DNA of 64,000 nucleotides from NCBI GenBank assembly GCA_039566865.1, contig CM076951.1, positions 16,501,484 to 16,565,483 of the forward strand. The letters are read 5' to 3'. Positions 1 to 64,000 of this stretch are shown here, piece by piece. A model generated the notes under the pieces. That model ran no database searches. It worked only from the letters and a program-made list of their open reading frames with translations, and had not been told where the DNA came from. The stretch comes from Aurelia coerulea (Eukaryota; Cnidaria; Scyphozoa; Semaeostomeae; Ulmaridae). The translations under genes and the position numbers were made by a program. How positions within the stretch are numbered: the stretch's first letter is position 1; every line of letters begins with the position of its first letter.

Positions 1-2000
1 TGGGTTTTGTTGCTCCTATTCAGAAGTGCAAGCTTACGAAAGGAGTGCAACTGTAAAAGATGGAGTTGAGCTGAGCATCCCTGATGGAGAAACGCTAGTT
101 CAATATGTTGCAAACAATGTCGATCACAACATTAGAACCATTGACGGAAGAAATACTTTCCATGGAATGGGGATAATTGCCACGATCACTCCAAGAAATG
201 CTACCCGTACTTCAACATGTATCCCAAGGCGATGCAGCATATCATCTGATGAAATAGCAGCCATCGGTAGAATTAACATCAAGCAGCACAACATAGCAAG
301 TAAGCAGCTCAACATCAGATATGATCAGTTCCAGTCAAATGAAATTGCAGATCCAACGTCAAACTTGGATCTTTTATGGCAAGATTCTTGGTTGCTGAAC
401 CCGAGGAGGCCAGCGTAGTCTGGAATGATGCAATCTTGCCACAAAGGGAAGTATCCAGGCCAGTCATCTGTGAGCTTTTTGCCAATGATTGATTTGGATC
501 CCAGCAATGTCACTTGCATTTACTCTACCCTGGACTTTGTTTCTCGCCATGCGAGAAACATGACGAGGATACTGCCGATACAACTGAAGAGGCTCAAGAG
601 GCCCAGGAGAGCGATGAAGGTGCAAAGGCAACTGCTGAGTTAGACACCCCAGAAATAAACAATGATTTAAAGGATGCGAAAGATATTTTGGAGTCACTGA
701 TGCAAGGAGAGATTTCTATGAAATATGTATGTCAGTCACATGATCTTGGGGGTGTTAGGCGCAAGTTACTCGAGGCCAAATCTTCTGCAAGCAATTCCAG
801 GACAGGAAAGCTTTGGTTGCAGTACCTTGAAATGATAGAGATTCTTCGCACGTTTATCAAAGCTGAGAGGACTGGAGACTGGAACCTGCACTTGCAAAGT
901 GTTCAAGCAATGCTACCTTACTTTGCCGCCTCCGGACACAACCTCTACACCAAGAGTTCACGAATATATCTGCAAGAAATAAGCAAGCTAAAGAAAGACC
1001 ATCAACATATCTACGATGCATTTCAGAAGGGATATCATGTGATCAGACGCTCTGACCGTTATTGGGCTGGATTGTCCTCAGACCAGGTTTTGATGCGAAG
1101 CCTCAAAACTTCCGGTGGATTGACAAGAGGAAGGGGAATGTCTGAAACACAGAGGCTGATCTGGTTGCTATCCATGCCAGCGACTGCTGAGGTAAATGAA
1201 GCCATGCAAGAATTTACCGAAGTTACTTTCAGCAGCAGTGAGCAACACAAGGATACGTCAGATGCAAGGATTAGCAGAGATATGAAAGATACCAAGTCAC
1301 TTCTTTCATTCTTTGAGGTAAGAGATCCATTTAGTGACGACTGTAGTCTTCGCAATATTGCTACAGGGGTTACAGCTGTAGATACAGTAACATTTTGTTC
1401 CTACATGCCATTCTTGGGTGCGACACAACCTCTAGCTTATGTGGCATTGGCAAAGGATTATCGTTGAAGTTATTCCAACAAAATGAACATTTGCGACGAC
1501 AGGCATTAGTTTTCCAGAATGACCTCGCTACCTCTGAGGAAATTGCTTCTGCGGGTGAACATGCTCTGGTTTGCCTCTATGGAGGAAAGGAAGGTGAAGG
1601 ACTTGATGCCTTGCGTTATAGTATCTTCTGCGATAAAGCTGTTTCTGGTAAATCTGTAATCAGCCCTCAGGTACTTCCACCAACGTCTTCGGCTGCGAAG
1701 TATCACAGTTATCGAGTTTTCGCCCATGTGATGCAGTGGAAAAATAGAGATGTGAATCCTACAAAATGGGGCTGGGTCATTGAAAATGAGAAAATGATGC
1801 CTTTGCAAACTGATCTTCCATGCACATCAGAAGAGCTCCTCAAATTGATCAGCTGCAACTGCAAAAAGGGATGCTCAAATCTTCGATGCAGTTGCAAAAA
1901 GAATGGCTTGAAATGTACACCGGGTTGCGGAGAATGTCGCGGAGTGAGCTGCGAGAACGCCATGCAGGCAGATATGGAAGACATGGAGGACAGTTTGTGA
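1..2000 (+). pseudogene. Decayed 3' part of an anthozoan CXC-tailed gene family member
   Basis: The reading enters from the left edge. Frame 2 from about position 26 carries the family-typical stretch VQYVANNVDHNIRTIDGRN, then reaches a TAG at 416-418 where relatives, as I remember them, have Trp; the same frame continues to about 555 (SGMMQSCHKGKYPG, then STLDFVSRHAR). There the sequence jumps to another frame (about 557-1380) with a WLQYLEMIEILRTFIKAER block and GGLTRGRGMSETQRLIWLLS. It jumps again at about 1389 into the C-terminal module. The central part, which in the related gene at the right end of the window holds the GDQPVY and GGFH motifs, is missing, and no splice sites explain the jumps. 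I therefore read this as a copy with internal deletions and one nonsense change. The biochemical function of the family is unknown to me. Confidence 0.75.
1389..2000 (+). other. C-terminal module: FEN/PIN-like helix-turn-helix motif plus CXC domain
   Basis: This is an open frame of about 200 residues ending at a TGA. It starts with FLHAILGCDTTSSLCGIGKG. The spacing GCD-x-GIGKG resembles the GCDY-x-GIGPK helix-two-turn-helix segment of FEN1/XPG-type nucleases, which suggests a PIN-like fold in the complete protein. The C-terminus is a cysteine-rich run at about 1849-1965 (CNCKKGC, CSCKKNGLKC, then CGEC and SCENA) that matches one half of a tesmin/TSO1 CXC domain, a zinc- and DNA-binding module. 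Cys spacing is intact although upstream parts of the gene are damaged. The FEN relation is inferred from motif spacing only; the CXC call is firmer. Confidence 0.7.
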
Positions 2001-4072
2001 ATAATTTTAAATGACTTAGTTTGACTGCCGTTTCTTTGTTTTAAGATATTTAGATACTTTGGTTTGATTTGGTTTGGTTTGATATTTGGCTTGGATTAAA
2101 AAGCAATGGTCACAAACTTAAGTGGAGTAATTACGCTCGATAGTGCAAACATCAAGATACTGTCAGAAATGAAAATCATTTTGTAGATAGATGAGAGGCT
2201 TAACCATTGTTAAGTTACTAGGCGACTCTAAAAACATCTAACGTGGCTTTTTAATCAAGGAGCTATATTTTGCAGCATTCCTAATATCTTGAAATTTAGC
2301 TGATGTACCACCTTAAGTGGTATCGTAATTTTCCAATGTTCCACTGCAATAATTTTTTAGGACTTTTTTGTGCAAGTTATACATGCATTAGGTAATCTAT
2401 TTAGCATGTTTCCATTTCTGATGCAATTTGTTTGAGCTTATACCACAACTTGACTGGACTAAATCGATATCGTGAAAGATTCTCCAACGTTTCTTAACTC
2501 TCATTTTAAATATGAAGATTACGAAAAAAAGATGCAAATTATGCTGCTCAAGTTTGTTTTGCTTTTTTAGTGATCTGAGAGCTGAGCGCTCATAAGAGTT
2601 TCGTATGAAAAACTCGAATAGGATTTATATAAATTCGGCTGTAGATTGGAGAATGCATTTTAATTTGGCTTCTAAATTAAAAGAAACAAATTATGAATCT
2701 TGTTTAGCTAGAATTGCTAAACGTTCTTTGAAGAGTAAATATTCCAAGGACCAAGGTATTGCTGAGCCTGTCTTTTGCCAACCTTACCCCCCGACAAAAA
2801 GCGGTCAACAGCGGTGACCACAAAAGAGTAATGTGTCTTGTACAATGAGCGATTTATATTCTGCATTGTTTAAATTGAATGGCTTCTTAAACAATAACCC
2901 AGGTGTTTGAGTAGTCCCACGACACCTCATATTTACCGGCAAACCTCAGATATACCGGCACCTCAAATTTACAGGCTCACGCTACGGTGATATATGAAAA
3001 TCGTGCCGCTTGCGTTGGCCTTGTGCCAAGAAATGTCTTATTCGAAAGAAGCAAAGTTTGCTTGTTATCAAGAACAAAACTTTTGAGCTTTAAATCAAAA
3101 CTCTACGATAAGTAAATGGCCTATGAATAATAATAATGAATATGAGCTAGATATGCCTACCATTCTCAAAGCTCTCTACTTGAAATGAGACGATATCTCC
3201 ATCCTTCGTTGCCACGATAAATGGGAAAAAAGCTGCTACCCCGTTTTCATCTGTGGCCAAATGTTTTCAGGGATTAATATCCTTCTTTATCATCCAGCGT
3301 AAAAGAGAGGAGCATGTGCAGTATTGCTGAGTTGGTTCCCCTTTCGGGCTTTCACCTTGCTTAGGCCTAGACTACCTAGCCTAGTCGATCTTTCAACCTC
3401 AGTTCAGTTCATGAAATTGTAGTTCTTCTGCCTTCTCTTTGCCTCCAACAGTTTATCGTTATGAAAAGGAATACGTTGAAGTATTATTCCCACTTTCTTG
3501 TCAGGCAAGTTACTGCAGTTGACTGCTCATGGACATTTTCTTCCGATTTTCTTTCTCCATAGCCATCCAAGAATAACGGTCAGTTTGCAGCGTGTTTCTG
3601 TCCATGCCATTGTGAATGCGATTGCGTCATTCCTGGTATGACATCACAGGCGCCTCGCCCGAGATCTCTTAACGATCGTAGATTGCCCGGTCGTGGACCA
3701 AAATTGATTGCAAAATATAGTCAAAATCCGAACTTTGAGAACTCGTAGAAAAAAAACTACTCATCGAATCTGAAAAATCTTTTTGGATTTAAAACCAGCT
3801 CGACGAGTTCTACCGAATAAGAAAAACTCCCCAAAAGGTTTAGTAGCACTTTATGGAAATTAACTGATTAACCGTTGAATCACTGGGACGAAAACCTGAT
3901 TGATTTGGATTGAGCAACTTGCAGGAAACGAGATGTGAATAAAAAGAGTCGTATTTTACTTTAGCCAGGAGTCAAACAAATGTCTTGAAAAATTTATTGA
4001 AAAATGTCTTGTTGTATTGCCAATATGTTCAGTTAGGTTCAGAAAATGTAAAAAAATGTAAAAAAACTAAGT
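2001..4072. other. Intergenic stretch without recognisable gene
   Basis: AT-rich sequence. Open frames are short and show no motif I recognise. A small cluster of TTTACCGGC-like words lies near 2930-2980. No tRNA or strong repeat was seen. Confidence 0.5.
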
Positions 4073-4585
4073 GTGATACAGTCATTGGTAACTCAAGTCT
4101 TGATCAAGAATAAAGTAATCCTTGACCAGCTTAGAAAAGGTCTCTCTATACTTGGCTTGCTGTCAAAGATTAAAGCGCATCAACAGATTTTTGCTGAGCT
4201 CTTTGTTCACAGTGAGGTATTCTGTGCTCAACGTATCAAAGAGCTTCTAACTATTGATGATTGCAATGATCAGGCATCTGTAGCCTCCTGTGAGATGTTT
4301 ATTCAATTCCTAGATGGTGCAACTCATGGGCAGCTGAGGCAGTTTTTGATGCTTGCTACAAGAGGAGGGGGAATGTCTGAAACACAGAGGCTGATCTGGT
4401 TGCTATCCATGCCAGCGACTGCTGAGGTAAATGAAGCCATGCAAGAATTTACCGAAGTTACTTTCAGCAGCAGTGAGCAACACAAAGATACGTCAGATGC
4501 AAGGATTAGCAGAGATATGAAAGATACCAAGTCACTTCTTTCATTCTTTGAGGTAAGAGATCCATTTAGTGACGACTGTCTGTAA
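4073..4585 (+). pseudogene. Chimera: HECT-ligase-like segment fused to a CXC-family segment
   Basis: One 170-codon frame has two unrelated halves. Residues about 20-95 (LRKGLSILGLL, then QRIKELLTIDD, then FIQFLDGATHGQLRQFLMLAT) resemble the region before the C-lobe of G2E3-like HECT proteins; the ligase gene at 19.8-29.3 kb has a corresponding part ending RALLRFATGYKD. From 4358 the frame becomes a 222-bp near-identical copy of 1123-1344 of the CXC pseudogene (GMSETQRLIWLLSMPATAEV onward), ending at a TAA a few codons past the copied part. No HECT catalytic Cys and no promoter are visible. It is most likely a shuffled fragment rather than a working gene. Confidence 0.65.
4358..4579 (+). repeat. 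222-bp duplicate of 1123-1344
   Basis: The two segments have the same length and I see only about two substitutions (an A/G near the start of each and a G/A near 1252/4487). Homology stops abruptly on both sides, at ACAAGAGGA on the left and GACGACTGT on the right. It is a recent direct duplication about 3.2 kb apart, with no flanking repeats that would show a mechanism. Confidence 0.9.
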
Positions 4586-5624
4586 ATTTCTTAGAGGTGG
4601 GATTTTACTGTATGCTCTGCTATTTTAGTTAATTGATTTTGTTCTTGATTTTATCATAATGAGGTTCCAAATACAGTATAGAGCTCAGACCTTTAAAATA
4701 TTGGGTGTAAAATCCTTTCAGTTTTTTCTTTCAATTGAATGACTTGAAAGAATTTTTTGAAAGGATAATCAAATTGCAGTGCATCTACCATGGATATTTT
4801 AGATTTAGGATTCTTTAAGATTTCATTATTTAGTCCCGGAAATGATTTAGGATTTACAATGACTTCAACCTTTATGAAATCTTCCTGCAAATCTTTCAAA
4901 AAAATTGGAAATGGTACCATGAATCTGTTTCAACAAAGCATCTCTATTAATGTCCCATATCAATATATTTAGTGGCCAAGTAGTAGAGTAAAGGAAATAT
5001 TGCACCATTGATGCTTCTATTATTATCATTATTTAACAAGACAATACCTGGCAGCTAACTTGATACAGCAGCATTTGGAAGAATATACACACTAGTCATA
5101 GTCATAAGATTAGCACACTTAAGTAAGCAGTAAGGTATGTTGGGGAGAAACAACCAAAGAAAAAGTGAGACAAGGCCAAGTGAACAGTCCGCAACCTGGC
5201 TTTGGAAGAATTGGTTTTGGGGGATGGCAAAGAGCGGATGCTTTTAGAAGTGGAGCACTGTGAGGCATGTGGTCAACCAAGGAAACTCGTTTTGGGATGA
5301 TGAGAGCGGCAATGCGATGGGGTTTCATGAGTCAAACCGCTACAGGGATTACAGTCTAGGTGGAGGCCCACAAATTCTGGAAACAGAGCTGAGCGAAGAA
5401 CAAGACTATGGTCAAGGCTTACTGACAGTGACTCAACTGGTGACAATGTTGCTCCACATTAGTTAGTCAGTTTTGATTTAGACATTGGTTCCTCGGAAGT
5501 TGAGCAATTGCCACATCCTAACTTGGTTCCTGATGACAAAACCATAGAAGTGCCAGGAAATGACGATCATGGTGATGGAGGAAAGTCAAAGGTAATGAGC
5601 AAATTGCAATAAGTCATTTTCTAG
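4586..5624. other. No recognisable gene; possible degraded exons
   Basis: AT-rich up to about 5100. The part 5140-5600 is less AT-rich and holds short open runs, including a Cys-rich EHCEACGQPRK run near 5251 and an acidic run LPHPNLVPDDK near 5502 that ends at a possible donor (AAG|GTAATG). The frames do not join cleanly to the zinc finger downstream. Confidence 0.35.
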
Positions 5625-5628
5625 AAAA

Positions 5629-5736
5629 GACCATTTGAAGCGGCATGTGAATACTGTCCATACCGGTAAGAAGCGGGTCTGTCCACACTGTCGCAGTGAT
5701 TTTAGAGACAAGGCAGATTTAAAAAGACACATTTGA
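5629..5736 (+). pseudogene. C2H2 zinc-finger fragment
   Basis: The translated stretch reads DHLKRHVNTVHTGKKR, then VCPHCRSDFRDKADLKRH, then a TGA. It contains the second half of one C2H2 finger, a TGKK-type linker and a full second finger (C-x2-C-x12-H). A TTTTCTAG acceptor sits just upstream (5619-5624), so this may be a terminal exon. I could not join it in frame to the plausible donor near 5600. It is either a degraded gene or an exon whose partner lies elsewhere. Confidence 0.5.
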
Positions 5737-5755
5737 GAGTCTGCTAAATCGCGTG

Positions 5756-6245
5756 CCCCACGTGCCCTACGTGGGTGGCCTGGTGCCTTACATGTTGGTG
5801 TGCCCTCGTGCCCGTGTGCCCAAATTTTTGGCGTGCCCTGGTGCCTTCCATGTTGGCGTGCCCTCGTGCCCTCATGCCCAAATTATTGGTGTGCCCTGGT
5901 GCCTTCCATGTTCGCGTGCCCTCGTGCCCGTGTGCCCAAATTATTGGCGTGCCCTGGTGCCTTCCATGTTGGCGTGCCCTCGTGCCTAAATTATTGGCGT
6001 GCCCTGGTGCCTTCCATGTTGGCGTGCCCACGTGCCCAAATTATTGGCGTGCCCTGGTGCCTTCCATGTTCGCGTGCCCTCGTGCCTAAATTATTGGCGT
6101 GCCCTGGTGCCTTCCATGTTGGCGTGCCCTCGTGCCCAAAATTTTGGCATGCCCTAGTGCCTTCAATGTTGGCGTGCCCTCCTGCCCTTGTGCCCTTATT
6201 TTCAGCGTGCCTCAATTTCTGGTGTGCCCTCGTGCCTTTAAATTT
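5756..6245. repeat. 50-bp GC-rich minisatellite
   Basis: Tandem copies of a unit made of GTGCCCTGGTGCCTTCCATG, TTGGCGTGCCCTCGTGCC and AAATTATTG; some units have an extra CGTGCC block. About eight to nine copies are present. Open frames run through both strands because the repeat lacks stops, but they are low-complexity (Ala, Cys, Pro, Val) and unlikely to be genes. The array ends about 50 bp left of the Tigger element. Confidence 0.9.
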
Positions 6246-6296
6246 CACGTGATTCTGAAAGAACCAAGGCATACTACACTGTATTGCAGATAAATA

Positions 6297-6321
6297 CAGT
6301 AAGTCCCCGCATATAAGAAAC
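6297..6321 (+). repeat. Left terminal inverted repeat of the Tigger-like element
   Basis: 25 bp starting CAGTAAGTCCCCGC. It is the perfect reverse complement of 17480-17504. A preceding TA forms the target duplication. Confidence 0.92.
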
Positions 6322-7767
6322 GTACATATAAGAAACTGCAGCCTGCCAGCACAGAGAATATTTTCTCCTCTATAAGAAACCAGCCAGCCTGATTTTTTCC
6401 CCAATTTCTTATAAATGATGCTAAATGGAGAAAATCTTCTAACAAAACTTAAACTTTTTCTCAACTGAACAAATTGAACAAAAACAGCAATACAGACAAC
6501 AAATAACTTTTCCTATATAAACCAGTTTTAAAAAGAATAGTCTGCAAAACCTTCTGGTTGGATTAAATTGTCATCACTGCCATCAGCAGTCATAAGTAGT
6601 CCTGTTCTCTGAAACGGTTTCTTTCTGTTACCAGGATATTCAGAGTTAATTACTCCCATGCACTACCTAACCATTCAGTCAAAATAATTCTCCTTTCACT
6701 TGCACTGAAAGAAGACTGCCATTTCTCCAAATTATCACTTTCTTCTAGATGTTTATCTAGTTCCTTTCCCATCAATTTCTTTATCAGAAATCCTTCTCCT
6801 TGATCAATAGGCTGGCACTTGTCAGTTTCCTCTGGAGGCAATGGGTAAACAACCGTTGATGCTAATTCTCTGCAAGTTGCATGAAATTCCTCTGTCATCT
6901 GACAACCAAGGTTATCCAAAAACAATACATTTTCACTGCTTTTATCAACTGCTGGAGCAAATGACTGCTTGATCCAGTTTAGTGCAACAGAACGATCCAT
7001 CCAAGCATTCTTTTGCCAGTACACATGTACTCGCTTGTCATATGCATCTTTTTCTATTTGGGAAACATTGCCTTTTCCCCTGAAAATAATCGCAGGAGGA
7101 ACATGTTGTTCATCTTCTGGACTTATGCATAGCTGCAGGGTACATTGTCTCTTGTCTAGTCCACTACCTGGTTGGGAGATCCATACACTGTTGGTGCCTT
7201 TCTCGTCATATGTACTTTGTTGGTCGATGACAAATGGACATGGTACTTGATCCACATTGTATCTTCTTGTGGGAACCCAACGGCCCCATTTGTCATCAAG
7301 CTGAATTAAATCATTACGTCGCCTTCTTGATTGGACATCTTTTCTTAGCTGACGATTGAAGGATTGAATAATAGGAAGCTTTTCAGTGTTACCAATCTTC
7401 TTCTTATTTGTTCTGCGACGAAGAGAAATAAAATTCCTCTTAGAAAATCTGTGCAACCAATTTTTGGAGCCTTTGAAGTTGTCAGCCACTTCGTCACCAT
7501 AAAATAATCGCAATGATTGTCTCATCTTTATCTTCAACCATCTTCCTCCTACTTTCAATCCTTTAGATCTGTGTTTTCTGAAGTCAGATAAAAGTTTCTG
7601 CTCTGCAAGTGGGTACTTTTTCAAGTAATAATTCCGCATACGCCGTCTTGTCCGCCCAGTCCCATTACTGTCTGCCCCAATTCTCTTCCTCTTAGCTCTT
7701 ATTTTATCAGCCTCTTGTTTCGGATCTTGTTCCTGCTTACTCCATTTCCAGACCATGGACTTAGAAA

Positions 7768-8455
7768 GGGGCCCTTTACATGAGCAAACTCAGACCGGCA
7801 CGAGTTTCAGATCGGTTTGAAAATTTGCCATGTCTGCCTTTTTGCGTTGCGTTTACATGGAGTTTCAGACCGGTCTGAAATTATACTAGCGTCATATTAC
7901 GCATGCGTTGAACGCAATTGAGGCAACTGTGACAATGGTTTCTTTTCTCATGTTTTGGATTTAGGCCTATTTTCATTGTTGCGCTAAGTTATCAACAACA
8001 CAGGATGTTATTAGAGTTGAATCAAGGATAATCAACTGTACGTTTGTACTGCATTACAAATCTATTTTGGTTTGATAGTTCAAATAATGCTTCAGAACCT
8101 GAAAATAAAACAGGAGGCTTTAGTTTTTCATGTTTAGTTTCTTAGTTTTAGTTTCTTGCGTCTGGAGAAAAACAAATGGACGACCAAACAATGAAAATGG
8201 CTCCCAATAGTGCAGTTATCACTTCCGCAATTATTCATTTCGCCCCGATCTGAAAAAATTTCTGTTTACATGAGAATTTCAGGTCGACCTGAGTTTTCAG
8301 ATCGGTCTGAAAGACCGAAACGAACCCAGACCGGCACGAGTTTCATTTCGCCCCTTCTCGTGTAAACACTCTAAGGGCCTTGACCAGACACCGAAATGAA
8401 ACTCGTGCCGATCTGAAACTCGTGCCGGTCTGAGTTTGCTCATGTAAAGGGCCCC
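7768..8455. mobile_element. 688-bp MITE inside the transposase helix-turn-helix
   Basis: Long imperfect inverted repeats (GGGGCCCTTTACATGAGC, then ACTCAGACCGGCACGAG) are flanked by a perfect 7-bp duplication, TTAGAAA, at 7761-7767 and 8456-8462. Sub-repeats CAGACCGG and GATCTGAAA recur in both arms. No coding frame is seen. Excising it with one duplication copy restores the transposase frame exactly. The superfamily is uncertain; 7 bp would suit P-like elements among others. Confidence 0.88.
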
Positions 8456-8528
8456 TTAGAAATTTGGTATTTTTCAGCAACTTCTTTGCACTTATCTTCG
8501 GTGTTTTTACTCTTGGCAGCTGTCTCTA

Positions 8529-8839
8529 ACCGCATGCCATTCAGACCCAGAATCAGAATCAGATTGAAAATCAGATTCAGAATCAGATTCAGTCCCAGAA
8601 TCAGATTGGGATCTTAAATTTGCTGTTTTTGGCCACAAAATGGGTAGAATTGACATGTTTGCGCTCCCAATTGATAAAATAGCGTTTACTGAGCAATTCT
8701 GCACGATTTCTCGCCAACAGGTGTTCACAATTTGTTATACGAACCTTAGAAAATAACTAAACAACAACAACAACTAAAATTTGTCTCGAATCTGATTCTG
8801 GGGGTCCAAAGGTCAGAATCAGATTCGAGGAAATGGCTG
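8529..8839 (+). repeat. Left 311-bp inverted repeat of FB1
   Basis: Nearly identical to the reverse complement of 15630-15940, with only a handful of differences. The first 100 bp are made of short AGAATCAGATT-type repeats. A reading frame rich in Ser-Asp-Ser-Glu runs through it by chance of the repeat. Confidence 0.9.
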
Positions 8840-9055
8840 TTGACTTTGTGACAAGTCAAGAGACAGCCAAAAAATCGCCCCTGCAGATTCACACCATTAG
8901 AACATTACAGTTTCTAAGCGTACTAGTTTTCATTTGAATCAACCCATGTAAATCTCATATACTTTTTGAGAATTTATTAAATGACAGTTTCCAGCTATGA
9001 CTCCAACGTGCACAGTTGTCCGAAGTGTCCATCGTAAATTGATATATTCTGTTAT

Positions 9056-9212
9056 CAGGCCCGTAGGAAGCGGGGGGGTTGGGGGGGCTCAAGCCCCCCC
9101 AATAATTTTTTAAAACAATGGTGCTACGTCACATGACTTAATTAGATGCATTGTTCTCTATTGTTTTAAGAACAATTGCCCCCCCAATCCGAAGCTTCTT
9201 CCTACGGCCCTG
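9056..9212. mobile_element. 157-bp MITE with 5-bp duplication
   Basis: The ends CAGGCCCGTAGGAAG and CTTCCTACGGCCCTG are imperfect inverted repeats. GTTAT is duplicated at 9051-9055 and 9213-9217. G- and C-homopolymer runs (GGGGGGG, CCCCCCC) lie just inside. Noncoding. Confidence 0.8.
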
Positions 9213-9299
9213 GTTATACTGTTTACTATTGCATACCTGAAGATGACGTTTTCATTTTCCACGCCCATTATCTATGGCTCGCTCAACCCTTTTGACGTG

Positions 9300-10138
9300 T
9301 TAGCCGATGCTGACGTAGTTCTCTCTAGTCAATTTAAATGTTATTAGTTGACGCAAAAGAGTGGGAAACGAGTGGGAAAACTTTTGACCTGCTTTGGTTG
9401 GCAACTTGGCAAGGAAAGTGTACCCGAGGCCCTGGATCCTCTTGTCCATTCCGTTGATTTCTCTAAATTAATTGGTTTTATGGCCTAAGCTAAGATTTGC
9501 CACCTGCACTCAGATTTGCCCTTAGCATAGAAGATTCAAGGAGCTGCCAGAAGGGCTAACGCACAGCGTGTGTAGAGGGATAGTTGGTCTATCATATCAT
9601 GAAAAAATATCGGAAATAGCTGTCACTGTTGCTGAGAAAACGTAGGTAGTATCGAATCTGGGTCTGAATGGCACGTCGCGGAAAAGAAGGGATACCAACG
9701 TTGGATCGTGCTGAGCTTTGCTTTGACGTATTTGTTGCAGACTGGCTCTAACTATCAAAAACATATTATTTGAAAATAGCTTACATATGAGAGATGGATT
9801 CTGCATGATTTATAACTGATAACATCTTAAGCAGAAATTTAAATTGAAATAAAACTGAAACTTGATCACCGTTGGTATCCCTGCTGATTCCCTCGAATCT
9901 GATTCTGGTCATTCATTCAACCTCGAATGGAACCATTGAAATAAAGCTGGAACCTTACTTCCCCTGGTAGCCCTGCTGTTTCCTCGAATCTGATTCTGAC
10001 CTTTGGACCCCCAGAATCAGATTGGAGAAAAATTTTAGTTGTTGCTGTTGTTTAGTTATTTACTAATGCTCATATGAACAATTGTGTACACCTTTTGGTG
10101 AGATGAGAAATTGTGCAGGATTGCTCAGTAAACGCTAT
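9300..10138 (+). repeat. Diverged direct copy of 15030-15800 within FB1
   Basis: Shared text runs from GCCGATGCTGAC through GGATCCTCTTGTCCATTCCG to CAGTAAACGCTATTT, with many small differences and indels. Homology to the FB1 arm stops at about 10138, so this looks like a truncated older copy of FB1's right half. Confidence 0.8.
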
Positions 10139-10139
10139 T

Positions 10140-10500
10140 TTTATTTAAATTTCGGTGTTTTAGTAGTAAAAGTTTTTTAATTAGTTTCTTATATTTTAGG
10201 CCTGAAATTGCGGTATTGTTCGAAGTTGAGCCTTCTTCTCGAGAAAGGGCTTCCATTTTGCATTGACATTGTCACCAAGAAGAAGCCATGCACATCAAGG
10301 CAAAAATTTACCAATTTTGCAGTTAAAAGTAAAGAAAAGACGAATGTACCTTCGTTAGAAGAATAAGAGAGACATACAGAAATAAAGTTGTAGAGTTTCT
10401 TAACTGTTCTTGAGCGAAGTACAAGAGTTTCTTAAATTATTGGTCATCGTAGTACTAGTTCCTTATAAACCAGTTTCTTATAAAAAAGACGCATATCTGT
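10140..10500 (+). repeat. Dispersed repeat, inverted relative to about 27165-27500
   Basis: TCGAAGTTGAGCCTTCTT, ATTGTCACCA and several TAAGAAACT words are shared with the opposite strand of 27165-27500 inside the HECT intron. It is diverged and noncoding. The TAAGAAAC words also occur near the Tigger ends, so it may derive from a related element. Confidence 0.6.
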
Positions 10501-10794
10501 GGCTGGATTGGAAATTGAAGGAAGTTCATCAATGGTAACTAGTACTGAATATCTTGTTAATCCACCATGGCAGTTTCTTTGTTTGCTCCGCAAAATTCAT
10601 TGCTAATTTGATAAGCGAAATTCAACCGTTATCACGTAATAAAATATATTAGCTTTGACAGCTCTCAAATTAAAGCATTTTTCTTTTTGAGAGAAATAAC
10701 TGACTTTGCAGGCTTTGTGTGGTCTTAACTTTGGAAGAATTCTCGAAGCAAAATCATTTTGTTGTTTATTTTGCATACATAACATCAATTTTGG

Positions 10795-11679
10795 GGCTAT
10801 CTGTAAAACATGGAGTGTGGAATGATGGAATGGAATGATGGAATGGGATAATGGAATGGAATGATGGAATGGAATGGTATATATGGAATGGTAGATATGG
10901 AATAGCCAAACTACTGGTCGCTTTGGAAAAAAATTGCACCGATGTGTTCCTCAAGATCTTCTTAGTTTATTTTGCATATGTTTTCTTGAAAGTCTCATGA
11001 AATTCCCTTATATATCGACTGAAACAACTAGCATGATAACAGACTGTGTGGGCAGACATCAGTTAAGTCATTTAATTGATGTGAGTTGTAGGGAAAAAAT
11101 CTGTAAAACATGGAGTGATGGAATGGAATGGAATGGTCGACATGGAATAGCCAAACTATTGGTCGGTTTTGAAAAAAAATTACACCAATGTGTTCCTCTC
11201 GATCTCTTCAGTTCATTTAGCGCATATTTTCTTGAAAATATGCTGGAATTCCTTCAGATTTCAACTGAAACAAAATTGAATCTATGCTAGGCTCGCGTGA
11301 ACACAGCTGTGGAATGTTGAGAAGTGACAGGGATCAATGACAGTTTTAATCCTTATCCTGTAATGGCGCCAAGATCATTTTTATCATAAACGGGGGTTCA
11401 TAAGAAACTTTAGACAACAGCAAATTGAGTTATTGCTGCCCTCATGCACTCACTCGCTATTATTTGAAAACAATACCCAGTTGTTCATCATTTGCACAGT
11501 TTGTGGTATTGTTTATATTTCATTTCGCGTTGTGCAACTGTGAACTGAACTGCGTCGATTTTTCAAAAGCTATGCTTCTTGTTTCACCACGTTGTGACTT
11601 TCGTCGAAGAATCCAAAGTTTTAAGCTGCTAGCATATTTTGCCTGTGCAGCAGGCTTCACCATGGTGGGTTTTACATAC
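10795..11679 (+). repeat. Left arm of FB2
   Basis: Mirrors 13352-14304. The right arm carries about 60 bp (CTTATCGGGTACC region on its reverse strand) that the left arm lacks. Both arms keep the same short open frames, which are a by-product of the duplication. Confidence 0.85.
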
Positions 11680-13351
11680 ACGATTGTCATTTAGAGCATG
11701 AACACTGCCTTCAAAATGCTATGAAAATGGATAACTTTAACGCAGATTGTACCACAGATTGTTTTATCTTACTGGTTACGTTGGACGCCCTGTTTTAAAA
11801 AGCAGAATGATTCTGAAAAATAGTGCAAATTTGATAGACTCCAAGAAACTCTTAGTAGCAAGAAGTTTTTTTGAGCTAGCCTGTGTTCCAGACTCCAGAA
11901 AAATAAATTATATTTGCGTAATGGTCTGGAACACCGGCTATTTTGAGCCCCAAGTGCTTATTACTCAATCTTGGAGACTCCAGAGGGGGCTTTAAGGGAG
12001 AGGGTGCTTGTCAGCTAGAGAGGGGGTTTATTCTCAAATGAAAAGGATATAAATTAAAGCATCTTAACTCTTTTATCCCAAATTTTGAGGAATGACATAC
12101 AATATTACCGAGTCAAATGAACAAATTCGACATATTTATCAAAGCAGTATCAAAATTAACCTGCACACTTTTTTAGCTAAATAAACTGAAATTTGACATC
12201 CTTTTTAATACAAATGAAGGAGGATGGAAAGTGGGGCTTCTTTAGAAAATTTAGCTTAGAAGGGAGGGGCTTACCAGAGAGGGAGGGGTTTATTAGAGAG
12301 GGGAGCTAGGGAGCTAAAAAAGAACGTTTCTTCAACCTCAGTCCCCAGAGTCTTTGTCATGTTTGGACTTCCCAAAAATTTTTGTTCGAAGAGCTCTTAA
12401 AACACTTTGTAATAATATTTCAAACTAGTAATAAAGTGATTTGCGCTCAAGACAATTTAAAAATAGTTAAAACATATTTTGAGTCACCGGAGAACATTAT
12501 AACGGTAAATTACAAAAGTTTCGTATTTTTAATTCATAGTTTAGTTTTTTAAAGGGAATCTCGGGATCTATAAACCTTTGACAAAAATAACAGGATATTC
12601 TGATATCCGATATGGCTAGAGCCACTTGAACCACTTTTATTATAAAAATGAGTGTATTATTGTTGAGAATTTCTTCCGGAATCAAACCAGCTGTGAATCA
12701 TAATGTTCTGACTTCCCGTCTAATTTCAATCAAATCTCTGCACATGGGGATGGCGTGGCAAGTGCCTGGAAAAATCAACACATCGATGGTGCCAGCCTTT
12801 AGTAAATTTTAGTGACTCCTTGCCATAAAAACTTGAAAACTCAAAATCTAATTGTTTGAACCTCTTGGGGGGACTAATATAGCATTTGGGGGACTATTTC
12901 CTTTTTAGCATGGTCACCATTACAACGCATTTTTTACCTTCTTTCAAGCAAATATTTCGAACTGTCAAAGAAGCTCACCTCCCATAGCCAAAGCTCTGAA
13001 GGTACAGATCAGTGACCGAACATTTCTACCACATACAACTTTGTTACTTTTGTAGATTTCTTTCACATGATTGTTGATGTGAATTTGGTGATTTTTCTGA
13101 CAGTACCAACAGGGGATGTTTGGGGGTCCCCAAACCGTAAAACCGCTCGAAATTTAGAATGCAAAACATTTTGCGATATTTTACATCAAACCGAAACATA
13201 GCGTGCAAGATTACAAAATATGGTGAAACCCCGTGACCGTAAAACCCAAACATTCCCTCTATCAAGTAGCAAGCCCGGAGGAAATTAAATCTGGCTTCGT
13301 CAGCTACTGAAATTCTGCAAGACAGTTTTCTGGGAGAACACACGTGCTTGA

Positions 13352-14304
13352 CTGTATGTAAAGCAAAGCCCACCATGGTGAAGCCTGCTGCACAGACAAA
13401 ATTACCATTAGTGCCTAAAAATTCTGAAAATAAAATGGTACCCGATAAGACAAAATATGCCAGCAGCATAAAACTATGGATTCTCCGACGAAAGTCACAA
13501 CGTGGTGAAGCATAGCTTTTGAAAAATCGACGCAGTTCAGTTCACAGTTGCACAACCTGAAATGAAATCTAAACAATACCACGAACTGTGCAAATGATGA
13601 ACAACTGGGCATTGTTTTCAAACAATAGTGAGTGAGTACATGAGGGCAGCAATAACTCAATTTGCTGTTGTCTAAAGTTTCTTACGAACCCCCGTTTATG
13701 ATAAAAATGATCTTGGCGCCATTACAGGATAAGGATAAAAACTGTCATTGATCCCTGTCACTTCTCAACATTCCACAGCTGTGTTCACGCGAGCCTAGCA
13801 TAGATCCAATTTTGTTTCAGTTGAAATCTGGAGGGATTCCAGCATATTTTCAAGAAAATATGCGCAAAATGAACTGAAGAGATCGTGAGGAACACATTGG
13901 TGTAATTTTTTTTCAAAACCGACCAATAGTTTGGCTATTCCATGTCGACCATTCCATTCCATTCCATCACTCCATGTTTTACAGATTTTTTCCCTACAAC
14001 TCACATCAATTAAACGACTTAACTGATGTCTGCCCACACAGTCTATTATCATGCTTGTTGTTTCAGTCGATATTTAAGGGAATTTCATGAGACTTTCAAG
14101 AAAACATATGTAAAATAAACTAAGAAGATCTTGAGGAACACATTGGTGTAATTTTTTTTCCAAAGCGACCAGTAGTTTAGCTATTCCATATCTACCATTC
14201 CATCTATACCATTCCATTCCATCATTCCATTCCATCATTCCATTTCATTATTCCATTCCATCATTCCATTCCATCATTCCACACTCCATGTTTTACAGAT
14301 AGCC
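13352..14304 (-). repeat. Right arm of FB2
   Basis: Reverse-complement partner of 10795-11679; similarity ends near the CCACCATGGTGAAGCCTGC block. A separate perfect 26-bp palindrome (ACTATTTAAAGAA and its complement) lies just outside the element at about 14367-14392. Confidence 0.85.
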
Positions 14305-15029
14305 TCAATTTTGGTGTCAAGAGACGGATGAGACGTGCTCGTTCCTTTTCAAGCTTTACTATTTAAAGAATTCTTTAAATAGTACAACCAACAGGGCAGA
14401 CATCGAACATTTTGATGCGGAATCTTGAGATATAAAAGCATCTCTAACCTGGGGGCGGGGCACGACACTTCAAGGACACTTTTTTTAATTAAGCTAAAGG
14501 GGCAATTCCTGAAAATAGAAAGGACACCTCTTTATTGATTACAAAATCTTGGGGGCACATGCTCTCAGTGCCCCCGGTCCCAGCCCACGCAATTAGTAAG
14601 TATTTATCAAAAATACGCGGTAAATTCAATAATTCCTGCGAGACTCTTTCTTTTAACGCTAAGAAATCCATGTCCTATACACCATTTCTCCTTCAAAATC
14701 TTCCAAAAGTAGACCTTTAAATTCCAAAAAGTTGACAAGAGAATACAATTTCCGACAAATACTCTCAAGAGGGGTGCTTCGCCTCCAACCCCCCTCCACT
14801 TGCTTTGGCCCTGGTGACATATCCCAGGGATATCATAAGTATCACGCACTCGCGCCTCAAGCAAGATGACTTTTATTTGAACAATAGCATGACGTGTCAA
14901 AATTATGAGATTCCTTCCTTGAGTAACAAGTAACAGTTTACTTCATGCGAAATAAAACGGCCGAGACAAAATAGCTTTTGAGAATTGACATGCAAATCTC
15001 AGACAGTCTGCGAATTTAACAAACAACAG

Positions 15030-15940
15030 TTTCCAGGTTAGCCGATGCTGACTTCGACGTAAAAGAGTGGGAAAAGAATGGGAATGTTTTTACCTGGCTG
15101 GCAACTTGGAAAGGACTTGTAGTATCAACCCAGGATCCTCTTGTCCATTCCGTTGATTTCTCTAAATTAATTGGTTTTATGGCCTAAGCTAAGATTTGCC
15201 ACCTGCACTCAGATTTGCCCTTAGCATAGAAGATTCCAGGAGCTACAAGAACGGCTAACGCACAGCGTGTGTAGATGGATAGTTGGTCTATCATATCATG
15301 GAAAAATATCGGAAATAGCTGTCACTGTTGCTGAGAAAACGTAGGTAGTATCGAATCTGGGTCTGAATGGCACATCGTGGAAAAGAAGGGATACCAACGT
15401 TGGATCGTGCTGAGCTTTGCTTTGACATATTCGTTGCAGACTGGCTCTAATTTGAAAATAGCTTACATATGAGAGATGGATTCTGCATGATTTATAACTG
15501 ATAAATTCTTTAGCAGAAATTTAAATTGAAATAAAACTGAAACTTGATCACCGTTGGTATCCCTTCTGATTCCCTCGAATCTGATTCTGGTCATAGGGGC
15601 ATTCAACCTCGAATGAATCCATTGAAATACAGCCATTTCCTCGAATCTAATTCTGACCTTTGGACCCCCAGAATCAGATTCGAGAAAAATTTTAGTTGTT
15701 GTTGTTGTTTAGTTATTTTCTAAGGCTCGTATAACAAATTGTGAACACCTTTTGGCGAGAAATCGCGCAGAATTGCTCAGTAAACGCTATTTTATCAATT
15801 GGGAGTGCAAACATGTCAATTCTACCCATTTTGTGGCCAAAAACAGCAAATTTAAGATCCCAATCTGATTCTGGGACTGAATCTGATTCTGAATCTGATT
15901 TTCAATCTGATTCTGATTCTGGGTCTGAATGGCATGCGGT
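15030..15940 (+). repeat. Right part of FB1, including its 311-bp inverted repeat (15630-15940)
   Basis: 15630-15940 is the reverse-complement partner of 8529-8839 and ends GGCATGCGGT before the CTGTCTCTA duplication. 15030-15800 is a direct relative of 9300-10138. Confidence 0.87.
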
Positions 15941-16411
15941 CTGTCTCTAAATCACGAAGGACATTCAACTTGAAATAAATGGTATATGATCGCCTTTTTG
16001 AGGAAACTTTTGCTTTTCTGGTTTTCTTTGCAGGACTGTTCTGTTTTGGAAATTCCAAATTTATACCATCCTTTTTAGCTTGGTGGTACACTACTGGTGA
16101 CTGCGGCAGTTCCGCCCGTACAAAACTTTCTTTTACATTCTCAATAGCTTCTTTATCAGGATGTTTGTACTTAATGTGATTGTTCAAATATTGATTGCTG
16201 GTAAAAATTTGCTTTCTCCACAAAAGGGGCAAGTAATGCCATCAGTTTTCTTCTCAAATTCAGTCACAAAGTCTTCCAGTTGAACTTTAAAACAGTTGCC
16301 TCGTGCTGTCTCAATCTTTTTTGTGAAACCGAATTTACCAAGAGTTGCTTGTTTGCAGGTGGAAGCAGGCTTCATCACTAAGGGATATACGGATTGAATC
16401 AGTAGATTCAT

Positions 16412-16587
16412 AACTTATGACCATTTGACAGATGAACCGGCGAAACTTTAGGCCCTTCGTGACAGGCCAGTGTTAAAAAATGCAGTGCATGCTAGTTAGT
16501 TTCACAGTGAGGTCAAGTCAAAAGGGTTTCGCAAACAACATCAGCGAGCATCAGTGACACTGTCTCTGGACAGTAAGACTTTTGAAA
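16412..16587. promoter_or_regulatory. Divergent intergenic region between transposase and HIRAN-like gene
   Basis: The 176 bp separate the two divergent starts, so any promoter here would have to serve both directions. I see no convincing TATA box. The call rests on position only. Confidence 0.4.
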
Positions 16588-17058
16588 ATGGTGGATAATT
16601 TCGTGTTTTTCTTGGAAACTGTGGTTAGAGGTTATCATGCGTATTTGTCAACATATAAACTGACACTAGGCGAGATTTTAGTAATCACGCCGGATCCAGA
16701 TGCAGTGATGCATGATAAATATGTGATGAAGTATACAACAAAGGAAGAAGAGCACATTGTTGGGCATATTCCGAAACATTTATCTCGACGTTGCTTCAAA
16801 TTCATAGAAGATGGTGGGGAGCTAGATGCAGAAGTGATTGGTAAAAGGTTCAATGCTGGAAATGGCATGGGAGTTGAAGTGCCAGTTGAATTAAGTTTTG
16901 TTGGAAACAAACAATACTTGGAGAGATTCAGGTCAAAAATGATCTCAGCCATTAGGGCAGAGGAAAAACTGAATTCAAGCACAAGCAATAAAGTTGTGGA
17001 AATTAAGTTGAAGATTAAATTTCCAACTGAAATTGAACTTTGGGAGGAGGACATGTGA
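16588..17058 (+). CDS. HIRAN-domain-like protein carried by the Tigger element
   Basis: An intact ORF of 156 residues starts at ATG 16588 in an AAAATGG context. The pattern VVRGYHAY, GEILVI, DAVMHDKY, EEHIVGHIPKHLSRRC follows the HIRAN-like arrangement (an RGYH start, an acidic DxxA/Y strand, then VGHxPxxxSR). The region after it (IEDGGELDAEVIGKRF) continues the fold. HIRAN domains of HLTF/RAD5-type proteins bind DNA ends, but many short metazoan HIRAN-like proteins have no assigned role. The gene lies wholly inside the transposon, divergent from the transposase, between it and the right inverted repeat, and unlike the transposase it has no stop or frameshift. It is either transposon cargo or a gene the element relies on. 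Confidence 0.7.
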   Translation: MVDNFVFFLETVVRGYHAYLSTYKLTLGEILVITPDPDAVMHDKYVMKYTTKEEEHIVGHIPKHLSRRCFKFIEDGGELDAEVIGKRFNAGNGMGVEVPVELSFVGNKQYLERFRSKMISAIRAEEKLNSSTSNKVVEIKLKIKFPTEIELWEEDM

Positions 17059-17479
17059 TTCAAGAACTACAATATATGTGTACAGACGTTGGTTGTGGCT
17101 TTTGTGTCACAAGAAAGAATTCTCAAGGGCTCTTTTTAGAAAATCAAAGTCATGAATGGCATTTGACAATGGACGTCTCAAACTCTCGCAAATATGTTGC
17201 AATACTCAACTACACCACTAATTTGTTGTGTAGCTTCAGCACTAGATTTGTTCAAAGTTAAGATATACAGTATTTCATACTTATTTTCTCCATACTCATC
17301 TATTAGGGTATCCTTGGTTACAATGAAGCATGTTCCTTGAATTCAAAAATATGTTTTTTTCACAAGAAAGCCTTCTGTAAAAAGAAAATTTCTTAATGGA
17401 CATATAAGAAACCAGCCAGCCTGATTTGAAAATATTTTCTTACGTTTAAGAAACTCAACAGCCTGATTTGAAAATGTGA

Positions 17480-17504
17480 GTTTCTTATATGCGGGGACTT
17501 ACTG
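17480..17504 (-). repeat. Right terminal inverted repeat of the Tigger-like element
   Basis: Perfect reverse complement of 6297-6321, followed by the TA duplication and a C-rich run. Confidence 0.92.
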
Positions 17505-18261
17505 TACCCCCCCCACAAAGAGAAACACTATTTTCAAGGTAGTTCACTTTGCCTTGAACGGCCTTGAACCTAAATAGTTATAAATCTTATCAATAATCAA
17601 ATAGAAAATTATCAATTTGATAGTGATGTCCATTTATCCCTTCCGTGTCGATAGCTATACTTCATTCATCTGATCCTAATAAAATTCTTGGATCTGTCAC
17701 CGTATTTGTAATGAAGGCCAACTTTGGCTATCAAACCATCAAGTTTTTAGGGATTTTGCAGGCAGCTGGTATCAGAATATTTTCAAAGAAGATATAAAAA
17801 TATATAAATGAGATTAAAAAGGGCCTTCTTCGTCTGACTTCATGTTGACATGAAAAAATAAAAAATTGTGGGTAGTTAACTTTACCCGGGTCGAAGCAAG
17901 ATATGAACTGAACCGAGGGGTTTATCACGAGCGGAAATCTCGTACACCTTGCTCAGAAATCCAAAATCAAATCCGGAAATCTTTTCAAAGTTTTAAAAAT
18001 CTGCCAAGCAAATCCCGGAAATCCTAATGAAATCCTTAAAATCCTTAGGATTTTTATGAAATCCAGAGAAATCTGTAAAAATCTCTTGAAATCTTTCAAA
18101 TCTTTTCAAAATTGTCTTCAGCCTGTGAAGTCTCAAATTGCGCCATTTTTGGATGAAAACGAGACTGTAGAATGGAAATGAGGCTTTTCGCGTTTCAAAT
18201 TTTTGAGTACGAAGCTGCTAACCAACAAACAACAGCACGTTTTGCTTGTTTCCTTAGCCAT

Positions 18262-18535
18262 GTTTTGCCTGCATGCCATCTACACTTGTCCTAAGTCTTT
18301 CTCTTCAGTCCGTCTTACCGTTCCCTTTACGGTAGTTCCTGGATCCGCCATTTTCTGGATCCAACATTTCGTCCAGAGAGCTCCGGAGATCTCTCTCTCC
18401 CCCTCTCCCCATCTCTCTTGACGGAATGTTGGAATGGTGGATCCAGAAAATGACGGATCTAGGAACTACCATAAAGGGAACGGTAAGACAGACTGAAGAG
18501 GATATACTTGAGGCAGGTCTACATGCCAGCCGGAG
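18262..18535. repeat. Long hairpin (MITE-like), about 270 bp
   Basis: The arms CTCTTCAGTCCGTCTTACCG and its complement pair for 80 bp or more with few mismatches. Weaker pairing extends outwards, and the loop holds a CT-rich run. No target duplication was found. Two short ORFs on opposite strands are by-products of the symmetry. Confidence 0.75.
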
Positions 18536-18654
18536 GAACTTCTTATTACTACAGGGAGAATTACTTTTGCCGCACATTTCAGAAAATTGCAGTTTGGATT
18601 ACCCAACAGCAGACAGTCCCTTAACTGTCAGGAAAGCTTCCTGTACAAAAATAC

Positions 18655-18915
18655 CAGGCTAAACTTGGCCTTGTACAGCAAGTTTTAGCCTTGTAGCAGG
18701 GATAATGACCTTGTTATTACCTTTTACTAACCTTGAAGAAAATTACAAGGCTATCAGTAAGATTCTAAGTTACAACCAGTCTAACACAAGGTCTCCACAA
18801 GGCTTCTACAAGGCTAATTAGCATTTTTCGTGCCATTTACAAGGTTACAGCAAGGCTTTTCTAGGCTAGAACAAGGTTACAAGGCCTGTACATCGTTACT
18901 ACATGGCCTTGCCTT
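18655..18915. repeat. Degenerate ACAAGGCT short-motif array
   Basis: Words AGCCTTGTA, ACAAGGCT and ACAAGGTTACA recur at irregular spacing in both orientations. Noncoding. Confidence 0.6.
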
Positions 18916-19277
18916 TTTCTACAGGTTTGCATTGAACCATCCAAGTCATACACAATGTAAAAAACTGAATGGGAAGGCCATCATTTTGTTGCAAAAAAGA
19001 CACATTTCACGAGGTTGAAGCTTGTTTTGAAAAGAATCCTTGAAAACATAGTGAAAAAGCTTAACAAAATTATTTTCAGAAATCCCTGAAATCCGGGGAA
19101 ATCCTACTAGAAATCTTTACCAAATTTCGAGGGATTTCAAAAATCCGGGAAATCTCGTACGGTTTTTTTGGCTTGTGATACACCCTTCGAACTGAACTGA
19201 ACGGTAGATCACGGCAAGAAATACACAAATTTCATCGTGTTTTTTAAGACGTAATCTGCTGTTAAAGGTCCAGTTTC

Positions 19278-19673
19278 CTATGGGGGTATATGTATGACAA
19301 AAATCCATAATGCAGAAAGACCAATCCAAAGGTCTGATTCGGACAGTTTTCAAAACTCGTTTTATCAAAATGTCATTCCTCAGTTACGCATTTCTGTTTG
19401 ATTCACTCTTTTTGGTTTATGACTGCCTAATTTGATTTAGTAAATGCAGTTTTTTGTTTATAATTAAATTCATCATTCAATCATTCACCAAGGCAATCTG
19501 TTGTATTGAGCTCTTTGTTTGTAATTCAACTTGCTGTCAGTCATGCATGCCAAGAATAAGTCGAGTGCAGTTTTCGGTCTATCGTGCAGTTTTCTGTTTA
19601 TCATTCAATTCAATATCGATCGAGTGCAGTTTTTGGTCTATGATTCAATTCAATATCGATTGAGTGCAGTTTT
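19278..19673 (+). repeat. Left 396-bp inverted repeat
   Basis: The same length as 34837-35232 reverse-complemented, with no indel and one substitution seen (GATTGAG versus GATCGAG near the inner end). The inner part repeats a GAGTGCAGTTTTTGGTCTAT unit about three times. TTTATAATTAAA near 19456 could act as a TATA-like element. Confidence 0.93.
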
Positions 19674-19820
19674 GTCTTTTATTCAACCATAAAGCCAACC
19701 TGGTACCATGACGATACGGTTATCTCTGGAATAATCTTACCCCCGTTCCAAAATGTTTCCCGCCTTCAACATACTTGTTTTGTGAAAGAGCGCCAACCAA
19801 AGCAAATTCGCAAATTCATC

Positions 19821-22800
19821 ATGGGTGACCAAAGACAGGCCCTGTCCGCCCTGTTGGAGGAAGCAATCCGCATTGTGGGCACGGGCCCATCTACCAGCAG
19901 AGAAACTATCAGGTATGAATATAACGATAAAATGGTTTGTTAGCTTCTGTTATTAGCTGCAGATACAAAGAAGTGTTCCATTCTGCAACACACAACCAGG
20001 CGAGGGGCGTGTCACAGCTAAAATTCTCGTACACCTTTGGTCAAAGTCCTTTTGTTTTCAAGAAAAATCTCTAATAATCGTATTGTTTTTAAAAATCTCG
20101 TACGCCTTTTCGGAAGAGTGATTCACCCCTCGCATGGAACCCCTGCAGTCTTCTTTTCTTGAATTTTTGCGATTTACGAAGAGCTCACACATAAGCGCAC
20201 GAAGGGGGGCAGGGGGCAGCAGCCCCCCTCCAACTTTAGAAAAATTATCGAAAATGAGCCCCAATCGGGCAAAAGAATGCCCTCAGTCGGGCAAAAATTA
20301 TTCTAAACAATGGACTTTGTGTTGGGCAGCCCTAGATTTATTCTCCCTGTACGCTTATGAGCTCACATCTACTACCATTTTATTACAATTCAAAGTACAT
20401 TTTCTACAAATTAGAGAGAAATTTTGGCATCTTTGCGCTGGGAGAGGGGGGTGACAGGGTAGTGGTACCATGGTACCAGAGGGGGTGGTACCTGGTACCA
20501 AATTCTAGAAAGATGGTGGAACCTGGTACCAAAAGAAGTGGTACCGGTACCCAGCCTATAGGTGTTGGTACCAACAAAATGTTTTGTCAATTGATGTTTT
20601 TGGAATTCTTTGAACAGCTTTTAACAGTACAAACAAAGTTTCAGCTTAGTGGAAGCGATGCAACGTCTGCGACGTGCAGGTGCACAATTGCGTTGTCTTG
20701 CAAGCACAGAGTTGTTGCTGTTGTTGTTATTACATCGATTATTTCCACATCAGTGGTTATTTCAGAGAGAGTACAATACAATTTCGCGCCAGAAGACAAC
20801 AGCAACCACACTCTTTGGAATGGGATTGGATGAAGCTCTGGGAGCAAGTAAAAAATAAGTGAAAAAATTAGGGGCAAGGGAACACATTTATGAAAATCAT
20901 ATTCGTTAAGCGGGAAACGAGGCAAACGAGCAGAAAAATAACAAGGGTTCAAGGAGACTTTGCTCCCATCTGGCAGGCCTTCCATTTATGGTATACTAAT
21001 GTAAAATCGGTTTTTTCTAGCTTCTTTTGTTGGAACTACCCTCCTGGAATCATCCAATGTCGATTGATCAGTTTATAATTTACCTGATCCTTCCACCATC
21101 TTTTGGAAAAGCAGATAAATTTTTTAGGCTCATCTGAAAGTCTATACGGAGCCCCCGGCGACCTGTCTCCTTGATGAATTGAAATAATTTGATAAGATTC
21201 TCTTTTGTATATTCCACAACTGTAGGCTTGGTTGCTTTATCCGTTTTTTAAACAAACAAAGCAAGGTCATATGTCACAGAGACATCAATTTCATGCCATG
21301 GAAAAGATACTGGATACAATAGGGGACATGATAGGGGACATCAAAGATAAAATAGGGGAAACATTTGGATTAATGTTATCAGGGCCAATATTTACTCTTA
21401 AATTGAAAGGGTAGCAGAGAAACCGAATTCCAAGTGGAAAAATTAAGAACAACAACAGCAACAACAACGGTTGCACGAATGTCCCGGAATGGGAGTACTC
21501 CACTTAAATTTGTCATCATTCTAATCCCGTGCCCTTCTCAAACACAACAGGCCTCGTCCACAATCACAGGATCGAGCAGCAGAAAATGTCAGGTAATCAA
21601 TGCATCTTTTTACTTGTTTACACTTTGTGGTAATTTATTTTTCATTTTTGCGTCCACATATGCAACTATATTTCAATAGTATATTTGTAAATTTAACAAT
21701 AACATTTTACAGGTAAATACCTACAACTAAATTTACAAACATATCTAACCAAGAAGAAACAAAAGTAAGGTTATATAAAGTGAGACGAACGAGAATAAAA
21801 TATAAGTTGGACACTGTGAAACGTGGGGTTTGAGTTATTAACACTTACTTTAATTTATTAAAGGAAAAAGGTGCAAATTTTTGCACATGTTAATTTCATG
21901 CAATTTTTTTTATCATTATTTTATTTAACGTTGCATTGAAAGCAAAATTTAGCTCAAACACTATCTCCCATGGGCGTTTTGAAGCGGTCAATACCTGGAG
22001 GGGTAAAATTATCTCTGTTGTTCTCGTTGCTAGATTTTGAGTTATGATTATTATGATTACTACCAACACGATTGAAACAATGAAGTGAGGCTAGACTGAT
22101 TACAATGAGTCCCCGTAATCGCTATTCAAAACGAGACTACTACACCAACCGAGACCGCTCATACTGGAGCGTTACGGCCATATAATCAGTCTAAAGTGAG
22201 GCACTAAGTTTAAATGTTTTGGTTTCAAATCGAGTTGGATATCATCAAATACACGTGTAAACATAATTTGGCATACATTTGAGATTGATATCTGCAACAA
22301 TTTAAAAAAAAGTATACAAATTTTGTTGACTGCACAGTAAAAAGTTGGTTACCATGGTTACGATGCTATATTTAGCACTTTGAAATTTTCACCATTCGAC
22401 ACAGTATAGATATAAAGTCAAAGAAGCGGAGTCTTTGCATCCTGCATTGCATATTTTAGCATTGGCGAATAAAAGTTTGGTTAGGGGGGGGGGTGGAATC
22501 GTCCCCCCATGTGAAATAGGGTTAATCATTAAGTAACTATAATTGGCAAATTGTTACAAACAAATGTAGCAAATGCACTATATAACGTGTTCCCTTCTCA
22601 AACACAACAGGCCTCGTTCTCAGATGCGTGCAACACAGGATCGAGCAGCGGAAAATTTCAGGTAATCTATGCACTTTTTTATCGTTTCCTGGCACTTTGT
22701 TATGATTAATTAGAGGAACTTTTTGCACATTTGCGACAGAGCTTGTGGCGTGTGCCGATTATCGAGCAAACTTTATTTCATGTCGGTATCACAAACTTCA

Positions 22801-25800
22801 TGCAGTGGTTTTCATAAGAAAACTTAGGGGTATCCAACTTCTGCAGATAAACCAATCAGTGAGCAGGATCGTCCAAGTCAAGAAAATTGTTCACATAAGC
22901 CTTTGTTCAACCAGATGTGAAAAGTGACACGGTAAGCAAACTAGGGGGTCGCATAAAAAATTCAATCAGTTACTGCGAAATGAGATTGCATAGCCAAGCC
23001 AGCCCACAGGAAGCCCAAATGGATAAATGATAGATGTCATTGTTGGCCGACTGCTGGTGTATGTGCAGCTCTATTCAATAATGATCAGTAAATTTTTCAG
23101 AATGAAGTCAAACATTATGATTTACCTTTTTAAAGCATCAATGTTGTTTCTTTGTGTATCTAACTCTTGTATTAATTGCAAAACAAAGCAGCATTCTCTT
23201 CACCCTAACCTCCGTCAGGTCTGCTATTTCTTCTTCCGAAGTCAAGGTAGCCAGCCGTATACTCCATCTGAAGTCGAGGCAACTATACTACGTCACATAA
23301 CGCTGAAGGAAAGTTTTTCAAAGACCAAACCTGAAAATCGGTTTTCTTCGATCTGCACGCAGGCTAATATTCAGTCGTAGGGACCGTATTAAAAATTTTG
23401 TTTTTGCAACTTCAATGGCCAGCAAGGCATTCTGAAAAGATTGAAATGTTCTTCTGTTTTTGCAATCGATCTCATTTGTCCCTAGCTTATTTAGCCTCCT
23501 GTTGAGGAACGTGGCCCCCTCGTTTGTGCATTTCCAGTACATGAACAAGTTTTGATAGCCATAGGAGGTATAAATAGTTTGATTGCTCTTACTGTTGACA
23601 GAAGATGGGCATTATGCAACTCTACCTGGTACTGCAATTAAACTGGAACTCTATCCATAAGATGACGTTGTTACAAACTTTAGATATAATCCCCTACCTT
23701 TAATTGTAGGAGATACTTTCCAAGCATCAATGGTTTGCGGCATACGCCATATTCGGCCAATACGAGTCGAAATAGACGAGTCAACGCAGCCAACGGCAAT
23801 AACCGCCCACGATTTCCCACAAGCGCAACATGGACCCATGATGTATGTGTACTTGCGTCAAAGGATGACAATGAGACCCCGACAAGAGAGCAGCTTGACC
23901 AGTTAAAGTTGTCTGGACTTGGGAAGAAGCGATTGGTGTTCAGCAAACATGGAGACCATGGCCACTTCATCAAAAAGCTTGAAGAAGAGTTCCCCAAGCT
24001 AGCTAGACTGCATGGAGGAATTGAAGTTTTACGTGCATCGATTGGTGGGGCTGGGCAAAGACCATTGACAGTTGTTCCACTTGGTCAAGGTGGTTATTGC
24101 ATTCCAGAGCTGAAATGTGCATTTGCTGGAGCAGGTTTATTTGTGAGACCAATGCAGATTGACCTCGATCAGTCAGTTACGGAGACCAACACCACACCAG
24201 CCTTTGCAGTAGACTGTATCCACTGTGGATCAAATGTTCCATTGAATTCCTTACGAGAGCACCAAGAATCTTCCGAATGTTTGAGTGACATTGACGATGA
24301 TGTTCTATTGGTAGACGCTGTACCTTCAAGTAACCCAACCTCAGAAGTCGATGACGAAGCGCCAGGCCCAAGCAACGCCGCACTTTCCAGAAACCAAATC
24401 TCAGAAGTTAACGACGAAGCGCCAGGCCCAAGCAACGCCACACTTTCCAGAAACCAAATATCAGAAGTTAATGACGAAGCGCCAGGCCCAAGCCACGCCG
24501 TACTTTCCAGAAACCAAATCTCAGACTTCAATGATGAAACACCAGGCCCAAGCAGCTCAACGGATAATGCTCGTGACCTAAACAGAGAAGTTGAAATTCT
24601 GAGCGAAATGTTCCCACTCATAAGCAAACCTCATCTTTTGGAAGTCACTAGACGTAATAGAAGTATAGATTCTGCTGTTGAAGAGCTCATTCACCAACCG
24701 AATGTAACAGCCGATACCTCCCTGACATTCAAAACAATTCTGATGAAATTGAAAGGGTCTGTTGGTGAAGAGGAAGTGAAGCTCACTGTTCATCGAGATG
24801 ATGTATGGTGTGGAATGCTTGGCTTCTACAAAAAGGCGATCAGAGATCCAGCAATTTTGAATAGAAGGATTCACACAACGTTTGACGGTGAAGACGGAAT
24901 AGATCTTGGTGCTCTTACTATAGAATTTTTTCATTTGGCTTTGGAGGAAGTAAAGAAGCGCTTATTTCAAGGACCCATTACAAGAGTAGTACCGGTAAAA
25001 GACAAAACACGGCAAATGCTGTTCCAACTAGCAGGCATGCTCATTGGCCATTCAATAAAACTTGATGGGCCTGGCTTTCCATGCCTGAATCCGGCAGCAT
25101 ATAAATACATTGCAGGGAAGATTGAAGAAATAGAACAACATATTTCAAAAGAAGACATTCCTTTGACTGCAAGCTCCGAGCCAGTGTTGAACCTAATCGA
25201 CGCACTAGATGGATGCTCTTCGCAGGATCAGTTGGCCTCATGCCTTGACAGTGACACAAATTGGACACTAATAGCAGCATCACACTGGCCAGATACACAG
25301 ATCATAAATACTTCAAACAAAGGTAGGCTAAAAGTGATTTAAGACATTAGGGACCTGTCATAAAGTATCCACTATGAGGGGCCGAAGGATATAGGTAGGA
25401 GCCACCAACAATTGTGAGTGCTTGCTAATATTTGAAACTTTTTACGGCCCACTAATTTCTTTTGTACAAAATCTAACCAAAAATAGTTTGCCTAGAAGAT
25501 ACTGCAAAGTGTAGACTTTAAAGTCCCAAAAACAATCAGTTGTCAGTCGTAATCAGAATCCAAAGAAAAATGTTCGTGGCTGGTGTAACCGGTTTGAAGT
25601 CTCCACTTATTTCCATTCCTATCACATAAGATGGACATAGTTTTGCCTGCTTGAATTGTATCGTTTTCTGATGCACATCTGGTTCTATATACATTCACAT
25701 TGTTGTGCTCCTTCAATCCTTATATCTTTACGAATGGCTTCCTTGTTAACATTTTTATGTTCTATGAGAGAGTGCTGAAAGTGCCTCAAGTTGAGAGATA

Positions 25801-28800
25801 ATCAAATATAGTTATAGAAAGAATTTTGATGTCGTGATCAAAATATGCATCATGCAAACGAAGTGCAAAGAGAAGAGCATCTTTTGCTAAAAACAACCTC
25901 AAAATTATAGAGTGAAATGGGCCACAAAGATCATTCGTCTCTTCACTAGGGGGCAAGGAAATGTTTACTCCTGTTCAATAGGGCCTTTGAGAAACGTTTT
26001 TGAAAAAGGTCAAATATCCTCCGCCCTTTGTAGTCGATCACATGTCCCTTTGTATATCATCCAATTAGTATAGAGGTGCATTTTATGCTTTGTTAAGTTC
26101 AGAGGATATACAATGCAAGCAAAATTTACTGTTCATCAGCCAAGTCCAGGATCTAGATCGTATGTTGCATTAATGAGATGAATTTTCAAGGGCATTTGAA
26201 GTAAATTTATTGCAATTTTCAAAATCTTTTCTTATTCTGATGAAATTATGAATAAAGGAAGTTTGAAACGAGTCAAACCGCCTCAGAGTTCTTTAAGTTA
26301 ATTTGAATACTGCTACCTTGATAAGAGCTCAAAGCACCTTAATGCAGTTTCTTACATTTGCGAAACAATACTTTAAATAGGTGCTATTCCACAACAAAAT
26401 TGCAAATCTAAAGTCGTAAAGTTTGTTGCAACCATTTTGTCTATATGTCTATGTCTACCGGATGAGCCAGAAAAAAGTTCCCACTTTCGACTGGCCAGGA
26501 TAAATAACAACTAGACCAATTTTAGTAGTTTCTGTTTTAATCTTTTGTCAATACCCTATATTATTCTGAGTTATTTTTTGTAGATTTTTCAGTTGCAAAT
26601 TTACAAATTTAACGATTTCTTGAAATTTTTTGGCCTGCAAACTGCCCAAAAAGATCGAAAAGCAATGATCAAATTTCCTAAAGATTGAACTTGGCAGAAC
26701 AAAGGGAGTGCTCTTCGAAATGACTAGGGAATTTGGAAATGGATTACGTACAATCTGTCGCACGAGCGGTCGTTCAATGATTGCACAAGTTTAATGTAAC
26801 TTTTATTAGTACAAAGACTCTCAGTTGTTTTATCTTTTCTTTGAAATTATACTCGATAGCTATGTAAATTAGTGCATGTTGGGAATTGAAAATATTTCAA
26901 ACAAGGGTGTAGATTTAGGACTTTGTGACGCGAAGACCTGCTAGCCGCGCGTTATTAGAACTATTCTTGACGCATGCAAGCCTTTCATTCAAGGCGCCTA
27001 GCAAGTGCAGTTCTTCCTTGAAGTATTTCAAGGACATTTTGCTTTATTAATGCGTTGTTTGCTCTCATTTTCACTCAAGTTCGCTTTTTGTTTTGATATT
27101 CCTGTTGGCCTAAGAGCGGCAAATATCACGTAGGCCAAAATTGGCAGTAGACGATATTTTTATAAGAAACTGGTATAAGAAACTAAGTACCACGATGAAT
27201 AAAATTTTAAGAAACTCTAGCACTACGTTCAAGAACAATTAAGAAACTCTAAAATTCTTTTTCTAGAATACGAGTCGGTAGATTACGGTTCGCGCAGCAT
27301 TGCGTGTGTGAATATAAAGTTTGGACTGCCAAAATTGGCAACTTTTTGCCTTTATGTGCATATTGCTTATTAGTGGTGACAATATTAATGCAGAAAAGGA
27401 CAGCCTTTTGTCGAAAAGAAGGCTCAACTTCGAACCATAACACAATTTTAGACCCCAAAAATAAGAAGCTTATCAAGAAAATCTTACCACTAAAACACTG
27501 AAATTTTCATGCGAAATTAGGAAACTTCTAGTACTATGTGCTGATCCAAGTTTCTCAAACAAAAAAACGTGTAGCAACTTTTGAAAACGATGCTTCTCTA
27601 AATTAGGCAGCGAGAAGCGGAGGGGCACAGCTGAGTTTACTTTGGAAAAAAATGGATGAAAAGCTGGGTGAAGGGCAACTGACAAAGTCGTTTCTCTATT
27701 GGAAAGTTTCTTAACTTTCAGCTGCAGTGCAGATAATAATGAATGCTCATTTTGAGCCGAAAATTGACGAAAGAATAATCAGATGCCCAAATTTAGGCCT
27801 GGGTTACACGATACCGGATTGCTTTTCGCATCGGATTGGTTTCAACCCAAATTGCACCATTTTCATTGCAGTTACACGACACCGGATTGCCATGAACCCA
27901 TTTTTGATTGCAGTTACACGACACCGAGTCACCCTGCACTGCGAAGTCTAAATCTATTATCTTTGACAACTGCGAAGCCCAAATAGAGTGGGGTTACATC
28001 GGATTGGTGCAGTTACACGAGCAAACGGAGTGGGGTCACACCGGATTGGTGCAGTTACACGAGATGGAATGCGGAGCGGAGTGCATCGGATTCATTTTCA
28101 CCTCACCTCCAGAGCGGAGTGGTTTCACTCCGCGAAAACGGAGTGGAGTGACACCGGATTGCCTCGGTGTCGTGTAACTGCACCCCCCTATCCGATGCGA
28201 AAAGTAATCCGGTGTGTGATGAATCCGGTATCGTGTAACTGGGGCCTTAGTGTAAGGAAAAGGGCTCAATTTCTTGATTATTTTCGTCTGGGATTGGTCA
28301 CATCAAATCGATAATAAACATAATTTTCGAGTTCAAAAGTTGCTACTGGCCAATTTCGGCCTACGTGACATTTGCCGCTCTTAGGCCAACAGAAATATCA
28401 AAACAGAAAGTGAACTCAAGTATAAATGAGAGCAAATAACGCATCAATAAAGCAAAATGTTCTTGAAATGTTTCACAGAAGAACTGCACTTGCTTGGCGC
28501 CTTGAATGAAAGGCTTGCATATGTCAGGAATAGCTAAAATAACGCGCGGCAATCAGGTCTTCGCGTCACAAAGTCCTAAATCTACACGTTTGTTTGAAAT
28601 ATTCTTGTGTGTGATTTATCCTGGCCTGCTGAAAGTGGGAACTTTTTTCTGGCTCACCCGGTATGTCATAGTGTTCAAATGTTCATAATGTTCAAATTTT
28701 CATCCCTAAAAGAAAGAGCCATGTCGCTTTTTTTCTGCACTGGTGCATCAATTGATCTCTTACTTAAAGAATAATATTTTCTTCCTTTAGCTGCTGTAGT

Positions 28801-29326
28801 TGCAAACCTTGTCGAACATGAATTGCTTTGGAGCAGGAAGCAAGAATTAGATGAGTTTTCCAAAGGTTTAGATCGCGCAGGGATCCTGCCGCTGCTTCAC
28901 TCGCATCCAGATGCATGCGAAAAGCTATTTTGCTACAATGACAAGAAAGGCTTTGGCCCTGCAGAATTCGAGTCCTGTATAATCAGAGAGCCTCCAGCTG
29001 ATCACGAGTATTCAAAGAAGCACGCATACAACTTGTTTAACAACTATATATCAGAGAACATTGAGTCAGAGAGGTTCCCTGGCGGGTCAAGATTAAGAGC
29101 TCTACTGAGATTTGCAACTGGATATAAAGATATTCCGCCAAGTGGGCGGCTGCCGCAGCGCATCACAGTAGAATATCTGGAAGACGATGACGAGTACCAG
29201 CTGCCAATGAGCCAGGCATGCTTTGGAATTCTACGCATACCAACAGTGCATGCGAGCCAGAAGAGGTTTGAAGATATGATGGATGCCGCTTTGGCGATCG
29301 AAAGCATGGGCTTCCAGTGTATTTGA
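19821..29326 (+). CDS. G2E3-like HECT-type E3 ubiquitin ligase with CUE domain
   Basis: Exons 19821-19912, 22611-22661 (or 21551-21592), 23710-25322 and 28791-29326 all have GT-AG borders and join in frame, giving about 763 residues. The N-terminal part has the LxxAGLG/KKRLVF-type region seen in anthozoan G2/M-specific E3-like proteins, then a Cys-His cluster (CIHCG, SLREHQESSEC; 24217-24282), four 20-residue repeats (EVNDEAPGPSNA type) and a CUE domain at about residues 338-376 (LSEMFP, SIDSAVEELI), which would bind ubiquitin. The HECT domain fills the C-terminal 340 or so residues. The catalytic Cys is in QACFG at about residue 719, 44 from the end, with the usual hydrophobic tail. It would take ubiquitin from an E2 and pass it to a substrate. 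No damage is visible. Exon 4 lies 3.5 kb downstream across an intron full of repeats. Confidence 0.88.
20458..20575. repeat. GGTACC-rich short repeat
   Basis: At least eight GGTACC-type hexamers (TGGTACCATGGTACCAGAG and similar) occur in 120 bp of HECT intron 1. It is locally palindromic. No function is visible. Confidence 0.75.
21551..22661 (+). other. Duplicated alternative exon 2 of the HECT gene (21551-21592 and 22611-22661)
   Basis: Both exons follow the same acceptor context CTCAAACACAACAG and precede the same donor CAG|GTAATC. They are 42 and 51 bp, both multiples of three, both entered in phase 2. They encode RPRPQSQDRAAENV and RPRSQMRATQDRAAENF. Either alone, or both together, keeps the frame into exon 3 (RYFPS). 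This is a tandem exon duplication that allows mutually exclusive or inclusive splicing. Confidence 0.8.
24342..24560 (+). repeat. 60-bp coding repeat in the HECT gene
   Basis: Four copies of a unit encoding EVNDEAPGPSNAALSRNQIS, the last diverged. It keeps frame and is acidic and Pro-Ser-rich, so it is probably a flexible linker between the Cys-His cluster and the CUE domain. Confidence 0.9.
26458..28661. mobile_element. 2.2-kb mariner-type nonautonomous element in HECT intron 3
   Basis: The ends CCGGATGAGCCAGAAAAAAG and its near reverse complement are flanked by TA. The arms continue for several hundred bases (shared GGCCTAAGAGCGGCAAATAT and ACTTGCTTGGCGCC regions), the left one split by about 390 bp of unrelated sequence near 26520-26910. 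The centre holds another MITE and a piece related to 10140-10500. No transposase frame is seen. Confidence 0.8.
27796..28246. mobile_element. 451-bp MITE with TTA duplication, PIF/Harbinger-like
   Basis: The ends GGCCTGGGTTACACGATACC and GGTATCGTGTAACTGGGGCC are flanked by TTA (27793-27795 and 28247-28249). The body is built from GTTACACGACACCGGATTG and GCGGAGTG words. A 3-bp TTA/TAA duplication is typical of PIF/Harbinger elements. Noncoding. Confidence 0.8.
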
Positions 29327-30092
29327 CATGCAGTGTATTTGACACTCTATGGTGACGGTAGTGTTTATCGTTATGTGATATCGGTTGCATAACTTTCTTT
29401 AGGTCTCTACAAAAGGCGGTTCAGTGTTTTGTCTTAAAGTGCTTGTTTTTTGTCTTAAAGGAATCCAAAATGCTACAAATAAGACAATGGGTTCTTGTTC
29501 GTTAGAAGGTAAAAAGATGCCAAGCCTCTTCCTTGGGCCTAAGGAAAATATAATAGACATGTGATATTCTGATAGCTATTTCAACAGCTAGATTCTGACA
29601 AAAGCCAAAACGTAGCATCGAAGTCAAACTTTTGTTTATCAATGAAATCAAGAATGTTGATATATTGAAGTTGTCTCTACAATTTTCAAAAAGGTGCAAG
29701 TTTCTTATTGTTTCAAATTCACTTTCTTATTTGGATATAAACATTAATTTGTGGTATACTGGTGAGTTTAGATTTGCAGAACTGCGAAGCTGTATCTTTT
29801 TACCTATCAAACACATTATTCAAAAATAAAACAGCTAACACTTTATGATAGATACATTTTCCAAGGATCTTTGCTGCTATTTCCATAGCTGAAATGAAGC
29901 TATGGCCGTTAGGCAACGAAACTTAATTCAACAGGTGTTGGGCATATACCCCTTGAAAAATCTTCATAGCATGCTCAACAGTCTGCACTTAAAGTAAAAA
30001 TGCACAAAGTCTTCACTGTATATGATCTGATACTAAGGAGAGTCCAGGGTCCAGGGCAATTATTCAGTGTCAGTTTGTTTACTCCTCGAGTT

Positions 30093-33000
30093 TCAAAAAA
30101 GAAAACCAGCACTTCCTCCAGTTCTATCTGCAATGTATCGGACAGCTTGTTCGTATATATCAATTCCGAATGATGCACTTTCTTGAAGAGGATCGAATTC
30201 TGACTGCATTTGCTCAAGGTCCTCCTGATGCAGAGGGCAGTTGATTTTGGGAGTCTCAATAGATTCTTGAATATTATCTAAGAGTGGAAGTGGTCCGTTC
30301 CAGTCAATTCCAAACAGGTCCTCTGGTCCCTAGAAATACACATGCACACATAGTTAGATATAAGATTAGGCATTTCTGTAACAAACAAAGATCATTCATC
30401 ATTGCTTGCTACAATATCCATCAGGTAAAAACGGCAGAAATAACAATCACAGAACCGAAGTGTTTGTCTAACCTTAGTGAAGGGATAGTGCTCTTCCAGG
30501 TCTCTAATTATACGGCAACCGTTTATCGTTGGTGAAATCATTCGTTAAGTTTACGTGTTATATTAAGTATGATAATTTGTCGGGGAGGGGGATTCTAAAT
30601 ATATGTTTCACTAGACGTGCCACCAAGGTTTATGTAATTTTAGACCAATTTCCCAATCTCAATGTTTAGCAAATTTATGAAATTTCAATTTTTTTTAAGG
30701 AATTGTGCGCTTTCCTATCAAATAGAGTACATGTCTTGGGATTTGTCTCGGAAAACAGACCTCATATGTAACGAATTTCCGGTTGAATAAGTAAACAATT
30801 TTGATGGCACGCCTAGTATTTTGAAGGATGAGGTACACCTCCCTGGCAATGTTTTTTGATGCTGAATTTTACGATGAAGAAATAATAGGTTTTCATATTA
30901 TTGAGGTTCTTGCTGGCTTTCCATTCCCTGATGATGTTTGGAGCGAAATAATTGCGCGTTATGCTTTAAAGATATCATTGTTTAGCTGATAAAAAAAAAC
31001 TGTTGAAGGTCGATAACATGAAACAACTAACTGCTCTAGAATTTAGAATAATAAGGCTACTATCATTGTTACTGTTATCAACACCCTGCAAATCAAAACC
31101 TGTTTCCAGTGGCTCCTGTCTTGTAACCGTCTTCTATTGAAAACAGGATGACTACCAACGATGGTGCAGGAAATCATTCAATCTTTTGAAGGTTAAAAGT
31201 TACTTTGCTTTTGCAAAGAGGCATTTTTGACACAGGGAAGATGTTCCAGAGATGAAAAGGGCAATTTGGAAAAATGAGGTTGATAGTGTCCCCGGATTTC
31301 AAGAGAAGTCAAATAAGTTTTGATTGCCATTTCCGAAATGAACTTGACTTGCTACAAGTCTTCGTTTGCCTTCTATTCGTATTGTCATGGTGTATAGTTC
31401 ATACCGCGCCGGAGGCGAACGAGCGCGCAGCGCGAGGGCGGCGGAGGAGGGGAAGAACGAAGACTTGTGACTCTCGGCAGCCTAAAAATAGTACGGACAA
31501 GATTCTGTCCGCGGCTTTTCCTTTGAAGTTTTGAATAAGCCAATCACCATTTATAATCATTTTCAACATCAGATTGTGTCAGGGGGTTGCCAGAAACGAT
31601 TTCTTTCTGGTCCGATTGAGAAATCACCGTCCTTCTTTTCACTTGTTAATCCAATTAGGGACAGGACAAAAAGAATTTCCGTAAAGTATTAATTCATTTG
31701 AACCCCCTTGACTGATCCTATTGTTCAGTTCATGCAAACAAGATCCAATTATGAATTGACAAGGGTCACAAGTCTCAGTTTCTCTTCCTCCTTCTGACTC
31801 CTTCATTTAGAACCCTCTCATCTGAGGCCTTGGCACTGTCTGCGATTTATACTGAGACTTGTAGCAGTTTCTCTTCCTCCTTCTGACTCCTTCATTTAGA
31901 ACCCTCTCATCTGAGGCCTTGGCACTGTCTGCGATTTATACTGAGACTTGTAGCACTGCTTACTATATTTGAAAGAATCTGTCTGAACGACCCAGCCGTT
32001 CTTTGCACGCATTTTCAAACAGGCACATAGGAAGAAACTCTGGTAGGAATTTTTTTACAAGGCAAGTAACTCAAATAGTGAACGTTGAACTTTAATTTAA
32101 AGAAACTTTTCAAAATTTTACGTCATTTTACCTGCTTTAATGTCCTGGCCATGAGTACTTGTACAGCATATTAAACCTGATTGAGATTAAAGTGGAAGGG
32201 GGTATTAAACTGGTCTAATACAGCTAGTCTGAAGCAAAAAATTCAGCAGGATATAATTAAAATCTGACCATCATTTCTTCTGCCTGCAAGTTCTCTGTTC
32301 GGGATCTTGTCATCCACAACTGAAAAGGACTTTTGTTGTGCTCTGTTGACAAAGGATGCATGTCCCATCCATCGGAAAACATCTCCATGTGTCTGTTAAT
32401 TCGTGGTATAAATACATAGTGCAGGGCGAACAAATGCATTTCATTGGAGATATCGAGATAGCCATGTTCTTCCAGATAGCAGAAAGCATGATAGAAAAAT
32501 GTGGTGCAGCCTGTAAATAGATCCCTCCACAACCTTTCGATTCGCTGGTTATGGCAGCTCTTGCCTGCAATGAAGCTGCCTCTGTCAGGACCCCTGAGGG
32601 GATGGTTGAGAAGGTACCAGGCAACATCCACATTCTCTGTCCCTTGATCACCACGCACTCTTGAGGGCAGGCCAAACCTTGTCACTGCTTCTGTAAACAG
32701 TTGAAAAACCGTTGCTGCTCTGTTGTTATCACTGCATCTCAAGAACATGATGCGTCGTGTAGAACCATCTATACATCCATGAATGACTATGGACCACCTG
32801 TAGTAGTAATCAGAAATGAGAGTGCCAGCTCCAGCTACATACAAGGGGTGGGTACACGTTCTATGAAAATGTGGCAAAAGTTTCTCAAGATTTAGGTAAC
32901 AGGGCAAGGAGCTTTATGCACCGTTAATAGATTGAGTACATGAGCCTCCGGCTGCGTTCACACGATGCCGGCACATTTTGAAAATGGTGAAAAATTTGAC

Positions 33001-33705
33001 GGATGGGCCTCCCGTGCAAACGAAAACAACACATTTTTTGCCGGAAAATTTTGAACATGGTAGATTTTGAAATCGAATCTGTAACCGGCACATTTTGAAA
33101 ACGGTATTTTGCTGATATCGTTTGAATGCTGGCTCCAATGCAACATCCGTTTTCAAAATGTGGCAGCAATGTGTAAACGCAGTATCAGTTTTCCGCATTG
33201 GATTGTATGGTTAGACTGAGACTCATGACAACCACAATACATCTCTGCATGAATTCGGATAGAGCAAATTAGATCGCTACTCTCAGGAAAGTCAGACTAT
33301 TTATCTATTCTTAGCGCATGAATGGTTGATTAGATGACCGTTGACAGTGACACAGTGAGTGCCGTTGAATTTTTCGTTCGCCATTCGAATGATAGAAGAC
33401 GTTCGAGTTTCTTCAGCTTTTTGTCAGATTTATGTTTGGGCGTGATTCATTCATCCGACCGAAGTATCTATCCTCCGTAGGGGGTAAATTTGGGGCTATT
33501 TTTGAAGTGAAGTTGGCAAGAAGACGTAAAAAGAATTGGTAAAATTGCAAAAATCAGGATTTTTCGGGTTAAAATCCGCGCTAAGTCGAGCAAACATGTT
33601 GGTTAACAATGGAGTTTGTTTTCGGCAACCTCGCGTCTTCCCGTATGCTTGTGCATTCGTGCAACCCTTAATTGGAATATCATTCTTCTTGAGCAACATA
33701 ATCAT

Positions 33706-33769
<64 letters not shown>

Positions 33770-34584
33770 TCATAATCTGACCAATGCAAAAAGCAAGCTA
33801 TTTTGGATAAATTTCTAGAATCTACCCAAGTTGAAAATATATTCCCGCACCCAGGGTAGTGAGCGAAAACGAATCTATACCTTATTAGCTTGTGATTGCC
33901 GTCCATATGCCAGAGGGACAGTGGTCCAGCCACGGAATATGATCTCCTGTTGATGAAAGTTCTTTGGAGTGACCGCAAGAGAACACCTTCGGGATCATTT
34001 CTCCTCAGCGATGCTCGGACCCTCTCCCATTGGACTCGTATACCTCTGTGCAGTAAAAACCCTTGCATTCTTCTCACACCACAGTTTGGAAATTCATGGC
34101 AAACTGCTCGTACAACTTCGTCAAGCTCTTCATCAGATAATAATGTATATCGAGGGATTTCTTCTCGTAGATTCAATGCTTCCATTCTTCTTTGGATAGT
34201 TCTCTGGCTGACTGAGAAAAATTGTGCTATTTCTCTCGTTTTGAAGCCGTACTCCAAGAAAAATGTGAGACTGTCTTTGTCAACCTGGAGACGTGGCCGC
34301 CCACGACTGCCCTCATTGATGATACATGGCTGCAGAGAGGCGCTGTCCAAAGGTCTGCTCAGAAGCTCTAACGCTCTTTGAAGTACGGCCAGCAATTGGT
34401 TTGAGACTGGAAGCAAATATTCACCTTGAAAAATGATGTCTATAAGGCTCTCTAGTCGTAACAAGATCACGTCGCTGTCATTCCCAGCAATAGTAAGTCG
34501 TAACAGATCTTGTAGCCGACGCTGCACATGCCGAAAAAGCAAGTCTGCAGGTGATGTCCTGGGCACATCGTTCTCATACACCAT
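30093..34584 (-). CDS. Integrase-core (DDE) transposase-like protein, three exons
   Basis: Minus-strand exons 34584-33881, 32797-32269 and 30329-30093 join in frame to about 489 residues. The N-terminal half has a helix-turn-helix near residues 108-140 ([20 protein letters not shown]) and a second HTH-like segment ([15 protein letters not shown]), an arrangement reminiscent of IS3-type transposases. The catalytic triad is complete: D228 (WHMDGN), D285 (RGDQGTEN) and E322 (QRIERLW), giving DD36E. The C-terminus (GIDWNGPLP to GGSAGFLF) matches the tail I remember from this family. The intron 1 junction is clean (ATAAG|GTATAG); intron 2 uses a weak donor (ATG|GTCAGA), and read-through would end after VRF. 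The protein would cut and join DNA ends. No lesion is seen, so it may be active or domesticated. Confidence 0.82.
31777..31954. repeat. 89-bp tandem duplication in integrase intron 2
   Basis: AGTTTCTCTTCCTCCTTCTG through ACTGAGACTTGTAGC occurs twice back to back, with no difference seen. It is a recent local duplication. Upstream, 31405-31470 is an unusually GC-rich block (GCGCCGGAGGCGAACGAGCG) that I recognise only as repeat-like. Confidence 0.9.
32947..33186. mobile_element. 240-bp MITE in integrase intron 1
   Basis: The imperfect inverted ends are GGCTGCGTTCACACGATGCC and GTGTAAACGCAGTATC. A CCGGCACATTTTGAAAA word is repeated inside in both orientations. Noncoding; no clear target duplication. 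Confidence 0.65.
33709..33768. repeat. (AATC)n microsatellite
   Basis: About fourteen uninterrupted AATC units in integrase intron 1. Confidence 0.97.
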
Positions 34585-34836
34585 GTCTGCTCTTGTTTCT
34601 TTGCTTGCAATTCAATTGCATGGTTTTATCATCGAGTAGGACGGAGATATACTAAAGCCCCCTGGCCAAGAGACAATCATCAAAAGCCTTTCCGATATTT
34701 TTCTCTTTCCTGTATTGATTGAATACCGCCCAAAAGCCACGGGGGAAAATTATCCTAACAGGAACATGTGAATTTCATAGATTGAGCGATGAATTGAATT
34801 ATAGAAAACAAACTGAATGAATTGAATGATAGACCA

Positions 34837-35232
34837 AAAACTGCACTCGATCGATATTGAATTGAATCATAGACCAAAAACTGCACTCGATCGATATTGA
34901 ATTGAATGATAAACAGAAAACTGCACGATAGACCGAAAACTGCACTCGACTTATTCTTGGCATGCATGACTGACAGCAAGTTGAATTACAAACAAAGAGC
35001 TCAATACAACAGATTGCCTTGGTGAATGATTGAATGATGAATTTAATTATAAACAAAAAACTGCATTTACTAAATCAAATTAGGCAGTCATAAACCAAAA
35101 AGAGTGAATCAAACAGAAATGCGTAACTGAGGAATGACATTTTGATAAAACGAGTTTTGAAAACTGTCCGAATCAGACCTTTGGATTGGTCTTTCTGCAT
35201 TATGGATTTTTGTCATACATATACCCCCATAG
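34837..35232 (-). repeat. Right 396-bp inverted repeat
   Basis: Reverse complement of 19278-19673. The integrase start codon lies 253 bp inside its inner end. Confidence 0.93.
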
Positions 35233-36514
35233 TTATGAGATCTTTAATGTTTTCATTGTACACCGCACGTGTAAAGAGGACATTTTTAGGAGATTAAGCG
35301 TTTCGCAAGTTTAAATGCATAATTTTTCTGGCAATTTCACAGTAGTTTCCATTGTACGTGTTCATTGCGTAGCAGTAGGCCGGTATTCTATGACGTATTT
35401 TTCTCTGCGCAATATATCTATTTTAGAGTTCTAGAAAAAGAAAATTATCTTCTCTTTCGTTTCGCTCAATTTAACTACAATTGTTGACCATTTGAGATGG
35501 CCCTCCATTTTCACGAGCGCTTTCTCCGATGAAGGAAAATAGAATACTTGAAACGGCAGTAACGATGCACCAACCAAGAAACCTATCATTCCCATGATGT
35601 CATCCTAATTTGTTTTTGCAAACATGCATGTAGCAGAGACGAATTGAAAAGCAATGTCAGGGCATGATGATATATAAATATACTCATGAATCATAAGATA
35701 GCGGACGATATCTAAATTAATATGACAGAGATTACAATACACAGGGTGCACCATAAAATAAACTTAGAAAACTGCAATGTAAAATTGAGTACTAGGATCA
35801 AAGGACAATGATATAAACGCTGTTTTGTAGCTAAACAGCAAGCCTGCATCATCACTATTTTGCTATTTTCATCGAGATGAAAAGTTAGTAATAATAATGA
35901 TTTTGCCAATTATTGATTTCTATAAAGATCACATAAAAAGGATGGCAATGTTGGTAAGTTATTTAGCTATAAAGACATTTTAAGTAACTTCTTTCTAGCC
36001 TTTCGCTATATTTTCTCCCACAACTTTTCTATGTCGCACAGATAAATTTTATCAAAACAGAGCCAACGAATTTAGCATAAAGCTTTACAAATACTGCAAA
36101 GTAAAAGTATGAATTACACAAAAAGGCCCATATTACTACAATCAGTGGTTGCAGGGTTCGTTTTGCGTAAGAGAAGCCACAAATATTGCAGGAGTTTCAA
36201 TGCCTATTAGACCTTGAAACATTGTCTGAAGGATGGATAATCTTTGCCATTAAATCTTTAGTTACATTATTTACGTGATTGCAATGTATGTGAAGACAAA
36301 ATTTTTGATTAAATTTCTTCTACTGGGCCAGTGGAGAAGCTGATCTGTGAAACTCCATGCTTTGATGTTGTCTTTTAATTCATTTTCAACTGCGATAAAG
36401 CTATATTCTAACCAAAGTAATACCCAGCCAGTTCGCAGGACGCAACGTCACAATAACATTGAAGACACGATTATCTCTCAGAGACATTTTGTACGTACTG
36501 TACCCGTTGAGTTA
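35233..36514. other. No recognisable gene
   Basis: AT-rich; only short unremarkable open frames. A CAGGGTGCACCATAAAATAA word near 35741 resembles a mariner-type end, but I found no partner. Confidence 0.5.
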
Positions 36515-37056
36515 CCGGGTGTTCCAAAAAAGTACTCCTGTTTGAAAAATCACCAAAATTTGATTTCACAGCCGATCTGCAATTTTCTTTTTTTTCACAT
36601 AGACCAAGGACCAAATTATTTTCTAAAATATAGCCTACCTTGTAATTCACTTAAAAATTAGCAAATCTAGTCCTTTTTAGGGCTACCTGGTTTTGAGTCA
36701 TACTGCAGAAAACCACTGATGATTGCCAGATCAATTTCTTTGTTGCATGTAAAGCTTCATAATTTGGTCATAAATGACAACAAGAATGTGCCTTATCATT
36801 GGAGGCTAAACTGATGAGGAAAAATCTGAAGATTTTGACTCTTAGGCAAGCTGAGTGCTTCGCTTGAAAGCCATAGCTAAAAATGAGGTTTTTAACGTGA
36901 AACTTGTCTACCTTGCTGTAACAAAAGTAAACATTTGATCATCTACGAACATTTTTGAATCTATGAAAAAAACAACTCAAAAAAATTTCATCAAAGGTTT
37001 GATAATCAATTTTTGATGATTTTTCAAACCAGGGTACTTTTTTATGGGACACCCAG
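36515..37056. mobile_element. 542-bp mariner-type MITE
   Basis: The ends CCGGGTGTTCCAAAAAAGTA and TACTTTTTTATGGGACACCC are inverted repeats of about 50 bp, continuing through TTTGAAAAATCA. Both are flanked by TA. Noncoding interior. The size and ends fit a nonautonomous mariner-type element. Confidence 0.85.
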
Positions 37057-39233
37057 TAGAAAACGAACGGCCTTTGAAAGGATACTGACCCCTGAATACA
37101 ACAGCAATAGTATTTGTTATTATCTTGTTGAAAGCCAACATGCTAAGTCAGCAGGAATATTGCTGCCTAAGATAAACTACTTTTTCCAAAAAGGGGAGGG
37201 ATTCTCCGAGAAGGCCCCTTTAAAATGATTTCGATAATGGTCCAAAATCACGACCGAATTCCCCCTCGATTTCTGCCCCACTAAAATGACTTGCGTACCT
37301 TAGCACGTGTTTTCCTCTTTGGACGACAAACAATTCTTGCCCAGTAGTATAAGAAACTTACCTTGCGTTCCTTTGGCAATCAAAAAAATCAAGATTTGTT
37401 TCAAATTCATTCAAATTCAGATGAAACAAAGATAAAATCTTAAACAATACAATCATGATTGTTTTGATTGCCAAAGGAACGCATTGTTAGTTATGGAGAT
37501 TTTATTCTCCCAGGAGGACAACATATGCTAACACCTGTAAAATGTTATTTTTGTTAGGAAGGAGAACGGAAGACATTTTGTAGTTTTTTTCATTCTTTTG
37601 CCGGTTCTGAAGCGGCTTTTCTGTAGAAAATCTCCCATAGAAGTGGAAAAAAATAGTTGATCAAGGCTGCGTCGATTTTCCAAATCGAATTGAATATATT
37701 GGCTAAAGACATTTTTAAATTGTATTGCTTTGATATTCAGGGAGCAGTATCTATTCCAACGCCTTACATGTTTGTTTTTCTCACCCAGTATAATATCACT
37801 TCTACAAGTTAGCTACTAATATGTTTAACTAAGTATATTTGCCATATTTCACGTGTTTCATGGATGATGAAAACCCAGTGCTCTTATCACAAAATGGTTT
37901 CTTATCATGGTTACATTTTTGTATCAAAATAGGTGAATACACGATGTCTTCCCGCACACGCAAGTTTTTGAAATTCAGTCGGAAATGTATCTAGTTGCTT
38001 GGAATTAGCTACCCTGTTCTGGTGTAAACTATGCTCTTTGTATCCAGCGTGAAATAAATTCTTCATTATTCTTATTATCATTATTTCCATTATTACCATA
38101 TTGTGGCCATTATAGGAGAACTTGCTCCTCGCATGTTAAATATGGTAAATAAAAATCACAGTCCTCTCTTACTGCCCATCATCATTATCATCATCATCCT
38201 CATTATCATCATCATAACGAAAAAGGTCTTGTTTTATTTTTTTCGAAGGAAGCCTCTTCATTGGAGATTCAGCCACCATTCTTCCTTTCTTCAATACTAG
38301 TCTTTCTAAAGCTTGCATCTTAGACTTACTTCTCTCTTCGAGGCTCTTGATCAGCTGGCTTAGTTCTGTGCAGTTCTTCGTCTGACATCACATCACACAT
38401 CAGTTCCTTTGTCATATTGCTCTAAAAGGTCATTTCTTCAGGAAGCACGTGTTTACTCCTTGCTTCAAAGAGCTGAAGGTGAAAATTAAGGGAGATTAAC
38501 GCTTGGAACACTTTTCAGTGTACAATAAATCCAAAGTATTAACTGAAAATAATAGGGCAAATGCCCCCAAATGCCATAGATTCATCCTCACTTGCTGATG
38601 GAGAGCACTGATAATTTGTCAGTCCTAATTTTATCCGTTTGATGACTTGACTAAGTTAGCCCTATCCAGACTAGGCTTTTTGAAAATTTGGCATTTGGGG
38701 AGAATATTTGTAACAGAGCATATTTGATCAACTGGCTTACTGTTTGCTGACTGACAGCTAGAACTTACAAACAAATATGAGAGAATATGGGCTCCAGCAA
38801 AATTTTGATTGGCTTGCAATAAGACACACCAATAGGAAGTGTTTAAACCACAGTGCTTTAGAAACCAGGGTAATCGTAAATTTTTTGGCCCTTTATACCC
38901 CATTTACCATCCTTCATTATAGCATTTCTCATGGTTGAGAAAGTCAGATTTCTTAACTTTTTGAGGATCAAACACAATTGATATTGTACTGAGTACAGTC
39001 ACATTTGATGGAGGCATTTTATCTGAATAGCTGGAATAATACCCTTGGTTCTAGAGCCTTCTTTTTTAATACTGTTATTTTTGTTGGCTCTGGTACCCGG
39101 GGTACTCGAAAAACTGCATATCAACAGACAACAGTGAACACAATTTTGCAATGAATTCTCTCCTCGAATCTAGACTAGGCCATAGTACATGCCAGGGGCG
39201 GTCAAGCAATGTAGATAGTTTGACCCCTCTTTG
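37057..39233. other. No recognisable gene; hairpin and microsatellite only
   Basis: 37365-37482 is a hairpin with 17-21 bp arms (GCGTTCCTTTGGCAATC and its complement). 38164-38218 is an ATC/ATT-rich microsatellite. The remainder is AT-rich without coding features. Confidence 0.55.
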
Positions 39234-39242
39234 TCCTTGGAG

Positions 39243-39294
39243 TACCCTGGGTACCAGACTCTCTAACATGTTAGAGAGTCTGGTACCCAGGGTA
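39243..39294. mobile_element. 52-bp perfect palindrome with 9-bp target duplication
   Basis: TACCCTGGGTACCAGACTCT plus CTAACA is followed immediately by its exact reverse complement, with no loop. TCCTTGGAG is duplicated at 39234-39242 and 39295-39303. It looks like two terminal inverted repeats with nothing between them. A related word (TCTGGTACCCGGGGTA) lies near 39090. Confidence 0.85.
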
Positions 39295-39904
39295 TCCTTG
39301 GAGCAGAAATAAACCAAACCAGTTTTTTCGAGGTCAATGGGAAATGTATAACTCTTGGGTTAAAACCATTTTTTGAAGGATAGAAAAAGAAAAAATGGGC
39401 CTAAATTTGCATTAATCGAAGGTTTTAAATAGTAGACTTAGTTTCTCTAGCCCAATGCATGGAAGCGTGTCTTACTTACCAGATATTCAAAGTATGGTGC
39501 CGATATATAAATATCTATGAAAGCAAAGCTTTTCTGAAAATTTTAATGGATATAGTAGTAGTGAAAGATGCGCCTAAGATGTACCCAAGATGCAGTGTTG
39601 TACGTTCTAGTCAAAACAGTAGTTTTCTAGAATTACCAGTGAATAATCGTAAAATAGGCGACTTGCTTGTTCAGGCTTCCTTGTTGCCCTAGGGGTGCAC
39701 TAATTTTAACTATCCTAGTACTGTGCCTGAGAACCCCGTTACATACAGTTTTATCTTTAGCAAGTATAGAAAAATCCAAATAATATCTAAACAATGTCTA
39801 AACAATTCTTGATCAAACACACAGTTTTTTATGTCGGACACTAAAATGGCAAAAATTCTAAGAAACTTTAGTATATTATTAGCCAAATATTCACATGGCA
39901 TGCA

Positions 39905-40252
39905 CGCGCCTTCGCATTCCGGAAAAGAAAGATTTGGTTTCAGAAAGAAAGACATGGTTTGTATTTTTGAAGAAGAATTTTGGCTTCTAAAACAATTATT
40001 TTGGTTTCTTAAAAAAGAAGTTTGGTTTCTAAAAGAAAAATTTGAGTTTTGAAAAGAAAGATTTGCCTTTGAAGAGAAAGATTTGATTTTGAAAAGAAAG
40101 ATTTGATTTTGAAAAGAAAGATTTGGTTTTGAAAAGAAAAGAGTGGTTTTGAAAAGAAATGTTTGGCTTTGAAAAGAAAGTTTTGGTTGTGAAAAGAAAG
40201 ACTCGGTTTTGAAAAAGAAAGATTTGGTTTTGAAAAAGAAAGATTTGGTTTG
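39905..40252. repeat. About 20-bp minisatellite, GAAAAGAAAGATTTGGTTTT
   Basis: Some fifteen degenerate tandem units. Both minus-strand open frames across it (rich in Phe, Gln, Lys, Ser) are repeat artefacts. Confidence 0.9.
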
Positions 40253-40259
40253 ACTTGTT

Positions 40260-43200
40260 GGCCACCGTAGATACCAGCCATGACTGCATAGGGGAGAAAG
40301 AACCGAAATTTTCTGTCTATAAAACTATCAACAACAACAGTAACAACAACAGTTGTAGAAACATGAGTGAATTCATTCCTCAGTAACTAGAATTTAGCCA
40401 TATTTTGCAATCTAAACTTGCAATCCACACAATTAGTAACCATTTATCAAAATATGCCATAAATTCAATGATTCCTGTCAGAATTTATCTTTAAACGGTC
40501 ATGAATTCATGCTTTTTTGAATCATTTCTCTTAAAAATCTTCTGAAGATAGACATCTAACCCTATTCGTACTTGGGGGGGGGGGGCGTTTTTCGCCCCCC
40601 TGCCAGTTTTTGCTGCATTACGCTGAAACGACAAGAGATACAACCACCAGTTTTGGTGACTTTTACTGAAATTTCATAGGCAACTAAATTCTTAACATTT
40701 CATTGTTCTACCTCTGATCATGTGACCACAGTAATACCATATTTGGAGAGTAGTCAACAAAAAAAATCTTAAAATGTCCGTAGGTTTCGTGTCGTTTGCT
40801 TGATCGATCTCAAACATGCACCATTCGATTGCATTTGATGAGTACTTTCATTTGATATATAATTTTTTTAAATTTGCTGATGTCAGCAAAATTTAATATC
40901 TATGACGTTATTCACATTTATGACGTCATTTACCTAATAAAGAAGTGTCAAATATAAATTTTTTTAGTCTAATTTGCTTCATCTTATTAATTTGATTCAT
41001 TTTGAGTCTATATTTACTAGATAAAAGGGCAGGACTGGCAAAAACCTGCGATGAAAGTAAAAGCATGCAACAAAAGGCTAATTTAAGGATAATTGTGCTA
41101 AAAATAGAAACTAAAAATTTTTGCAAAGTATGTATATTTGAACTATGACATTTTTCTTTAAGTGGTTGATTAAATAGAATTTTTCTGGTTAAGAAGGTCT
41201 AAATTTGCCAATTTTCGTCAGTTTCTCAGTTGCCTAGCAACGAATTTAAGGTACTAGTCTAGTCCAAATTCTAAAATCTGTGTCTTTTATCCAAATAGAC
41301 TAAAAACTTGAACCCAGGGGTAGTTTGACATGACAAATCTGAATATCATATTTAAAATCTAAAAATAGAATTGGTTACCATGGAAACCAAAGAATAAAGA
41401 CATTTTACTATCAATGATTACAGAGTCTTAATTTCTGGAAGGGTCCAATGAATGCATGAAAACTGTATATTTTCCAACTTTTTAAATGTAGGAGAATGCA
41501 ATTGGTTACCTAAAAAGCTCAAATTTATTTATTTTATTTAATTTTAACCTCAAATTAGGAAATTCAGTAATTTTGGTGAAAGTTGTTGGATTATATCAGT
41601 TTCTATTGCCAAGACCTTTGGGCCCATGATAGTGGCATATGTACAATTGCACTCTACATAGAACAAGGAGCAAAATGATATATAGTAGTTTACTATTGAC
41701 ATTAGTACCTTGGAGATTAAGATCGCGTAATTTCAAGAAACTGCGCAAAAGCAAATTTTCGGAGAAACACAAATAAACATTTGTTAATGATCAAGGGAGA
41801 CATTTTACTTGATAGAACCTTTATCTTTCTACCTGAGACAAATAAATACACCCTACTACCAAAAGAAAGTTGTCTGATTGGTAAAATTATGTAATTCACT
41901 TCTTCTTGAGCAAAAATTGTGATCTAAATGGTACATAATGCTCCATATATAGTATGGTTCTGAATGAAAACAATTTTTTAAAATCCACGAGACATATGTA
42001 ATATTTCCCTTTCTTTCTCTTTCTTTGCTGTTCTGTCTTTTTTACTTTTAAATCCTGGTTACTACTTCCTCTGTCTGCAGATTTCATTCTGTTCATGTTT
42101 GCTCATTTCACAGAGTTATGCGGATTTACGACTTGGTCCATCTTCAACATATATGATGAAGAAGTCTCGTATAGCTTCATTCCAAATTTACAAAGCTAGC
42201 CATTAATGTGCATGTTCAGTAGCAGTCTTTAGAACTTCATAAAAACATTTGTAATTTTGGAGAAACCTCTTGATCAAAGTTCATTGATCTATTGGGTTTT
42301 GCAACAGAATTTCTCTTTCAAGTAAAGTACCCACAAAGTGTCCGAATGTTTACATAACGGACAGTTGTGTAAAACAACTAATTTCTTCATGGCACTTTCT
42401 TGAATAAGGAAAAATGTTCTCTTGTCTTCCTTTTCATTAGTTCCAATCTCAAAATCATTGTTGATTTCTTCAAAGTAACCACAAGTCAGTCCTCATTGAC
42501 GCAAGAAAGTACAGGAACCTGCATGGCTGCCTTCCCCATGTTTGGCATGATAATAATAGGGCCTAACTTCGCCTTCGGATTGCACAAGCGATTTCATCTG
42601 TTCTTGCGTGATTCTCTTCACTTTGATTCGTCCTTTCCTTTGCCCCTCGATTTAATCATGTGTTCAAATGTTTGTACTTCCATCTTTGATATCAAATAGC
42701 GTAATTAGAGTACAAATATCGACGAAAACTTTATCGCAGACACACAACTCAATCCCGTAATGGAATGAAGCACGTTGAAATGCGGTCAGGTGACTCGATT
42801 GACCAATCAGCAGCGCTAAACTACAATGGTTACTAAGCAACATCTATTTTGTTGTTTTACCAGAACCAAAATGAATGCAAATTTCATGACTGCTGTACAT
42901 GAAGTAAAGCAAAGAACAGTTTCAATCGACAGACCAAGAAGAGAGCTTTCTGATGATATCAAGAAACCTTGGGTAGCCAAATTTTTACTGACATTATCTC
43001 CACGGCAAAATTGAGGTTTTGGCTACATTTTGTTTCAAGAAATTGGCGAAATTATCATGACCACCCTGGGTTTCTTATATTATTTCAGCAAAAATACTTG
43101 AGCTACAACCAAAAGCGATGCACAAACAGAAACTACAAACATTGCACTACATTTCTACTTCAAAAACAAAAATTTGAAATTTTTTCCAAAAATTGATAGT

Positions 43201-44705
43201 TTTGGACTAGACAAGTACCTTAAGAATTGATTATGGCATCAAATAAAAATCATGAATTTCTTACCTGTTTTCCTTTCTCTTGAATCTTGGCTTTTCTTGA
43301 GCTTAGACAAGAAGGAGAGGGAATGCTAAGATTTCAAGTTGTAAAAAGGTATCATTCTTTGATAAAGACATGGGAGACATATGTTATTGTAGATATAAGA
43401 ATTCCTAATATCAGACTAGTTTCTCCGTCCTCTTGTGCGGTTACTTGCATTTTCACACAGAACGACATCACATACCTTAAAGGTATGCAGGACTGGAGCC
43501 TATTTCTAGACATTAGGCTTCGCATTTTCCTAAAGATTTTCTCATGCCAATGTGCTTTTCTAAAATGATTCTCCGTAGGAATGAAAGAAGTTTAACTTAC
43601 GTGTCTTTTGCGCGTCCATAAAAGCCTTGACAGGATATTTCGAAGCCATTGTTACTTCAGTTTTTATGACCAATATTTCTCTTGGGTGACCGAGATGTTG
43701 TTGGCTTGCTGATACAAGTTGAAAGACTGACTTTTGGCGCCCAATTGAATACTCGTGACATCATCCATTCAGTTCGAAATTCGTATTTGCCAAATGGATG
43801 AAAAGGCCAACACGTTTTCCCGAGGCATGTGCATAACGCTTTTGATCTTTATGTCACCCTTCCATCATGCTTAATTAAAGCCGCGGATTAATGCCGCAAA
43901 ATTTACCACAACGCATTCAAGGTCAGCTTTTCTATTGCCTTTAGGAAAAAGTTTATTATGCCTGGTCAATTCTAATAATGAATCTATTATCCGAATGCAT
44001 TTCGTTTTCAATTTGACCATTTCGAAATTGATGATGAGAAAAGCGATTGTAGTTTCTCGAGCAATTGGGAACCAGCCTTTGAAGAACTCTCCTTAGTAAC
44101 TTAAAAATTTGACTTGGTTACAAGAGCAGGATGACCTGATTGAAGTTCAAAAGTTCATATTTCTTTTTTGTACAAAACTTGATTAGCTAAAAATAGCTAA
44201 ACCATTTGCTAAGTACTTTCGTCCCCAGCTGACCACAGATGAAGGAAAAGATCCGAGAGAAAATGCTTGTTTTCGTTCTCCCTTTTTTCGACCTTAGCTG
44301 ACGAATTATTGTGACCAGTTTTAGAGGCAAATATGTAACAAATGTCTCTGTTACTTCAAGGCTATATCTGAGGTAACAGCCAACACAGCAATCTTAATAG
44401 ATATGTTACATCATAGTAAATCCAATATAGAAACAATTTCTTCATTACTTGTATGCCGTTCATACTAAGATTTTACATAAAAATATCGGATTAAATGTAG
44501 TTAGATTTTGTGGGGATGGGTAGTTTGGAAATTAAATGGAAATGGGAAATCTTCATAGAAGGAGACTATGCGTGTTGATTTATGCACGGTAGACGCTTAG
44601 CAGATTAAGAGTGTAAATTCCCAAGATAGGAAACTGTTGTGAAATTAGTGAAATAAAATTTCCACTTTGGAAACTAAAGGAGATTTCAACATGTCACATA
44701 GTAGA
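40260..44705. other. Gene-poor AT-rich stretch
   Basis: Nothing longer than about 100 codons is open and no motif is recognisable. A G-run/C-run pair near 40577-40602 (GGGGGGGGGG, CGCCCCCC) could form a small hairpin. Confidence 0.5.
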
Positions 44706-44739
44706 AATTATGTTGAAATTATCCTTTTTCTTGCCGTGG

Positions 44740-45124
44740 ATCTTGACCAAGTGTCACTTCCTTGGATGCTCTAAGACTTTTAAGAAGCTGAACTGCTATA
44801 GACACCAAAAGCTGATGTATGATGTTGGCCTTGAATTTAAGTGCAAAATTGGAGACTGCAATAAAGCATACAGCCACAGGCACTTGGTTGAAGGGCACAT
44901 GGTGTGTCACACAGGTGAAAAAATGCTAGAATGCAAAACGTGTTCAAAAAAAGTTATATACGAGCACAATTTGAAATGACTTCACCGATGCAAGAGGTTT
45001 GCAGCATCACAAAATTGCAAAGCAAGAAGAAGGATTGAAATTTGTGTGCAAGATCTGCCACAAAGCATACCAATATTCATCTGGACTCACGAGAAATGCA
45101 CTGACTTGCACTGCTAGCGCTAGT
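44740..45124 (+). pseudogene. C2H2 zinc-finger gene remnant
   Basis: One frame gives CHFLGCSKTFKKLNCYRH, then CKIGDCNKAYSHRHLVEGHM, VCHTGEKMLECKTCSKK, ending at a TGA near 44978. Another frame then resumes with VCKICHKAYQYSSGL up to a TAA. Four finger-like units with a TGEK linker are visible, but the first and third lack a proper final His and the frame breaks between units three and four. It is a decayed or partly spliced zinc-finger gene whose target is unknown. Confidence 0.6.
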
Positions 45125-45216
45125 AAGTAAGAACATATTGCTCACTTTTTTTGTTTTGCTGACTTGCACTGCTAGTGCTAGTAAGTAAAAGAACATATTG
45201 CTCATTTTTTTCGTCT
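45101..45216. repeat. 58-bp tandem duplication
   Basis: CTGACTTGCACTGCTAGCGC, TAGTAAGTAA and GAACATATTGCTCA occur twice with small differences. The duplication includes the end of the zinc-finger frame and a GTAAGT donor-like word. Confidence 0.85.
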
Positions 45217-45887
45217 TATTAATTGCATACAGGAGAAATTAATTCTCAATTTATCAGTGTTATCTATACGTAGTTTTTTCGCTCAGAGACAATATTAAGA
45301 AGTATCAGATTTTTATCAAATTTATTTAAATCATTTACTCATCCACTTAAGTGAGATAGTACGAGCAAAAGTTTATTCTAGTGTTAACCCACATCATATT
45401 TTTTACTTGGAAGCCACCAGATCTCTATTCCCCATACATTTAAGCATCAAGAGGATGTTTGCCGTACACAACTATATTGATATCCTTGCCATCTGGAAAA
45501 TGATTCGATAGTGGATGCTTGAATATAAAATTGAAGAATTCCGTCAGGGCGCGAAGCGCCCGCAATGGAATTCAGATTTTATGAATAAAATCGAAGCACG
45601 ATTTAATAGTGGATTCAAGCCCATTCTCTTGGCATATTGGAGCCCAGACGGAAACCAAAAACCCGGACCAACGGACCACAGGACCAATGAAGAAGACCCT
45701 GAATCAGAGTGACAATAAATAAAACACAGATTTTGATGCACTCAAATTTTCAATATAACGAATGAACACAACTGTTTCATCTCTCTTCATCTCCTGAAGA
45801 ATCTGCGACCTGAAGAATGAAGGAAAATAAACTCATTCCTATGTGACAAAGGGCTGGTGGGAGGGACAGTATTAGATCGTACTTCGA

Positions 45888-46030
45888 TTTTATTCATAAA
45901 ATCTGAATTCCATTGCAGGCGCTTCGCGCCCTGACGGAATTCTTCAATTTTATTTCATAAAATCTCCGCCGATCTAATACTGGATTCAAGTCCATTCTCC
46001 TTACATATTGGAGCCCAGACTCCCACACGT
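45888..46030 (-). repeat. Internal complementary region of the DIRS element
   Basis: The left half is the reverse complement of 45525-45592 (GGGCGCGAAGCGCCCGCAAT region). The right half is the reverse complement of 57713-57801 (TGGAGCCCAGACTCCCACAC). This joins the two element ends head to head, the hallmark of DIRS replication through a circular intermediate. Confidence 0.85.
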
Positions 46031-46037
46031 CCTCTGT

Positions 46038-47005
46038 TCAAAGCGTGGTACTGTTAGAGAAAAGAGAATTTTGAAACTTGCTTGCAGAATTAACCACTGA
46101 ATTGTTGTAATGTTTCTGCCAAGTAGTTTTCCCTGACTACTGACCCCTTTTCAAATGTCCTTCAAAGAGCATCCCTCACATTTGGCTTTAGAAATGGATG
46201 CAGATCTACTAGAATGTGCCTTAAAAATGTTTATGTCTACCCCTGAATTTTCAAGCACAGCTTTTACCCAGCCTGAAATTGTTGATTTGGCAACCTCATT
46301 ATGAGGCTGGATTGTACTTAACAACAATTGACATTTGCTGCCTGCCCGCCATTGCAATGACCTTTTTAAATAAATATCAATAGCTGACACAACGCAAAGT
46401 TTCCTTTTTGATTCTAGTTCAAAAAATTCCAAGGATGGAGGGGGTTTTCCCTTTTTCCAGCTTTTGCTCACCTTTGTAAACTGAAAGATGTAGGAAGTGG
46501 CAGACCTTGTCATATACCTGATATCTAAATTTTGAATCTCTGAGCACCTACATGCTGCAGCCAATGCAAGCAGCATCGTTAACTTCAATGTTAACAGGCG
46601 ATCTGATAACTGGTCATTGTCTGGTAAATCATTCAAATATGAGAATACCTGTTCCACATCCCACACAAAAGAGTATCATGGTTGTGGTGGTTGTTGGTTA
46701 AATATCCCGGTCATCAATGAGGATACCCTGGGGTGTTGGCCTACTGGAATATTCTCAATTGGGTCATGGTATGCTGATATTGCAGACCGATGACGGTTTA
46801 TGGAACTGTATTTATAATCTAAATCATACAGTTCGGCCAAAAAGTCCAGCACAAAATTTAGAGGGCATTTAAGGGGATCAATTTGTTGTTTACTACACCA
46901 GCCAGACCACTTTCCCCAGGACGATTCGTAATTAGCAAGCGAACCTTGTATTCTGGCATTTGTGATAAGTCCTGCAGCCTTCTCTGATATTCCCTCGTTT
47001 GCCAA
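46038..47005 (-). pseudogene. DIRS tyrosine recombinase
   Basis: Two overlapping frames carry the enzyme. The N-terminal part (47005-46676) has a SAM-like core-binding region (GSLANYESSWGKWSGWC, INRHRSAISAYHDP). The catalytic part from 46666 has the Arg of CRCSEIQNLD and HSSR near 46190. At 46154 a one-base loss gives a stop; the restored frame reads LKRGQ, a TAG where Trp is expected, then SGKTTWQKHY with the likely nucleophile Tyr, ending at 46038. The enzyme would insert the circular DNA copy. Frameshifts and a nonsense change make it inactive. Confidence 0.85.
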
Positions 47006-49080
47006 ATTTTTCCTGAAATTTCCAGGCCACCAACTTTAGGGACCCATTTTGTACCAAAGGATGTATCACTCCTTGTGGATCGACTAACAAGTTGGAAACT
47101 ACTGGCAGTAACATTGGATTCTGTACTGACATTTGTAGTAACTGTCCGTACCATGGTTGTGTTTGCCAAGCAGGGGTTATCAAAACCATGCAAACTTTCT
47201 CCACCCTTGCTTTTGCAATCACTCTCCCAATCAGAGAAAGTGGAGGGAAAGCATAAGGGGCGAGTTGCGACCACCTTTGTTGCAGTGCATCTGTGGCTTG
47301 ACTGTATGGATCTGGTCTGCAAGCCATATAGGCTGGGACTTGATGAAAAAGTCTTGAGGCAAACAAATCCATGTCCAGACGAATTTGTTGAAAAACTTGT
47401 GGGGAAAGCAACCATGTCCAGACGAACTTGACAAATTTGTTGAAAAACTTGTGGGGAAAGCAACCATTCGCTGGAGTCGTGGAAATGTCGAGAGGCTATG
47501 TCCGCCTGCGTATTCAAGACCCCTGGGAGATATTCTGCTGTTATTTTGATCTGTTTCTTGAGCAGAAAGTCCCATATTTCCTTTGCTATGGATGTTAACT
47601 CTTTGCTGTGGGTACCGCCCATCCTGACAAGATATGCTAGGGCTGTCATATTGTCCATTTGCAAATGTACTGCTGACATCTCCCTGATTTTTGAAAAGGT
47701 GAGCAGAGCAAGATGAACTGCCCTCAGTTCTAATAAATTGATATGTTGACTGGACTCCTGAGAAGTCCATTGCCCCCCTACTGATTGTCCCAAGCAATGA
47801 GCACCCCAGCCCTTCTTGGATGCATCCGTTTGGATGACTATCTTCGCAGTGGGGAGCACTATTGACCTTCCATTTGTCAAGTGAAGGTTGCTTATCCACC
47901 AGTCTATTTCCTGTAAAGATTTTTGATTTAATGTTATGTAAGACTGATATGTTTGGTTCAGTCTCAAAGATTCTATCAACTGTTGTTGCAGGTATCTCAG
48001 TTGTAACTGTGCAGGCAAAACTGCTTGTGCTGTTGAAGACAGTGTGCCTATTAGACTGGAAAGTCTCCACACAGTTATTCTGGGGTTCCCCTGTACCCAT
48101 TGACACTGTCTTGTAAGATTGTTGACTTTTTGTTGGGGAAGATTCAGTGTCATGTCTAAGGAGTTGATCTCCATTCCCAAAAATTCTATTCTCTGCACTG
48201 GGGTCAACTGTGATTTGGTTTGATTTATCAAAAAACCCAAATGCTGCAGGAGAAAGAGCAGAGTGTCTCTTGCCATATGCATTTTCTCCACTGACTGACA
48301 CATCAACAGCATATCGTCTAAATATATTATTATCCGAATGTTTAAACGACGCATCAGGGCAATTGGTAGTTTTAGTAGTTTGGTAAACAGCCTTGGTGCT
48401 GGCCCAAGGCCAAAACAAAGGCACAGAAATTGGTAAATGTTGCCTTTCCATTGGAACCGAACATACTTCCTTGCTGTCTGATGCAGTGGAATGGAGAAAT
48501 ATGCATGCTTCAAATCCACCTTGCTTAGATAATCCTTCTCCTGGAGCATTTCCTTCAGGAGATGGAGACCCTCCATTTTGAAATGTAGGTAGGGTAGGTA
48601 AGAATTCAGATTCTTTAAATTTAGAACTGGTCTGTTTCCCTTGTCTTTCTTTTCGACAAGGAACAGATTGCTTAAAAACTGGTCCTTGCGAGACATGACT
48701 TTTTGAATAGCCCCTTTCCTCAACATGGCCTCTATTTCCTTGTCTATCAGGGCCGACTGCTCCGCATTCATTTTGGCTTGATGCGGGGGTTCGTTTTGAG
48801 TTGGTTCTTCTACAAACGAAAGTCTTAATCCTGATACCAGTTCTAGGATATCTGGATCTTTTGTGAGAATTTGCCAGTTGTTTACAAAATACTGCAGTCT
48901 TCCGGCAAGGGGTACCTCCTTTATTATTTGAAGAGGAAAAAGCCCCTTTATTATTGGGTGAACATTGTTTAGTTCTGTTACCGCAATAATTTCTGGTCTG
49001 TTTGTTGTCATGTTGAGGAGAACAAGGTTTAGTTGATACCGATGAAAATCTGGCTGCAGAAGAGGACTGATTTGATTCAT
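46932..49080 (-). pseudogene. DIRS reverse transcriptase and RNase H
   Basis: The RT domain is intact from 49080. LVEKKDKGNRPVLNLKNLN, DLKHAYFSIPLH and the catalytic YLDDM (residues about 253-257) are clear. RNase H follows (VIQTDASKKGWGAH, LELRAVHLAL, MDNMTALAYL, QADIASRHF). Near 47384-47450 a 51-bp tandem duplication (GTTGAAAAACTTGTGGGGAA unit) disturbs the frame; the C-terminal part continues in another frame at 47411-46932 (ASRLFHQVPAYMACRPDPYS, then PWYGQLLQMS). It would copy element RNA into DNA. Confidence 0.9.
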
Positions 49081-50181
49081 TGGTTTGGTTTCCTGGTACT
49101 TCTTTTCTTGCTTAGGACTTACGTTTGTTGTTATTTTTAAAGGACTTTAGATTTGTTGTGTTCTTGTTGCTAATACCTAATTACATGTATGTCAATGTGT
49201 TTAAAAAACTGTGTTTGAAACCAAAATTTTCCCCGGCCCTGGGGCTTGTGATGCGCTGTGGTTTTTGGTGTTGCCGGTGGGCGCAGCTCCTCCGGTGGCG
49301 CATTGACCTGGGCGTATTGCTTGTGTAAAGAGAAGATAACATGTTTTTCGACGCAACAAAGTTAATTTTATTTCATGAATCCCGTAATCTGACAAACAAC
49401 AAGCTACGTTTTCGCCTAAAAACCTTAATTAAAAACTCTTGCAATCACAACTGATTATACTTTCTAATGTCCTCGAATGAGTTATATTTTACAACCCCTT
49501 TTGTTGCCAATCCCTCTAGAGAGTGGGAAATGTTTGAAAAATCTCTCTATTTATCCAAATTGGTATCGCAATCATGTGTTTTTTGTTCATGTCTTTTTTG
49601 TAGAATAGTTTGTTTGTGTAACTTAAAGTTGTTATTTATTTTTCACGTATTATTATGTTCCTTAGAATGGGTTAATTGTGGTAGCACTGTGGCTGATCGT
49701 CCCTTAGGTCCAGCGGGAAGATATCTTCACGATGATGCCGGTTGAAATCAATCAATGGCGAGCAACAATAGGGTGTTTCCGTGCATCGTTTCAAAGAAAA
49801 TTTTCCCTGAGTAACTCTGTTACGTCATTTTCAATTCTTTTTCAAATCCTGAAACTTTATTGGTTTTGCATTTGTTTTCTTGCTGTATCAATTGTTGTTC
49901 TACCCTTGGCACTAATAATACAATTTCTTGCAGTGCATTTTTTGGCAACGCAATTATGTTTCCTGCCTTTGTTCGCCAGTGTGCATCATTTTGCGAAGAT
50001 AGTAATTTACACGACTTTTGAGCTTTTCAAACGAATTCCGCTGGGTGTCATACACCTTGTTCGATATAAGCACATGGCTGTCAAGCGCTATCTTTTCCTG
50101 TATACCTATTTTTGTATTGGGTGCACAACATGCAACACGCTTCATATGCAATGGCTGGTTTTCAGGACAATTCTGCTTATT

Positions 50182-50208
50182 GGAGATGTTGAGACAAATC
50201 CTGGCCCC
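50182..50208 (+). other. 2A ribosome-skipping motif in the LINE ORF
   Basis: Encodes GDVETNPGP, matching the D-x-E-x-NPGP 2A consensus, with LLI before it. 2A makes the ribosome skip the Gly-Pro bond, releasing the hydrophobic leader of about 158 residues from the endonuclease-RT protein. 2A-like sequences are known from non-LTR retrotransposons of several invertebrates. Confidence 0.9.
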
Positions 50209-53200
50209 GAGACACTGAATTTTTGCACTTGGAACTTAAATAGTCTTACTGCCTATGACTTTTTAAGAGTCTCACTTATCGAGGCATACAACTCGGTATA
50301 TAACTATGACTTGATCGGGATTGTAGAAGCTCACCTTGATAGCACCATTGACGAAAATAAACTGACACTAAATGGCTATACCTTTATGAAAGACAACCAT
50401 CCGCAAAATGTGAAAAGAGGTGGTGTTGGTTTATACATCAAAGATTCTCTTCCCTCAAAAAGGCGTTCTGACCTAGTGACCCTCCCCGAGTGTATTGTGT
50501 ATGAGATCCAAATAAACAGGAAAAAGTACTTTTTCGCCGCAATCTATAGAAGTCCAAGTCAGGACCAGAATGAATTTGATAATTTCACAATAGATTTTGA
50601 GCTGATGCTATCCAAAATGCATGCTGAAAAGGGCTGAAAATCCATTTTGCGTGATCATTACTGGCGATTTCAACTGTAGATCAACTCAGTGGTGGGAAAA
50701 TGATATCGAAAATAACGAAGGAAAACTGTTTGAGCCAATAACGGCTGACATTGGTCTTCATCAGCTAATTTCTGAGCCAATAATGGGTGATTCTAAATCG
50801 TGCATTGATCTCATTTTTACTGATCAACCAAACCTCTTTATTGAGTCTGGTGTTCATACGTCATTACATGAACAGTGTCATCATCAAATTATCTATGGGA
50901 AACTTTCTGTTTCAAACATATCATTACCTCCTTATACCCGCAGGATTTGGCACTATGATAAAGCAGATTTTGTTGCCATTATGAAAATTATCGAAATGTT
51001 TAGCTGGCACGAGCATCTTGATAAAATTACACACCCAAATGAACAGGTGAAATTTCTAAACGAAGTTCTTTTGAACATATATTCTAACTTCATTCCCAAC
51101 CAAGTCAAAACGGTTAAACCTCGCCAAGCACCCTGGATAACACCAGCTGTCAAAAATTTTCTGAGGAAAAATAATCATGCTTATAAAACCTTCGTGAAGA
51201 ACGGCCAGCCAGATGACAAGCGTGAGGGAATAAAAAGTATGATATCGGAAGGTGCAAAAATGATTGAGAATGCCAAACAAAATTACCTACGCAAGACAGG
51301 GCAAACCTTAGCGAATGCTGGAACCTCTAGCAAAACCTACTGGTCTTTGATCAATACCGTTCTTAATAAGGCGAAGATTCCTATCATACCACCCCTGTTG
51401 GAGAATGGGTTATTTATAACTGACTTTACTTTATAACTGACTACTTCATACTCCAATGTACGACAATAGATACAGGTAGTGAAATTCCACTTGAAACCCT
51501 AAGAAATCCTATTTCGATAAGCGATTTCGTCATCTCTGATGAAAAGATACTGAAAATCTTAAGATCGCTTAATCCTAACAAAGCACATGGCTGGGATGAA
51601 ATTTCTATAAGAATGATAAAACTAAGCGATGTTTCATTGGTTACTCCTCTTAAAATTATATTTACAAACTGTCTGAGACGTGGTGTATTTCCCGAGGCAT
51701 GGAAGTGTGCAAATGTAGTCCCGGTTCATAAGAAAAACGAAAAAAATGTAAAGAGTAACTACCGTCCTATTTCTCTTCTACCGATTTTTGTGAAGGTGCT
51801 TGAAAAACTAATATATGATTCCTTATACTCACATCTTGTTTCATGTGACTTACTTAACCCCAATCAGTCAGGTTTTCGTCCAGGTGATTCAACGGTCAAC
51901 CAATTAATTTCCATTACGCATACAATCTTCCAAGCATTCGATTGCAATCCTCCGCTTGATGTTCGCTCCGTGTATCTTGATATATCTAAAGCATTTGACA
52001 GGGTATGGCATGATGGCCTTATTTATAAATTAAAGCGATGTGGCGTTGCGGGACAACTTCTTTCTCTCATCCAAAGCTTTCTTAAGGATCGAAAGCAGCG
52101 AACTGTTTGGAACGGTCAGTGTTCTAATTGGGGAGATATTTTGGCGGGAGTGCCCCAGGGATCTATATTAGGACCATTGTTTTTTCTTGTGTATATCAAC
52201 GATCTCACCGCTGACTTGAAATGTAATGTTAAGCTCTTTGCCGATGATACATCTTTGTTTACGGTTGTTCATGAACCAAATGCAGCTGCCGAGGACATGA
52301 ACCATGACCTGGAGTTGATAAGCCAATGGGCCCGTGATTGGAGGATGTCATTTAATCCCGATCCGCAAAAACAAGCTGTCGAATTACTTCTTTCAAAGAA
52401 AAGACATGAAATGGATCACCCCGTTATTCTCTTTAACAACGTACCAGTGAAAAAAGTAACTGAGCATAAACATCTGGGTATTATTCTGGACTCGAAGCTA
52501 TCTTTCTCAGCTCATATTAAATCTGCTATCTCTAAAACGAGGAGGGGCATTGGTCTGCTAGAATATCTCTCCAAGTATCTGCCAAGGCATACTCTGAATG
52601 AATTATATAAGCTTTACGTGCGACCCCACCTGGACTATGGGAATGTTATCTATCATATTCCAGCTAAAGTTTGTGAATTTAGTCACAACATCGTTTTACC
52701 AAATCTAATGGAAAAAATAGAGTCTGTTCAGTATTCAGCTGCTCTTGCAGTGACAGGAACATGGAGGGGAACATCGCGCGAAAAACTGCGACAACTGTAA
52801 TCCACGGGTCACCAGGTCATGTAATCGGCGGGTCACGTTATATCCTCCGCGGGTCACCATATTTGCGGTCAGTGGCTGAGCGGCTATAGCTGCGAGCATT
52901 CCTACACAAACTGGTCCGTAAAAGCATAGAGGAGGTAAAAGGTACTGTTGTTTAGAAACAAGAAACAAACGTCGTCATCCGATTGTCGCTGGAGAGATTG
53001 CCGTTGTCGTTGGAAAGAAACATGGTGCCGAATGGGGCAATAAGGTGAGTCATGATTCGCTATTTTCTTTCATAAACAACTTGCAAGTCTCTCAACCAAA
53101 ACAAAACATTTTTGGCCTTGATAAAGGTAGTACTGTGATGTTTCCCTCGAGGGGCATTTCATTCCCAAAAAATATCGTACACCTTTGGAAAAAATTATTT

Positions 53201-53563
53201 TATTTTCCAGAAAAATCATCACAAATCTGTAAAAATCCTTTGCTCTCAAAAAATCTCGTACGATTTACGATTACGAACACTGTGATTTTGACTGAGCAGT
53301 CCTTTCAATTCGAAGCAAAGGAGGCCGACACAGATAACTTCATAAATCAGCGGTAACTAGATTAACTAGTACTAGTATAATGCACAGGACATTCTAAAGA
53401 GATATTTGCTTTCAGTGTTTCGTGTGTTTCAGACTTGGATGATAATAGATTGCTTCTTTTTGTCTTACTCAATAACTCAAGGTCAAATTCCAACCTCATG
53501 CAGTGTGACACATGGAAAAAGTCTATTATCTACCTTGGTATCAATTAATGGTTTCTAACCTTT

Positions 53564-55128
53564 CAGGGGCGCACATTCAAATTTTGTTTGGGGGGGTGTC
53601 AACATGCTCTGGACCGACTAAATTTTTTCGGACCGACTGAACGTATAGCAAGCAGCGGTGTGGCCAGGGTAAATCAAATGGAGGTATTGAAACGAGGGGG
53701 TCCCCAGGAAAATGTTCGGGGCTACGCCCTTTATTTTGGCTTAGAATGCATCTCCCAATATCATGCTTGCCATTTGCGACAAGGAAACCTTTATCGTTTG
53801 TGACAGTTTTGCTATAAATCACTGAACGGGGAAAATTTTTGAAGAAAGATCCTTTACTTTGGCTTAGAATGCATCTCCCAATATCATGCTTGGCTTTAGT
53901 GACAAGGAAACCTTTATCATTTTTGACATTTATGCTATAAATCAGTGAACGGGGAAAATTTTTGAAGAAAGATCCTTTACTTTGGCTTAGAATGCATCTC
54001 CCAATATCATGCTTGCCTTTAGCGACAAGGAAACCTTGACCGTTTAGTGACAATTATGCTATAAAGCATCGCACGAGGAAAATTTTTGAAGACAGATCCC
54101 TTACTTTGGCTTAGAATGAATCTCCCAATATCATGATTGACTTTAGTGACAAGGAAACCTTTATCGTTTTTCACATTTATGCTATAAATCAGTGAACGGG
54201 GAAAATTTTTGAAGAAAGATCCTTTACTTTGGCTTAGAATGAATCTCCCAATATCATGCTTGACTTTAGTGACAAGGAAACCTTTATCGTTTGTGACAGT
54301 TTTGCTATAAATCAGTGAACGGGGAAAATTTTTGAAGAAAGATCCTTTACTTTGGCTTAGAATGCATCACGGACTTGGAGTTTTAGGTATAGGCGTAATC
54401 TTAAGAACAACGATTTCTTCACCGGCAAGGCTAGCAAAAGCGACTTGTTTTAGTGTGTTTGTCCTCTAAGAAGGTTTCCCCTTATGATCATAGTGTCAGC
54501 AGTGTTAGCTTTTGGTAGAAGCGTTTACCACTTTGATGGATAATATTTGTAACCCATGTCTCCTCTCTTCTTTGGGATTCATACACAAGTGTCTGTTTTC
54601 CAACGCCACATAACTACCACCACCGGCACCCCAGTGCCAGATTAGAAATTTTGAGTATTTGTAACAGCATTGTTCCTTGGGACAATCTTTGCACAACAAA
54701 CACCTTCCATTTTGTGTTAGACCGCTTTTTAAAAACCAATGATTGCTTGCCCCTAAAAATGGAAGCCTGTGCAATTTTTCTAATGCATCTAAGAAAATTT
54801 TTTAAATGCCATCTTCTGCTTTGGCTTAGAATGACTCTCCTAGTTATTGTCAAGCACTTCTTGTGAATATTCTAACTGTCGTCATGGGTCGACTTCTGCC
54901 CAAAAGATTTAAAATCGGACCAACTTTGATTCAAACTATTGTGGACCTTTCGAGCTTCGTCGTGGTTGGTAGGTCCATGAAAAATTCGGTCCACGAAGTC
55001 GGTCCACGAAGTTGGTCCATCCGATTTTGTCGTGGACCGACTTTTCCTTTTTGAGAAAATTTTTGGACCGACTCAGAAATCATTTGGGGGTGTCTCATCC
55101 CCCCACACCCCCCTAATGTGCGCCCCTG
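53564..55128. mobile_element. 1.6-kb MITE nested in FB3, carrying a 123-bp array
   Basis: The ends CAGGGGCGCACATT and AATGTGCGCCCCTG are perfect inverted repeats, followed inside by G/C runs and GGACCGAC words on both sides. No target duplication is evident. The interior is mostly the tandem array at 53741-54370. Confidence 0.8.
53741..54370. repeat. 123-bp tandem array
   Basis: TTAGAATGCATCTCCCAATA starts recur at 53741, 53864, 53987, 54111, 54234 and 54357, a period of 123-124 bp. A degenerate copy occurs near 54829. As 123 is a multiple of three, a minus-strand frame (KHDIGRCILSQSKGSFFKNF) repeats every 41 residues in the first copies, then breaks. Confidence 0.92.
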
Positions 55129-56532
55129 AGTCCTTGGTCTCTAACGACTTGCATGAATTCTTTAAATTCTTTCAAAGAGCATCATGCTTGGGCATACACA
55201 GACCAGTATATGCAAGAATGCTCGTAGCTATAGCCGCTTGGCCACCAGCCGCAAATATAGTGACCCGTGGATTACATGACCTGGTGACCTGGTGACCCGC
55301 CGATTACATGACCTGGTGACCCGTGGATTACAGTTGCCGCGAAAAACTGTATGCAGAGCTTGGCTGGGAGTCACTAATTTCCCGTAGGTGGAGTAGACGA
55401 CTCACTTTGTTCTATAAGATTATAAATAATCTCACCCCCTTGTACACAAAGGAGCCAATCCCACCACTTAATCAGTCGAGCTACTCTCTTCGCAATCAGG
55501 ATGCTATTGGACGAATAAGGGCAAGAACAGAAAAATTTCAGTCCAGCTTCTATCCTAACTGCACCTCTGAATGGAATAAACTTGATCCTGAAATCAGGCT
55601 AGCACCATCTGTTGCTGTCTTTAAAACAAAGCTTCTATCAATAATTCGCCCCCCTGCAAAACCTGTCTTTGGTATTCATGACCCAATAGGCCTTTCATAT
55701 CTTTCCCAAATAAGGGTTGGTCTCAGCAGACTAAATTTTCACAAATTCAAGCACAATTTTAGGGACACTGTTAACCCTATGTGTCCAACGAGTGACGGTA
55801 TTGAGGACACGGAGCACTTTTTGTTGCTTTGCCCTTCATTTGATGTTCAACGACGAGATCTTCTCGCTGGAGTTTCGGTATTATTACGACCATTTGTAGA
55901 AATAAACAGCCTCTCTAACGACGTTCTTGTTCAGATTCTATTGTATGGGGATAAAGATCTGTCTAACGAAATCAACAAATATATACTCGAACTGACACTA
56001 GATTTCATCCGCAAAACAGGTCGGTTTGATTAAAATGGATCTGAAAAGTTTGTTTCACGCCACTCAGTCACTAGGTCCTTTTCCCTTTTTTTTTTTTTTC
56101 ATTTCATTTTTTGTTCACTTGTTTACGCCTGTTTCACATTGGATGTTGGGTAATTCAGTGTTATGATAGTGCAGACGACAGTTTTAACTCACACTTAATT
56201 CCTGAGTTCAGTAAAATTTTAGCGTCTGTCCAAGGTGACACTAAACTGATACATCCAAAACACAGAAGTTGCCCTACATCCAATGTGAACCCGACTCTAG
56301 TATTTATAGTAGAAATTGTATATGCGTAGCCCTATGTATTAGTACTTGTTTGTATATTTAGATTTAGTTTTTAGTTACCTGTTTTCTATGTTATAGCCAT
56401 GGGGTAGTCATGGCCTTCTGCTCCTCATGGCATCGTCCTTGTAGTGTAGTAAAGTAGTTTGTAAGTGTTGTTTTAGGTAATCTCGTCTTTGTAAAATTTT
56501 ATATTGGATATAAAAAAAAAAAAAAAATGTTG

Positions 56533-57634
56533 AGGAGAGGCTCTATTCTCGTGTTTTTTCTTACCACAAAATCCTCTCTGCTGGCCCTCGTGCGTGAAGT
56601 TTGTTTGTGCTGGGCCGCCTGGTTGCTGTTGTGAGCCACCTGACTTTGAAAAAACAGCTGTGCGCCCCCCCCAAATCCTCTCTGATATGAGGGGCCTTTC
56701 CGAAAGGGCTGTTTCTTTCCATCTGTACTCTTGTACACCTCCGTGGACTCCTTCTTTGCTTTGAAAGTGTCCATCACATGTTTTCTGAATGGTTTACCAA
56801 ACAAATTATCATCCTTATTTGATGCGAACAGTGCTGCTTGTTCTTTCACCGTTGATTTGATTTTCCTTGTATCATTCATCACTGCTGACAAAGCATTGCA
56901 ACGTCTTTGATATTTCATTGAATTAACAGCTTGTCCAAGGAGCATAACGGATTGTTCGAGACTTGTGGTGAGGTCTTCCAAAGGAATTTCAACCTTGTCA
57001 TCTTTAGCATTATTTGCCTCTTCAAGTGTCATCCACACTTTTGAAAGTGGACCAAAAACGTTGAGAGTCTTCTGTTGCATTCTTTCCAAGTTTGAGTCCC
57101 AAAAGAGTTCTGATCTCTTTCCAAGTTTGAGTCCCAAAAGAGTTCTGATCTCTTTTTCTTCTCCTCCAGAAGCTCTTTGAAAAAGTCATCCAGCTTCTTA
57201 GACCCTTGAATGTTTGAGGGCACAGGACTGGTTGTTAAAATACTGTCCTTTACGTCCTTCTCTGGGACGAAATTCTTTAAATATTTGTTGGCATAATCTG
57301 CCATACCTGCAGGTAAATCCCAATTGTACTGTGCTTCCTCGGCCAAAGCTTCAAACCTCTTTCTTTTATAGGGAGGTTCGTTTGCAGGTAACTTTGATGA
57401 CAAATCTTCATTCTCGCTGTCATCAGAATCCTCCGAATCCGAATTGTCAGACGATTCAGATGAAGATTCAGATGAAGATTCAGATGCCTCGTGATTGCCA
57501 CGAGGCTCCACCTTCCTCTTTCTCTTTGTACTTTTTGAGGAAGACCCTGACAAATTCTGCTGAATGGCGTCAGGTTCTTGACCTACACGGCTCTCAGTAT
57601 GTGCCGGAAGGTCATTTTCAGATTCCCGACTCAT
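56533..57634 (-). pseudogene. DIRS gag-like ORF
   Basis: It starts at ATG 57634 with an acidic Ser-rich region (SSESSSESSDNSDSEDSDDS) and basic KRKRK, typical of nuclear DIRS gag proteins. A 35-bp tandem duplication near 57085-57155 (TTTCCAAGTTTGAGTCCC unit) shifts the frame. The remainder (LTTSLEQSVMLLGQAVNSMK, NLFGKPFRKHVMDTFKAKK) is family-like. The last codons lie beyond the LINE at 49130-49112. It presumably packages element RNA. Confidence 0.8.
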
Positions 57635-57801
57635 CGCTCATGCAGATGAGAACGGATATTCACTTCGAGCTCACTAAACACACCTCCGTCTTGGGCCAAG
57701 AGAAGAGCTGAAAGAGGACGTGTGGGAGTCTGGGCTCCAATATGTAAGGAGAATGGACTTGAATCCAGTATTAGATCGGCGGAGATTTTATGAAATAAAA
57801 T

Positions 57802-59923
57802 CACATCAACTTGGAATTGTTTCTTTGTGTTCATTGCAAAGTACTTGTCTTCATTTGGCACACATAGCCGAACAAAACAAAGATTGTAGCTATAAGATAA
57901 AGTTTTTGAAAAATATTTCGCGTTTAAGGTATAGTAGTCCAATGATTGCAGTTGGAGTTAACTGCCCTTTATGATTGTGCGAGAGTGAGTTTTGCAACAG
58001 GATGTGCTTTTGGCCTTTCATGTCTTAGTTTTGCGTTATGTGCATTTGGCCTTTTTATGTCTTAGTTTTATTCAACGAAAACTGTGTTAAATGCTATTTC
58101 ACATGAAAACAGTCATTGAGCTTTAGGTGTGAAGAATTACAGTAGATATTTACGTAGATTGATCTTAGTTCTTGGGTGTGATTTGTTGAGTTAGAGTTTT
58201 TTGTATAAAATTCAAAATAGAGAAGCAAACTGCATAGGTTAATCGTCTATATCAAAGCCTAAAAGCTTGTCTGCTGTAATCTTTGATTAATCGCAGCGAT
58301 TATGGGATCTCACTGGTAGTGCTTTTCGCGGTGGTGCACCAAATTCGGACAATGTTCCAGCTTTCCTTTTACCTTTGGTGCGCTTTCTGTGCTCTGTGTA
58401 GGAAGAAATGATTCCTGAAATTGATTTTGGGCACATATAAATTGAATAAAAAATATTTCTAACAAAATAGCCTACAATGTAACCAAAACTGCGAGACTGA
58501 AAAGGGCAAACAGCGTTACCGAAAGAACGGAGGAATGACTCTTATGAAGCTCTTTTTTCAATTGCAATGCAATTTTTCAATGCACGTATTTTGTTATAAG
58601 ATACTACGAATTTGGACCAGTACTCAAAGTTTCTTGAAATATTCATTATCAGATTTTGCGCACTCGGAGTTTCCTAAGCGTTTCTGAATTTTCCATAAAA
58701 ATCTTTCTGCTTCATTCCTGTGGCCTTGTGAACATTTCAAAGAAAGTGTTTTGAGGGCTTTAATCAAGGGTGTTAGGACATCCATGGCTTGATTTGCTAT
58801 CTATTTACCTTTTCTTGGTCTTTATTTTCCTCGTTACTTTGTCTCAACTCATGTTTTCAACCGGGGTCACCGTTTTGTTGTTTGGTCATTTAAATCTAAC
58901 TCTAAAGAATTTAAAGATTTTTCGCATGGCTTTTTTTTTTGAAAACTTTTCTTCTGCGAAGACATACTAACACACAGGAATACGAGGGAGTTAGATTTGA
59001 ATGACGAAATAACAATACTGTTAGCCCAATTGAAAATACAAGCTGAGACAAAAAAAGAGCAGAACAAAGAACAAGGCAATAGATATCTAATCAAACCATG
59101 GATGTATTAACACCATTGCTTTAATCAATATTTCTCATGCAATACCATAGCAAATATAAAAAGAATTCAAAAGTATGGTATACGGGGTGCGCCAAAACAA
59201 ACTATGCACGTTTGGCCGGCTACGATAAATCGTAGACTGTACCGATTTTGAAGATTCGTGACTTTTTTTAGCAGAAAGCCTGATAGTTGGGTCGAAATCT
59301 AAGGTCCCGTGACAACTTTTAGGAGACCTTGTTTTGAAAGTTGCATTTGGTATTTTAAAGTACGCTCTACAAAATGAGCCTGGGTACATTTTGATTTTTG
59401 ATGGGCGTTGGCCGGAAATGACGTCATAAAATTGGCACCTGGAAAATCTTTCTTACGGCCATAATTTGAGACAGGTATGTCTAATTCATCAAAGTAATAC
59501 ACCATTCGACTCCTCGTGAGAAAAGCTTTCGATTGATATACATTAAAAAATATTTTGATGATTTCAGCAAATTATGTTATGACGTCACCATAGGTTGATG
59601 ACGTCACAGACAGAAAACTGAGAAGACAGTTCTCATATTACCAAGAACGTTTCAAAATCTATCATGGTTGTAAATCTTGGCTATGATCTTAGCTGAGATT
59701 CCAAATTTCCGTATAAAATTGATACTCAGCAATGTTACAGTGTCTATGTCACCTGTGATTTAGAAAATTTGTGTCAAGAGCATTGTTTTTATTCTAACAG
59801 CTGCGTTTATGTAAATTATACTTTGCTCATGAGAATATGATCCCTTGGTTAAAAATATTCACTCATACATGTGTGACACCTGTGCTGTTGCTGTGATCAT
59901 TACGAGATGTAACTCCACTGGTA
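57802..59923. other. No recognisable gene
   Basis: AT-rich. Near 59184 a TACGGGGTGCGCCAAAACAA word resembles a mariner-type end without a visible partner. Repeated GACGTCA/TGACGTCAC words occur near 59420 and 59580-59605. Confidence 0.5.
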
Positions 59924-62900
59924 ATGTCGGAGCCTATTCTGAAAGCGAAGCCAGAGAGCGCCGCAAAAAGGCGCAAGGTATCACTTGGGGTATGTATTGC
60001 TTGCAAGGAAGACTGTTTCGATTCAAAGGAAGAGAGAAAAGACATCCGGGCTTGGAAAGATCTCGAAGCTATCGCTGAAAAATGGACGGGATTAGATCCA
60101 TACGGCAGTATTCACGAAGAGACTAACTGGGAAAGCGGGCCTGAAGGTAATTTCATTCATAAGACATGTAGATTAAAGCTTGGAGATTCCAAAAGACTTG
60201 AAAGTGCTTTGTCACGAACAAGACAGGAAGAAGAATTTCCCGAGAGTACACAGTCAAATGATTTCACGCCGCATTCACAATTTCCAGCAAACATATCTTC
60301 TGTCCATCGACGGTCTCAGACAGGGAATTTGCATGATAAAAACCTGTGCATATTTTGCATGAGAGGAGAAGATTCGAAGCATCGTGACAGGAAAACCTCA
60401 AATTTGCGCCTCTTGGAGCAAAAAAGTACATGGATGAAATTAAAATCTGCAACTATCTTTCTGAAAGATGAGATAGTACGAGAAAGGCTTCTTCATTTCA
60501 TAAGGGAATGAGAAGACCCCTTTGCACGCGAAGTGAGGTATCATAAGAGTTGCTGGAATCAGCACATAAAGTATGGTAGAGAAGAAGAAGGAACATTGCA
60601 TGTTCAGCATGTTAGGAAAGAAGAAGTTAACCAATTGTTTTTCGAACATGTAAGGGAATGTGTAATTAAAGATAAGGAGCCAAGAACATTGAAGGGCTTA
60701 ATGAACGATTACAACAAACTTCTTGATAACTTCAATTATCCAGAATGTGATAGAACTTCATATATAAAGAAGATTTTAGAAGATACCTTTGGTGATGAAC
60801 TAGGTTTCCACAACAGATTTCAAAAAAATGAAAGCACCATTGTATATGATAGCAAGAGCGGGGGGACGTACATAGAGGCAGCGATAAATTCATGGGGAAT
60901 TGACAAGGAACATTTGATGAATAGTGTGGCGCGTCACCTACGAGACACGTTCAAAAACCACCCCATGCAAGAATGGCCCCCACATTCAGACAGACTCACA
61001 GAAGAAAAACAGCCTCCAGAAGAACTGAGACAATTTCTTACATGGTTGCGTAATCCATCCACAAAAGACTTTGCTGATGATTGTGAAGACCCCATTATTA
61101 CAGCTTTGAGTGATATTTTGTTGGCATATGTTACAAAACAAAGGTCTCTCTTTCAGGTAATCAATCAGTCATTATTATTTTAGTGATTTACTTTCAGATA
61201 ATTTTATATGAAAAAGGAAATCTATATGTTTGTGTGTATACCAGTACTTAGTGTCGATTCTGTTATTTTACAGATTCAGCTAGCTGTTACAGTTCATGGA
61301 CTAACAAGAAACAAGGAGCTAATTATGCTTTTGAAGAAATTTGGCCTCAGCATTTCGTACGATGATGTGCTTAACCTTTACAAGGCTTGGGCCGTTCATG
61401 AGGGAGAGGAGGTATGTTGATTAGTAGTTACATTGGTCAACTTCCTGAGCCACCATGATGCTTTTTGCAGTGAAGTAAAAGTCTGACTTATTTCATTGAG
61501 CTGCATTGCAATGGTTTAGTAATTTTAGCATTTCTTTCATTCTAGAATCCAGTTTGTCCAGAACAACTGGCGTCAGGAGTTCCTGGTGTTGCCGCGTTTG
61601 ACAACGATGACTTCAAAGAGGATACCAGAGATGGTAAGGAATTATCCACTCGCAGATTTAATCTAAAAGTGCATGAAATACTTAAAGAGGTCAATTTTGT
61701 ACAAAATGATGAAATAGTTTACGAAATGAAGGTGCCGAACTGAGGTCTTCAAATTCAATTCTACTTTATTTCACAGCAAGGATAGTCTATGAATTTATTT
61801 TTTTGAAATTCTTGTTTTGTTTTGATCGCCATAATTTCCTTTCTTCTTCTTAGGAGATGGTACTTCTCACAGGACTAACTTCATGTTTGTTCAGCAAGAG
61901 TACTTGGAAAACAAGACTGCTCACCAAGGACTGAAGTTACTTATGCCCTCGAAAGAAGCCATCAGGCTGCTTCCAAAAGAACAGCACACGATAGCTGGGT
62001 ACAAAACAAAAGAGAGAGGTAATCCTCAGCCAATCGCACGGTTCGATATATCATTCACAGAAGGTACTATGTGCCAGAAGTTACGAGGATTTACCCATGC
62101 TTTGGTTCGTCTAAACCACAATCTAGGAGCTGTGAGGCCAGAAGAACAAAATAATGGTGCATACTCTGGTTTTTATGCATCCATCCTTGGTCCAATCAGC
62201 AGGAGTAAGGCATACTTCCACTTGACATTGCCAAAGCCACCAAACAAGTCGGTAGTAAATGAAGTCATGAAAAGATGTGTTAAAGCAGCGGAAGACAAGA
62301 AAATGCCATTTATACAGTTAACAGGAGATCAGCCGGTGTATGCACTTACCAAAGAAGTAAAGAGTGAGAACCCAGAAGAATTCAAACTTGTCCTTCCAAT
62401 TCTTGGAGGATTTCATATTCAGATGACCTTCCTTCGCACAATTTTTTCAAGATTCAATGGATCGGGCCTGGCAGCACTCGCTGTAGCATCTGGGATCATT
62501 TCAGCAGGCTCAGTTGAGCAAGCACTGAAGGGAAACCACTTTAAAAGAGGTATGCGCATGCACAAGCTTGTGTATGAATGCCTTGTACGGCGTCTCATTC
62601 AAAAAGCAATCACAATGTCCCCAAAACTGGAAGAAAAATTCCAAACCTTGCGTGATGCTAGCAACGAAAGAGGCCAGAGAAAGGATGCCCACGATGATAT
62701 TCTGGAGAATAGTGAATGGAGGAAATCTGTTCACGTTCTTTGTGAACGAATGCGATCATCTGAGTCTGAAATGGCAAAGTATTGGCTCTCATACCTGGAA
62801 ATGATTGAAGTTCTCTTCATGAATTACCATGCACTAAGATCTCAACATTGGGAATAGTATCTTTTGTCTCTTCGCTTGATGCTTCCATGGATGGCAGTGT

Positions 62901-64000
62901 ATGATCGAATAAATTACACTCGATACATGACCTTGTATTGGGCAGATATGATGAATCTGACAGATGAGCAAAGAGAGTTCATGAAGAATGGCATGTTCTG
63001 TGCATCAATCAGTGGACGTCCATTCAGCGCATTGCCCTTTGATCAATGGATAGAGATGACCATGAACAAAGGCTCTAAGATGAAATCTGGTTGGGTTGGG
63101 TTTACCAACAACGAGAGCATGTTGTACACACACACGAAAACGATCAGCAAGATTGAGTCAACACGTCAAGCTCTCCATGCTGCTGCAAACATGAAAGGAA
63201 AGGATTGTAGCCATTCTGAAAACTCTCCAGCTAATTTAAGGCTTGACGAGAAGCACGTACAAGATCTCAGCTGCTGCATACAAGAATGGAATTGTGATCC
63301 TTTTGACGAGCAACATATGGACCTTCAATCACTTGAATCTGGATTGCTTGCATCCCCAAGTCTTGTTGAAGATTTCTCAAGTGCATACGAAGAAGGTGAA
63401 AAACAAGTCCAGTCTTTTTTAAAAGAAAGAATTTTCTCATCAGAGAGACCAATAACAGAAAGAATAAAGAAGAATGGCCGATGCAATTTCACAACACAAG
63501 AGAAACCTAAAGGCGCAGCCTCTGAAAATCAAATGAAAGCCAGTGTGATGGAAAACAAAGCAATGGTTGAATTGGTCATGTTGGCACTGCAGACTCAATT
63601 AGATCTCATAAGAATCATGCAGTATCGCTTGACAGAGGTGCCACTAGCTCTCTTCAATGTGAACAGTACCCTACGCAAAACAGTTAAGGCAAAGTTAGTC
63701 GATGTGCTCATCCTTGAAGACGTCAAACAAGAAATATTGTCTGACACACAGATAGCTCTTCTCGACATGGGTTTGTACTGGCGCTTAGCAACTCCAACTC
63801 AAGAGGATAGAGACAAAGAAGATGGTGAACCTTTCACTTGGGCTGATTATGCTGCGAAGATATTTGGAATAGCACTGTCACGGCACAAGCATGCATCGAC
63901 ATTTCATTTCATAAATGACCGCTATGATGTCCCCAATTCGATTAAAGATATGGAGCATCAAAGAAGATCAATGAATTCAGCGTTCAATTCTGGAAGTTGC
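59924..64000 (+). pseudogene. CXC-type family gene with two in-frame stops, truncated by the window edge
   Basis: Exons 59924-61156, 61274-61411, 61546-61633 and 61854 to the edge have good GT-AG borders and join in frame. The N-terminal part has Cys-His clusters (CIACKEDC, HKTC; then CIFCM, YHKSCW), likely zinc-binding. The middle carries QLTGDQPVYAL and LPILGGFHIQMTFLRTIF, the family core; then WLSYLEMIEVL and MTNKGSK-like blocks related to the gene at 1-2000. TGA at 60509-60511 and TAG at 62855-62857 interrupt an otherwise open frame; both could be single C-to-T changes of CGA and CAG. The 3' part, 1.1 kb after the second stop, is still open at the edge. Probably a young pseudogene. Molecular function unknown. 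Confidence 0.75.

Follow-up and report, generated by a model that had tools for sequence, protein, structure and literature searches.

Transposons of the IS3EU superfamily are described in one account as having TA..TA termini and usually a 6-bp target site duplication (PMC10045372), with the ends printed as TAYGG..CCRTA in another (PMC12730594). Ginger1 and Ginger2 elements generate duplications of 4-5 bp (PMC10045372), and accessory genes are described to move between superfamilies of eukaryotic transposons, as do the TET/JBP genes of fungi (PMC12730594).

The window analysed here, a stretch of 64,000 nucleotides of the Aurelia coerulea genome, contains two inverted arms called at 19278-19673 and 34837-35232 (396 nt each, with 15,163 nt between them). 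The true element extends from 19279 to 35231 with the ends TATGG...CCATA and terminal inverted repeats of 395 bp each, the left one (19279..19673, plus strand) starting TATGGGGGTATATG and the right one (34837..35231, minus strand) terminating CATATACCCCCATA, which differ by one mismatch (position 384). The outermost C19278 and G35232 are assigned to the flank outside the element because of the starts at base 2 in the repeat matches and the TATGG starts of all six siblings with a perfect duplication; among the 52 matches of the repeat-end search, 13 begin at query base 2 and six at base 1, two of the latter being the window itself. The 20-base end occurs only twice in the window, at both element ends, with 0 occurrences expected (100 shuffles). 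Repeat calling furthermore recovered subterminal 40-bp repeats (GTGCAGTTTT..., family D3; 19444..19663, plus strand) and a matching set in and beside the right arm (family D2; 34790..35077, minus strand), which are possible transposase-binding sites.

Between the arms reside one intact HECT E3 ligase gene and one intact integrase gene, arranged tail to tail and thus convergent, with the ATG located 148 bp (HECT) and 253 bp (integrase) inside the inner repeat edge. Apart from the repeat length, corrected to 395 bp, this confirms the arrangement proposed in an earlier sequence-only reading, in which near-identical inverted repeats bracket the two intact convergent genes. The spliced integrase model is intact with 489 aa and is encoded on the minus strand by exon 1 (33881..34584), which comprises the HTH and the first catalytic D (HMDGNHK), exon 2 (32269..32797) with the second D (RGDQGTEN) and the E (QRIERLWRD), spaced by 36 residues as counted on the spliced model, and exon 3 (30093..30329) with the C-terminal part; all exons are based on the spliced model and the comparison with a second copy on contig C19, the first two in addition on the profile search. 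The protein matches PF24764 with an E-value of 4.2e-79, while the matches to rve (1.4e-6) and HTH_21 (5.5e-5) are both below the curated cut-offs and no integrase zinc (HHCC) domain is reported for it by Pfam. The integrase is likely the transposase of the element, in support of the earlier proposal of a DNA transposon moved by its integrase.

The second copy on C19 possesses both genes intact, without stop or gap and with 99.4-100% identity per exon to the window, and is bordered on both sides by the perfect 6-bp duplication CGTTTT; its empty site was found in the adjacent satellite unit as a 238-nt match of 91.6% identity that spans the joined flanks. Of 16 HECT-integrase pairs with DNA at both ends, eight show both inverted repeats, five lack a second repeat in the stretch examined and three have one side only; not counted is a decayed copy on C7 with a repeat on one side and stops in the integrase. 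Termini of the TATGG..CCATA type, consistent with the TA..TA and TAYGG..CCRTA ends of IS3EU, are present at the window copy and the seven siblings with both repeats. A perfect 6-bp duplication surrounds six of these eight elements, namely C19 and five more, three of which are close relatives of each other, and is absent at the window copy and at sibling C17_433. As the ends, the duplication length and the integrase family, an IS3/IS481-like DDE integrase without HHCC domain, all agree with IS3EU, the element does not represent a new transposon type, as had been suggested from the sequence, but a member of this known superfamily. Ginger1 or Ginger2 membership is not compatible with the duplications of 6 bp. 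Elements of the lineage are 7-17 kb long, and their inverted repeats, when alignable over the full length, measure about 290-395 bp.

The inverted-repeat family also occurs without these two genes in relatives of 1.5 kb to 25 kb, such as a 1.5-kb copy with other contents; the question whether the repeat stands alone thus has a mixed answer. A 10.3-kb copy on C4 carries an alpha-kinase ORF, as fungal IS3EU elements do, besides an integrase whose match to PF24764 is weak (E 0.0011, 19.2 bits versus a cut-off of 26) and which is absent from the 150 scored integrase rows.

The window copy displays no target duplication (GTTTCC/GTTATG). This absence, already observed in the sequence-only reading, is real, but the doubt it had cast on a transposon does not hold, as both flanks belong to one high-copy repeat in which 171 bp are missing: the left flank (19210..19278, plus strand; genome match, query 232-300) represents the site before insertion as far as the element border, and the right flank (35232..35531, plus strand; genome matches) resumes the same repeat 171 bp beyond the end of the left one. 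In paired empty copies of the repeat, the two flanks are separated by 171 bp in 34 of 34 cases, a count based on 34 of the 36 left-flank rows outside the window. The two dropped rows are short left matches, of which C21:3599518, counted by hand, likewise gives 171, whereas the match at C7:13098499 breaks off 11 bases too soon, leaving 176 before the right flank. For another two right-flank matches, no left flank was listed. The duplication is therefore absent because 171 bp of target were lost flush with the element, in keeping with a deletion that occurred either at insertion or later. That the window copy is instead a recombinant of two elements would equally account for flanks that do not match as a duplication, but appears improbable, as the flanks are in register within the same repeat except for the 171-bp loss and a single insertion with a deletion is simpler. 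Empty sites are present for both intact copies, that of the window and that on C19; with the frequent linkage of the two genes described below, two of the three refuting conditions of the sequence-only reading are thus answered in its favour.

The HECT gene is encoded on the plus strand and its spliced model is intact with 777 aa. It consists of exon 1 (19821..19912), which is 100% identical in the C19 copy, exon 2 (21551..21592), exon 3 (22611..22661), which is similar to exon 2 (repeat family D6), exon 4 (23710..25322), which includes a conserved N-terminal region, the region of a C2HC finger and the start of the HECT domain, and exon 5 (28791..29326) with the remaining HECT domain, the catalytic-type Cys (LPMSQACF) and the stop. 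All exons follow the spliced model, exons 2 to 4 are in addition supported by the C19 comparison, exons 4 and 5 by the profile search and exon 5 by alignments. The ligase matches PF00632 (HECT) with an E-value of 1.8e-12 and its C-lobe catalytic Cys aligns with the Cys of E6AP; this residue is retained in 10 of 10 pairs with a ligase that extends that far, while three of 13 stop short. By domain and catalytic Cys it is a HECT-type E3 with predicted ubiquitin ligase activity. In the element-type ligases, the Cys and His residues of the C2HC finger are invariant among 29 aligned relatives, and one sibling ligase gives a weak C2HC finger match. Two earlier designations of the protein require revision. 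A CUE domain, from which a HECT-CUE ligase had been deduced, was not detected in the window protein by profile search, and the match in one sibling is weak (E 0.013, below cut-off). The G2E3 family is defined by PHD-type fingers together with HECT, and the profile search with a limit of E <= 1 gave no PHD/RING match for the window protein, which does not fit this family.

Search of the Aurelia coerulea genome with PF00632 identified 93 HECT loci, 45 of which are within 15 kb of an integrase with <1 expected. All 45 are on the strand opposite to the integrase, 44 convergent and one overlapping (a merge artefact). With protein queries, 39 of 51 HECT loci are linked versus a random-placement mean of 0.41. 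The two genes are thus often linked in this genome, and the pairing accounts for many of its HECT loci, in line with the earlier proposal that the transposon would explain numerous HECT genes. Alpha-kinase loci are no general partner of PF24764 integrases in this genome, with only 4/92 within 15 kb of the same 157 integrase loci, in mixed orientation (null mean 0.75), and were therefore used as control. That host HECT arrays merely attract insertions and no two-gene element exists could appeal to the number of HECT loci, 48/93 of which have no scored integrase nearby. This possibility is practically negligible: insertions by chance would occur in every orientation, the empty sites are devoid of the two genes as a unit, and in six elements the pair of genes is enclosed by the inverted repeats and perfect 6-bp duplications, which refutes it for these siblings. 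On the other hand, 20 of 49 integrases with an open frame of at least 450 aa, drawn from 55 of 91 integrase rows with C9:7731829 (open frame 467) left out, are without HECT inside 15 kb, therefore HECT is not required by every integrase of the family. For one of these, C3:20447085, no convergent partner and no ORF of at least 100 aa was found in 3.7 kb downstream.

Beyond this genome, four contig sizes are common to a HECT match and an integrase match from other sources, two of them of only 4,392 and 5,151 bases, upon comparison of 116 of 117 integrase matches with a size (best 120 listed) with the 41 of 43 HECT matches for which a size is given; the integrase match P0117, outside this comparison, has a size equal to that of no HECT match. 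The same pair is thus apparently present on contigs of other sources, as judged by equal contig sizes and not by contig names. A viral vehicle was also considered, but the patterns applied to IMG/VR recovered no relatives of the ligase or the integrase.

HECT and integrase distances are correlated with r 0.957 over 13 pairs and r 0.913 over 10 pairs without near-duplicates (permutation p 0.0001 each). The 13 pairs combine nine from this genome with four inferred from equal contig sizes elsewhere and exclude C19, which is near-identical to the window, and C22_394 and C22_1062 with broken frames. Such co-divergence is expected from linkage alone and is no proof of joint function. For four deep pairs, in which pS is saturated, pN/pS is 0.35-0.61 for HECT and 0.29-0.43 for the integrase. 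Between the young copies of the window and C19, dN/dS is 0.49 for HECT (Fisher p 0.39) and 0.28 for the integrase (Fisher p 0.21), neither significantly <1, and values within the C17_386 family are 0.49-0.91 with frame-shifting gaps.

Cumulatively, the ends, the gene content, the 6-bp duplications of siblings, the empty sites, the convergent linkage, the co-divergence and the intact frames are the basis to consider the unit, with a probability of roughly 85%, as a two-gene IS3EU DNA transposon with HECT as the standing second gene of its lineage, convergent to that of the DDE integrase. This lineage is large and old in this genome and accounts for many of its HECT genes. The earlier designation of HECT as cargo is correct in that the gene travels with the element, but is too weak, as recurrent convergent pairing and correlated distances identify HECT as a second core gene and not as chance cargo. 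Other eukaryotic transposons do carry accessory genes that hop between superfamilies, such as TET/JBP in fungi (PMC12730594), which would favour a host gene captured passively, carried once and functionless for the element; such a capture is nevertheless very unlikely here with 45/93 HECT loci paired, each on the opposite strand, the catalytic Cys intact, pN well under the saturated pS and the pair apparently present on contigs from other sources as well.

As a working model for the two-gene transposon, the integrase would bind the long inverted repeats, perhaps at the 40-bp subterminal repeats, cut at the TA ends and join these to the target at a stagger of 6 bp. Since near-identical repeats lie just upstream of both genes, which begin just inside them, the two genes may share promoter sequence and be co-expressed. 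The ligase may then tag a protein by which transposition is restrained. Tentatively, a host factor that represses the element is a somewhat likelier target than the transposase or its DNA complex. Phage Mu provides an example for the latter, as ClpX acts on MuA after strand transfer. By analogy, the ligase could act on the transposase of its own element, either to limit its level or to strip it from the joined DNA after strand transfer for gap repair by the host. Ligase and transposase diverge together (r 0.91-0.96), which, like the strict pairing and orientation, suits such a touching partner, but physical linkage alone would give the co-divergence, and the listed long-frame integrases without HECT nearby indicate that transposition may not always need the ligase.

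More broadly, we consider it more probable than not that the lineage co-inherits an E3 ligase with its transposase over deep divergence and manipulates protein turnover, of host silencers or its own transpososome, in order to move, and that in large part its footprint is seen in the HECT expansions of this genome and perhaps of anthozoans in general. A puzzling abundance of HECT genes would thereby become a mobile-element phenomenon, and caution is indicated with HECT ligases in annotations, where seemingly ordinary genes may be transposon-borne, for example a weak relative in Paramuricea annotated 'pub2'. A transposon apparently with its own ubiquitin ligase gene opens the use of protein modification by transposons, whether to evade silencing or to control transposition, to experimental test. 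No description of a HECT-bearing IS3EU lineage was found in the literature searched, with Repbase outside that search.

Compared with known systems, the ligase shares the HECT domain and the aligned Cys with E6AP, NEDD4 and TOM1, but has the N-terminal region and the C2HC finger common to the element-type ligases and is transposon-encoded. Some MULE or Ginger elements encode ubiquitin-like proteases of the Ulp1/OTU types, and are likewise associated with an element-borne enzyme of the ubiquitin/SUMO world; while tags are removed there, the ligase encoded here by a separate gene is predicted to add them. With IS3EU as described in PMC10045372, the element has in common the TA..TA ends, the 6-bp duplications in siblings and an rve-like DDE integrase with HTH, and is distinguished by the convergent HECT E3 ligase, repeats of about 290-395 bp and a length of 7-17 kb. 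The TET-positive fungal IS3EU elements (PMC12730594) have the same ends and duplication length and also a gene for a signalling-type enzyme that runs opposite to the transposase gene, with an alpha-kinase and TET/JBP there and HECT here. The HECT of this lineage and the alpha-kinase of the fungal elements and the C4 sibling suggest that a gene for a signalling enzyme, oriented against the transposase, has been retained again and again in IS3EU transposons.

Near-identical inverted repeats around two convergent genes, as claimed in the sequence-only reading, are indeed found in the window at 19278-19673 and 34837-35232, with a single-base difference between the arms. The boundaries 19278..35232 proposed there hold for the arms, but include one flanking base on each side. 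The genome of the window (574 Mb, 294 contigs), the only genome searched directly, contains 52 matches to the repeat, with the first aligned query base at 2 in 13 matches and at 1 in six, two of which are the window itself. The outermost C/G pair is accordingly flank, and the ends of the element are 19279..35231 (15,953 bp), from TATGGGGG to CCCCCATA. Gene models built from splice signals and homology place inside these ends a HECT ligase gene on the plus strand (777 aa, five exons; PF00632, 1.8e-12), in whose product a C2HC finger and a conserved N-terminal region accompany the HECT domain, and an integrase gene on the minus strand (489 aa, three exons; PF24764, 4.2e-79). Counted on the 489-aa model, the suggested first catalytic residue D228 and the spacing of the second D and the E (D285, E322) were correct.

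The last HECT intron harbours nested inverted-repeat element(s) (26456-28663) with arms at 26891-27145/28349-28603 (89%) and 26456-26509/28610-28663 (91%). The second integrase intron has an 89-bp perfect tandem duplication (31776-31953), and a HECT coding exon possesses a tandem repeat of 60 bp (20 aa) ahead of the HECT domain (24315-24554). Elsewhere in the window, ORFs resemble, as judged from translation, a pogo-type transposase (6650-7756), an RT/RNase-H element (46858-49080) and a LINE (49732-52800), and the ORF at 16582-17058 has a HIRAN match slightly under the curated cut-off (22.8 versus 24.7 bits).

With respect to mobility, a near-identical sibling on contig C19 (L009) carries all eight exons of both genes at 99.4-100% identity to the window, with no stop and no gap, and has CGTTTT on both sides. 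It is located in a satellite, and the adjoining unit, which aligns across the insertion point over 238 nt at 91.6% with one target copy, is an empty site for the whole element, of the kind that had been proposed as a check. The left repeat of this sibling is interrupted by a 6-kb insertion (L009 727-6746), and the nine query bases covered by both repeat pieces (173-181) may be a 9-bp duplication. Perfect 6-bp duplications also border members of the repeat family on C17 (1.5 kb), on C4 (G000:C4:17155306-17165602, L014-L015; 10.3 kb, ATTTGC) and, nested, on C8 (25.5 kb), and a short C13 copy shows CAATCG on both sides, as read from the flanks, once its start is set over by one base. In the remaining repeat copies examined, the assigned ends, several of them truncated, are not bordered by a duplication.

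The window copy itself is without a matching target duplication, which had been considered the weak point of a transposon. In a search of the genome with the joined window flanks, 38 other places match the right flank at 96-99%, and 36 matches to the left flank are listed outside the window. The distance between both flanks was taken for 34 of the left-flank matches and is exactly 171 bp in 34 of 34; two of these empty repeat copies were also read directly. As the flanks match many copies with 171 bp in between, the sequence that houses the window element is a high-copy repeat, which here lacks 171 bp of target directly adjoining one of the inverted-repeat ends. These copies thus represent an empty site for the window element too, and the 171-bp loss relative to 34/34 copies removes the argument against a transposon.

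Linkage of the two genes was assessed in the same genome. With the HECT protein as query, 58 of 343 candidates were scored and 71 rows were obtained, which collapse into 51 loci; with the integrase protein, 87 of 629 were scored and 91 rows collapse into 86 loci. Scoring covered 150 of 521 candidates for PF24764 and 129 of 260 in the family-wide PF00632 search; as scoring covers the best candidates only, locus counts are lower bounds. By the protein queries alone, at least 30 of 51 HECT loci have an integrase within 15 kb, rising to at least 39 upon addition of the PF24764 search. Of these 39, 38 are convergent, the single overlap is an artefact of merging, and no other orientation occurs. Random placement (2000 trials) gives a mean of 0.41 and a maximum of 3 linked loci. 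The PF00632 search yields 93 loci with 45 linked (44 convergent, one overlapping) against a null of approximately 0.75 for a set of this size (92 loci versus the same 157 integrases); 20 of the 48 unlinked loci are in two or more matching pieces, as expected of intron-rich host HECT genes. In the union of searches 55/109 HECT and 56/157 integrase loci are linked, and the control alpha-kinase loci are linked in 4/92 cases with mixed orientation. Among the listed integrase rows with an open frame of at least 450 aa, 29/49 have a HECT neighbour, as do 18 of the first 20, the window integrase and its nearest relatives.

DNA of both ends was available for 16 HECT-integrase pairs: the window, the C19 copy and fourteen others, four of these by ends. 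TATGG..CCATA ends with both inverted repeats occur in eight, six of which display perfect 6-bp duplications (TGTTTC, GCCCCC, CTTGTC, AGCGAT, CAGAAG, CGTTTT), while the window copy and the pair C17_433 do not. A repeat is present on one side only in three pairs, and in five a second repeat was not found in the fetched stretch. The six that do not belong to the window family span 7.0-9.0 kb. Among the duplication-bearing elements, C15, C17_386 and C22_106 are close relatives; the C15 inverted repeat aligns in pieces only.

In other species, named integrase relatives (best 120 of 1205) derive from cnidarians, sponges, a hemichordate and fishes, and named element-type HECT relatives from Rhopilema esculentum and, weakly, Paramuricea clavata. 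Among 116 integrase and 41 HECT matches with a stated contig size, four sizes are common to both (4,392; 5,151; 1,861,808; 15,264,025), the last being a Rhopilema contig with LOC135686279 and LOC135686290; under a jittered null, 0/20,000 trials produced as many as four. Evidence that equal size means the same contig is strong but indirect. As the contigs of 4,392 and 5,151 are very short, the genes must adjoin if each is one contig; for 1,861,808 and 15,264,025 equal size alone does not place them side by side. Across 13 pairs, nine from the window genome and four from elsewhere paired through contigs of equal size, distances between the HECT proteins are correlated with those between the integrases (r 0.957, permutation p 0.0001), as they are in ten pairs without near-duplicates (r 0.913, permutation p 0.0001). 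The catalytic Cys, which aligns to that of E6AP, is found in 10/10 ligases long enough to reach its position; two ORFs of the window genome and the Rhopilema gene model end ahead of it. In the four deep pairs pS is saturated (0.77-0.87), with pN 0.28-0.47 for HECT and 0.23-0.36 for the integrase. The HECT-integrase pair forms a lineage.

Mechanistically, the integrase would bind the inverted repeats, which in the window element hold 40-bp subterminal repeats, and integrate with a 6-bp stagger. As the repeats are near-identical and the genes begin approximately 150 and 250 bp inward of them, promoter sequence may be common to both. The ligase, of predicted activity, would tag a limiting protein, which at slightly below even odds (about 0.45) is a host repressor; somewhat less probably, it could tag the transposase complex.

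The transposon had been proposed to be new, but its ends and the 6-bp duplications of its siblings are those of IS3EU, for which TA..TA ends and target duplications mostly of 6 bp (PMC10045372) and TAYGG..CCRTA ends (PMC12730594) are reported. The term HECT appears in neither main text, and a literature search, with Repbase and most subscription papers outside its range, found no description of HECT together with transposon, integrase, cnidarian or IS3EU; HECT-bearing entries may exist in those sources. PF02816 detects at least 92 alpha-kinase loci in the window genome. Tied scores and open frames of 400-500 aa in many of them suggest mobile elements as carriers of alpha-kinases as well, mostly not with scored PF24764 integrases. 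In the C4 sibling, of the repeat family of the window, an alpha-kinase ORF (PF02816, 2.3e-26) and an ORF that matches PF24764 weakly, below cut-off (E 0.0011), face each other. In fungal IS3EU the alpha-kinase is opposite to the transposase with TET/JBP in between (PMC12730594), and the C4 sibling shares this plan of an alpha-kinase facing a weakly matching integrase ORF.
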